Of a stretch of DNA of 64,000 nt, positions 1-64,000 are shown in pieces (positions within the stretch are counted from its first letter, which is position 1; every line of letters starts with the position of its first letter). A model generated the notes under the pieces. It made no database searches and was not told where the DNA came from. It saw only the letters and a program-made list of their open reading frames with translations. The translations under genes and the position numbers were made by a program. The stretch lies in NCBI RefSeq assembly GCF_026914265.1, contig NC_069124.1:74400765-74464764 (forward strand), given 5' to 3'. Source of the DNA: Mya arenaria (Eukaryota; Mollusca; Bivalvia; Myida; Myidae).

Positions 1-1851
1 GAAATATTTGTATTTAACTTATTTATGTTGTTGCTGTATATGCCTTTTCGACATTTAGTTGTTGTTATTTTAAATTGTTTTATTTTTGTAATATGTATGT
101 ATTAAATCAATTGAAAATACCAAATAATATATGTGTTTGTCCACAAGGACAATGGTCTTCTGGACTGAGTATCGTTTTAGAGGGCGCTGTGGCTTTATTG
201 TTATTAACGCTGTTAAAGGACTTCGGATATCTATTTAAATTTGCCGGTCATCATTGTGAAAAATCAACTTTCATAATCATATTCTTCTATTGCATCTGTT
301 TTATTGATATAGTTTTTTTTAGGCTATGCAAGATTTTAAATTAAAAAAAAAAGGAAAGGACTTGTGGAATTTTAATTCTAAAACAATGGTTTCCACTATA
401 CGCTATATATTTGAAATCATTTCTATTTAAGTCAACATTGTCATTTCTATGTAAATACTGTGTATACTAATTTAAATGTCCCCATGTCAAAAGTCCTAGA
501 CACACTTTCGTTCTCGGCCAGTGGCTAGGAATATACTGCATGGTTAAATATGTTAATATATCTACACATATAATTTATAAACAGATGCATACGATATATA
601 TTTATAAATCATTTAACTGTTATAATTCTAAGCATGCAATCATCATTCTTCAGAGCATTGTTGAAACAATAATTATTATCGTGTGCCTTTTTCTAATCAT
701 GCATGTAAATAGTTCCAGTATTGTATATATGTGTTTTATTAATAGACATATGTATATTTATGAAAACTATATAAAAAACATATTGAGCTTATTTCTGTCA
801 TTTTGGTGATATTTGAAATATACATCAGTGTGCTGTAATCAACTGAAATTAAAGGTTGTCCATGGATGTAAAAAACAACAAAACATTTAACACTTTAGTA
901 AATACAATGAATATATACATATATGCACTTAATTGCTTGAAAACGAACATAAAAAATAGGCAACATAATAATGTTCAAGGTCCTTCAGAATTTCAGTGCT
1001 AATAATTTGTTTCCGATATTATGTGACCTCGAGTCATAAAAGAAAACTCCCTCACCTATGATATTTTAGAATGAATTTTTGAAAAAAAAGCTTTGTCCAT
1101 TTATTAAAGTTATATAAGAAAAACAGACAGAATTTAAGGGAAATTCTTAAAGTTATTTGCAGAATGGGGTAAAACTAATGTTTCTCTAAAAAAATCACCA
1201 GTGGCAGAACATTCATAAAATCTAATATTTAATTAAATCATTCTGTTAGGATAACATTTCAACGTTTTGGGGAATTATTCTGAAAGTGGTGTTGGACATA
1301 TAAAGTGCTCGTACATTGTGTTCAATATTTCATGTGGATTCATTTCTGGGATTAAGTATATTTTGAAAATGAACATACTCCTTAACTTAAGTTATTTACA
1401 CCCAAGTATTTCTCTCTCTTTTTTGTAAAACTGTTAATAAATAAACTGCTGTTTAACATGTGTTGGTTGCCTTTCTTGTTTTGTGATGATTACAACTCAC
1501 ACTATCTGAATAAAGTGCAGTGTGACTCGGGTCAGAAGAGTAGATATATCGTCATGCATTGACAGATAAGCAAATCCTTCTAGAGCACCAAGATGAAAAA
1601 AAATCTATTTTTTTGTCTTGTTATTATGTTACGTAGGCATTATTGATGGATCGCGATGGAGTGACTGTGGTATGTACAAGTAGATTGAATATGGAGGTTT
1701 GACATTGAAGTGATCCCAGGGTTATCAGAAATCTGAATTTTGACCTTTTTCTTAATAAAGCTGCACGTTTTGGTGTTCTTTTTTCATATAATCTTTAGAG
1801 CAAGACTTCAAAGTTAAAACTGATTTTTTCACTAGAAAAATAATTTTACCT

Positions 1852-2175
1852 TTAAAGATGCACTCTCACAAATTGACAGTTTTGACCTTTTTTTCCTTTT
1901 TTGGTTGTCTCAGAATCAGCTTATTTCGGCATCAGTGCCTTCAAGTCAGTCATATAAGATAACATAGACCAGATCTCAATTGTTTGATTAACTTTGAAAA
2001 ATTTCAGTTTTCTTAAAGCGTTAGTTATGCTTTTAGCTATAAAACATCAATTTCCAAACGTAAATATGTAAACTGCGATCTGCTCTTTTGTCAGCAGTCC
2101 TATATCACTGGTTTCCAGACATTTACTCAAAAAGATACACATAACAAAAATCAATCTGTGAGAGTGCAGCTTTAA
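1852..2175. mobile_element. TTAA-type MITE, copy 1
   Basis: A 324-bp element with TTAA at both edges and inverted termini AGCTGCACTCTCACAGATTG (left end with small changes). The other copies are 16246-16573 (same insertion, duplicated), 22051-22402 and 59448-59788. TTAA target duplications are typical of piggyBac- and Kolobok-type transposons; no transposase is present. It lies just upstream of the GM2-activator-like exon 2. Confidence 0.75.
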
Positions 2176-2293
2176 CATTTGGAACTTCCTGTTTTCATTC
2201 CTTTTTATATATATATGTAATTGACAAACGTGTTTTTTCAATGGTGGCCTTTTATTGAGCATTTATACGTCACTTCTGTGCCTCGAAATGCAG

Positions 2294-3860
2294 CCTTGAA
2301 CAAGACAACGGCTGCGCTGACGTTCGACAAGTTTAACGTGTGGCCGGTTCCAGCGCACATGCCGGGGGAGCTGCATTTCTCGGCGGACCTGACGGTGAAT
2401 CGGCCGCTCCCCCACCTGTACGTGGACGAGGAAGTGCATGAGGTCATCAGGCACTACCTCTTTGAGCTGCCCTGTTTCCGCGCCGGCGTCGGCACATGGT
2501 AATGATGTACTTATTTCCCCAAATTATCAAAGCACTGAAGGGCCAGAATTCACCATCAAATCAGCGGTTCGGTACGATCCGCTATGGGTATTGAGTGATT
2601 TTGTACGGACTCGTGTTTATAATTTGGACAAGTACTTATAATAAGTAAAAAAAGTTATAAACCAAATTACACAACTTGTTTGCTTGTATAATCGGACCGA
2701 AAAAGGAACTTCCAAATGCCTTCTAAGTTATCAGCTATTCTGTCTTTTCAGTTCTGACCTTGACGCGTGCGAGTACAATACGATCGATGTTCCTGCGATC
2801 TGGGAGCGTTTCATGTTCTACCGAGAGCTACTGCCCGGTACCAAGTCTGTAGTCATCCAGGACGAAGTGATCACCCTCTCCGCCCTGCCACCCGCACTCG
2901 CCGCCATGGAAAATGTGGGAAAATATACATGCATATATTTCTCTTAGACTATGTCTATCCTGTTAGGATATTTAAGTCAAATACTGTAGGAAAAAATAAG
3001 GATATACATAATTTACATTACCATACAAGACATTCAGACTCAAGATGACATTTTGTACAAAAGTCAATTGGTGAAAAGAACACGACCAGAATGCCATTTT
3101 GCACTGAAGAGACTTGTAATTTACACTGCCTGGTTGGCGGCTTCGAACACTTTAAAGAGGTGCATATATACTTTAATACTTTGATTTAATTGGCCGGTGG
3201 AAGTGTAACCATAACATATAAGGATGCTTTGTGGGTTATTTGCCCGCGTTTTTTGTAGTTAGTTCCGCGTGATTAGTAAAAGTAAAGTCGGTCTCTTTGA
3301 TGTATGAAGTATATCACAGGCCATAGACTTTGCACTTGATTTGAAACTCAATCGTTATTAACACTTCAACGATTGTGAAGAAAGATATACTAACTTATTG
3401 TGTGGCACACCAGAGAAACCGCCCCCCCCCCCCCCACACACACACTTGTCCGACTTGTAGACCACCAACCAAACTCACATGCGCCCAGGAATCGAACACA
3501 AGTCGCCTTGGTGAGAAGCGAGTGCGCTAACGACTGCGCTTACCGGACAACTCATTAAGTGGATTGGGGCTGAGCTAAAGCCACGCTCATTCGATGCTTC
3601 AAAACCTTGAAATGCTACGTTAATTTGCGAACAGAAGTAACATGTACATTCACAGATGGTTCCTAGCAACCAGATTTGTTCTTAAAACGTTTTACACACA
3701 TGTAATTTACATTTTTAATCATTCCTGTTTACAGCAGCAATACACAATCAAGTTGGAGTTTAAAGAATCGCCGTACGCCACGGATCACGTGGGCTATATC
3801 GAGTTTGACTTCGAGTTTGACCTCCCCGGATACACGGGACCCGCCGCCCCCGTCGGGTGA
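2294..3860 (+). CDS. GM2-activator-like gene copy 1, exons 2-4 (partial)
   Basis: Three exons are supported: 2294-2498, 2752-2914 and 3735-3860 (TGA at 3858). Phases agree at every junction, and exon 2 is 205 nt, the same length as in the intact paralogue at 25617-30640. The spliced protein shows ELPC, VGTC and DLDAC spaced like human GM2A (IPC, GSC, HFC), then a beta-rich C-terminus. This is the ML-type lipid-binding fold of GM2 ganglioside activator, a secreted or lysosomal lipid carrier. Oddities: no signal-peptide exon 1 is visible between 1 and 2293, so it lies upstream of the window or is lost; the cysteine expected in the last exon (HVGC) is tyrosine (HVGY); the exon 3 donor is a weak GTGGGA; and the stop sits at the duplication breakpoint beside a minisatellite. 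It could be a young pseudogene. Family assignment is fairly sure; function is not. Confidence 0.7.
3485..3555 (-). mobile_element. tRNA-derived SINE head
   Basis: On the minus strand there is a tRNA-like stretch with an A-box-like TAAGCGCAGTCGTTAGCG and a B box TGTTCGATTCC about 45 nt apart, plus an anticodon-arm-like TCGC/GCGA stem. It lies in intron 3 of the GM2-activator-like copy. The same element is at 24780-24845 in copy B, so it predates the duplication. The C-rich and CA runs at 3421-3446 are next to it. Confidence 0.6.
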
Positions 3861-3886
3861 CACCGGCGTGGCATGTCGTTTATTCC

Positions 3887-4335
3887 GCCGGGCCAAGATG
3901 GCAATAGTGAGAGCCGGGCCAAGATGGCAATAGTGAGAGCCGGAACAAAATGGCAATAGTGAGAGCCGGGCCAAGATGGCAATAGTAAGAGCCGGGCAAA
4001 GATGGCAATAGTGAGAACCGGGCCAAGATGACAATAGTGAGAGCCGGCCAAGATGACAATAGTGAGAGCTGGGTCAAGATAACAATAGTGAGAACCGGGC
4101 CAATATGGCAATAGTGAGAGCCGGGCAAAGATGGCAAAAGTGAGAGCCGGGCCAAGATGACAATAGTGAGAACCAGGCCAAGATGGCAAAAGTGAGAGCC
4201 GGGCCAAGATGACAATAGTGAGAACCTGGCCAAGATGAAAATAGTGACAACCGGGCCAAGATGGCAATAGTGAGAGCCGGGCCAAGATGACAATAGTGAG
4301 AACCGGGCCAAGATGACAATAGTGAGAGCCGGGCT
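3887..4335. repeat. 26-bp minisatellite
   Basis: About 17 tandem copies of a 26-bp unit (core GCCAAGATGGCAATAGTGAG) start 27 bp after the stop codon of the GM2-activator-like copy. Because 26 is not a multiple of 3, all minus-strand frames stay open, giving several overlapping low-complexity ORFs that are not genes. The array is absent from the copy B breakpoint. Confidence 0.9.
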
Positions 4336-4370
4336 TGAGTACAGTTTTGCTATACTTGCATTAGGAATAC

Positions 4371-4492
4371 TTGACGCTTGTGGACCATTCGGAACTCCAA
4401 ATCGTCTTTGATCGCATGGTAATGTACAAAGCCATTCGGAACTCCTCGGACATTTTCTATCGAAACAACCCAGATCAAGAACGTACGTGTTC
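4371..4492 (+). other. Exon-like open segment, unrecognised
   Basis: An open stretch encoding LVDHSELQIVFDRM and FYRNNPDQE ends at a plausible donor (AAC|GTACGT). The amino-acid composition looks protein-like, but I do not recognise a family and no partner exon was found. It could be an orphan exon, a transposon scrap or chance. The rest of 4493-4951 shows nothing. Confidence 0.25.
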
Positions 4493-4951
4493 GTACATAT
4501 TTTTATACGTACTTTTATTCTCTGGTACTGTCTCCACTTCGCAATTCATTCCATGCTACAACAGACCATCATAGCGAATATGTATTCAGTATTACGCCGT
4601 ATAAAGACTTATACCAATTATCATACAGGTCTTATATTAACAAAGTACAGGTAGTATTTTTCCAAAAAAGGAGCATGCTAAATTATGTTTGTTATTTCTA
4701 GTTCATTAGTTTTACAGATTCCAAAACACATTAACATATCAAAGCACTGAATGTATTGATTTTTATTGCAAAATATTTTAAATGGAAATGTCATAAAATA
4801 ATACACATTTGTCAGGGAAATTTGGTCACATATTGGGCCGATTGATCAGAAAGACGCCAAGTACTTAACGATGATATACTGATATATTTAAAAGTATTTA
4901 AAGGGGGCATAATTCAAAATACACAACATCGCCATGTCAATGCTGGAGCAA

Positions 4952-5212
4952 TGTTGTCATTGATATACTCAACGCTGTATTTTTAACATTGTTTCAACGT
5001 TTGAAGTCGCTTCAACGTTCAATTCTGATTGTTAAAAGTTTTTTTATCAAGCCAGCTCATCATTTATAATACAAAAAATGTCTTATACTGCTCACAAAAT
5101 TGAAATGACCTTGACATTTTTTGGTATTATGAATGATGAGCTGGCTTAATAAAAAAACTTTTAACAACGTTGAAACAAAAAAATACAACGTTGAATGTAT
5201 CAATGACAACAA
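4952..5212. mobile_element. Foldback MITE
   Basis: The element is a near-palindrome. Its ends read GTTGTCATTGATA and, on the other strand, the same with few changes, and an inner pair of arms of about 50 nt (5031-5085 against 5112-5165, containing CAAGCCAGCTCATCATT) pairs around a 26-nt loop. No coding capacity. Target duplication not clear. Confidence 0.65.
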
Positions 5213-5239
5213 GAGGTAATTATTAATGGTTGTTTCCCT

Positions 5240-5690
5240 GGGCAAAGGAAGTGATGGCAGTTGACGCAGAAGTGATGGATATGGATGTCACAGGTTGCTA
5301 AAAAGCAATTGGTTGATATGGATGTAGGTTTTTACTATGTCATTGGTTGCTTTAGACAAAGGTAATGCTAAGATTTGCATTGGTTGCTAAGAAAGTTATT
5401 GGTTGCTAAGGAAGTCATTATTTCCAAAAGAAGTCATTGGTTAATATGGATAAAGGTAGTTGTTAAGGAAGTCATCGGTTGCTGAGGGAGTCCATAGTTG
5501 ATCAGGAAGTAAGTGGTTGCTAAAGTAGTCATTGGTTGCTAAGGAAGTCATATGTTGCTAAGGAAGTCATTGGTTGCTATGGACGTAGGTTGTTGCAAAG
5601 AAGTAAGTGGTTGGTTAGAGAGTCATTGGTTCCTCAGAAAGTATTGCTAAGAAAGTCAGGGGTTATTAAGGAAGAACATGGATGATAGGG
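5240..5690. repeat. Degenerate ~20-bp minisatellite
   Basis: Irregular repeats of a core like AAGTCATTGGTTGCTAAGG, with many substitutions and small gaps, suggesting an old array. No ORF of note. From 5690 to 6280 I see no feature. Confidence 0.7.
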
Positions 5691-6280
5691 AATTTTCTGC
5701 TTGTTATAGATAAAAAAGTTGTCAATTGATACCAGTTGCTTTATTTGCCAGGCATTCGGATTTAAATGGTTTCGTGACATTTAGAGTGCTCAGTATTTGT
5801 TTAAAACCCAGAAAAAGTGTATCGCGTGTGTCTTTATTTTTCATTGAGTAGTTAATTTACACAAGGCACGGGTCTTTAAATTAAATAGAGGAAGAGTTTT
5901 GCATTTCCTTGTATCTTTCTAGAGCAGTTTTTCAATACGCCTGATATTAAGATGTGACTGGAATTGCGGCAACTTTGAACTCAAGTCAAGGTGGCGTCTC
6001 AGCTGTTCAAGCCAAACTGCTGTACTTGGGTGTGGGTATGGCTTCATCTACTGTAAATAAACTAACAGTTCTTGCATACTAAATTGCGACGTATGAACAT
6101 GCAATTTTCCTGCCCACTCCATCCAAGACGCTGGTTTTTGATCTACTCGGGATTATGTTTTATATGAATGATATAACTATAAATTATGTTTTATGATGTG
6201 TATGAATTTACTTACGACATTTTTCCTCATAATTTTTTTATACACTCACATTTTCTTTATATTATTCAAATACCAATACA

Positions 6281-6430
6281 ATTGAAATGGTTCAACGTCG
6301 GGTAATCCGTTTGGTGAAACATGACTTCTCCCTTTTCTCCAGTGTTACAAGCATGCAGGAAAGTCTGGGTTGGCGCTCACTCGAACTTCAAAGGCTAGAT
6401 TCGCGACTCGTAATGTTTTACAACATATAT
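6281..6430 (+). mobile_element. LINE reverse-transcriptase C-terminal fragment
   Basis: The frame at 6287 reads VQRRVIRLVKHDFSLFSSVT then LGWRSLELQRLDSRLVMFY. This matches the familiar tail of CR1/Jockey-group LINE ORF2 (VQRRAAR...SSVT..L..LGW..L..RR...RL..FYKI). It is a short 5'-truncated scrap that runs into an (AT)n tract at 6426-6440. It is not the same subfamily as the long LINE at 16675. Confidence 0.65.
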
Positions 6431-6844
6431 ATATATATATACTATTACCATGGGCTTGCTATTTTCCTATAATCTACTTTTATTTGTTTTGTATGAAAAA
6501 GACAAACTGCGGAAACTATACCATGGAAATAACATAACACATGTGTTCATTTAACATTTAATCTAATTTTTCAAGTGAAAAACAGCAACAATTTAACCCT
6601 AAGTATTGATAAACATAACATATGCAAAAGAAAGTGTCAGGCATAATCATGATAATTATCTAGATCTACAACCTAAGGAGAAAACTTAATCAATAACGGA
6701 TACATTTATCTACCAGGAAACCCAGTGTGTATCACTTAAATGTTATCCAATGCTAGGCATTTTATACAGAAAATGTGCTTTTGAAATATACTCAAAAAGG
6801 CTTTCTAAAGTGAAATTGTACGAAAAATGATTCCTTCAATTGAA

Positions 6845-6897
<53 letters not shown>

Positions 6898-7660
6898 AGG
6901 GAGGGAGAGAGAGAGAGAGAGAGAGATGCTGTATTATCTACACTACTCAAGCACTTCAATTGACGATGCATTAAATAACATTACTTCCCTTAATTCATAA
7001 ATTCTATCGCATGTATTGTGTACTATAAACCGATGTAGTACATTTTAATTTTGATTTTGTCAACCAGACTTCACCCAGTAAACATGTAATAAAAACAGTG
7101 TGTCTTTGCCTCACCCATCCGAATGAATACAACACATATTATAAGTATGCGTTTAAATCGCCGAAGCAAAACGAATGGAATCTATATAATTTATTTTATT
7201 ATTACATATTATGTAAAATAAGTGAAATGGTTATTGGTATACATACCATTATTTAAATGATAAGACGTCGTTCAGTATGTGTTTAAACTCTTCTTTTTTC
7301 ATTTTTCGCTGCCTAATCCTTATCAAGTCTGGTCAAATCACTCTGGAATTATAACTGTGGTAACCTCTGCTTGGTTGCCCTATTCATGTTCTTAGTTCCC
7401 CCATATTGGGAGAAAATACAAGGTCCGTCGCTAGGGTAACTGCTAGATCCAAAAGGCCCTGCTTATAAACTCAAAGAAGGCGATTAAGCACCTAGATATC
7501 TACCTAACCTGTATGGAATAGTTTCCACATACCTCCTTTAATTGTCCCGCATACATTAACTGCGAACTAACTAATTGGCTGCCATTCGGGTGGCGGAAGG
7601 GATAATTGAATTTTGTCTCGAACGTGTTTCTGACATCATGGCGTTCTCTTGGTTTAACAT
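6431..7660. other. Gene-free stretch with (GA)n
   Basis: Apart from a (GA)n microsatellite with a GGGA interruption at 6848-6926, I see no coding potential, RNA gene or repeat structure here. Confidence 0.6.
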
Positions 7661-8577
7661 TTTTATATCAATTTATGTCATCACTGCTTTTTTAATCATT
7701 TATAACAATGTTTGAACTTATGAATATGTACCCTCATTCGAATTATGCTGAAAAATATATATTGACATTCAAGCGTCGTTGATATCTTGCATCAAACTCG
7801 TCTTGTCTTTAATTTAACGAACCCTTAAAAATGACCCTACAACTGATATTTCCACCTGGGAAAAATAGGATCCTATTCTTCACAGCTGGGAAACATAAGA
7901 TCTCATTTGCCACACTTTTCGAACATATATGTCACAGCTCCTGGGAAGTTTGTGATCGAACCCGGTTTTTTATGTACCATGAAATCACATTCTTCACAGG
8001 TCAAAAATTGCATCATTTTTTTAACAAAAAAAGTAAATTTTACAACTGAGTCACATTTGTCACATATTACTATTTCCAGTATTGCAGATTTATTCTGTTG
8101 ATATACATATATGCGTATATATTCTAGTCATAAAGAATCGTTGATTATGTTGTTGTCGTTTATGTTGTTGTTGTTGCTGTAAGTTGGCTGCAGTTGTAGG
8201 CGCAGTGGCGGTTGTTGTAGAGATAGTCGTTTTATTTTTTTTTATGCTGTTGCTGTACGGGTATTAGTGGTATAAGTAGAAATAGTATTGGTTCTTGTTG
8301 GCACCGTGATAGTTGGTGTATGCCTAGTAAAGGTAGATGGCATTGTTTTGTTGTTGTGAGTTGTGTTGGCATAGACAGATGTACTGGAAAAAGTATTTCC
8401 AACGCTTTCAACGGCTAAATTTCGGGCAAGCAGTGAATACCGCAGTGCTAGAGCAGCTTTGGTTTAAAGATAATTCTGTTCCGAGCTTGCCTGATATCGT
8501 CGAGCATTTACGATAGTGTAACAATTCACCCTCGGGGACACAATCTGATCAAGATAAATATAGAGAAAATTTTAGTT

Positions 8578-9067
8578 TTAAAGGGACTGCACATCAGATT
8601 GGCACCAAAAAAAGTTTTTTTCTGTAACGAATCTCGGGACAATTGTTTAATAAAATGTTTTACTCGTTCATACCGTAAAAGGAATACAAAAAAAAACAAA
8701 AAAACAAAAAGGTGTCGAAGAACCAGTGTCGACAAAATTGCAGTGCAGCGTTGTATCCACTGAACTACGATGGCTTCGTCTAGAGGTGTTATATAAATAA
8801 GCTATACACCTAACTCGGTAATATCACGTTATAACATCGACTAGCCAATCACGCATAAGGAATGAATTCTATTAGGTAGACATACCCAGTAATCTTTTTT
8901 AATGGAAAAATACGAAAACACTGCGAACAATTAATTAGTTGTAAACTATGTGGTACTTCAGTTAGTAAGTTTCAATGCATTGTATACATCGATACCAAGA
9001 TTATGTCAGTTTTCGACAATTTTCTTTTTTTTACGCTATTTCATCATAGGGAGTACAGTCCCTTTAA
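8578..9067. mobile_element. TTAA-type MITE carrying a tRNA-like module, full copy
   Basis: 490 bp. TTAA plus AGGGACTGCAC at the left is mirrored by GTACAGTCCCT plus TTAA at the right. In the middle, on the minus strand, is a tRNA-like stretch (A box TAGTTCAGTGGAT; a decayed B box near 8710). A second copy at 62412 has the same module in the same place with a better B box, so the module belongs to the element rather than being a chance insertion. Confidence 0.7.
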
Positions 9068-9156
9068 TTAAGAATTGGTGATGGTGTTGTTGTTATTGTT
9101 GTTGTAGGAATATGTTTTATTGTTTTTGTATAAGGCGTAGTTTTAAGAATATTTTG

Positions 9157-9182
9157 TTGTTGTTGTTGTTGTTGTTGTTGTT

Positions 9183-9241
<59 letters not shown>

Positions 9242-9252
9242 TTTTTTCATGC

Positions 9253-9312
<60 letters not shown>

Positions 9313-9317
9313 CATCA

Positions 9318-9363
<46 letters not shown>
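9157..9363. repeat. Compound trinucleotide microsatellite
   Basis: (TTG)n, then (TTC)n, then long (TTA)n with small interruptions. It gives a spurious ORF of Leu/Phe/Tyr runs on the plus strand. Confidence 0.95.
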
Positions 9364-9364
<1 letters not shown>

Positions 9365-9864
9365 TTATTTTTATTATATTTTTATTTCTTTTGATTATTA
9401 CATGTTTTAGTATCAAATTTATCAAACAGCAAAATCTGTGAAGAATATGATTCTCTTGCTTACCACCATTTTGGTCAATCATATATGTCACAGTTTGAAA
9501 CTGTGAAGAATAGGATCTTATTTTTCCCAGAACTGTGAAGAATATAATCTGGGATTAATAAGGTCCTACAGCGCTCTCTTGTTTTGTTTTTTTTATCAAT
9601 TCATGTCATCACTGCTTTTTTAATCATTTATAAGAAAATTTGAACTTATGAATAGGTACCCTCATTCGAATTATGCTGAAAAATATATATTGACATTCAT
9701 GCGTCGTTGATGTCTTGCATCAAACTCGTCTTGTCTTTAATTTAACGACCCCTTAAAAATGACCCTACAACTGATATTTCCACCTGGGAAAAATAGGATC
9801 CTATCCGTCTTGTCTTTAATTTAACGAACCCTTAAAAAAGACGCTACAACTGATATTTTAACAG

Positions 9865-10481
9865 TGACGAGTTATCAGTTTTCAAATGCTGAAGTGATCA
9901 TAATTTAATGTTGAAAAGTTGCCGGGGTCAGCCTTGGCGTACTGTCGTATCAGCCATAAATAAGATACTACTGATAAAAATTAAATCACATGTTAAAAGA
10001 AATATTAAATGGCTTTGTAACGATGTTTTACAGTAGTGCCCAGACTTGTTTATTGTGGCGTTCACTGCTATCATGATAAATGTTATCTTAAAGAGGAAAC
10101 GGGCCGTACACCGTATAGTTTGTTGCATTTGATGTGTTTCAGATCTGACTGAAACGCAGCTATGTAACGCCATGAAACAAGCCGGTAATCACAAACTATG
10201 CAGAATACCTCGGTTGCATGTGAACATATAAACAACCAGTGTCGTGCATTTGCCATGTAAAAATGAAATATAAAAAGCATAGAACGTGTTATTCAACCCT
10301 TTACATTTAATAAAGTGGCTGTTTAAGCAAAAACGCAGTGAAAACTTTGCTTATGCCGGAAGATGCAAGCACTTTGGGTTTTGATGACGGTCATTCATTG
10401 GTTAACGTTTAGACTTCCTTAGTGTTTGTGGTACTTGTTTGATGGATTCGTCGTAGTCCTAGTGATTGTGAATAATAAAAG
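9865..10481 (+). other. GPCR upstream region, possible 5' UTR exon
   Basis: No coding ORF. The sequence AATAATAAAAG|GTAACA ends at 10481 with a good donor, and a good acceptor (GCTGTTTCAG) lies at 10864-10873 just before the GPCR start. A non-coding first exon ending at 10481 is therefore plausible. No TATA box was convincing. Confidence 0.3.
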
Positions 10482-10909
10482 GTAACATTTAAATAACATT
10501 CGGTATCTGTATAATGAAGTGTATCTGAAGAGATATATTATCACATGTATGTATTATTTTAACATTATATACTGCTAAATGCTTGCTAAGCACAACATGT
10601 TTATTTTGATTATAAATTTCTGTTAATGAAATATATATGAGTTATATACAAAACATTCAGTAAAAAAGAAAAAGTACAATGTATCCGCTGTTCATTTATT
10701 CATAATTTGATATGTTTTGATAGAATGCATGTATTTTCATTTCATACTTTTTCATCAAGCAATTAATTCTTAACTCAAATGTAAAGATGAATCCCAACAT
10801 GTAGACATTTAAATTGGTAAATATTAAAATATTCTGCATATTAAAGATAAAAAGGTATGTGACGCTGTTTCAGTCTTCAACTGTCAATAATAAGTCAGTA
10901 CATCCCACC

Positions 10910-12178
10910 ATGCCGTTACCTAGCAACCACACTGAATCCTCCAGCACCGTTGTGAAGATGCTTAACAACTCTACAACGTTGCCAAGCGATGACAACATGT
11001 CTACAGCTGCAAACACGGCAGAACTTATTCAGCGCCTCAATGATGAGGTGGCTCGACTGATGCTCCCTGCCACAATTTATATCGTGATTTGTATGGTTCT
11101 CGGTTTAATTGGCAATGTAATGGTATGCTTCTTCTATGGCTGCAAGACAAAGCGAACTACAAACACATATTTCATTGTGATACTTGCGCTGTATGACATA
11201 ATTGTTTGTGCCATTTCCATGCCAACAGAAATCGTCGACATACAGCTGTATTATACTTTCGAAAACAATGTCGCTTGTAAAATTCTGCGATTTGTTAACT
11301 ACTTTGCTGGAATTGGGTCAATTCTTACTCTCGTTGCCATAGCGACCGATCGTTTTAAAAAGATATGCAGAGCAACGCATCCTCAGTTGACTTTCAAAAG
11401 AACAAGGTTTGTTAGTGTTGGCATTATAGGAATTGCAATTTTCTTATCATGGCCATCTTTGTTGATCTATGGATCAATAAAGGTTCCTATTGACAACAAG
11501 TATGGCCTTGATCTATGGGGGTCAGACTGTACCTCAACGAAAGACAAAGCATACCGGATATATGTGTGGATGTTTAATGGAGTTCATTTCTTACTCTTCA
11601 TTATCTTATCAATAACATTAATCGTGTTATACAGCATTATCGGAAACAAAATATTTAGTCACAATAAAAATCTACAAAAACATCGCCCTTTCCAAAAACA
11701 AACGTCAAACAAGGATGCAGAGATATCTTTCACGGACACGCAAACCAGCACGACCGATGAAAGAGTTAGCAAAGATTCCAAAGATTATTCTGCTTCCAAA
11801 TTGGACCGTGGCACTCACGGTATAATGAAAAAGCATGTCGGAACTAAAACTACCGTTACTCCACAAAAGAATATAAGCGTGGAAAAGGAATCTGTGAGGA
11901 TTACCATGGTGATGATCATCGTCACTGTTATATTCATACTAAGTTTCCTCCCTTACCTCTCGTTGACCGTATGGAGGATAGTGGAAGGCAAACACGAGGC
12001 GTTATTTCTCTCCGGAGCTGGGTTGGTCGGTTTCAAAATTGGGTCAAGGTCTTTCCTGCTAAATAGCAGCCTTAATCCTTGGATTTACGGCATATTCAAC
12101 AGGAACTTCAGACGATTCTTTTTTGGATGGTGTTGTGATTGTTTTGCCTACATTAAGAAGCGTTGTCAGCGACATTAG
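10910..12178 (+). CDS. Rhodopsin-type (class A) GPCR, likely peptide-receptor-like
   Basis: A 422-aa seven-helix receptor in one coding exon. The ATG at 10910 is preferred over the in-frame ATG at 10814 because it has a Kozak-like CCACCATG and lies after a good acceptor at 10872-10873. Residues: extracellular N-tail with glycosylation sites N6HT, N20ST and N29MS; TM1 54-77 with GN; TM2 86-108 with LALYD; C123 at the top of TM3 pairing with C207; DRF 147-149 in place of DRY; TM4 168-190; TM5 217-242; a long basic ICL3 (245-328); TM6 with SFLPY, missing the usual CW; TM7 with NPWIY 389-393; helix 8 with cysteines 408, 409 and 411, possible palmitoylation sites. The pattern resembles molluscan orphan peptide receptors of the cholecystokinin/orexin-like kind, but the ligand cannot be told. 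AATAAA follows at 12232. Confidence 0.92.
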   Translation: MPLPSNHTESSSTVVKMLNNSTTLPSDDNMSTAANTAELIQRLNDEVARLMLPATIYIVICMVLGLIGNVMVCFFYGCKTKRTTNTYFIVILALYDIIVCAISMPTEIVDIQLYYTFENNVACKILRFVNYFAGIGSILTLVAIATDRFKKICRATHPQLTFKRTRFVSVGIIGIAIFLSWPSLLIYGSIKVPIDNKYGLDLWGSDCTSTKDKAYRIYVWMFNGVHFLLFIILSITLIVLYSIIGNKIFSHNKNLQKHRPFQKQTSNKDAEISFTDTQTSTTDERVSKDSKDYSASKLDRGTHGIMKKHVGTKTTVTPQKNISVEKESVRITMVMIIVTVIFILSFLPYLSLTVWRIVEGKHEALFLSGAGLVGFKIGSRSFLLNSSLNPWIYGIFNRNFRRFFFGWCCDCFAYIKKRCQRH

Positions 12179-12231
12179 AATTTAGCACTCACTATAAATG
12201 ATTACTTTCACGTCGATGTGTTGTATGCTGC

Positions 12232-12237
12232 AATAAA
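12232..12237 (+). terminator. Poly(A) signal of the GPCR
   Basis: AATAAA 54 nt after the stop codon, followed by a T-rich run. The rest of 12240-13070 shows no gene or repeat. Confidence 0.65.
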
Positions 12238-14305
12238 CGTTTTTTAATTGTTAAGTTAATGACATAATTTTCATAAAATGAATCGCGAAAGTTGCGCACA
12301 GAATCAAATGTACTATTTATACCCGGAACCCAAATGGGGATCCAGCTTAAGTTTCATACAACCTCATGTATAACGCTATTGCGGTCGTCCAATGTCCAAC
12401 GTGCGCTGTCAACCACAACTTTAAGTGCCACATACTATATTTATACGGCTTTGCCTATTTCAACCAAACTCCATAGGAATCATTATGATCATTAACTTGT
12501 CCTCGTTTGAACTTGTTCGGTGAAAAGCGTTCCATGATTATTGCTCTGGCGGCCTTGAAAACAGAAATTAAACATCTTTAAAATGTCAATATTAACTTTG
12601 CTTTAAACATATTTATTTCATGAATATATACAGATGAAAACATATATTTCATTCTAAATATTTAAGAATTTGATTGGAAGGTAAAGCTTATAAAGATCAT
12701 CTTCTTCTGTAGAAAGCAGTTAGTTATATTTATTTGGTTGTCTTTTTAAGGATAAGTGCATTTATAGATATTTCAAAGCATGTCGTACATGTTTATGTCG
12801 TAATGTTGATTAAATATTGATTTTGAAATAGAGGGATTAGCTACTTTACACATAGTGTTTAAGCTTAATATCATTATAACAAAACATGACCGTCAGTGCG
12901 TGTTTCTTATTTCCCGCGACTTAGCTTTGTTTAGCACTTAATATAATATTATCATGCCGGCAGTTAAACAATAAACAAGGAGCGTTTCTATTACATTTAT
13001 TCATGTAACGTTGATGGTATCGTAAATTAAGTTCCTTACCACTATTTACATACATGAGAGAAAACGTTATGAAATATTTGTATTTAACTTATTTATGTTG
13101 TTGCTGTATATGCCTTTTCGACATTAAGTATTTTTTCAATTGTTTTATTTTTGTAATGTGTATGTATTGAAACACTTGAAAATACCATTTGATATATGTA
13201 TTTGTCCACATGGGGTTTATCATTCTAAAAAGTTTTAATAGCGGAACTATTCGGCTAAGTAGCTGATTCTTGGCCATTCCCCAGGGACGGTTTATCATTT
13301 AAGAGGGCGCTGTGGTTTTATTGTTATTACCGCTGTTACGTGTATATTATCTTGAAGGACTTCGGACATCTATTTAAATTTGCCGCTCATCATTGTGAAA
13401 AATCAACTTTCGTAATCATATAATTCTTTTGCATGTGTTTAATTGATAAAGTTTTATTAAGGCTATCCAAGATTTTAAATTTACAAAACAAAAACAAAAA
13501 TGAAAGGACTTGTAGAATTTTAATTCTAAAACAATGGTTTCCACTATACGCTATATATATATTTGAAATAATTTCTATTTAAGTCAACATTGTCATTTTT
13601 ATGTAAATACTGTGTGTATTTATTTGAATGTCACCATGTCAAAGGTCATAGACACACTCGTTTTCGACCAGTGGCTAGGACTACACTGCATGGTTAGATA
13701 TGTTAATATATCTACACATATAATTTATAAACAGAAGCATACGATATATATTTATAAATCATTTAACTGGTATAATTATAAGCATGCAATCATCATTCTT
13801 TAGAGCATTGTTGAAACAATAATTATTATCGTGTGCCTTTTTCTAATCATGCACGTAAATAGTTCCATTATTGTATATATGTGTTTTATTTATTCGACAT
13901 ATGTATATTTATGAAAACTATATAAAAAAACATATTGAGCTTATTTCTGTCATTTTGGTGATATTTGAAATATACATCAGTGTGCTGTAATCAACTGAAA
14001 TTAAAGGTTGTTCATGGATGTAAAAAACAACAAAAACATATGCGTAGCACAGGTATGAAGAAAGGTAACTATAGTAAATACAATGAATATATACATATAT
14101 GCACTTAATTGCTTGAAAACGAACATAAAAAATAAGCAATTTAATATGCATAATGTTCAAGGTCCTTCAGAATTTCAGTACTAATAAGTTGTTTCCGATA
14201 TTATGTGACCTCGAGTCATAAAAGAAAACTCCCTCCCCTATGATATTTTAGAATGAAATTTTGAAAAAAAAAGCTTTGTCCATTTATAAAAGTAATATAA
14301 GAAAA

Positions 14306-15536
14306 ACATATTCTTTCATGCTTTACGATGAAAAATGGGGAAATAACAGTGAAATAACAACAGTGAAAATATCAATTTGATATTTTCACTGCAAAATAAG
14401 GAGTGAAAATATCAACTTTCAGAACTACTTTTAAATTCCTTTGTTGTTACATGTACTTGCCTTGATCAAAACAGAACATTGGACTTCAGTAAATTATGTC
14501 AAAAAATGTTTAAAAAAAAAGAAAGAAATATTTTATAAATTTAAATAAATATATAATTTGAAATTAACAACTTACCGTTTATTACCGATTATCCCGTTAA
14601 TCAAACATTTTACTGATCTTTGAAGCTGAATGTTCGAACATTTGCTTTCATACCAAACAAATTACAGACAAAAACAACTGTTCGAACATAAATAAAATTT
14701 TATATCCTCGTTCAAATGTATTTTGAACTGTTAACCTTTGTAGTACGTAAAATGAGCTTCCTGGAGAATTCACACAATTTACAGATAGATCCGATATTTT
14801 TTTACCCCACCCACACCTCAAAATGTGTCAACAAACTAGCGTGGCATTTACTCTTTATCTGGAAAACAAACATTTTAAATCGAAACAGACTGGTCTCTGA
14901 CAGTAAGATGACTGAATATTAACTTACTATAAAAACACGCGTACATGCAGTCTTAAACTAAGAAGAATGGTTAAAATCCAATGAGTATCCACATTTATTT
15001 TGCTAACACATTTGACCTTCCAAATTTTCATTCTTTAAATAGCGGCGTAGTAATTTGGTTTTGTATTCATGCCCATCTAAAAATAAAAAGTGTTTTCATT
15101 ATTTTTTGGAACATATGTGCACTAATAATACTTCATTGTTTACTGTTCATAAAGCTTTGCAATAAAAAGAGCGAATATTAAGCTATAAGAATGAATAGCA
15201 GAGAACTATTTCTCAGCAAACCGAAAGTAGAAAAGTTGACAGCTATAACTATGCATGAGGGGCGCCCCACGGGTAGCGGCCTAAAGCCCACCCTTTTTAA
15301 AAAAGGGGGTAATTCAGAAATAAATAATAAAAACAAATAAAACTCCGAAAATAAGCATAAAAGAAACAGAAAAATTGTTTATTTCAGTGTAAGATCGTAT
15401 TTTATTTCACTCGTGATCATACAAAAACTTCATTTTCACTCGTGGCTTCGCCACTCGTGAAAATATGTTTTTCTATGACACTCGTGAAATAAAATACGAT
15501 CTTACACTGAAATAAACAAATATCCTCTATTTATTA
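14306..15536. mobile_element. 1.2-kb insertion with large palindromes, unclassified
   Basis: Copy A runs straight through this point, so the segment is an insertion (or replacement) in copy B. It holds a small palindrome at about 14368-14420 (GTGAAAATATCAA / GATATTTTCAC) and a large one: 15377-15415 and 15479-15517 pair almost perfectly (core TTTCAGTGTAAGATCG), with a second hairpin inside at 15431-15466. No transposase. It could be a non-autonomous transposon; target duplication not resolved. Confidence 0.5.
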
Positions 15537-16245
15537 TATAATTTAAGGGAAAATCTTAAAGTTATTTGCAGAATGGAGTAAAATTAATGTTTCTCTAAAA
15601 AATTCACCAGTGGCAGAACATTCATAAAATCTTATATTTAATTAAATAATTCTGTTAGGATAACATTTCAACGTTTTGGGGGAATTATTCTGAAAGTGGT
15701 GTTGGACATATAAAGTGCTCGTACATTGTGTTCAATATTTCATGTGGATTCATTTCTGGGATTAAGTATATTTTGAAAATGAACATACTCCTTAACTTAA
15801 GTTATTTACACCTAATTATCTCTCTCTTTGTAAAACTGTTAATAAAAAAACTGTTGTTTAACATGTGTTTGCCTTTCTTGTTTTGTGGTCGTTACAACTC
15901 TCACTATCTAAATAAAGTGCAGGGTGACTCGGGTCAGACGAGTTGATATCTCGTCATGCATTGACAGATAAGCAAATTCTTCTAGAGCACCAAGATGAAA
16001 ACAAAATCTATTTTTTTGTCTTGTTATTATGTTACGTAGGCATTATTGACGGACTACGATGGAGGGACTGTGGTATGTGCAAGTTGATTGAATATGGAGG
16101 TTTGACATTGATCCCAGGGTTATCAAAAATCTGAATTGTGACTTTTTTTTCTTAATAAAGCTGCACGTTTTGGTGTCCTTCTTTCTTTAGAGCCAGACTT
16201 AAAAGTTGAAATGGAGTTTTTCACTAGATAAAAATAATTTTACCT

Positions 16246-16573
16246 TTAAAGCTGCACTCTCACACCTTGACAATTTTGACATTTTTTTATTTTTTGTTGT
16301 TGTCTCAGATAAGCTTATTTCGGCATCAGTGCCTTCAAGTCAGTCATATATGATAACTCACAATAAACCAGATCTCAATTGTTTGAATAACTTTGGAAAA
16401 TTTCAGTTTCTTAAAGCGTAAGTAATGCTTTTAGCCATAAAACATCAATGCCCAAGCGTAAATATGTAAACTGCGATTTGCTCTTTTGTCAGCAGTCCTA
16501 TATCACTGGTTTCCATACAGTTACTAAAAAAGATGCACAAAACAAAAATCAATCTGTGAGAGAGCAGCTTTAA
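16246..16573. mobile_element. TTAA-type MITE, copy 2 (duplicate of 1852-2175)
   Basis: Same insertion site as the copy at 1852, carried along by the segmental duplication. TTAA at both ends and inverted termini AGCTGCACTCTCACA. Confidence 0.75.
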
Positions 16574-16674
16574 CATTTGGAACTTTCTGTTTTAATTCCT
16601 TTTTAAATATATGTAAATGACAAACGTGTTTTTACAATGGTGCCCTTTTATTGAGCATTTATACGTCACTTCTG

Positions 16675-17400
16675 AAAGTGAAAGTTGGTTTAAGGTTGGA
16701 AAAATGGGAAGTAGACGACTTGAAAAACGTTATTCTGTATATCGGTGGGAACGACGTATCTGATGGCCAGGATCTTCACGAAATGTATAAACAACTGAAA
16801 GATGGAATAGAATCAGTACAACGTAGAAATCCGTACTGCGAAATGTACGTTTGCACCATTTGTCCCCGAGCGGACTGTGAGGTTAGCCAGGCTAATAAAA
16901 TGCTGGCAGCGCTGTGCGAAGAAACGGGAGCCAAACTTATTAATACATTTAATAAGTTTGTATTCGGTGACGGTTCCTCAATTCCGGAGTATTAAAACCA
17001 CGACGGTATTCATTTGAACAAAAAAGTAACAAGTGCTTTGGTTCGTGCAATTAACACGTCGGTGAAAATAATTCGAAGCTCAACAGACGCAGGAAGTTAT
17101 CACTCCGAAATCGGCGGTGCAGTGCGAAACGCACATAAACCCGAAGCAGCTTATAGGACGGGTCGTGAAAGAAAATCTGCGGGACAACGCGGTGAAAGAA
17201 CAAGGAGGCACTCGGACAATATAAACAATAAATCCCCTCGGCAAAATGTTGCCGGCATTGACAGAGAACGAGATATACCCGTAGATCGTAATAAATGGTG
17301 TACACACTGCAGAATGCAGAACCACAATACCAGCGAATGTGGACGAAGGCGGCATGCTGGAAATACACATTTTAGTTCTAGCTCTTACCGGAAATACTAG
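16675..17400 (+). pseudogene. LINE ORF1: SGNH-esterase-like plus CCHC zinc knuckle
   Basis: One frame reads VILYIGGNDVSDG (the GxND block of SGNH hydrolases), CTICPRADCE, and DGIHLNKKV (the DxxH block with catalytic Asp/His). A basic region follows, then a zinc knuckle WCTHCRMQNHNTSEC (CX2CX4HX4C) near 17295-17340. A single in-frame TAA at 16993-16995 separates the esterase body from its DGIHL block. The N-terminal part, including the nucleophile Ser block, is missing through 5' truncation. ORF1 proteins with an esterase domain are known from CR1 and L2 elements. Confidence 0.8.
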
Positions 17401-17702
17401 GAATCCGCCGACAAACACAATCAAGGTAATGAAACTGTTTTTCAAATTATTCCACGTAATACGTTTATAATGATACCATTACAATTATTGTATATATATA
17501 GTAAATTCTGTAATATTATGAACAAGTATATTGAAGGAATTTCAATCAGGAATCGCAATCAAAAATGTGCGAATACAAATGCATGTAACTCTGACTATTT
17601 GTTACAACCTACGGGTCAGCCTCAAAATATATATCCATTTACGTCATGTACGGTGAATACCCAAACTGATTTGATACAGGCTTTAATAATAATATTTCGA
17701 CT

Positions 17703-20555
17703 TTGCCAATTAAACATGACAAAAAGAATCATAAAGGCTTACACATAGTCAGTTTAAATATTCAACACATTTTAAACAAGCGAGATGAGTTTCATTTATT
17801 TCAGTCATTTCACATTGATATAATTGGTTTATGCGAAACGTTTTTGACACCCAGTGTACATGATAATGAATTAGTTATTCCTGGATATAGTTTCGTGCGC
17901 AAAGATCGCCTCGACAAAGGGGGCGGGGGTATAATTGTCTACATTTCATATAAACTCTCATATGTTAGGCGATATGATTTAGAGTCCGACACTTTAGAAT
18001 CCGTCTGGGTTCAAATCGCTTTACCCTGAAGTAAATCGTTTTTAGTAAACTTTGTATATAGACCTCCTGATTCTTCACAAAACTGGATAGATCTATTTGA
18101 AACTCAATACAACAAATTAGGAAGCAAGGATAGTGAAGTATATGCTCTAGGGGACTTTAACATCAATTATTTTCCAGACAAAACAAATAAATTCAATAAT
18201 GCAAAATGGGAAAATTTTCTTTCAAAGTTTGGACTTTCTCAAATCATTTAAACGCCAACTAGGATTCATACAAATTGTTCGTCTATTATAGACCATATAT
18301 ATACAACAAGAAAAGATCTCATCTAAGATATTGCTGTATATAATTATACCATAAGCGACCACTTGCCTATCGCTTTCACGAGATCAGTAAAAAAGAAACA
18401 AGTGAAAAACAGTCACGATTCAATAACATATCGATGTTATAAAGGCTTCGATGAAGATCTTTTTAAAGCAGATTTAGTTAACTCGAATCTGATCCTTATC
18501 GATTCAATAGCAGATCCAAACTTTGCTTTGGACATTTTTTATGATACAATTCATACTGCTCTTTCTAACCATCCGACAATCAAGCAAAAGAGAATTAAAC
18601 ATGCGAGTCAACCGTTTTGGTTCTCGGATCAAATAAAACAAACAATTTTTTTGAGGGATTATTATTTTTTGCACAAAGATTTTGAAAATTACAATAAAAC
18701 ACGAAACAAAATTTCATCTATGATACGCAAAAGCAAGAAATCCTTCTATAACGATGCTATCAAAAATAATAAATCTTCAAAGTGTCTTTTGCAAAACCTG
18801 AATGATATCACAAATAACAACAAAGCACACCAATTTAGTATTCCAAATAAACTTATAGTAAATGAAAAAGATATTGAGGGTACAGTGGAAATATTGGAAG
18901 CCTTAAATTCTCACTTCACCAATATATCTAATATAATAAAGAGAAAACCATTTGCTAAGGAACATTTTTCTACTCTGCAGAAATATCTGGATGAAAAATT
19001 GCGACATCATCAATTTAATGTGGAAAATATTACTGCCCTTGATGTAAAGCACATCATTGACAAACTTGACATTTCAAAGTCCACTGGTCCTGATGGAATA
19101 GGACCAAACATTTTACGCTATTGTGGCGATTACATAACATCTACAATAGCTTCCATCATCAATAACAGTATAGAAAGCGGTATATTTCCTGACAAATTGA
19201 AAGAAGCTTCTGTTGTCCCGATACACAAATCAGGAAATAAAAACGAACCGGGAAACTATCGCCCTATATCCATTCTCAATACTTTATCAAAGATATTTGA
19301 ACGACATATTGCGTCTCAGTTGCAAATGTTTTTTAAGAGAACGGATATTATACACAAAAATCAGTCGGGTTTCCGTCCAAATCACTCATGTCAGACTGCA
19401 TTAACCCACCTTACAGATACTTGGTTGAAGGGTATAGACAGTGGTGATTATGTAGGGGCCATTTATCTCGATCTCCGAGAAGCATTTGACTTAGTTGACC
19501 ATGAAATACTCTTACACAAACTTAAACTTCACATCACAGAAAGGTCTATGAAGTTATTTAGGTCCTATCTGACTAACAGGATGCAATTTGTGAAAGGGAA
19601 CAACATAAATTCAGAGAAAATGAAAACTATGTCGGGTGTCCCTCAAGGATCAATACTCGGTCCCTTACTTTTTCTAATATACATCAATGATATGCCTTTA
19701 ATTTCTTCCAATTCATGTATTGACTTATATGCAGATGATTCCACGTTATACAAAATAGGTCCAAGTATACTGAGCATTCAATCAGATCTACAAAAAAGTC
19801 TTAATAGTGTGAACTGTTGGTGTAAGACAAATAATATGTCGATCCATCCATCAAAAACCAAATGTATGATTCTATGTACTAATTATAAGGCAAAACATGC
19901 ATTGCAACTTGAACTATCAATAGATGGATTGTCAGTAGAAAACGTGAAATGTCAAAAGGTCCTCGGGGTGCATGTTGATCAGACATTGCCATGGCATACA
20001 CATGTTAAGACTGTAGTGAATAAGCTTAATTCAAAATTGGCACTTCTAAGAAGAATAGCATATTATTTAACAGACGAGATGAAATCATTGTATTATAATG
20101 CATATATCATGTCAAACATGGAGTACTGTTGTAGTGTCTGGGGACTTACACATTTCTCAGATACCACAAAAATCACTAATATTCAGAAAAGAGCGATTAA
20201 CCTAATAATGAAGTCGGGAACTAGCCACTGTGGAAACATGTTCAAACAGTCTGGGTTGCTATCTTTTGAAGACAGGTGCTATTATCATCTTTCATTACTT
20301 GTTTTCAAAAGCATGAAATGTTTGACTCCTTCGTACTTCAAAGAATTGTTAACATTTGCCAAAAATGAGCACTATAACTTGCGTTCTTCAGAAAACAAGG
20401 ATCTTTTTGTTGTAAAACCTAGAACAAACTATATCAAAAATACATTTGCCTATAAAGCAATGAAAATTTGGAATTATCTTCCTACATACATTAAATGTCA
20501 AGATAAGCTACCAGCCTTTAAACATGCATTAAAAGGCTACTTATTGGCAAAATAA
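17703..20555 (+). pseudogene. LINE ORF2: APE-like endonuclease and reverse transcriptase
   Basis: The endonuclease motifs are all visible in one frame: SLNIQHILNKRDEF, GLCETFL, ALGDFNI and SDHLPI. Three in-frame stops lie between them, at 18027, 18249 and 18324. From 18363 the frame is open to 20555. The RT shows STGPDGI, YRPISIL, SGFRPNHSC, AIYLDLREAFD, SGVPQGSILGPLLF and the catalytic YADDSTLY. The C-terminal region ends in the HYNLRSSE ... KIWNYLPTYIK block shared by CR1/Jockey-group elements of marine invertebrates. No RNase H domain. Clade placement beyond the CR1/L2/Jockey group would need a tree. Confidence 0.9.
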
Positions 20556-20960
20556 TTTTATTACTTGAACAAAAAATCTTGACACTTTATTTAATTCACA
20601 TTATAATAAATAGTTCATTGTTTACATGAATTGTGTTAATGTACGTATATGACATTCTTGCAACAACTTGTAATGGATACTACCAAATATGTAAATATAT
20701 TGATTGAATGTGGTTTTACTGAATATATCTACATTATTTACAGTATGAAATTATTGTAATTAATAATCATCATATTTAACTGAGTTGTGTTTGTCGAAGA
20801 AATGTATGATAGTGATAGTGTGATTGTATGTTTTGTATGTTGCTTAATATGTAACTTAGTACATGTGTTTTTGTAATACTTTTTGTGTGAAGGCCATGCT
20901 GGAAATAAGTAGTATGTCTGTAATGATTGTACACTTAGTATGTAACCTTCGTTAAATAAA

Positions 20961-21017
<57 letters not shown>

Positions 21018-21020
21018 ATA

Positions 21021-21067
<47 letters not shown>

Positions 21068-21270
21068 TTCTGTGTCTCGAAATGCAGCCTTTGAGAAGAC
21101 GACGGCTGCGCTGACGTTCGACAACTTTAACGTGTGGCCGGTTCCAGCGCACATGCCTGGTGGCTGCATTTCTCGGTTGACCTGACGGTGAATCGGCCGC
21201 TCCCCCACCTGTACGTGGACGAGGAAGTGCATGAGGTCATCAGGCACTACCTCTTTAAGCTGCCCTGTTT

Positions 21271-24148
21271 TATGGATGCTATTTGTTGCCAAAAGTCCAG
21301 ACGTGTATGTGTGTATTTTAGGTTTGTATCATTGATGATTTACCAATTTACATTTTACAACCGCCAACTCATCGGATGTATGTTTACATTTTACACTGCA
21401 CATTTTCATTTTTCATTGTACCGATTCGAGTTTTATTCTCGTTATATCTATTCATCAGACGATTCAGTCGTGTTTATAAAGTTGTGTATGTTAAACACAC
21501 GTCATTCTGTGAAAGTCACATGCCGGGTTTTACATTGCGGTGTGTAGAAGACAGATTTCAGTTCGCAGTTCTACAAAATACATTGTATGGTGGTAACTTT
21601 TCATTCGCAGTTGAACATGTTTACGAGATGAATTCATTTTTATTTATAGATAGCTCCGCCTTAACCATGTCTTAACTCCGCCTTAACCATGTCTTAACTC
21701 CTCCTTACGTCTTTCGGAAATTTCCGCTATCACTCGGCTCTATTTAAACCAATTATGGATACTTTGGACCATGGACATTGCGAACCTTATTATGGACATT
21801 ACGAATCATCTATATTATGACACTATGGACTATGATTTGGAAACAGGATGGATTATAAATTATTTCATGTCGAATAAAATAATATATGATATTACAACAT
21901 GTTTTTGTCTATATAATAGTAATTGATACGCACATATGACATGAAATGAGATGTATGCAAAATGATACTTGACTCAAACACAACAAAATGTTAGTCATTA
22001 GCATTAAATTATACTTCAAAAATGAAAAGTCCCATTGTCTTATTTTTCTTTTAAAGCTGCACTCTCACAGATTGACCGTGTTGACAACTATTTTTATTTT
22101 TTGTTTTGGAATTAGCCAATTTTTGCGTAAATGTCTGGATACCAGTGGTATAAGACTGCTGACAAAAGATCAGATACAGTTTTTCAGTTTTACGTTCGCA
22201 AATTGATGTTTTATGGCTAAAAGTGATACTACAGTAACGTTTTAAGAAAAATGAAAAATGTCGGCAGTTTTCCAAACAATTTAGATCTGTTTTATTGTGA
22301 GTAATCTTATTATTTGTATAGAAAGCATTTCTGCCAAAATCAGCCGAGTCTGGGACAAAAAAAGGTTGTCAAAACTGTCAATCTGTGAGAGTGCAGCTTT
22401 AAATTACTATATTTACTATTTTAAATTCAACCATTAGAGGACACTTTCTTGCCTTTTTGCAATGTTTAAGATTGCAAGTAATATTAGATAATTTAAAATT
22501 TACGAAGAAAAAAATCTAAATTTTCATTAAGTGGAAATTATTCACTAAGATGCCCCAGAGGTTTCTTACCTGGTAGCTGGAACTGTATTGATAAAGTACA
22601 CTAAGATTACAACTTCATATAACTCGTACATTATACTGTAACGAATATTATTTTATAGCTAATTAATAAAGTATTTTAATGATGACGTCAATTTATTGCT
22701 AATAAACAGTTATTACTTGCTGCTAGCTTTTATACCCCACCCACACTCAACAGGCTTTTTTTCACATTTAGGTGAAGCGGACCTAGCCCTTTTGGAGGGG
22801 AAAAATCGCGCGTTTGTTTTTTTTTATCTAAGACTCACGATACCTATTTTTTCATGTTCTTGAAATCCCCCACTTGGTTGTTATGGTTCACAATGGCGCA
22901 GATCCCGTAATTCATAACTGGGGGACACAAGTGGGTTGGAGGGTTGTTCTTCCACCCACATGGATATTTTGTTTCAATGATGTATTGAAATTACACGTTT
23001 ACACCATACATGCTTATTAAGATAGTAAATGTATAACATCAGACAAAACTAGGTGGATATCATTATGATGTCCATCAAAAGTTTCGTGGGTTTGCTGGAG
23101 CAGGTTTTGAACAGGGACTTGCGTTAGAGGGGCGTTACTTAAGGGCACAACTTTTTGGACATGATCCCTGAAGAGGGCATGCCATTAATATGTTTAAAAT
23201 GTGGGAAGTGGGGTTAAGGGGTACTCCCCCTAAAATATATCAAATAGTTTTAGTCTGAATTGGTGCATTATGGCGTAATTAAGTATTTAAGAGAAATATT
23301 GACAAAACAATAACCTTTAAGGTTACTTGCGGGCCAACTGGGGGGGGGACACAGGCCCTACAGCTCCCCCCCCATGGTCCACTTGTAAATAAAATAAATG
23401 AACAATATTTGCCTGCTTGGGTATATAAGTAAAAAAAAAACTGACAGTGGCAGTATAAATCTGGGTCCGTGAGCCCAGCTCAGATACACCCAACTGCAAT
23501 TGACTAAATAATATGGTGATTTAAAACCCATTAAGGAACATTGATCGTCAGAATAAAATAAAAGATGAAGTTAATTTTAGTTTTTATTGTGAAACAAAGA
23601 GAGAGTACTCGGACTTACAACCGGGAATTTACAGGAGATAGGCGAATATGTTATCTCCCTTGCTTGATTCGACGGAAATAAACGAAAGAAAATCTGATTC
23701 GTTAGCTCCGCCCATTCACCTTCGTTTCTTTCGGTGACATTTACCATATAAGGTATAGGCGAAATCGTCTATCCTTGTAATTCTGAACTTGCCAATTGAC
23801 TTTTGTAAACCTGGACTTGTTGGACTGCAAATGTTCATTTTACGAATGCGAGTGTCGACTGTAGGATTGCAGTTTTATATATGCATGATTCGGCTTTCTA
23901 AATTACATCATCATATTGTTAAAGGCAAGTTATACGATCTATGTTTTAGTGAGTTTATACAGGGTCGATCTGACAAATATACATTTTGACTACTATAATG
24001 ACAAATGACAAATCAATACGGAACAACTGACGAATAGAAACAACAAATAGCACGTCTACATTGACAAATGTAAGAGATATTTAGTACGATTAAGAAGCAC
24101 ATTGTGGGAATTACACGTCTGGACTTTTGGCAACGAATAGCCTCCATA
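21271..24148. mobile_element. 2.9-kb TIR element with 6-bp target duplication, unclassified
   Basis: It interrupts exon 2 of the pseudogene. CTGTTT is present on both sides (21265-21270 and 24149-24154). The ends are inverted repeats of about 37 bp: TATGGATGCTATTTGTTGCC at the left and, on the other strand, TATGGAGGCTATTCGTTGCC at the right, continuing with AAAAGTCCAGACGTGTA in both. No transposase-sized ORF lies inside, so it looks non-autonomous. It carries a nested TTAA MITE at 22051. A 6-bp duplication is uncommon among the familiar DNA transposon superfamilies, so I do not name one. Confidence 0.75.
22051..22402. mobile_element. TTAA-type MITE, copy 3 (nested)
   Basis: 352 bp with TTAA at both edges and the best-preserved termini of the family (AGCTGCACTCTCACAGATTG, mirrored at the right). 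It is inserted into the 2.9-kb TIR element, so the family was still moving after that element arrived, or the element carried it. Confidence 0.8.
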
Positions 24149-24779
24149 CTGTTTCGGCGCCAGCGTCGGCACATGATAATGATATACCTATATCCCAAAA
24201 TTATTAAAGCACTGAAGGGCCAGAATTCACCATCAAATCAGCGGTTCGGTACGATCCGCTATGGGTATTGAGTGATTTTGTACGGACTCGTGTTTATAAT
24301 TTGGACAATTAATTATAATAAGTAAAAAGTTATAACCCAACTTACACAACTTGTTTGCTTGTATAAACGGACCGAAAAAGGAACATCCAAATGCCTTCTA
24401 AATTATCAGCTATACAGTAATTTATACTGCCTCGTCGGCGGCTTCGAACACTTCAAAGAGGTGCAGATATACTTTAATACTTTGATTTAATTGGCCGGTG
24501 GAAGTGTAACCATAAAATATAAGGATGCTTTGTGAGTAATTTGACCGCGTTTTTGGTAGTTAGTTCCGCGTGATTAGTAAAAGTAAAGTCGGTCTCTTTG
24601 ATGTATGAAGTATATCACAGGCCATAGACTTTGCACTTGATTTGAAACTCAATTGTTATTTACGCTTCAACGATTGTAAAGAAAGATATAATAACTTATT
24701 GTGCGGAACACCAGAGAACCCGGAAACCCCCCACTTGTCCCGCTTGTAGACCACCAACTAAACTCACATGCGCACAGGA

Positions 24780-24845
24780 ATCGAACACAAGTCGCCTTGG
24801 TGAGAAGCGAGTGCGCTAACGACTGCGCTTACCAGACAACTCATT
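24780..24845 (-). mobile_element. tRNA-derived SINE head, duplicate
   Basis: The same minus-strand tRNA-like stretch as at 3485-3555, with A and B boxes intact, carried by the segmental duplication. Confidence 0.55.
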
Positions 24846-25561
24846 CAGTAGATTGGGGCGGAGCTAAAGCCACGCTCATTCAATGCTTCAAAACCTTGAA
24901 ATGCTACATTAATTTGCGAACAGAAGTATCATGAACATTCACAGATGGTTCCTAGCAACCAGATTTGTTCTTAAAACGTTTTACACACATGCAATTTACA
25001 TTTATAATCATTCCTGTTTACCGCAGCAATACACAATCAAGTTGCAGTTTACAGAATCGCCGTACGCCACGGATCACGTGGCTGTATCGAGTTTGACTTC
25101 GAGTTTGACCTCCCCGGATACACGGGACCCGCCGCTCCCGTCGGTTTTAGTTTGTGTTTTGTTGTAGTTAAGCAATAAACTTTTATATAACGCTTCACAA
25201 AATACATGACGATTGTTATTTTTTCCCGATGTTCGAAACTTAACAATTGACCATATAAATGGTTGTATAATGTCCCGAGGGAAGCAGTTTGATATAGTAT
25301 TTTGTATCCTCTTAACACATTCCGCGGTAGTTAGATACCATGCAGCTTTTGAGCGCCGCACCGATGTCTTCAGCCATTCACGCGGCTTCACAAACGAAAC
25401 GAGAAACCCTTATCAGAATAACACAAGGTCATGTGTTCCCTCACGATAAAGACCAGTCAATGGAGGCATAAGTCAATGGATGCATTATGCGACATACTTG
25501 GAAGTGCAGCGTGAAGTTTCAGTAATGTTTTTACCTTATCACCTGCACACAAACTTTGCCT

Positions 25562-25568
25562 GTATAAA
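25562..25568 (+). promoter_or_regulatory. TATA box of the complete GM2-activator-like gene
   Basis: TATAAAA lies 49 nt before the start codon at 25617, leaving room for a short 5' UTR starting near 25590. Between 25143 and 25560 I see no other feature. Confidence 0.55.
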
Positions 25569-25616
25569 ACCTGTGTGCAGTTGAGACAACTCAGTGACTT
25601 CACTTAAACAAGAAAC

Positions 25617-28600
25617 ATGCAGGCCTACTGGATTTGTATTGTGTTCACTTTTATGCGCTTGAATTTCACATATGGTCAACACAACTGGACTATATGCAGT
25701 GAGTAATCGTTCTGGTATAAAAGTCTAGAGTAGTGACTTTGTGTGTGCATGCTCACTGAATACTGATATACTAATGTTGAGTAGAGCCTTTTCGTACAGA
25801 TGTTTGCTGTAGTCTGATATACAAGTATTAAGAACTGACTTTTTGTATGGATGCTGGCTGTAGTTTGATATACTAATGTTGAGATGAGCCTTTTCGTACA
25901 GATGCTCGCTGTAGTCTGATATACAAGTATTGAGAACTGCCTTTCTGTATGGATGCTCGCTGTAGGCTGATCTACTAGTCGCGAACAGTGACTTTCTGTA
26001 TGAATGCTCGCTGTAGTCTGATATACAAGTATTGAGAACTGCCTTTCTGTATGGATGCTCGCTGTAGGCTGATCTACTAGTCGCGAAGAGTGACTTTCTG
26101 TATGGATGCTCGCTGTAGTCTGATATACAAGTATTGAGAACTGCCTCTCTGTATGGATGGCCGATGTAGTCTGATATACTAGTATTGAGCTCGCTGTAGT
26201 CTGTTATACTAGTCGCGAAGAGGGACTTCCTGTATGGATGCTCGCTGTAGTCTGATATACTAGTCGCGAAGAGTGACCCTTGTATGGATGCTCGCTGTAG
26301 TCTGATATGCCAGTCGCGATGAGTGACTTTCTGTATGGATGCTCGCTAAAGTCTGATATACTTGTCTTCATAAGTGCCTATCTGTATGGATACTCGCTGT
26401 AGCCTGATATACTTGTCTTCAAGAGTGACTTTCTGTATGGATACTCGCTGTAGCCTGATATACTTGTCTTCATGAGTGCCTATCTGTATGGATACTCGCT
26501 GTAGCCCGATATACTTGTCGCGAAGAGAGACTTTCTGTATGGATGCTCGCTGAAGTCTGATATACTAGTCGCGAAGAATGACTTTCTGAATGGATGCTCG
26601 CTGTAGCCTGATAGACTTTTCTTCTTGAGTATCTATCTGTAACGATACTCGCTGTAGCCTGATATACTACTAGTCGCGAAGAATGACTTCCTGTATGGAT
26701 GCTCGCTGTAGCCTGATTTACTAGTCGCGAAGAGTGACTTCCTGTATGGATGCTCGCTGTGGTCTGATATACTAGTCGCGAAGAATGACTTCCTGTATGG
26801 ATGCTCGCTGTAGCCTGATTTACTAGTCGCGAAGAGTGACTTCCTGTATGGATGCTCGCTGTGGTCTGATATACTAGTCGCGAAGAGTGCCTCTCTGTAT
26901 GGATGCTCGCTGTAGTCTGATATACTAGTCGCGAAGAGAGACTTTCTGTATGGATGCTCGCTGTGGTCTGATATACTAGTCGCGAAGAGAGACTTTCTGT
27001 ATGGATGCTCGCTGTGGTCTGATATACTAGTCGCGAAGAGTGACTTCCTGTATGGATGCTCGCTGTGGTCTGATATACTAGTCGCGAAGAATGACTTCCT
27101 GTATGGATGCTCGCTGTAGCCTGATTTACTAGTCGCGAAGAGTGACTTTCTGTATGGATGCTCGCTGTGGTCTGATATACTAGTCGCGAAGAGAGACTTT
27201 CTGTATGGATGCTCGCTGTGGTCTGATATACTAGTCGCGAAGAGTGACTTCCTGTATGGATGCTCGCTGTAGTCTGATATACTAGTCGCGAAGAGTGACT
27301 TTCTGTATGGATGCTCGCTGTAGTCTGATACACTAGTCGCGAATAGTGTCTTTCAATATGGATTCTTGCTGTAGTTTGATATACCAGTCGCGAAGAGGGA
27401 CTCTCTGTATGTATGCTTGCTGTAGTCTGATATCATAGTCGCGAAAAGTGACTCCGTTTGGATGCTCGTTGTAGTCTGATATACTAGTCACGAAGAGTGA
27501 CTTGCTGTATGGATGCTCGCTGTAGTCTGATATACTTGTCTTCATGAGTGCCTTTTGTTTAAATGCTCCGATCGAAAAACCGCGAGGACTTCTTTGCGGT
27601 CTGGACGATCGTTGTAGTCCGATAGTCATGAGAAGTTCTGTTTTGTGTAGATGCTTGCTGTAGTCTGATAAGACTAGTCACAAGGACTTCCTTGCTGAAT
27701 GGATGTCCGCTGTAGTTCGATAGACTAGTCTTCAGGAATGCCTTTCCTTATAAATGATCGCTGTAGTTCGATAGACTAGTCTCATGAGTCTCAATAATTT
27801 CCTTTCTGAATGAACAGTATTATTTTCTGCCTTTATTTTGCATTGGTTTGGAATAAGAGCTAAAATGTTGAACAAATGTAGAACAAATGTAGAACAAATG
27901 CCTTCTTAAACGGTCTGTCTTCATGGCAATATACTAATAAAAAGTGTTGCAACTTATCTATAAGTTATATATATGTTCTACTGCAATTTACAAAATCGAA
28001 ATATGTATTTGAATGAGCTATGCTGATTTCTAATGTCTATTTTTACTTTAGATCCAGATGTAAACAATGATATCGTAGTCGTGCACGAGCTAGGCATATT
28101 CCCGATCACAATCCGACTTCCGGGACAGTATAACGTCACGGTTAATGCCACTATCGGCAAACGAATCGACCACCTGATGATAGATGTACAAGTAGGGCTT
28201 GAAAACCATACCACGGGAGAGATAGATCTCGTGTATCCGCTGGATGACCAGTATCTGTAAGTCTTAGGTGTTTCTGGTGATATTGAACTTGGAGGGACTG
28301 ACGACTGAGCGTTTTCATTTTTTTCAATAATTATGTTCTATATGTACTTTGAAATATTTTGTGCTTTTAGAATGGACCAGTTATGCACCAGTCAATTGTA
28401 ACCACGGCTTTGACTTTTGGTCCTGCCAAGCCCGTGTAAAACCCCCGACCTGCGGGGACGAACTGATGGTAAAATCCCAGCCAAATGCCCCCGTTCTCAA
28501 GGGACCCTAAGTAAGGCACATTCCCCGGTATATTTGACCCGAATACAAAACCACCGCATTCACCCGGCACTGCGCGGCCTCCGGGAAGTTAAAAACACGG

Positions 28601-30640
28601 CCCATATCCCCGGTATACCCACGGCCATTGGGGGCCGTGGTTACAATTGACTGGTGCATTACTGTTTTATCTATTTTGTTTAAAGGCAGCCGTTTTATCC
28701 AGTATCCGTTGCATGTTCAATAAAGTTGTTAAGATTTGCTTGTCGAACCATACTTATGGAGAAGCCTATGCCTTATCAGTTGTTATTTACACGTCGTTTT
28801 TATTTCGGCATGATTATCCACCTATGAATATCCGTAATCAAATCTCCGCTTCAGGCGAATATATGACGGATGTCTTCTGATTAATAAGCTGCTGTTCGGT
28901 GCGGTGGATGAAGTGAAGTCAGACATCGACGTCCAGATAGACCGTCTGTTCATGGAGGCGAACTCATACCACGCCGGATGTCCGCTGCTCCCCGGTCGCA
29001 TCACTTTCAGGGACATAACCATCAGCCTCCCCGCGGACCTCGTTGAGTTCAACTCATTACCTAGTGTAAGACCACAAATAATAAATTTGTTCGGCGTTTC
29101 CTTTTGCTCCCTACATTTTCAATACAGATAGAGTTTTTGCACGAAGACGCAAGAAAACGACACCAAGTCTAATTACAGTCTATGTGTTTTTTACTATATG
29201 GAAACTTAAGGGGCAAACCAAAATGAAATAGTGATCTTTTTGGCCTTCGGCATGGCTAATATTGGCTATGGTGATGTAGATAAAAGTAAATCGGACTCAT
29301 AAGACTGAGAATTATAATAAAATACAAAAAAATGTAAGGTAAAAATGATTTTTATTCAGTGGTTTGACAAATAGATGAGCGATAAATTGGTAAATTGTTT
29401 TTGTTGTCTGTATTTGACCCCAACATGACTTTCAAAAGAGTTTTAGGCCAAACGATAAGTCATATTCCGTTTCAAGCAATCAGTCAATTTACCAAACTCC
29501 GCGCAGTGTTACTTCCCTTGCAGTACAGTAATCACTGCCACCACAAGATTTTCATCCAAAATTGGATGAAAACTTTTAATGGCATTTTTTTTAATCATAT
29601 ATATTTATTCTTATATCCTTTCTTAAATAATTACTTTACGCCAGTTGATAGGCATAATATGTTTTATAAAAAAATAACAATTAAAAAAAACATTCGGAAA
29701 TGTTCGGTCTTTTTTCAAATTGAAAGTAGGATTTACAAATTACAATATCAACATGGATGTGTTGTTAGCTATTCAGACATGTATCGAACGTTTTGCATTT
29801 TTTCCTTTTATGGAATAAAATCGTTTATTTTCTAAACAAATGAAACATGTTGCTGGAATTTCTTTTAAAGGTGTTCCGTCCATTTTGTAAATTGCAATCA
29901 CGTGCCGTTTCTATCATCACGTGATATTTGTGAAGGCAGTGATTACTGTACTGCAAGGGAAGTAACACTGCGCGGAGTTTGTCAATTTACTGCACCTTGC
30001 AACATCAATGCTAAAGATTGTCCAATCAGCTGTCTCACAACTCTGTCAGTGATGAAGGGCCATTCTTATTGATTCACATCATCGATACAAGTAGTTTTCT
30101 TGACATTCCAGCATGTGTTCTGTTTATTTGGAGAGTTTATACTTTTTCAAATGCATTATTTTACCGTAATGAAAATCGAATTTTTCTTTAGATAATAACC
30201 AACGGACAGACGGGTCTCAACATTTGTGAGTCGGCCGGGAAACGCCAAACTTTTTTTTTGTTTTGACATAATTTCATGACCTACTTCTGTATGTTATTTA
30301 AAGACAATGGTTGAATGGAGGCACGCTTGAGTCTGTTTCCTTGAAGAAGCTTTCAATCCACCAGGATCTTGTAGCTTCACATATTACATGATATGTTCAA
30401 AGTTTTAAAAATTCAAAATGATATATACAATATCCAGGTCTTTTCTTTTCTTAGTAACCATTAAAGGTAACTCCACTGTCGTTACAAACTACTTCGTTTT
30501 GTCAATGCTCTCAGATTCAAAGAAATTATCTGTGTTTTCAGGCGCGGTACGTAGTGAACTTCCTGTACCGGTCCGACGCTGGGGCGCTGTTGGGCTGTGT
30601 GGACGCCCATCTCAACTACGGCGGACACGTCATCGACTAG
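25617..30640 (+). CDS. GM2 ganglioside activator-like protein (ML-type lipid carrier), complete four-exon gene
   Basis: Exons 25617-25698, 28052-28256, 28855-29065 and 30542-30640 join in phase (1, 2, 0) to a 198-aa protein; human GM2A has 193 aa and also four exons. Residues 1-20 are a signal peptide (MQAYWICIVFTFMRLNFTYG). Then NWTIC, a beta-strand region with IRLPGQYNVTV (compare the PG in GM2A), YDGC at 99-102, AGCPLLPG at 136-143 (GM2A: CPFKEGTY) and LLGCVDAHL at 182-190 (GM2A: LGCIKIAASL). Cysteines 27, 102, 138 and 185 suggest two disulfides, against four in GM2A; C27-C185 matches the N-to-C bond. Glycosylation sites include NVT, NAT and NHT. The expected role is binding and presenting lipids in lysosomes or outside the cell. 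The introns carry repeats described separately. The two decayed relatives lie upstream on the same strand. Confidence 0.85.
25733..27800. repeat. 51-bp minisatellite in intron 1
   Basis: Roughly 35-40 tandem units of about 51 bp (core TCGCGAAGAGTGACTTTCTG, then TATGGATGCTCGCTGTAGTC) fill most of intron 1 of the GM2-activator-like gene. Units in the middle (26500-27330) are the most alike and the edges are degenerate. As 51 is a multiple of 3, a 287-codon minus-strand ORF of a 17-aa repeat stays open; I treat it as an artefact. Confidence 0.95.
28384..28658. mobile_element. PIF/Harbinger-type MITE, copy 1 (intron 2)
   Basis: 275 bp with inverted ends TGCACCAGTCAATTGTAACC and a 3-bp TTA duplication on each side. 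The copy at 48085 has TAA instead. A TWA target is the mark of PIF/Harbinger elements. No transposase. Confidence 0.75.
29493..29981. mobile_element. Mutator-type MITE (intron 3)
   Basis: 489 bp with 47-bp near-perfect inverted ends beginning CAAACTCCGCGCAGTGTTAC, flanked by the 9-bp duplication TCAATTTAC (29484-29492 and 29982-29990). A 9-bp duplication with long inverted ends fits Mutator-like elements. The 146-codon plus-strand ORF overlapping it (29395-29835) is not a gene. Confidence 0.75.
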
Positions 30641-33539
30641 ACACGCACATGAACTCACAACCACATCTGCTATTTCAATGGTTTCAAGGGCAACCTCGCT
30701 ATTGCAATCGCCCAATGTCCTTTGTGCATATTCTTCTCCCGAACCACTTACTCAAGTTCATATAAATAATCCTCTGTATGATGTCTTTCAAAGCTTTTAA
30801 ACATTGTAATCACACAGAACTATGGTTAACATTACATGCATTTAATGAAAATGTCAAAAACGTTAGAATATTCAACAGTCGCAATACCCAGTGAGTATGG
30901 CACCAATTAACATAAATTGATTTGAACAAGCCGAATGCCTTACTTAATCTGGCTGTTACTAAATAAAAAAAATGTTTATCATGAGTATTAATAATTATAT
31001 TTTAGGGGCTTGTTTCGGGAAACTGGGACTTGGTTTATTTAAGTACACATATCTGAAAAACAGCATCATAAACTATGTGGCATTCTACACTTTGCTAAAG
31101 TATGCACTTAGGATACTATTACCCAATTTTTCAAAACTGAATGCCGATCGCTGATATATATTTTCGCTAGCTAGTATAAATTCGATTAAGTTTTACCGCC
31201 GTCTACAACTGCGTGACAGACAGTTATAAGTAGTTGGGCTGCAGCGACTTACGTGGTAACCAGCGGCTATGGTGAACACTCGGGTGAGCGAATGACGCCT
31301 TCCTTCGTTTTGACTAAAATGTCCATCTGTGATGTACAAAACAGGATATCATCCAAATTCTGGTTCTATTAGCATTACTCACTTATTTAATTAACATTGT
31401 ACAATTTACCAGCAGCGGAATTGGTGGGAATTTTAGTAATTTTAATATAATTTTCTTGCAATGAGAAATAATATGTGTAAATGTTTCTTGTTTGGTTATT
31501 AATAATCTGGGACAATAAGTACAACCAGATATGGAATATGCTTTACATATCCTTTCACGAAGTAAAAGCAACAGCCGAGAATCTTTCCTGAGAGCTAAAG
31601 TTTATTTCATCTATAACTAAAAAAGTGCATAATAAAATAGTCCGCTCCAGGCGGAAGATATCAGGTTTCCAACAAATGTAAGTACATAACTGATCTTAAT
31701 TTTTGATAACTTGATAAACGTATATACTTTAAACAATATGAACACACATTCTTCAAAAACAATAAAAACACACTGCTTTGTCTTAAAGGATTGAAATAAT
31801 AAAAGGTATCCTATTTTCCGCCAATAATTTTAGCACATGTAATTATGAAGTTGTACAGTAAATGTATACAGTTTACCTAATGATTTTATAGAAACCTTAT
31901 TAACTATAAAAAAGATTGAAGTTATAGAATATTTCCAAACATGTTTCCTTTGTTGTGTATTGAACAATTGCAGCTTGCAAATCAAGATATCTGGATGCAA
32001 TTGTGCAGTATCTGAAGTATGTTAAACAAGTGGTTTACAAAACTCGGACATACCTTTGACAATGAACAATACAAACATAAACAATACTTTGATAATAGAA
32101 ATTACAGATATGAAAATAAAAATCATTCAGTTTGGCTGAGAACGATACTGAAATATTATTTTTTGTTCACAAGAACGCTATAAATGTAATGCTTGTAACA
32201 ATAACAATGTCACCAGACACATTATGTAAATAACATGAAACACAGGCATACAGCGTTCTTAATTCTGTTCTTTGTCATTACAAAAAATACAACGCATGCG
32301 GCATGAGTTTCAAATAATGCTGTTTTTGTCGTAAAATGAGTGTACGCAACAAAGCAAAATAAATATTACCGCCTTGAACCACACAATGGTTATGTAAGCA
32401 TTGAATTATCAATCTTTGTTTACACATGAGTATTGACATTTTTTCTGTATCTTGGTCCGTGTTTCAATTGTTTCAAGCATTCTTCAGAACTCAAACGTGT
32501 TCCTGAGCCCTCAATTGGTTCAAGTCACTCTCAACTCAAACGTTTTCTACCTCCGTTTCCTATGCCACAACCGATATAAACATCCAATGACAGACAATGC
32601 GAGTAATCTATGAACAAATTAAGTTTTCGCTTTTTATGGTATATCGATGCATGGTTTACTTGAATAATTGTAGCAATATAGCGTTTAGAATTACGAACAC
32701 AAAATATTGAATAAAGACTGGTTTGTTAGCACTGTCAAAACATCCATGTTAACATTCATCTCGTTCTTCAAACAACATGTCATTTTGTAGAGAAACAAAG
32801 CCATAAATCTTAAACAATATTTACAAATTTGGCAGAAACACTTAATTATAATCATGATTGATTCGAAACACTATTTCGATTTTAGAAAAAAATTCTTGTC
32901 AAATAAAAATCATGTAAATAACTATTTTACATTATACCAGTCTATGCCACATTGCCGAATAACCCTTGGGCAAACCAGGTTAAACATGCATAAAGATAAC
33001 ATTAACACGTCCATCGAATACAAATGAATTCTTGAGATAATAAAAGTTATAGGCGTGACATGTAGCATTTTTATGTGTCATGTTTTAAATTTGAACCAGC
33101 AAGATTTCTTTCTTGAGAAACACATACGAACTAAATATATAGATGAAAGAAAGTATATATTAAACTACAGGTGCACGTGCAATATGTATCTATGCAACCG
33201 TATAATTACAAAAAAAACACAAGACATTAATTACAGATATGATTTGACAAAAAATAAACAAACAATATTATATAGACATACGACCGCTGTCATAGTGTTT
33301 CAGCTTGTGTTTGATTGTTGAAGTATGGACTTGTATTATTTGTTCCAGATATAGCCATCACATTAAACCATGACAAAATACCTGTATACATCCGCAAGTG
33401 CATCACCCGTAAAAACACTACCCAATCCCACTCGGGGGAAGTTTCGTGTGCAAGCCGAGCTACACGGGTTCCCCGCTGATAGATATCACAGCACCGTATC
33501 CGTATGCTGTAGATTTAAAAAAGCTATAGTTCGTGTAGT
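30641..33539. other. 3' flank of two converging genes
   Basis: AATAAA at 30962-30967 is a reasonable poly(A) signal for the GM2-activator-like gene. From there to 33539 I see no coding exon, SINE or tandem repeat. The last 200-300 bp should hold the 3' UTR of the minus-strand gene, which ends at 33540. Confidence 0.5.
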
Positions 33540-36500
33540 CTAACCCGTGTCACGTGGTACACAAGCAGTCTTTACGTAATCATAACATTGATTGGGTTCG
33601 CACTCAATTTCAAACACAAGTGGTCCGGTGCTAACACAGAACACAACCAGTGTACAAGGTCCATCTGGATGGGGGTAGATTGTGTTCAGTCTTTTCCCGA
33701 TACAATAATCCGCTGAAATATACGCGAGACAGGATGTTTTTAGACTGATTTCATGATTCGTCAAAGGTAAGATATACACAAACAGAAAATACAGATGTAG
33801 TTTAATCATGTTGTTGTTGTTTTTTCGAACGTTTAAGTGTTAACGTCTTAACATAAACTGGTACGCATATCTTGAAAAACGAAACAGCTGGGTTTATAAA
33901 CTACCAAGTTAAAACAAGATAAGTTTCAACTCTTACAACAAAATTACAGGTGTGATCAAAATGCTTACCGGGGACGACCTTTATTGTGACGTCACTAGTG
34001 GTAGTCTGGATAACTTTTGGATCATCCCACAATTGCACGACCTCGCAGCGAAACGTAGCACCATGCTCGAAAAGTGTAACATTAAATGTCAGGGTACTGT
34101 TTATAACTGTAGTGCAATTGTTATAACTAAGTTTGTTGACAGGAGCAACACTAAAATCCATAAACTTTGTCGTGGATTCTGGTTTAAATTTCCACACAAT
34201 GGCGCCATTGGTTCCCCAGACGTCGGCCAAACAACTAAGTTTCACCTCCTTGTCCTCCACAATAGAGTGGGGAACCTTAATATAGGGCTCGGGCATGAAA
34301 ACTGAAAATAATGGAACGGATCATTCTTATATTTTATGGTCGACAGGGTCACCAATAGGTTAAAAACCCATAACAGTTCCGTTGTTCAAAATCAAAGTTA
34401 CATGACGAAAACTAAAAACTAAAACGAAAATGATATAGTAAGGTTAATTTGCAATGGATGGTTAACGAGTAATCAAAAAGTTTAAACCAAACAAGTCTCT
34501 AAAACTGTAGCATTCCATATCACTTACTTTGTACCAGTGCAGTTGCTTTGGCCACATGCTCTTTGTTTGCAATGGTGCACGTGTAGTTTGTGATATCTAT
34601 ACAGCGGAAGGGGTCGAGGTAAAGTGTGAGGGAGACGCGATTGTCGTTGACAGACACGAGGTGGGTCATGTTCGGAAGGAACTTGATCACCTCCACAGCG
34701 CCCTCCTCCCCCAAGACGGCTAGGGCGATCGCCTCGTACCCGTCCTTGAACTGCTTGTGGATGGCCAGGGACTCGAATGCGCCGCTGTGGCTCCCCTCGC
34801 AGAACAGCGTCAGAGAGGTGACGTCAGTTGGGTTGTAGAGGATATTGCTCATTGACACAGCTGGAAGAGATAAAAGATAGATTGGTACCCGTTACAGCAT
34901 GCATGTATAATTTGAAAGAATTATTAATGTGTTTCTTTTGTTGACTGTATGCTCATCATTGTTTCATTCCTGCCAGGTTGTACCAGTAAACAATTTTACA
35001 ATTATAAAACAATAAATACTACAGACACAAGCCCGGTAAACTAAAGTTTAACCTCTATCCTTTACATTGGTAACACGGGAGATCCATAACGTCATATGAT
35101 AACACACACATTATTCGAGCATGGACATGTCGTTATCAGTAAATAATGGCGTCACTGTCCTTGATTGTCACTGTCACATTTTGTTATTTTGAAACAGTTA
35201 ATGAATACAAAAAAATAGATATTATGATTACGCATTACTGTCATCGTTTTATTGATAGCTGTTTAAAGACAATTACTTTATTACTACTGTGGCCATGCAA
35301 TCATTTGTGAAATGCAATGCTAAATATAAGGACCATTTGCAATAGATGTGACAGTTCTTACTCAAGTTGTGAGACGTGGTCATAGTGGGAGGACTTTGTG
35401 TTGCATTTGTAGACTCATTTCCTGTTTGTTCGTTATTTGAGATACTAGTAGATTGGACCGTCGTCGTCGGCGTTCTTGGATCTGTAGGCTCGACAGGAGA
35501 TGGTGCAGTAGTAGGTATCGCTGTAGTAGTTTCCACAGTAGGCGAACGTGTTGTTGGTTTTTGTGTTGTTGGCCTTTGTGTAATCGGTTTTTGTGAAGTC
35601 GGGTTTTGTGTCGTAGGTTTTTGTGTAGTCGGATTTTGTATCGTAGGTTTTTGTGTAGAGGGATTTTGCATCGTAGGTTTTTGTGTAGTCGCCCTTTGTG
35701 TAGTCGTGTTTTGTGTAGTTGGCTGTTTTGTCATCGGCTTGTGTGTAGTATATTTTTCTGTGATGGGCTGTTGTGTTGTTGGTGGTTGTGTTGATGGCTT
35801 CAGCGTAGGAGCCTCCTGTGTTGTCTGGGAGCCAAACGTGATAGACAATGTGGTCGGCACAGGAGACTTCCGGGTGGACAGAGGAGTACGGCCTGCAATC
35901 AGTGAAGTTAAACACGCGTACTTAGCAATCAATCAGTAAAAAGCTATTTGTGCACACAACCATTTGTTCTGAACTGATCTAATCTCAAATTTAAACAGAT
36001 ACGAGTTAATAACGTAATCTTATAATTATGAAATATGTCTGATAAATATCAAACCACCATTATTTTTTTTGCAAATTGATTTAAATGAAAATACTGTTCC
36101 TTTTAAAACCTTGTTTACCTTCTCCGTCCCGCGAACCCACCACTGTTGTCACCGCCTCGGTGTCGGAATCTGTAAAAGTACAACACAATGGGGTTTCGAT
36201 GACATGCAATTGTTTAAAGTAAAACACAACATGTTCATTAATTGTTGCGTATTAATAAACTGACAAATGGAATGAATAAATGTCAAGTAAATCTGATAGA
36301 TTGCTGAGTTTTAAAGTTTTCCAACGGGTCTTGTTTTGTAAAAACAACAACACATATTGAAAGGGTCGTATGCTTTAAAAGCCTGGCGTCGAAGCAATAA
36401 ACTAGCTTGTTATGTTGAGCGAACCTTGAACGTATCATTGCAGTTTGCAATAAAACATAATGACAGATAGTTACATAAGGAGAACACAATGTAACAATTA

Positions 36501-39500
36501 TATCATCTGCAGATATTAACGGCATGCTTTTTTATTTTGAAATATGAATGATTTTATTTGCGACACAAAAGTTTATATACTGAACATATTAGACTGCAAT
36601 TCGACACAGTTTAAAAGAAATGATGAATTGACAGCTCTATTGATGGCGGTTGTCTTAAATAAGTAAAATAAAACCAGCTACTTGCAGTGAATGGCGAAAT
36701 CATTTGAAATAAATAGCCTACTAAGAAGCACCCTTTCCCCCGAAAAACATTAAATGCGTTGCCAAAAGAATTAGCATAAAGTAACATACAATACAACTTG
36801 TTTTAAATACTGCATGAATTCAAGTTATGGTCAAACTATTTCATTCCAAACACCGACAGCACCAAAGATGAATTCTGCTTTATAAATACCCTGTCCGTTT
36901 CTGGCAAAGTAGATAGCGACGGTGATGCCGACGATAATGATGACTGCTACAATAATGATGGCTGCCAGGAACGCCCAGCGCGTCCGGCCCTGTGAGCGGA
37001 GCTTGTCCCCGATCATCTTCATACTAGAGCGAGAGGATGATGAGGAGGAAGATCGAGTATCCGGTCCGTTACCGCCCTGTCCCTCATCCTGTAGTCAAGA
37101 TAACGAAGGTTCTAACACATTTGGAGATATAGTTTTGTATGAGTTTTTACTGGAAGATCAGTTTCAAATCTGTCATGCCGCGTGCATTTGAACTTAGGCA
37201 ATTACTTTGACTAGCGTTAGTTGTAGTAAATACACCAGTATTTCCCGTGGCAAAAATATTCTTTCAACATTCAACAATGCAACGTTCAGCTTTTGATGAT
37301 AATGGATGTTTGAAAGTCCGAGCCTCTTTAAAAATGTTTTGGTCATATCGCATAAACAAGTTTTTTTCTGTACAACAGAAGTGACCTAATATGATAGGTT
37401 TTCATAGAAAAGTAACCAAACAGTCAAATTATACACATAAAAAATCTTTCTTAGAATGATGGAGTAAGTATACATGTGGTTACTTCGGTTATATCTATCA
37501 ACCTTAAAGTATTAGAAATTGGTTTCGGTGAGTATTTTATTCCTAAACACTGGGAACAAATGGGTTGATTGCTCGTGACTAAAACATTAATCAGATGTAA
37601 TTCGTTTTGTGTTGTGTTTTTGTATGCCCAGATTGCCATGGTGTCATCAAGCTTTGTACGACTTTAATTGCGCTTGGAAATTTAATTTCTATTGTGTATG
37701 CATATACTTTGATTTATAGATTAGAACATTTATACTTTGACTTAAGTAAATATATCAGATGTCGTGAATGGATCTAAAGCTATAATAAATTGGGAGCACT
37801 GTTTTCAAAATATTATTCAAATGAACTTCTGGTGATCCATTACGTGTATACATTTTCTTTTTTTTTTCTTTTGAAAATGTGCATGGATATTTGGTCATGA
37901 TCAGTTGGAAAACTATTCAACAGTTCCACATTTATCGCGTGTTTAATCAAAATAATGCCCTGGCTGTGCCCATATATTATTTGTATAAAAAAGTTTTTGG
38001 CTTCAGGAGTTGTTGTCTAGGAACGTAGACATGGATATTATCATAAATGTAAACCTACATATACAGTATTGCATTACTTGTTTCATTATCATCATGTTCA
38101 ACACCTGGCCGCTATTTCTCGCAAATTCGTAAGCATAAAAAGTTTAAGTTCCTTATATACATTTAACAAATGGCTTACTTATATACTCCATTTTGCATAA
38201 CCAAACGAATGTCATGATTTTCTTTAAAATGAATAAATTATGGATTTGAATGGAATTGACATCCAGTAGTAGTTTAAAAAATCTTTTAAAATGAGATAGC
38301 GAGGTTAGCTTAATCGTCTTATAAGGGCCATCATAGGGCCGTAAGAGATGTTTATCTATTAAGAATGTTCAAAAGAACACCACATATGTTTAAAATAATA
38401 TTGACTATGTTCCTAATGTTACGAATGTGTATTAAAATCATACAGCATCCGATATTTATACCAGAACCTTGTTGTTGAACGGAGGTCAGGTCGCTTTGAC
38501 TGTATTTAATTGAAACATATTTAAACAAATCATTCATCATTTCCGTACGCAAACCATGTAATAATATTCAAAGAATAAAGACGAACGACGGTAATAAAAC
38601 TGTTACAATGAAACGGCTACAGACACGCTTATTTTTATAGTAGTACAAAACGCATGACAAAGTGTTGAGTCAATTTATAGAGTTCGCTAGGCTGTTGTCA
38701 GCATCTGGTAGATATCTCTAGACTATTGTCAATATTTGGTAGAACTCTCTCTACTATTGTCAGCATTTGGTAGATCTCTCTAGACTATTGTAAATATTTG
38801 GTAGATCTCTCTAGACTATTGTAAATATTTGATAGAACTCACTAGACTATTGTAAATATTTGGTAGAACTCTCTCTACTACTGTCAGCATTTGGTAGATC
38901 TCTCTAGACTATTGTCAATATTTGGTAGAACTCTCTTTTCTATTGTCAGCATCTGGTAGATATCTCTAGACTATTGTCAATATTTGGTAAAACTCTCTCT
39001 ACTATTGTCAGCATTTGGTAGATCTTTCTAAGCTATTGTAAATATTTGGTAGATCTCTCTAGACTATTGTAAATATTTGGTAGATCTCTCTAGACTATTG
39101 TCAATATTTGGTAGATCTCTCTGGCCTATTGTCAATATTTGGTAGATTTCTCTAGACTGTTGCAAATATTTGGTAGAAGTCTGTAAGCTATTGTCAATAT
39201 TTGGTAGATCTTTCTTTACTATTGTCAATATTTGATAGAACTCTCTCTACTGTTGCCAATATTTGGTAGATCTCTTTTGACTGTTGCAAATATTTGGTAG
39301 AAGTCTGTAAGCTATTGTCATTATTTGGTACATCCCCCTATACTATTGTCAATATTTGATGAAACTCTCTCTACTGTTGCCAATAATTGGTAGAACTCTC
39401 TCGACTATTGCCAATATTTAATATATCTCTCTAGACTATTGTCAATATTTGGTAGAACTCTCTAGACTACTGTCAATATTTGGTAGATCTCTCTCGACTA

Positions 39501-40702
39501 TTGCCAATATTTGGTAGATCTCTCTCGACTATTGCCAATATTTGGTAGATCTCTCTCGACTATTGTCAATATTTGGTAGAACTCTCTAGACAATTGTCAA
39601 CATTTGGTCGAACTCTCTAGGCAATTGTCAATATTTGGTAGAACTCTCTCGACAGTTGTCAATATTTGATAGAACTCTCTCGACAGTTGTCAATATTTGG
39701 TAGAACTCTCTCGACAGTTGTCAATATTTGGTAGAACTCTCTCGACAGTTGTCAATATTTGGTAGAACTCTCTAGACTATTGTCAATATTTGGTAGAACT
39801 CTCTAGACTATTGTCAATATTTGGTAGAACTCTCTCGACTATTGTCAATATTTGGTAGAACTCTCTAGACAATTGTCAACATTTGGTAGAACTCTCTAGG
39901 CAATTGTCAATAGTTTGTAGAACTCTCTAGACTAGTGTCAATATTTGGTAGAACCCTCTAGAGTCTAGCCTATTGTCAATATTTTTGTAGAACTCTCTCG
40001 ACTATTGTCAATATTTGGTAGAACTCTCTCGACTTTTGTTAATATTTGGTAGAACTCTCTGGACTATTGTCAATATTTGGTAGACCTCTCTAGAGTCTAG
40101 ACTATTTTCAATATTTTTGTAGAACTCTCTCGACTATTGTCAATATTTGGTAGATCTCTCTAGACTATTGTCAATATTTGGTAGATCTCTCTAGACTATT
40201 GTCAATATTTGGTATAACTTTTTTAATTAATTACAATATTTGGTAGGACTCTCTAGGCTATTGTCAATATTTGGTAGAACTTTTTACTATTGTCAATATT
40301 TGGTAAAACTCTCTAAGCTATTCCCAATATTTGGTAAAACTCAAGGATGAATCCAGTATCGTTAGCCGTATGTACTAACAGCTTTGACTTAAGAAAAACA
40401 GAATTGTTAGCTGTATGTACTAACAGCTTTGACCTTGAGGAAGCCAATATCCTTAGCCGGATCTACTCACAGTTTTGACCTTGAGAAAACCAGTATCGTT
40501 AGCCGTTTGTTCTCACAGCTTTGACCTTGAGGAAAACAGTATCGTTAGCCGTATGTACTCACAGCTTTGACCTTGAGGAAAGCAGTATCGTTAGCCGTAT
40601 GTACTCACAGCTTTGACCTTGAAGGAACCAGTATCGTTTGCCGTATGTACTCACATATATATAGGCTGGATTTCTATATCCCTGTTCTTCCTTATTCTTC
40701 AT
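33540..40702 (-). CDS. Type II membrane protein: NPAY tail, TM, mucin stalk, two Ig domains, C-terminal chitin-binding domain (VCBP-like layout)
   Basis: Coding exons in transcript order: 40702-40655, 37088-36890, 36169-36119, 35892-35362, 34860-34528, 34301-33969 and 33712-33540. All have GT-AG borders, and the 1668 nt join in phase to 555 aa. Residues: 1-53 cytoplasmic with Y9-RNPAYIY and a run of seven Ser; TM about 54-77 preceded by KLRSQGRTR, so N-in; 100-276 Thr/Pro/Gln-rich stalk of TTQKPT-type repeats; Ig 1 277-387 (C297, C371, no canonical Trp); Ig 2 388-498 (C411, W424, C472); 499-555 CBM14-like YCIGKRLNTIYPHPDGPC...C...C...C with cysteines 502, 518, 524, 536, 541 and 549. The usual sixth CBM14 cysteine is absent and C541 is extra. 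An acceptor at 40717-40718 implies an upstream 5' UTR exon. Ig-Ig-CBM14 is the order in protochordate VCBPs, which are secreted. Likely role: surface binding of chitin-like glycans or microbes (inference). Confidence 0.82.
35540..35720 (-). repeat. Stalk-encoding repeat inside the mucin exon
   Basis: Within the 531-nt stalk exon, units of about 30 bp encode pairs of five-residue blocks (TTQKP, TMQNP, TIQNP). The opposite strand shows a matching Val/Gly/Phe/Cys ORF that is only a shadow. Such arrays often vary in copy number between alleles. Confidence 0.75.
38690..40345. repeat. 31-bp minisatellite in intron 1 of the Ig/chitin-binding gene
   Basis: About 50 units of about 31 bp (core TTGTCAATATTTGGTAGAAC then TCTCTCGACTA), with variants that run in blocks. 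It lies wholly in the intron between the start-codon exon and the transmembrane exon. Between 37089 and 38689 I see nothing coding. Confidence 0.93.
40345..40660 (-). repeat. 46-bp tandem repeat containing the exon's 5' splice site
   Basis: About seven units of 46 bp. On the minus strand each unit reads ...CAAAGCTGTGAGTACATACGG... The real donor of the start-codon exon (TAT|GTGAGTACATACGG at 40654) is the first of these. Four units keep GTGAG at this place; the two oldest-looking keep GTTAGT. Confidence 0.75.
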
Positions 40703-41186
40703 TTAAAACGTTTTGCCTGAAACAAAAGAATGCATTAACACAATAGGGCGTGCAAAAATGCGCAAATATGGACCATTCATGCCAACATTCTCATTAAAAT
40801 CAACAAGTTATAGGTTGGTTTTAAAGGTGTATTTAAATTAAAAACTGATAGTGTCTGCTACTATTTCAACATACTTTATTACCTCTTAATAATTTATATA
40901 CATTAAATGTTGAGTTTTATGTGTATTTTGTTTTTCATTCACTTCTTAAGTCGACATAATAAAATAAAAATACTTATTACGACGAATTAAGCGCAATAAA
41001 GTTTTTTGCGCAAATAAATCTCAATGATAATGAACACGGAAACGAATTCTGGACACTTTTATTCTCACCAAATTTATATTGAGTAAACCATTGCAATTTT
41101 GGAAGTTGTTTAATACAACAGTGAGAATAGTGATACGCCGGGAAGATTGTCAATGTTAAATTTTATCAAGAAAATGTATAAAATCT

Positions 41187-41275
41187 TTGAGGTCAGACCG
41201 GCAGCGATGTTCGAATCCTGTACCTCTGGATTGCCAGACGGTACCTTTACCGCTGGACCACTGATGCAGAGACAT
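41187..41275 (-). mobile_element. tRNA-like SINE head
   Basis: On the minus strand TGGTCCAGCGGTAAAGG (A box-like) is followed about 40 nt later by GGATTCGAACATC (B box-like). Cloverleaf pairing is poor, so it is not a functional tRNA. The 100-codon ORFs on both strands here are chance. Confidence 0.45.
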
Positions 41276-41459
41276 GTGGTCTGTAACACTGTGATACAAT
41301 TCATGTCGGAAGCTGTCAATATTTTAGCAAAATGTTTCAAACGTGAAGTTAACATACTCTTGAACAATGTTATATTTTCGTTTTTGGACAGAAGACAGAC
41401 ATTCATACTTAAGCTCAAGAGGCCTTATGGATCTTTAGTAGTGAATACATAATATATAC

Positions 41460-43930
41460 ACATATTTAACGACCAAAGACGACAGTTTAGCTTAAAAGTA
41501 TTTTCTGATTTTTTTTTTAATTCTTGAAGGTCATGAAACAGACACAATTTCATTTCAAAGATATGCGTGGCTATAATGAACAAAAACCAAGAGATACCGT
41601 TTGACTTTTAAAAAGGTCAGAATACAGACTAGAGTCAAATTTGTAGATAGAAACATCATTTAACATATTAAACGATCACTTGCTCTGTGTAATAAGTTTG
41701 AATATAACATGCAAGAACTTGTAACCATATAATGTAAAGCGGTATTATTTACGATATTTTAGAGGTGCACACTTTATTCATTAATAAAAGTTAAAGATCG
41801 TATACGATTTGTATACATCTCAAATGAGGAAGAAAATCGACCAATAAATTCGTGTGTAACGTAGCATTACATACGTTGCCAAACAACAAAACTGTGAATT
41901 CATTTCTAATGGAGGACCACAAAATAAACCGTTGACACTGAAAACAATACGACCGAATTAATTAATAGCATCCTATAAGGAAGTAATTGTTCGTGATGGT
42001 TTTCTTTGTTGAAACGTTCAAGCAAATATATGACCACGTTATGTGGATCAGCAGACCAAGGAAAGTGTATTGTGCTAGTAGCTTTCCATCATTTCCGTGT
42101 GTGTACTTTGACAAATAAGACTTCTAGTACTGTATTATTTCTTACTATGTACAGCATGCTTTAATGTGAATGATCACTTTGCACGTGCAGGTAGAGACTC
42201 CAAGTAACAGTGACGAGGACGGTTAATTGTTCTCGTGCATGTCGAGGGGTGAAAGCGAAAAGGCTCTAAGTGACATTAAATTAAGAAGCAGATAGAACCT
42301 TTTCGCTTTCACCCCTCGATGTGTTAAATAAATAAGTTTCCACGTTAGATATCTATCTATTTTAAGTGGTCAGATGTTAATTATAGAATACAGTATAAAC
42401 GTTTCAAATTTATGGAAAGAAACTTTTATTGCAGCTAAGTTTGTTTTCATTTGTTTGTTGTTTGTGTTTCGGTCGCAGTTATCGACAGAGTCTGATCTTA
42501 CAAATTTATACATTGACATCAGTATGTGTTTGGGCGCAGATTGATCTTAAAAAAGTACACATTGTCACCATTGTGTGTTTGGTCGCAGACTGATCTTACA
42601 AATTTATACATTGACGTCATTGTCAGTAATTACACTTTCCCTTCATTATTTTACCGTATTTGTTAAGCGTACGTATAAATTATGCCATCTCTTGTACAAA
42701 TAATATAAGAAAATGAGTGTTGTAGATCGTTGCCTAGAACATTAATTTACCTTTATTTAAGTGCCTGAAGTAAGATATGACTCTCAACTCCACGATCTTT
42801 ATGTTTTACTTTTTTCAATAACTTATTAAGTTCTAAATGAGTTATACAAATTGAATAGCGATTCCTTGGTATTTTGAGAAAACCAACAATTATCTTGACG
42901 TCATTTTTGTGACTCGAATCAGTTCAACTGATACTATTTGGGTTTTTTTAGTCCTTTCGGAGGCCAATACAGCTTACCTCGGACAAATAACTTGGCCAAT
43001 ACGAAATCACCTAATTAATAACATAATAAAATATTTCTACCAAAGTTGTTTGAACAGATCCGAAGCAATTTTAGTAGAATATAATAACAACAATGCAGTA
43101 ATGAAATCTTATTTTAAATGTCAACTCCTTCAACGCAATAAGATAAGATGCCAATATTTATTCACATTTTTGAGATCTGTAATCAATAATACCCATAATT
43201 ATATAAAATAAAACACTAGCTTAAGTACTATGTCGATGCCATTTATAACGGATTGCAATGATGTTCAAGGCGCTGGATACATTGTCAGATAGGTGTGTGC
43301 GCGTATCGCAACTCATAATAACAAACATTGTTCAACCTCCAAAAACTGCTCATATTTGTCACAATTCGCACTCAAAAAACAGTTCAAATATGTTCTGTTT
43401 GAAAGCCACATTTGTCTTATAACCGTTTGTGTTATGGTATCTTGTATATGATGGAAGCAGGGTCACTGATTGATGTGTTTATGAGGCGTTTACATTAGCC
43501 TGTCATTTCGTCCATGTCAAAAACGTTTATTCAGACTTATATTATTCTTCATACAATTAATTTTTTATGTAATTAACTTTTCATACTGTTGAAAACATGT
43601 TTTGTTTTGAAGAGCCATTGAGCACTTTCTGTCCAGTGTAATAAGTACCATTCATATTGAGTTCTATAGGAATATGTCCGTATTGAGATCAAACAGATCA
43701 GTTGGCTCCAAAACAAACCTCTCTGCTTTCCGAAGAAACTGCCATACAGCTTTTTTAAACAAACTAGCAGCCGGTTTGGCTACTGTCAGCGAAGTGCCAT
43801 GTGATGCCGACTTTGGTAGTGATTTCCAAAATTCAAAAATTTAGTAGGGACAACATTCGTTGGAAGGGTACACTTAACAAGTTCTGGATAGTGCAATGAA
43901 ACGTTTTTTGATGAATATGCTGAATTATTC
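41460..43930. other. Gene-free stretch with a perfect hairpin
   Basis: No exon or repeat array seen, except a perfect 21-bp inverted repeat: CGAGGGGTGAAAGCGAAAAG at 42243 onward and its complement ending at 42318, with a 34-nt spacer. Also a short direct repeat of GGTCGCAGACTGATCTTACA-like sequence around 42470-42610. Confidence 0.6.
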
Positions 43931-43934
43931 TACA

Positions 43935-43982
43935 GCTGCTGCTGCTGCTGTTGCTGTTGCTGCTGCTGAAGAAGAAGAAGAA

Positions 43983-44025
<43 letters not shown>

Positions 44026-44098
44026 GATGATGATGACAATGATGATGATGACGACGACGATGACGATGATAATGATGATGATGATGATGATGATGATG
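43935..44098. repeat. Compound trinucleotide microsatellite
   Basis: (GCT)n, (GAA)n and (GAT)n runs with a GAC interruption. They generate poly-Ser, poly-His and poly-Ile ORFs on the minus strand that are not genes. Confidence 0.95.
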
Positions 44099-44596
44099 CA
44101 GGCTGTTTGAATTTTGATAGTTAATACCAATATTCGGCCCTAACATCCGTCGCTACTTTTGGCTTCCACCGTTTGATTTCTTAAGCGATCTGTCATTTCA
44201 CATAAAGTTTTAGGTATACCTTATACTTACAGGGCACCAGTTTAGCATTTTAGGCAATCAGCATTCCAAACAAACAGCTGTCTTACAATACACTGCCCTT
44301 GAGCTTTCGAATCAGGTTGGGAGATTGTCTTCATTAAGAACATATAATTAATTGTATAAAAAAAGTTTATGATGTTTTTAATATGTTCATTTTCAGACAG
44401 TTGATAATGCAGGTATGAGTTACACTTGCAATGTCTGATACGAGCCAGGATCAAGGACCGCCTTCATTTCTGCGGTGGTTTCTTTAACAAATGCAATGCA
44501 GTGGAATGCATGAATTATGTATGATGAATCAATGATAATGAGCAATACTTAAAAAAATATGCATAAATTGTGGCATGCTTGAAAAATATTAGTATG

Positions 44597-44598
<2 letters not shown>

Positions 44599-44672
<74 letters not shown>
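44599..44672. repeat. (AT)n microsatellite
   Basis: An uninterrupted AT run of about 74 bp. The flanks 44100-44598 and 44673-46439 show no gene; 45380-45646 holds an 88-codon ORF without recognisable features. Confidence 0.95.
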
Positions 44673-44674
<2 letters not shown>

Positions 44675-46439
44675 TGAGCATGTGTAAATTAAATGGTAAA
44701 AAATTGTTAAGATTTTAAACAGTTTTATATTTTAGACATAAAATTGCCTTATCGAAACATTGAACTTAAAATAATTAAATTTAAAAAAAATGTTTTGCCT
44801 TAGATTTTGAATATATTCCCTCTTAAACATATTCATATTTCTGCGCATCTTTCAGAACATGATTCAGCAATGATGTTACAGTATAACAACTTGTCATATA
44901 CAGTAAATTGCATATGTAAGAATTATAATGAAAAGTATTGGAAAAAACCACTTCGATGAAATATCTTTCTAATTCAATTATTTTATCAAAAACGGTTTAC
45001 CTTTGACCTGTTCACTGATTCACCTTACACTTTACACTAACCATTATATAAGGAGTCCATCAACCCTTCACCAGTTCGCACGGGTATATATAATTTATGG
45101 CATTTTAAAGCAATTCACAATACAAATTATAATAATAGTGTAAGTCACCTTATAGCACAGATTGAATGTTCGAGTCTGCCGTTCCTAAATGAAGACATTG
45201 TTTTGTCAATGTGATGAATTACTTAAATGATGTATGGAAACCGTTTTAGTTTACAGACATGATGTTGGCTGTATTATATGTGGATATGGAACATATGGAT
45301 ATTAATATTATTGTAATGTGTGTGCGTCATTTTTAATTTCAATACATCCTGCAAGCATGTGTTCTGATTGCACTTTTGATTGGTAACAAACGGTACAAGA
45401 AATAAAATCAAAAACAATTTAAAGGCCCTATATTTCAGAGCCTATATTACAGGCCCTATATTTGACAAACTACTACAGGTAGCAATAGGTAGCGGCCATC
45501 AAAATGTCATACGTACTATCACTCTTAATATAATTTTACGTCTTATGAAAAAGATTAATGAACATTTAAGTATTTTTAATAAGACTCTACAGTTATTTTT
45601 CAAAAAAGCACCCCGGTCGTGTAGATTTACTTACCGACTTAAGTAACGTTTTAAATTTCCCACTTACACTTTTGAACTACACTTTATGAATGAAACTTAT
45701 TTCCTCAACAATAAAAAAACACACAAAACAACACTAATTAATCTTGAACTTACTAAAACAAGTATCCATTTTAATACGTCAACGTTTAACGTAGAGCTAC
45801 GATTCGCCATTGGAAGATTTCATTGTGAGACAGGCTGAACAAGTGGCGTGTAACGGCAGAGATGCTCTCTTGATACATTAGCCCAGCGGCCCATACATTA
45901 TCATACCGTGGCCATGTTTAACAAATGATCCAGCTTGAGATTTTGTCAAAAGCCAACTGATGAATGCAGAGATAAAATAGCACACACAGATTGTATAGTT
46001 TGACCAATTAATAATTGCCTTTTTTAAAAGTTACACTTTCATGGTTCTGACGTCCGACAATCTGTTAGGCATTCTAAAATATGAGTCATGAGTCCTTATT
46101 TCCCAGGAGCCTTGTAATGGACAACTAACCTGTCATCGAAGTTATTTTAATTATATAAAGATGATTACACATATTTGTAACAATTTTCTTCTTCCTTTTT
46201 TTGCTCCGGATAATGGGGGCATCAACGCCCGTGTCGCGCGTTTTTCTTTTTCGAAATTGTTAATTTTGAGTAGTTAAGATATCTAGTTCGAAACTGAGGT
46301 TCATTAATTTTGTCAGTTTTTGTAGTTAATTTTGCTAATAAAGTCTTTATTTTGACTCTTACAAAATATTTTACTTAATTTAATGGTATTGTTCGTACTC
46401 TCGTTGATAAAATGGCTCCAACGTTCGTAGCCAAAGTTT

Positions 46440-48545
46440 TGAACCATTTATAGTTTTGAACCAATCCCGTAGTAGCTAGAGATCGGCACATAAACCAGAC
46501 CCATTGTAGCTAAAAAATGAGTGTTTAAACAAGTTCAATTGTAACAAAAGATGGGCAATAAAGCCTGTTCAATTGTAGCTAAATATGGGCATTTAAAACA
46601 GTCCCATTGTAGCTAAAGATGGGCATTTAAAACAGTCCCATTGTAGCTAAAGATGGGCATTAAAGCAGTACCATTGTAACTAAAGATGGGCATTTAAAGC
46701 AGTACTATTGTAGCTAAAGATGGGCATTTAAAGCTGTACTATTGTAGCTAAAGATGGACATTTAAAGCAGTACCATTGTAGCTAAAGATGGGCATTTAAA
46801 GCAGTACTATTGTAGCTAAAGATGGGCATTTAAAGCAGTACTATTGTAGCTAAACATGGACATTTAAAGCAGTACCATTGTAGCTAAAGATGGGCATTTA
46901 AAGCAGTACTATTGTAGCTAAAGATGGGCATTCAAAGCAGTACTATTGTAGCTAAAGATGGGCATTTAAAACAGTCACTGTACCATTGTAGCTAAAGATG
47001 GGCATTAAAGCAGTACTATTGTAGCTAAAGATGGGCATTAAAACAGTCCCATTGTAGCTAAAGATGGGCATTAAAGCAGTACCATTGTAGCTAAAGATGG
47101 GCATTTAAAGCAGTACTATTGTAGCTAAAGATGAGCATTTAAACAAGTCCAATTGTAACAAAAGATGGGCAATAAAACCGGTCCAAGTTTAGTTAAGATG
47201 GGCATTTAAAACAGTCCCATTGTAACTATGGATGGGCATCTAAACCAGTCCCATTGTAGTTAAAGATGGGCATTTAAAGCAGTACAATTGTAACTAAAGA
47301 TGGGCATTTAAAGCAGTACCATTGTAGCTAAAGATGGGCATTTAAAGCAGTACTATTGAAGCTAAAGATGAGCCTTTAAACCAGACCCATTGTAGCTAAA
47401 AATGAGCATTCAAACAAGTCCAATTGTAACAAAAGATGGGCAATAAAACCGGTCCAAGTTTAGCTAAAAATGGGCATTTAAAACAGTCCCATTGTAGCTA
47501 AAGATGGGCATTTAAAGCAGTACCATTGTAGCTAAAGATGGGCATTTAAAGCAGTACTATTGTAGCTAAAGATGGGCATTTAAAGCAGTACTATTGTAGC
47601 TAAAGATGGGCATTTAAAGCAGTACTATTGTAGCTAAAGATGGGCATTTAAAGCAGTACTATTGTAGCTAAAGATGGGCATTTAAAGCAGTACAATTGTA
47701 GCTAAAGATGGACATTTAAAGCAGTCACTGTACCATTGTAACTAAAGATGGGCAAATCAAGCAGTATTATTGTAGCTAAAGATGGGCATTTAAGCAGTAC
47801 CATTATAGCTAAAGATGGACATTTGAAGCAATCCAATTGTAGTTAAAGATTGGCATTTAAAGCAGTCCAATTGCAGCTAAAGATGAGCCTTTTAACAGAT
47901 CCAATTGTAGCTAAAGATGGGCATTTAAAGCAGTATCATTGTAGCTAAATATGGGCATTTAAAGCAGTACCATTGTAACTAATGATGGGCATTAAAAGCA
48001 GAACCATTTTAGTTAAAGATGGACATTTAAAGCAGTCAGATTGCAGCTAAAGATGAGTTTTTTAACAGGTCCAATAGTAGCTAATGCACCAGTCAATTGT
48101 AACCACACACCCCCAGGTCCTGGGGTATACCGGGGATAACCGGGGAAATGGGCCGTGTTTTTTACCTTTCAGGTGGCCCCGCAGTGCCGGTGGTTTTGTT
48201 TTCGCGCAAAATATAGCCAAAATATAGCGGGGAATGGGCCTTACCTAAGGTCCCTTGGGTGCGGGGGCATTTGGCGGGGATTTTACCATCAGTTCATCTC
48301 CGCAGGGCGGGGATTTTAGCCGGGGTTGGCTGGACCGAAAGTCAAAGTCCCCGTTATTCCCGGACCTGGCGGGGCCGTGGTTACAATTGACTGGTGCATA
48401 AAGATAACACTTTCAAACAGTTCCAATGAAGCTAAAGATAACCTTTAAAGTTTAAACCAGTCCTATTGTAGCTTAAGATGAGCCTTTAAATCATTCAAAA
48501 TGTAGCTTAAGATAAGCCTTTAAACCAGTCTAAGTAAAACATTGT
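46440..48545. repeat. 34-bp minisatellite
   Basis: About 50 units of 33-34 bp (core AGCTAAAGATGGGCATTTAA then AGCAGTACCATTGT), degenerate at both edges and more uniform at 46560-47700. It is interrupted at 48085-48398 by a MITE. Not transcribed in any recognisable gene. Confidence 0.93.
48085..48398. mobile_element. PIF/Harbinger-type MITE, copy 2
   Basis: 314 bp, same inverted ends as 28384-28658 (TGCACCAGTCAATTGTAACC), flanked by TAA on both sides (48082-48084 and 48399-48401). It is inserted into a unit of the 34-bp minisatellite. Confidence 0.78.
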
Positions 48546-49129
48546 TAAATAATTCAATGAAAGTGCGCATACCCTGCGGTATGTGATGCATGTTATCAAA
48601 ACAGCTACTGGTAATTACCAGCAAATGCGCATCTATTTGCATGATTCATTATAAGAATCGCTTTTTCGTTCGTGCCACGGTCAATTTTTCTGTGTTCATT
48701 CGAACGGAATAAAGCCCACAGATAGTCACTATGGTAGTTATCATTGTATCACTCTGATACATATCAATCAAACTTGCTGAAGGGAAATTCACTTGGTACA
48801 ACATTTGACTGACAAATCATTCACCATTTTAGAATGATTAAGCAAATTTGTAAATTTTCTCAACCACAGCCATTACTGCGGAACAATACTTTTAAATATC
48901 GAATATAAAGGTTGTTTTTATAACGGACTTATACAATGAGAAGCCACAGGGTTATCTATCGGTTTACGTCTCATTACAAATTTGGAAGATTGTTTTTATA
49001 TCGGTAGCTGTAGTGATCGTGAAATGCATCAATTAAAATATCAAGCAATGCGGTGTTATAAAATGCAAATTGACTTCACAAGGAAATAGTACTTGCTATG
49101 ACATGAGTATTTGAAACTCATTCTTGCAA

Positions 49130-49200
49130 CTGTAGTGGGGTTGTGCATTGGCCCGCATATAGCCCATTACTTGTTGGTTCGAGACACCCCAGACCTCCGG
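49130..49200 (+). mobile_element. Possible tRNA-derived SINE head
   Basis: GTAGTGGGGTTGTGCATTGG followed by GGTTCGAGACACC, a fair B box, at SINE-like spacing. The A box is weak. The rest of 48546-50470 shows nothing else. Confidence 0.35.
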
Positions 49201-50477
49201 CACTTGCTCGCGGTCTCTAAAATGGGCTGAGAGGTAATGGGTCCGATCCATACCAAGGACACTTTAGCGTCTTTTTCATTGTTTAAATTCCATTCGAGTG
49301 AATACAAATTTGTTCAGCAGATTGTATTGACACATCGACGTTCACAAATGCCAACAAAAGTATACATCTACAGCAAAGAGAAGTAATTAATACTTTTTTG
49401 GTAAGATAAGTATCATAAGACCAAACCAGGCTTGAACGTGCCACCAGTTATATGCCACCATAATATGTCTGTTTTCATTGAATCGACTTCGGTATATAAA
49501 GGCTGTTTACAAAGACATATATGGGTGTGTTTTTTTTCTAATTAAATAGAATGTTGTATTTTCGTAAAGTTCAATGAATATGTACGATATATGAGATAAT
49601 TGCTACCAAATGAGGGGGAGTTGCTAATTATAGAAATTATTAATATATCATTTTAAATTATTCAAGATGGTTAAGTTATGAGCGGTAAAAACTAGATAGA
49701 AAGAATGCAGAACGAATTTAAGAAAGTAGGATCAAGTATGAAAACGGGCCATGTCTGGAACTACAAAACTGGGAGAACTTCACGGAAACCGACCTCCTTC
49801 ATCGGTGTATTACAGTATATAGTTCAATACAGAAACAGAAGTAAAACAACTTACTGGTAATTCAAATCAACCACTGAAGTTTTGATTATCATGGTAAAAT
49901 ATATGCTTCGTTTCTCTGATTTACTGGCACATGGTGACACTTTAAATGCGATTAATATATTTCGTCGTGTGCGGTCTTAGAACAACGGCAGACGTTTTGA
50001 GCAATGACATGGCAGTTATGAAATAAGCAACGACACGGACGTATAAACCATATAGATCCGTGGCAACGAGTAAGATTCACTGAGAACACTTATTTCGTAG
50101 CACAATTTTTCCGCAATGAAATTCTAACGAACAAACCATGGCAAGGAAACACATAACAAACGCATATGCATTTAAATATAATATAATGGAAACTACCGGG
50201 ACACGCCCACTAGTCAAACATGTAAATACAAACCCTGTTTAGTGGCACAAGGTAAGAACTCAGACGACACCGCAGACAGACCACACACGCATTATAATAG
50301 CTTGATCAATAAATGATGGGATTCCACTTTGAAATTAAACATGAACTTGTTAAAAGATACTTTTTTCCTTTATGTTAGGAAGGAATGATCCTACTAATGA
50401 CAGAACACGTGTGTTATTTTTATTGACCATGATCCTATTCATTTTTTTATCCAATTTTATTAATGTGTGCGGTCAAC

Positions 50478-50582
50478 ATGGGTGACTGCTGTATGTCCCT
50501 GGTGTTTGGCCAAGAGGTGCTGTGTTGTGCGACCAGGAAACAAGTCTGTGTTGCATGTTCTAAAAATTCAAGGCCAAGTTAG
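50478..50582 (+). other. Short ORF MGDCCMSLVFGQEV..., unproven
   Basis: A 34-codon ORF begins MGDCCMSLVFGQEVLCCATR. Gly2 with neighbouring Cys resembles dually acylated (myristoyl/palmitoyl) protein starts. No convincing donor or downstream exon was found, so it may be chance. No other feature from 50583 to 51535. Confidence 0.15.
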
Positions 50583-51535
50583 CTACAAACTTAACATATC
50601 CGCTATAAAAACAGAATGGAATGTTTTTACATATACCAGTTACTATAAAGAAGAAGTATGATCAGACATAATTACTTCCATGAAAAAGTGTTGACATAAA
50701 AGAAAGAAAAAACGCTGTCATACGAATATGACAAATGCCCCCGAAAGGCTTCGCTAACCAGATAGGCAATAGTAGTTGGACCTATATAAACAGATACGCT
50801 TTCTATTATATTATCATGGCGACCTTTCCAACGTTTCAATGTAGTTTGAAAATATTGATCGCTAGCATATTTAAGTAAAGAATGAACACAAATATGGCAG
50901 GTCACTGCAAGATGGAGTGAATGTCAATTCCTGTCTGTTGTACTTTTAAATGAGAAGTATACATGCAATTTATGTATGTAAACATTTTACATAAGGTAAG
51001 AGACATTATCCAGGATTAAAGTTTTTAATGAACAGATATAATAGAAAAAAGTATGGGAAAATACTTTTTATGTTAAAGAGAATAAAGAAAGAAAATACTA
51101 GTAACTTGAACTGGATAACTTTTAAGTGAATGATGTAGGCAAACGGCTTGATCATCTTTACCGAAATAAAATCCTTGTATACATTATCAATAGGGAAACT
51201 CCGCTGGAAATGCTAAACTACCGACCAATTATGAGGTTTCTATGTTAATGTGTTCATCACTTAGTGACCTTTACCTTTGACCTATTGATCTAGTATCGAA
51301 AGGTTATGGACAACGTTTATAACATTGTAAAATGAGGTTAAAATAATAAGTGAAGTTTTAGTACTAAGGCTATAATTTATAGAATATGGCAATGAGATTA
51401 AAGGGTAAAACGAATCGTTCAAAAGGCATATTTTTTAGATTTACCTTATTTCGTTATTTGTGTGTCTCATAGACATATTAAAAAGCATATCGGCCTCTAT
51501 TCTCCCTCCTCATCATCTTATCAGTCACTTGACAA

Positions 51536-51551
51536 TGACGACGACGACGAC

Positions 51552-51594
<43 letters not shown>

Positions 51595-51616
51595 TGATGA
51601 TGATGATGATGATGAT
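51536..51616. repeat. (GAC)n/(GAT)n microsatellite
   Basis: GAC units then GAT units, with one 1-bp break. It yields poly-Asp and poly-Ser shadow ORFs. Confidence 0.95.
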
Positions 51617-51678
51617 TATGTTTTCAAACATTCCAAAATACATTCCATTGCACGATCCATATCTTGTCAAATAAACCC

Positions 51679-52283
51679 TTAAAGGGACTCTTTTATAGTT
51701 TGTACAATATTTTGTGCGGGTTTGTTTCATTATTACAAAATCAGTGTGGTTAATCATGAGGAATATTAAAACTAAAAAAAATCAAGTCTTGAACTTTTCA
51801 ACAATTTCAAATGTTGAAACATGCTTAAATATTGTCTTTGCATGGAACTCGCGATTTTGAAATTCACTACTAACGCAAATTCAACAAAAGGCTGTAGCTT
51901 GATTGGTTGATTGACATTATCACGTGATGCTACCAATGTTGTTTTTCATTCTTTAATTATTTTTATTCCTACAATGTCAGTAATTTAAAATTTAAAAGAG
52001 TAAAATAATGTATGTGTTTTCAGATGCATTACCGCGAAAATTATTGTTGGTGCCAAAACATGAGCCAGCCCTTTAAAAACGAGTTTGGTCGCTTCCAAAA
52101 TACGGCTGAAATTTTGTTTGGGATAGTCGCTATCAAAATACGGCGTAACAAAGCTATCAGTTTTCATCCACAGTCGAGTCAACATTTCCTTTCCGATTTT
52201 TGGTTAGTCAGTCTACAAAAAATACGACGAAGAAAATCTCTAGGGGACCATACAAAATATTTTGTCTAAACGTGCCCTTTTAA
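51679..52283. mobile_element. Possible TTAA-type element
   Basis: TTAA followed by AGGGACTCTTTTATAG at the left and, inverted, TTAA followed by AAGGGCACGTTTAG at the right, 605 bp apart. ATATTTTGT also recurs inverted near both ends. The AGGGAC start resembles the element at 8578, but the inverted ends are short. Confidence 0.4.
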
Positions 52284-52854
52284 GCATTTTATTGGCCTTC
52301 AGGAGTGTGGTTATATCAAACATAAACAAGTCAAGTATGAAGCAATATCAAATGAGCAAGTCAAGTTATGCGGTAGGTCTTAGGTCGAGTAACTTGCAGA
52401 CAGAAAAACTACAGATGGACGAATGGACATATGTGCTGATATTGATAACTGATTAAATATTCCACAAGTCACAAATGTACTAGTAGGACAACTTTTGGGA
52501 AAAATGAAATTCCCTTTGCTACCCTCCCACTATTTGACCGTACATAATAATATTTTTGCACTTCGATATGTGATCAATGTGATTACATTATAAATGTAAT
52601 TTGTGAATTTTGCGGTCCTACAAAGCACTACTCCTGCCTGAATGTATACATATTTTAAATAAACTGTTCACACAATAAATCATTCATTTACTCTACATAA
52701 TTATGTTCATTTATTTTCTCCTCGTCTGTGATATGTGTGATCATGTGTACAGTTTGCAGTCGATACTACCACATCGATACATGATACCATACAGAGAGTA
52801 TATATTAGCGCAACGATACATGATACACCACTGGAGTAAAAGCGCAGTAAAACA

Positions 52855-53515
52855 CGCTACATCAAAGTGGTATTAGCGCAACGATACGTGATATCCCTCA
52901 TAAGTATTAGCGCAATAATGTATTCTACACCATGTGAGTATAAGCGCAACGATACATGAGACACCACGGGAGTATAAGCGCACAATACATGATACACCAT
53001 GGGAGTGTTAGCGCACAATACATGATACCTCCGGGGGGTTTAGCGCAGCGATACACCACGGGAGTATTAGCGCAACGATACATCACGGGAGTATTAGCGC
53101 AACGATACACCACGGGAGTATTACCGCACAATACATGATACACCACGGGAGTATTACCGCACAATACATGATACACCACGGGAGTATTTGCGCAACGATA
53201 GACCACGGGAGTATTAGCGCAAAGATACACCACGGGAGTATTAGCGCACAATACATGATACACCATGGGAGTATTTGCGCAACGATACACCACGGGAGTA
53301 TTAGCGCACAATACATGATACACCACGAGAGTATTTGCGCAACGATACACCATGGAGTATTTGTGCAACGATACACCACGGGAGTATGAGCGCAACAATA
53401 CACCATGGGAATATTAGCGCAACGATACACCACGAGAGTATTAGCGCAACGATACATCACGGGAGTATTAGCGCAATAATACATGATACACCACGGGAGT
53501 ATTAATACCAGCTAT
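52855..53515. repeat. 27-34-bp minisatellite, left block
   Basis: Tandem units built around CACGGGAGTATTAGCGCAAC followed by GATACATGATAC, with shorter 27-bp variants. The same family continues after a 1.1-kb unique island at 54610. Long ORFs on both strands (AQYMIHHGSI-type and ANTPVVYRC-type repeats) are artefacts of the repeat. Confidence 0.93.
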
Positions 53516-54609
53516 TAACTATAAAATAGCTGTTGTTATCGAGAATAATCAACCCGTTTCATCACCTTTATGTTTACATTAGCAATACACATCTAATCAT
53601 TCAACAGATCCGCTTGAGGGCGCCTTACAGTATTACGTAATCAAAAGATTCCCGCGCCCGCCATTTCGTTATAGCATTTCATTGGTTAAAACTTAAAAAG
53701 AGATTCAGCGCATGCGCTAAATCGAGCGCGCAACCCCACCGATTCACTTTCGTTCAGGCAGTCGAACCGAAAGGTCAGTTTTTTAAGAGCTAGGTTTGCT
53801 ATTTAAGAAAAAATCCCTCCCACCCACCCGATTGCCGTGCCTTTTGCTTCTTAGCTCTTGATTAGTTTAAAGTTATGTTCATAAATAGCGGCATGTGTAC
53901 ATTTGTCTGCGCCCGTTTTGCATATCTGTTTTCAGCAGAGCTAAAACATCCATGGTCGTATAAAGCCACCACGACGAATTTGAAAAGTCGCTGACCACTA
54001 CGCAAACACAGGTGCATATTCTTCACGCGTGGGACCTAAACTCTCATCGGATGGACAACTCGTGAATTTACCAGCGGCGTGGCTCCTATTAAAATCGTGA
54101 TATTTTGTGTTTGTCATGTATATAATGCTTTATGAGTTGTGATTAGCGTTCGGCAGCACTTAAATTATGATATTTATTAAGCTATTGGAATCATATAAAT
54201 ACAGACAGTATACTTAAAGTTAAAATGCTAATTTGTGAGTTCCGGCCATAGTACACCTTGACGGAATTCACGTTCAAATACTTAAGTTTATTTCATAATC
54301 AAACTCGTAAAGCCCAGTGGGGGCTATTCAAAACTGCTGCTTTGCCCTTTGGGGCGGTCGCCAGTAATACGCCAAGTTGGCAGGTGACCAGATTGCTTCG
54401 TTCGCTGTTCATGCTTGTGAATTCGTGCTTGTGTAAATAACATGGAGCCTCGCCATTAAATCCAAACTTTAAATGTAAATAAAACAAAATAAAATTTTGA
54501 CAAGTTATTTGCTCTGTTGTTTTATATAGCAAAAACGTATGGTTATGGTTGAACTTAGAGTAAGAGAAGCTAAGCGCTCCAATCGTTCTTGTAAGTTGAG
54601 GATTTATCG
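53516..54609 (+). promoter_or_regulatory. Unique island with promoter-like start
   Basis: An island of non-repetitive DNA inside the minisatellite. At 53640-53770 it turns GC-rich and holds ATTGG (inverted CCAAT), the palindrome GCGCATGCGC at 53708-53717 (NRF-1-like) and GAGCGCGC, then a possible exon end CCGAAAG|GTCAGT near 53775. Toward the end are AAATAAAA-type poly(A)-like signals near 54475. A small transcript (lncRNA or a gene I do not recognise) is possible; the 60-codon ORF at 54258 has no known domain. Confidence 0.3.
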
Positions 54610-57600
54610 ATAACGCAATAATACATGATACACCACGGGAGTATTAGCGCAATAATGTATTCTACACCACGGGAGTATTAGCGCAATAATAAATGATACA
54701 CCACGGGAGTTTTAGCGCACAATACATGATACACCACGGAAGTATTAGCGCAATAATACATAATACACCACGGGAGTATTAGCGCAATAATACATAATAC
54801 ACCACGGAAGTATTAGAACAATAATACATGATACACCACGGGAGTTATTGAGTTCCATACATAATAAAGCATGGGAGTATTAGCGCAACGATACATAATA
54901 TGCGACGGGAGTATTAGCGCAACGATACACGATACACCAAGGGAGTATTAACGCAACGATACACGATACACCATGGGAGTTTTAGTGCAACGATAAATGA
55001 TTCACCATGGGAGTATTAGCGCAATGATATATGATACACCACGGGAATATTAGCGCAACGATACACCACGGGAGTATTAGCGCAACGATACATGATACAC
55101 CATGGGAGTATTAGTGCAACGATCAATGATTCACCACGGGAGTATTAGCGCAACGATACATGATACACCACGGGAGTATTAGCGCAACAATACACCATGG
55201 GAGTATTAGTGCAACGATAAATGATTCACCATGGGAGTATTAGCGCAACAATACATGATACACCATGGGAGTATTAGGGCCATGATACATGATACACCAT
55301 GAGAGTATTAGTGCAACGATAAATGATTCACCACGGGAGTATTAGCGCACAATACATGATACACCATGGGAGTATAAGCGCAACGATATATGATTCACCA
55401 CGGGAGTATTAGCGCACAATACATGATACACCATGGGAGTATAAGCGCAACGATATATGATTCACCACGGGAGTATTAGCGCACAATACATGATACACCA
55501 CGGGAACATTAGCGCAACGATACACCACGGATGTATTAGCGCAACGATACACCACGGGAGTATTAGCGCAACGATACACCACGGGAATATTAGCGCAACG
55601 ATACATCACGGGAGTATTAGCGCAACGATACATCACGGGAGTATTAGCGCAATGATACATGATTCACCACGGGAGTATTAGCGCACAATACATGATACAC
55701 CATGGGAGTATAAGCGCAACGATACATCACGGGAGTATTAGCGCAACGATACATCACGGGAGTATTAGCGCAATGATACATGATTCACCACGGGAGTATT
55801 AGCGCACAATACATGATACACCACGGGAGTATTAGCGCACAATACATGATACACCATGGGAGTATAAGCGCAACGATACATCACGGGAGTATTAGCGCAA
55901 CGATACATCACGGGAGTATTAGCGCAATGATACATGATTCACCACGGGAGTATTAGCGCACAATACATGATACACCACGGGAGTATTAGCGCAACGATAC
56001 ATCACGGGAGTATTAGCGCAACGATACATCACGGGAGTATTAGCGCAATGATACATGATTCACCACGGGAGTATAAGCGCACAATACATGATACACCATG
56101 GGAGTATAAGCGCAACGATACATGATTCACCACGGGAGTATTAGCGCAATAATACATAATACACCACGGGAGTATTAGAACAATAATACATGATACACCA
56201 CGGGAGTTATTGAGTTCCATACATAATAAAGCATGGGAGTATTAGCGCAACGATACATAATATGTGACGGGAGTATTAGCGCAACGATACACGATACACC
56301 AAGGGAGTATTAACGCAACGATACACGATACACCATGGGAGTTTTAGTGCAACGATAAATGATTCACCATGGGAGTATTAGCGCAATGATACATGATACA
56401 CCACGGGAATATTAGCGCAACGATACACCACGGGAGTATTAGCGCAACGATACATGATACACCATGGGAGTATTAGTGCAACGATCAATGATTCACCACG
56501 GGAGTATTAGCGCAACGATACATGATACACCACGGGAGTATTAGCGCAACAATACACCATGGGAGTATTAGTGCAACGATAAATGATTCACCATGGGAGT
56601 ATTAGCGCAACAATACATGATACACCATGGGAGTATTAGGGCCATGATACATGATACACCATGAGAGTATTAGTGCAACGATAAATGATTCACCACGGGA
56701 GTATTAGCGCACAATACATGATACACCATGGGAGTATAAGCGCAACGATATATGATTCACCACGGGAGTATTAGCGCACAATACATGATACACCATGGGA
56801 GTATAAGCGCAACGATATATGATTCACCACGGGAGTATTAGCGCACAATACATGATACACCACGGGAACATTAGCGCAACGATACACCACGGATGTATTA
56901 GCGCAACGATACACCACGGGAGTATTAGCGCAACGATACACCACGGGAATATTAACGCAACGATACATCACGGGAGTATTAGCGCAACGATACATCACGG
57001 GAGTATTAGCGCAATGATACATGATTCACCACGGGAGTATTAGCGCACAATACATGATACACCATGGGAGTATAAGCGCAACGATACATCACGGGAGTAT
57101 TAGCGCAACGATACATCACGGGAGTATTAGCGCAATGATACATGATTCACCACGGGAGTATTAGCGCACAATACATGATACACCACGGGAGTATTAGCGC
57201 ACAATACATGATACACCATGGGAGTATAAGCGCAACGATACATCACGGGAGTATTAGTGCAACGATACATCACGGGAGTATTAGCGCAATGATACATGAT
57301 TCACCACGGGAGTATTAGCGCACAATACATAATACACCACGGGAGTATTAGCGCAACGATACATCACGGGAGTATTAGCGCAACGATACATCACGGGAGT
57401 ATTAGCGCAATGATACATGATTCACCACGGGAGTATTAGCGCACAATACATGATACACCATGGGAGTATAAGCGCAACGATACATGATTCACCACGGGAG
57501 TATTAGCGCACAATACATGATACACCACGGGAACATTAGCGCAACGATACACCACAGGAGTATTAGCGCAACGATACACCACGGGAGTATTAGCGCACAA

Positions 57601-57965
57601 TACATGACACACCACGGGAGTATTAGCGCAACGATACACCACGGGAGTATAAGCGCAACAATACACCACGGGAGTATCAGCGCAATGATACATGATTCAC
57701 CACGGGAGTATAAGCGCAACGATACATGATACACCGTGGGAGTATAAGCGCAAAGAAACATGATACACCGTGGTAGTATTAGCGCAACGATACATGACAC
57801 ACCACGGGAGTATTGGCGCAACGATACATGATACACCATGGGAGTATTAGTGCAACGATATATGACACACCACGGGAGTATTAGCGCAACGATTCACCAC
57901 GGGAGTATTAGGGCAACGATACATAATAAACCACGGGAGTAAACGCGCAACGATACATGATACCC
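54610..57965. repeat. 27-34-bp minisatellite, right block with 1.36-kb higher-order repeat
   Basis: Same unit family as 52855-53515. Two long blocks, about 54765-56126 and 56127-57490, are nearly identical at a shift of 1362 bp (the irregular marker GAGTTCCATACATAATAAAG occurs at 54849 and 56211), showing a recent block duplication. Confidence 0.92.
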
Positions 57966-58591
57966 TATAAATACGAGTTCGACGACAAGACGGACACACG
58001 TTCCCGTGGCACAATGATCAGTAGATTTCAGGCTCTAATCATGCCTGGATCGATATATTTACAGACGTTGAAAAAAACACAACATAAACGAGATCAATTG
58101 CGCATCAAACTGATCACACAAGATTCCCAAACAACATTCTATAAAGCATATTTTAATATACATACAATACATCTCACAGCCTCCTCGTTTTTTACATGCA
58201 TAATTATATGAATACAATGTGCACGTTCATTAATGCACATCAGACGGCATTATAAATACATTATGATGGCAGTGTAACACAGAACTGCAGTGTCGGCAAC
58301 GACCATCATCATTCAGATCATACATTGACATCTTACAATTTGACATGTAAGTCTGACACACTTGTATAAGCCTTTACGTTGAAAACAGTTAAAACAGTTT
58401 AAATACTGGTTCTGCAACCATCACAAATTATGGCATAGACAGGCTAGCCGCTAAGCATACACAGTCATTAAAGACGGCCCTGTTATTTTGTTACAAACAC
58501 ACAATTCCAAATCATAGTGTATATACACTAAATAACAAGCTCTATTCTAACGCACAAAAAAAAATATATCCTATGTTGCGATGAAGTGTCA
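57966..58591. other. Gap between minisatellite and TIMM10B
   Basis: The first 60 bp encode an exon-like PYKYEFDDKTDTRSRG with no acceptor because the array abuts it; I do not recognise it. The rest should include the TIMM10B 3' UTR. No clear minus-strand AATAAA was found. Confidence 0.3.
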
Positions 58592-61141
58592 TCAAGAGTT
58601 AGTCTGGATGGCCGGCTGCGCGGACTCGGGTGCGGACTGGGTCATTCCAGTGGCGGATAATGGATTTGCGCCGGGCAGGTTGGGTTGTCTGCCCTCGGCG
58701 GTCGCACGCTCCATCTCCTTGATGATGGCTTCCTGCTTGGTGCTCTGTATGTCCACAAAGGTGGTCATGAGTCGCTGGTTGTATTTGACGTACCGGCCTG
58801 CGCACTGCTCCACACAACTGTTCTGTAATATAATAATTACATTATTATAAATTTACCACTTACGACAGTCATATCAGAGATCCTATATAACGGAGATAAG
58901 CAATGGGACATGTTTTCACGAAATTTCTGTCGACATGAGATATCAAAGAATTACATGTATTTTGTTTAAGCGGTTATTTAAGTAAAAGTCTACCTTATAG
59001 GTCAAAATAATTATCTATAGCTCAATTAAAAGCTAGCTAGTATAGTGGCATGATAAATAGAGGATAAATGCGCATTTGCTAAACGTTTCCTGCACTGTTA
59101 ATTCCAGTTAACAGTAGGGCATGTCGGTCATTATGTTATGTTTGTCAACTGAAATGAATGAACACATTTTTTACTTCGGGAATCTTTGAAAGGACACAAC
59201 GTCAGTTTACAGAAATGCATTGTTTGATATTGCATATTTTTGGCTAAACATGATGAACCTACTTCGTATTCGGACAGACTTCTGCTGTTGAAGTTCACAA
59301 CACACTGGTTAAAACATCGTTCTGTCAATCTGTTATAGAGCTCCAGGAAATCTTTCATCTGAAAGCACACAATTTACAAACGATAAATTAAATGCATGAA
59401 TACTTGTAAAATGTCCGTAAAGTTACCACACATAAGGCTATTTCGCTTTAAAGCTGCTCTCTCACAGTCTGAACGCTTTGACAACTTTTTATTTTTTGTC
59501 TTGAAATGGGCGAAAATGCATGGAAACCAGTTATATAAGACTGCTGACAAAAAATAGATCGCATATTTTATATTTAAGTTCAAAAATTGATGTTTTATGC
59601 ATTTTTCTTAAACCGTTAGTAACCATAAAACATTAATTTTCAAACGGAAATATGAAAATCTGCGATCTGATCTTTTGTCAGAAGTCTTTTATCACTGATT
59701 TGCAGCTAATTACGCAAATATTTGTTCATTCCATGACAAAAAATAAAACAAATGTAAAAACGGCAAATCTGTGAGAGTGCAGCTTTAAAGTAAAATAAAG
59801 TCATACGGATTTTTATGGTTGTTGGGTGGCACTCGTATGCTACAATCTACTTTCTTATTTCGACTCATTACGATCTTTCACAGTTACTGTGAGTCTGCCC
59901 GTAGAAAGCATGATGCGGTACCACAGGCGGTTGCTAATGTTTCTCTGTGTTTCTTTGACTATCAAAGTCGGCGAAACATATTTATCCAGTATCATGGGAC
60001 TTACTACTGATATGTTTGTATTGTCATTGTGAGCATGTGTATTGGCCAAGTTTTGTGATTAGGCTATACCGTAAACGTGTTTCAGGCTTACATCTAGTTC
60101 TGATCGACAATGACACCAAGGCTTAACAACCCATGGCAGTCATTGGCAGTAACCTAAACGTGCATTTCTAGGCATTATAGCACAAAAAAACCCTCTTAAA
60201 TTGTATACACTAACTTCAAAATATTGCTAAATGCCGTTGCCGGCGAAGATAAAGTGATGAAAGTACATGTAGCTATTCGTCTATTCTGGTATTTTCTGGC
60301 ACCAAAAAAAAGTAAATGAATCCTTGATGTGAAAGCCTACATGTACATATGAGTAGGGTGGGAGTTTAGATGGCCGGTTGACGTGATATTATGACAGAAC
60401 CACTGAGATCAACAGTACATTGTACATGTAGACATCAGTCAATCACAATTTGAGTGAATCAGATTTAGTCACGCTGATCGATGCATGAATGTGCTCTTTA
60501 GTCTTAATAAGTACATGCAAACCGTTGTACGTGTTTTGGCATACATGTGCATCGTCTCCATTAACTGAACACGTACATATTTTATGAACTGATGTATACA
60601 TATTTCATATACATATGAAGTGTGTAACCAGAGTACATGCCACACGTATAGTTATATGTGTACGGTCTGTGAATAAGGACTTGTACCCTTTTTTAATTCT
60701 TTTTAAAGATAGCCAATATTAATACTTAGTGACCATGCAGGTGTTGTTGTTTTGTTGTTGTTGTTTTTTTATCAGGAATCGTTATTTTTGACAGTATTTG
60801 GTTATAAACTGACTGAAATATTTAATTTCAGACAAACACTGAGTCAAATTCCTGTGTAAATTATTGACACCTGGGGGGTAGGATTTGTTATTTCCAAATT
60901 TGGTCCCAGTTGACACCAATCTTAGAAACTGGATTTATAAGAAGTACTGTAGCTAAAGAACTTCAGCGAACACGTTATCGTATATATTACCTTTTTCGAC
61001 GTGTTTAAAAATAAATATCAACATTAAAGTTATGGAAGCCAGAACTAGAAGTATAGTAGTTCAAACTACTTGACAACATCAGTACTTAAAGCATACTAAT
61101 GCACTTACGTTTCGAGCATTTTGTTCCTCTGTCATTGCCAT
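58592..61141 (-). CDS. Mitochondrial import chaperone Tim10b/Tim9b, complete three-exon gene
   Basis: Exons 61141-61109, 59358-59263 and 58822-58592 (transcript order) join in phase 0 to 119 aa; human TIMM10B has 103. Donors are GTAAGT and GTAGGT; acceptors are clear. Residues 12-43 read MKDFLELYNRLTERCFNQCV, closely matching human LRDFLLVYNRMTELCFQRCV. The second motif is NSCVEQCAGRYVKYNQRLM against ACLHSCAGKLIHSNHRLM. Thus a twin CX3C pair, C26/C30 and C46/C50, forms the two disulfides of small Tim proteins. The C-terminal 50 residues are Gln/Pro/Ser-rich and diverged, as in other TIMM10B proteins. The protein acts in the intermembrane space with the TIM22 carrier-import complex and is imported through the Mia40 disulfide relay. 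The start at 61141 is chosen because MAMTEEQNARN precedes the conserved block in frame. Confidence 0.92.
59448..59788. mobile_element. TTAA-type MITE, copy 4 (intron 1 of TIMM10B)
   Basis: TTAA on both sides and AGCTGC...GTGAGAGTGCAGCT inverted ends. It also has an internal inverted arrangement of TCTTTTGTCAG-like sequence, as in the other copies. More diverged than copy 3. Confidence 0.72.
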
Positions 61142-61323
61142 TTGATCCATTTTTATCGAGAGGGAATTTCAAGTCGTCCCTTTCAATATATATTTTATTT
61201 TTTTGACAGTTCACATGTGCTATGTTTACATCTCACAAATGCTCGTGAGATTGTAGTCTGGTTTCTTAGTTTTATTTGTCGAACCTCTCTTTTCGGAAAG
61301 AAAATTAATGGTACAGTCTGTTC

Positions 61324-61331
61324 TGACGTCA
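61324..61331. promoter_or_regulatory. CRE palindrome upstream of TIMM10B
   Basis: TGACGTCA, a full CREB/ATF site, lies about 185 bp upstream of the TIMM10B start codon. One 8-mer can occur by chance; its position makes a promoter role plausible. Confidence 0.3.
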
Positions 61332-61399
61332 TCGCCAACCTGTCAAGCTCCATAATAACATTTCCACAGTGGATTTGCATGTAAATTTAATCCATTACG

Positions 61400-62411
61400 A
61401 CGTGATCAGGTAATGAAATTATATGATTTAATGTCAGGCCATATTTAACAATTTATATATTTAATTGGCATTCATCTTGATCATTGTCTTCGTATTTATC
61501 GGCGTAAAATATTTTATTGATTACCCCACCCATCTACACGACTACAGCTCTGAACAGGAACATGTACATGCATGGCTTCATCTGTTTTATTATTTAATCC
61601 TAATTTGATATGTTTGTTCCTCCGTGAGGGGCATTATAAAAAAGTGTTGCATGTGCATCGTCTCCATTAACTGAAATATTTCGATCAAATTAGAATCATA
61701 GTTATTTTTAGTGTAGTGTTTGTCAGGGGCTGTGATAGCTAATTCTTGTTGTAATTTATTACAGAAGAGAAGGTAGAAGACCAAACTTTTTGTACTTTCT
61801 GTTATGTTTACATTATGGACTTAGTAAATGTTATCCATCCATATCCCCTGAGCAAGGCAAGTAATTGCCCACATACCATCGCTCTTAAGTCCACCTAAAT
61901 GGCCATCAACGAGTCTTTTGACGATTTTTTTTTTACTACATCAGACTCGTGAAGTCCACCATCCCAGCAAAAAGGAGCTAACGGCCCTTGCTCAAAGATT
62001 CCTCGCGGCCACAATTTTTAAATTATATCTGTTATAAATTCAAATTTCTATGAAAATATTATTGTCTACTATTAAACACAAATAGTTATTTATGTCATTA
62101 TGCCAAAAATTATGCCAAAAAACACATGTTCAGATATCACATTATGCCAAAAAACACATGTTCAGATATCATACAACACTTCCATTTGTCGATTATATAT
62201 CAAGTATCCCAATATCTGTAAATCTGGGACAAATCTAACAGGTTGTCTACATGTATAAAATGGTATTTGTGACCCAGAGTATAATTATGTGAAAATAAAG
62301 ACTCTAATGACAAATTTAATCCAGTTTAGATCACTGGTGTATATTGAACAATTTTGTCATTATAATTCAACATCAATGCATACTATTACTATGTATTCTT
62401 TTTGCCGGGTG
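61400..62411. other. Gene-free stretch
   Basis: No exon recognised. A 31-bp tandem doublet (ATTATGCCAAAAAACACATG...) lies at about 62097-62170, and CATGTGCATCGTCTCCATTA at about 61647 repeats a piece of 60545. Confidence 0.5.
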
Positions 62412-62875
62412 TTAAAGGGACTGTACACCAGATTGGCACCAAAAAAGTTTTTTTCTGTAACGAATCTCAGGGCAATTATTTAATAATATGTTTTACTCTT
62501 TGATATCATAATTGTAAAACACATACCAAAATTTAAAAAAAAAAATCAGCCAGAGACCGGGTTTGAACCGGTCTCGCAAAAATTGCAGTCCGGTGGTGTA
62601 TCCACTGTGCTACGAAGGCTTACTCTATAAACAGTTGGAATATTTAAGCTATATACCTAACATGGTCATATCACTTGATAACATCGACTAGCCAATCACG
62701 CATAAGGAATGAATTCTACTTGGTAGACATACCCGGTACCTAGTAATATTTTTTAATGGAAAAATATGAAAAAAATGCGAAAAATAAATTATTTGTAAAT
62801 TATGTGGTACTTCAGTTAGTAAGTTCCAATGCATTGTACACATCGATACCAAGATTATGTTAGTTTTCGACAATT
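62412..62875. mobile_element. TTAA-type MITE with tRNA-like module, 3'-truncated copy
   Basis: Matches 8578-9067 from the left TTAA-AGGGACTGTACACC end through TTAGTTTTCGACAATT, then the right terminus is missing. The minus-strand tRNA-like module (62565-62635) is well kept: A box TAGCACAGTGG and a T-arm with five-plus pairs around TTCAAAC (B box GGTTCAAACCC). Confidence 0.72.
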
Positions 62876-64000
62876 GTGTGGTTTTGTTTATTTTTGGTGC
62901 AAACCGGTCATCCAGTTTTCTTTAATAGTCTTAAGTATCTGCACTCTACAACTTTATAATATTTCTTCATCCATTCCTCAAATGTTTATGGGCATTGTAT
63001 CTAGACAATATTCCGAGATGCCTATTTTCCTCTTTTCAGCTGATTTCCTCTTTTTTTGGCCACAACACGTTAAAATTAAAATTGTTGCCTTTTATCTATC
63101 TATACAAATTGTTTTTATTTGTATATATAGTGTGATAGTGATACTCCTATTTCGTACTAGTTTCCTCTTTTTTTACTAATTTGTGTTGGCATTCCTGAAT
63201 ATTGACTGAACTTAGTACTGAATTGTAGCCGTTTAAGATTACGGTAGTTGTTAAAATCTGACCATGTCAACTCACTATCTTCACTGGTTTTCAGCCAATC
63301 TTTATTAATCCTAATTACAAGAAGACTTGAATGAATACAGTGAGCTCATTTTTTTACACCCACTTTTTGGCATCAACTTTTTTCAACAAACTCTGCTTTA
63401 CGAAACCCAGAATTGGATCAATCAAGGATATCATTTACCTGTACAAGGCTGATTACTCAAATACTGTTGATGGGGATACCATCTGGGACAATTCTGATAA
63501 TCAGCCATCAGGCTTCAATAACTGTACCACACTGAGTATTTGCCCTTTAATTATCAAATGTGACCATATTTGCCTTGTCTTCTCTCACCATTGACCATGA
63601 ACTTCCTGCCTAAACTATTATCTAATCTTTACAGATATTAATTACAATTGATATCTCAAATGAGTTTGATGGGGATCTCTTTACTTTGAATGGTACATGT
63701 AAATGATTCCTATTTACTGATGGTTTCCTCATCCAACTTGTGCGCTTTGTTTTCTGCACTTTAAGCTGATGTAACATAACTCCAATTGGGACCTTTCAAC
63801 TGTTACGCCAGGTAGACATCAATAAATTGTATATGCAATCAAGGCAGGTGTTGTATGGAATTGCTAATCAATGGTTGTACAGAGTGAGGGAATTATTCAG
63901 AAAGTTCATTGCTGTTTTTTCAAGGTCATTTTCATCATGTTTTGCGACAGGTCTTATTCCAATTCCAATATTAAGCTAAGACTATTTTAATAGTGAAATA
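62876..64000. other. Gene-free stretch to window end
   Basis: Only low-complexity T-rich ORFs (62829-63179 and 63331-63594) without recognisable domains. No splice-supported exon seen. Confidence 0.5.

Follow-up and report, generated by a model that had tools for sequence, protein, structure and literature searches.

In this work, we confirmed a gene whose 555-aa open reading frame has the layout given in the initial annotation: a predicted type II membrane anchor, a Thr/Pro-rich stalk, two immunoglobulin (Ig)-type domains and a C-terminal CBM14-like tip (Table 1). The frame is obtained by joining seven minus-strand exons, from 40702 to 33540 of the window, i.e., the whole 64-kb stretch of DNA that was analysed. 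Our leading reading, held tentatively, is that the product is an animal's tethered recognition receptor of type II orientation, with a chitin-gripping tip and an uptake motif, whose layout was put together by shuffling independently of the VCBPs.

Table 1. Coordinates of the gene features in the window, from the N- to the C-terminus of the protein.
Feature	Positions	Strand	Basis or remark
Exon 1, residues 1-16 (MKNKEEQGYRNPAYIY), YRNPAY at residues 9-14	40655..40702	-	least certain exon
Exon 2, remaining cytosolic part and membrane anchor (about W54-F77)	36890..37088	-	Kyte-Doolittle
Exon 3, short 51-nt phase 1-1 exon on the C-terminal side of the anchor exon	36119..36169	-	G+C 0.63
Exon 4, Thr/Pro/Ser/Gln-rich stalk, residues 100-276	35362..35892	-	composition
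Coding tandem repeat within the stalk, 30-bp (10-residue) unit, 6.7 copies, 77% matches	35548..35749	-	
Exon 5, Ig1, residues 277-387	34528..34860	-	333 nt; exon scan; tandem matches
Exon 6, Ig2, residues 388-498	33969..34301	-	333 nt; Pfam and structure matches; exon scan
Exon 7, CBM14-like tip, residues 499-555 and stop codon	33540..33712	-	Pfam CBM_14 match below threshold

The predicted type II topology, with a single anchor and the disulfide domains on its C-terminal side, is supported by three features: the anchor is the only strong hydrophobic segment of the protein (Kyte-Doolittle 3.3 over 19 residues), residues 1-53 preceding it carry a net charge of +4, and all 9 N-glycosylation sequons are located C-terminal of it. 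The residue counts of exon 4 agree with the annotated Thr/Pro stalk, as 53 T, 28 P, 15 S and 20 Q are found among its 177 residues. On the cytosolic side, YRNPAY fits the Y-x-N-P-x-Y form, as does YENPTY, the internalization motif of APP (PMC5371672); the frequency of [FY]xNPxY, a motif chosen after being noticed, was 0.00027 in shuffles of residues 2-53.

Regarding the C-terminal domain, the name CBM14-like stands as a profile match that lies under the Pfam cut-off. The tip alone reached E 4.4e-4 and 20.8 bits (cut-off 22.1) with CBM_14, aligning to profile positions 1-48 of 53, and the same match within the whole protein had E 0.024 and 15.2 bits; in shuffles of the tip with cysteines fixed, it was found in 0 of 5. 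The peritrophin-A pattern is CX13-20CX5-6CX9-19CX10-14CX4-14C (PMC8035744), and the cysteine gaps of the tip are 15-5-11-4-7, with C541 as an extra cysteine and none after C549. Gaps 15, 5 and 11 fall within 13-20, 5-6 and 9-19, whereas with the last ones (4 and 7, against 10-14 and 4-14) the canonical six-cysteine spacing is absent; without C541, the C536-C549 gap becomes 12, which fits the pattern, and the sixth cysteine is then absent. NCBIfam gave no match for Ig1, Ig2 or the tip.

If the protein is a tethered recognition receptor, its stalk would be O-glycosylated and rod-like, raising the head tens of nanometres above the membrane, and the CBM14-like tip would grip chitin or another GlcNAc polymer, possibly in a fungal wall, in food particles, or in the gut or shell matrix of the animal itself. 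Through its Ig pair, the receptor may make a second contact: with the surface of a microbe, with an Ig protein acting as partner, or with a further copy of itself. Provided that exon 1 is correct, the cytosolic YRNPAY would recruit clathrin or PTB adaptors, leading to the internalisation of bound material. Both chitin binding and endocytosis by this protein are activities that we infer from its sequence, and its layout may have arisen by exon shuffling of phase-1 modules, independent of the VCBPs. A more specific proposal, namely that a non-chordate invertebrate reached the VCBP plan on its own by phase-1 shuffling, and that a mucin stalk of variable repeat length and YxNPxY made of it a stalked phagocytic or endocytic receptor acting on chitin-bearing particles or chitin-held microbes, appears doubtful to us.

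Alternatively, the protein could be a structural tether with no immune role: in an epithelium such as that of the mantle, gastric shield or gut lining, its tip would hold the cell to chitin matrix made by the same animal, and its Ig domains would bind adjacent matrix or cells. A tip carried outermost on a long mucin-like stalk would suit such a function, and CBM14 domains occur widely among the shell-matrix proteins of molluscs. Further, VCBP-C binds the animal's own gut chitin, in addition to holding bacteria on chitin beads (PMC6109156). However, a plain tether needs neither two Ig domains nor a cytosolic uptake-type motif, and we consider this alternative unlikely.

Of the two Ig-type domains, the second has the good assignment. 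Ig2 contains C411, W424, an extra C450 and C473, the latter being the second cysteine that the initial annotation had placed at 472. Its Pfam matches were Ig_3 (E 0.0027) and C2-set_2 (E 0.089), both under the curated cut-off, and no Ig family was matched in 5 shuffles with the cysteines and the tryptophan fixed. Against solved structures, all 53 chains among the matches listed belong to the immunoglobulin superfamily (48 are antibody light chains, and two only have E<0.01), the best one being JAM-A (E 0.0043), the first domain of which we take to be V-type. Other weak matches were obtained with two Ig shuffles, and because one of these was at E 0.0069, a value of about 0.003 is not strong alone.

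The Ig1 assignment is weaker, and better supported in tandem with Ig2. This domain displays C297 and C371, whose spacing (73 residues between) is presumably V-like, a strand F of the form DxTxYxC and an extra C363, with no Trp in strand C; it had no match in the Pfam search, and its only match to solved structures when queried alone was Dscam, a weak one (E 1.2). With the Ig1-Ig2 tandem as query, 50 of the 51 chains among the matches listed were of the Ig superfamily, the best being CADM4 (E 0.0034) and Dscam (E 0.0062). In ten of these 51 rows, the chain was an antibody light chain whose alignment spanned the junction of Ig1 and Ig2, and the single alignments were weak (the best stretch of CADM4 had an i-Evalue of 1.3). 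Ig families were absent from the whole-protein Pfam scan, blastp detected no similarity between Ig1 and Ig2 (a MAFFT pairing of the two put the cysteines out of register and was left aside), and no V-set model was matched in the Pfam search at E up to 10, a range in which the HMMER filters remove most matches above 0.1.

The profile searches proposed in the initial annotation returned Ig_3, C2-set_2 and CBM_14 matches, all sub-threshold, and none for Ig1; the Ig-Ig-CBM14-like order was upheld by the Ig2, tandem and CBM_14 matches, with Ig1 and the tip entering by weak ones. The structure prediction also proposed there gave low-confidence models, since the two single-exon models made by single-sequence AlphaFold2 had pLDDT values of only 50.3 and 45.6, and Foldseek named neither an Ig nor a CBM14 fold among the matches listed (the best 50 of 452 for Ig1 and 26 of 26 for the tip, none with E<=0.001). 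Given the low confidence of the models, this outcome was weighed neither for nor against the assignments.

The sequence matches to solved Ig structures bear on a further alternative, which we judge rather improbable: an Ig protein of the CADM/nectin/JAM/Dscam/Beat type, serving adhesion or recognition, in which the tip would be a degenerate CBM14 with chitin binding lost. CADM4, Dscam and JAM-A, the best of the solved-structure matches listed, point in that direction, with Beaten path Vb also present at a lower rank, as does a tip that lacks the sixth canonical cysteine and has an extra one; however, those families are type I, GPI-anchored or secreted and are not known to have a type II anchor with a Thr/Pro stalk, and the tip retains the CBM_14 match that was gone in all five cysteine-fixed shuffles.

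The gene model proposed in the initial annotation held: the seven exons are present and join in phase, all 6 introns are GT-AG with phases 0,1,1,1,1,1 (five phase 1), and G+C is 0.44-0.63 in exons 2-7, 0.33 in the introns and 0.31 in exon 1. Both strands of the 64-kb window were scanned for phase 1-1 exons longer than 290 nt with an open frame and good splice sites, and two passed (minus 2, plus 0), which are the adjacent 333-nt Ig exons; this outcome is better than chance, with thresholds set after the splice-site scores of the gene were known and with site matrices of textbook frequencies. Exon 1, short and A+T-rich, is the least certain part of the model; among 5 candidates for the first exon, it comes fourth by donor score. 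An in-frame TAA immediately precedes its ATG, and the acceptor upstream of it is among the best 0.16% of AGs, with a likely exon start at 40716; because of this strong acceptor, a further exon of 5' UTR is probable upstream. At the other end, AATAAA and ATTAAA are absent in the first ~1 kb 3' of the stop codon, the nearest AATAAA being at 31606. The tRNA scan gave nothing relevant.

It is improbable, in our view, that the model is an artefact combining exons of two or more transcripts, for example because exon 1 is spurious or because exon 7 continues into another exon. Such an artefact would be consistent with the weak donors of exons 2 and 4 (ranks of 14.2% and 10.3% among all GTs), with an exon 1 donor that falls in the outermost copy of a tandem repeat with a 46-bp unit, and with the donor-like GT that overlaps the stop codon at 33544 (rank 5.7%, phase 1). 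Against it stand the strict phase agreement and the exon/intron G+C contrast, as well as the search for an exon beyond exon 7 giving the sixth cysteine, in which none of 8 downstream acceptor-led candidates was CBM14-like by eye.

The gene is single-copy within the window (tblastn, five pieces). Beyond it, tblastn gave the stalk a low-complexity match with E 2.5e-4 at 26169-25981, where a different tandem repeat is located, and all other non-self matches in the window had E values of 0.28 or more. In collections of viral, bacterial and archaeal DNA, where misses say little, the 279-aa ectodomain had no match to viral contigs, and none of the 9 matches from a pattern search of genome contigs was confirmed. 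One viral-contig match to the tip (L001, 16 residues) was rejected as chance, no further CBM14-like sequence being recognised in its open reading frame. The open-access literature, mostly titles and abstracts, yielded no such protein outside chordates, which leaves its absence in print unproven.

Among known systems, the VCBPs of sea squirts and amphioxus, which act in gut immunity, also have a pair of Ig-type domains and, C-terminal to these, a domain of the CBM14/ChtBD2 type. Splicing frame 0, the term used for their genes, is phase 0. The likeness of our predicted protein to VCBPs is one of domain order only. Amphioxus VCBPs are secreted, with a secretion signal in exon 1, splicing frame 0 throughout and a V domain [D2] spread over two or three exons (PMC2632668). 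In contrast, the gene studied here encodes no leader peptide, a reading that hinges on exon 1 only in part, the hydrophobic stretch at residues 54-77 being an anchor in exon 2, and it displays a type II anchor with a long stalk, phase-1 borders, and single exons for each Ig domain and for the tip. Moreover, VCBP Ig domains are V-type whereas no V-set match was obtained here in Pfam, and VCBPs were absent among the solved-structure matches listed for Ig2 and Ig1-Ig2, from a library that may lack VCBP chains. The kinship that the initial annotation had allowed is not supported: true descent of both from a shared bilaterian ancestor, the N-terminus having changed, is very improbable despite the identical extracellular order, and gene structure (phases, exon layout) rules it out as the leading reading. 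Convergent origin is favoured over an ancient relative, and because the gene structure is unlike that of VCBPs, we suggest an independent invention of the Ig-Ig-chitin-binding order.

If true, this plan arose more than once, and the combination of Ig recognition and chitin binding would constitute a recurrent answer for gut or surface immunity rather than a chordate invention. The receptor would be a cell-bound counterpart of the secreted VCBPs of gut immunity, with a testable uptake motif.

Among the matches listed, CADM4, Dscam and JAM-A are the solved structures nearest in sequence to the two Ig domains, and to our knowledge proteins of these types have neither a CBM14 module nor a type II stalked layout. 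We read the protein as a membrane-anchored, independently shuffled candidate analogue of VCBPs, closest in its presumed working to FIBCD1, a vertebrate type II transmembrane endocytic receptor that binds chitin (PMC9994688). FIBCD1 recognises chitin by a fibrinogen-like domain and has no Ig domains, and a fibrinogen-related domain is absent among the Pfam matches of our gene; the two share a type II anchor and a C-terminal carbohydrate-binding domain, putative in ours, and thus match in working only.

The predicted 555-residue protein is the product of an in-frame join of seven minus-strand exons in the window sequence (40702 to 33540), with GT-AG introns throughout, in phases 0, 1, 1, 1, 1 and 1, which upholds the seven-exon in-phase gene model of the initial annotation. 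G+C content is 0.44-0.63 in exons 2-7, 0.31 in exon 1 and 0.33 in the introns. Scored with our own site matrices, built from textbook frequencies, the exon 2-7 acceptors fall in the top 0.1-5.2% of AGs, and the donors of exons 1, 3, 5 and 6 in the top 0.2-2.4% of GTs; the exon 4 (10.3%) and exon 2 (14.2%) donors are weaker. Further, when the whole window was scanned on both strands for phase 1-1 exons that are open, exceed 290 nt and have good sites, using thresholds chosen once the site scores had been seen, only two were returned. These adjoin each other and are the Ig1 and Ig2 exons (5 and 6); none was found on the plus strand.

No second copy of the gene was found within the window. Searches of viral and prokaryotic collections turned up no relative, which is unsurprising for an animal gene. 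The surroundings include an intact-looking rhodopsin-family GPCR in one long ORF and non-LTR retroelement remains with their parts in separate ORFs. Long minisatellites are also numerous, reaching 105 copies of a 34-bp unit, and several reading frames are open in some of them. Two ORFs sharing the near-identical peptide stretch LPHLYVDEEVHEVIRHYLF probably represent a dispersed repeat.

Features of the window and of the studied gene
Feature	Position	Strand	Detail
Rhodopsin-family GPCR	10805-12178	+	7tm_1, E 2.3e-30
Non-LTR remains, GDSL-lipase-like ORF	16621-20555	+	E 4.8e-7, just under cut-off
Non-LTR remains, endonuclease piece	16621-20555	+	E 1.3e-5
Non-LTR remains, reverse transcriptase	16621-20555	+	E 8.7e-34
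Long minisatellites	3887-4334, 25711-27540, 46472-48055, 52803-53504, 54614-57963		
Repeat-peptide ORF	2221-2502	+	no Pfam match
Repeat-peptide ORF	21131-21547	+	
Ig2 exon	34301-33969	-	333 nt
Ig1 exon	34860-34528	-	333 nt
Stalk coding repeat	35548-35749		30-bp unit, 6.7 copies
31-bp tandem repeat	38687-40342		53 copies, intron 1, adjoins 46-bp repeat
46-bp tandem repeat	40349-40655		6.7 copies, intron 1, end copy contains exon 1 donor

The sole strongly hydrophobic stretch of the protein is W54-F77, preceded by a net charge of +4 over residues 1-53; since the disulfide-type domains stand C-terminal to this anchor, as do all nine N-glycosylation sequons, a type II orientation follows from the sequence, as originally proposed. 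Exon 1 is one of five candidate first exons in our own scan, fourth by donor score, and is favored by a top 0.16% acceptor at its start (40716), an in-frame stop immediately 5' of its ATG and a hydrophilic product. Against it counts its donor, GTGAGT, lying inside the end copy of the 46-bp repeat; GTGAGTACATACGG is present at 40654 and again at 40608 and 40562. If correct, exon 1 would supply YRNPAY, which shares its form with the internalization motif YENPTY (PMC5371672). Shuffling residues 2-53 produced this form at a frequency of 0.00027, the motif having been selected after being seen.

The Thr/Pro stalk (residues 100-276) likewise stands, with 53 Thr, 28 Pro, 15 Ser and 20 Gln; it is a coding minisatellite, and therefore its length may differ between individuals.

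Regarding the two proposed Ig-like domains, the evidence is firmer for Ig2 (C411/W424/C473), which alone matched Ig_3 (E 0.0027) and C2-set_2 (E 0.089) in Pfam, both under cut-off. None of five shuffles with cysteines and Trp fixed matched an Ig family, though one of the fixed-cysteine shuffles did reach E 0.0069 against an unrelated family. All 53 solved chains listed up to E 10 bore immunoglobulin-superfamily names. Antibody light chains, near-duplicates of one another, made up 48 of them, and the others were Beaten path Vb, a T-cell receptor and three JAM-A entries; only two, both JAM-A (0.0043, 0.007), had E<0.01. Ig1 (C297/C371) has DxTxYxC and lacks the strand-C Trp; it gave no Pfam match and alone listed one chain, Dscam (E 1.2), whereas in tandem with Ig2, 50 of 51 listed chains were Ig superfamily, the exception being 3sia. 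Among these, CADM4 (0.0034) and Dscam (0.0062) were best, over a stretch from Ig1 strand F on into Ig2, and in ten of the 51 rows the match was an antibody light chain whose alignment spans the same V-to-C junction. Additional cysteines in this region are C363 and C450. The whole protein returned no Ig family from Pfam, the domains gave no NCBIfam profile match, and single-sequence structure models were of low confidence and uninformative.

The C-terminal tip (exon 7, residues 499-555) alone matched CBM_14 at E 4.4e-4 (20.8 bits, below the cut-off of 22.1; E 0.024 in the whole-protein scan), a match recovered in none of five cysteine-fixed shuffles; against solved structures, a single unrelated chain was listed (E 1.2). 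Its six cysteines are spaced 15-5-11-4-7. Compared with the peritrophin-A pattern as given in PMC8035744 (CX13-20CX5-6CX9-19CX10-14CX4-14C), the first three gaps fit, but the fourth, C536 to C549, fits only with C541 skipped, and the sixth cysteine is then lacking, since no more than six residues follow C549. The stop is overlapped by a donor-like GT (33544, phase 1, top 5.7% of GTs) that could in principle extend the protein by an added exon; nothing was recognised in eight candidate downstream stretches. The predicted tip is called CBM14-like here, not CBM14.

In the most likely proposed working, O-glycosylation of the 177-residue stalk, if present, would keep the head well clear of the membrane. 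The outermost tip would be the first part to touch a chitin or GlcNAc surface, the Ig pair would provide a second contact, and YRNPAY, depending on exon 1, would take the complex into the cell. FIBCD1, described as a type II endocytic chitin receptor (PMC9994688), is a precedent that such a receptor can work. A structural tether and a degenerate tip are less probable alternatives to this proposed endocytic receptor.

The VCBPs, secreted chordate proteins one of which, VCBP-C, is described as tethering gut bacilli to chitin beads (PMC6109156), share their domain order with the studied gene, and to this extent the VCBP-like layout first suggested holds; the membrane anchor and the exon plan, however, are not those of VCBPs. 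In amphioxus, according to PMC2632668, exon 1 encodes a secretion signal, splicing is in frame 0 for all exons, exon 2 of VCBP2/5 carries no more of the first V domain than its N-terminal part, and the second V domain is spread over two or three exons. The simplest account is independent assembly from phase-1 modules.
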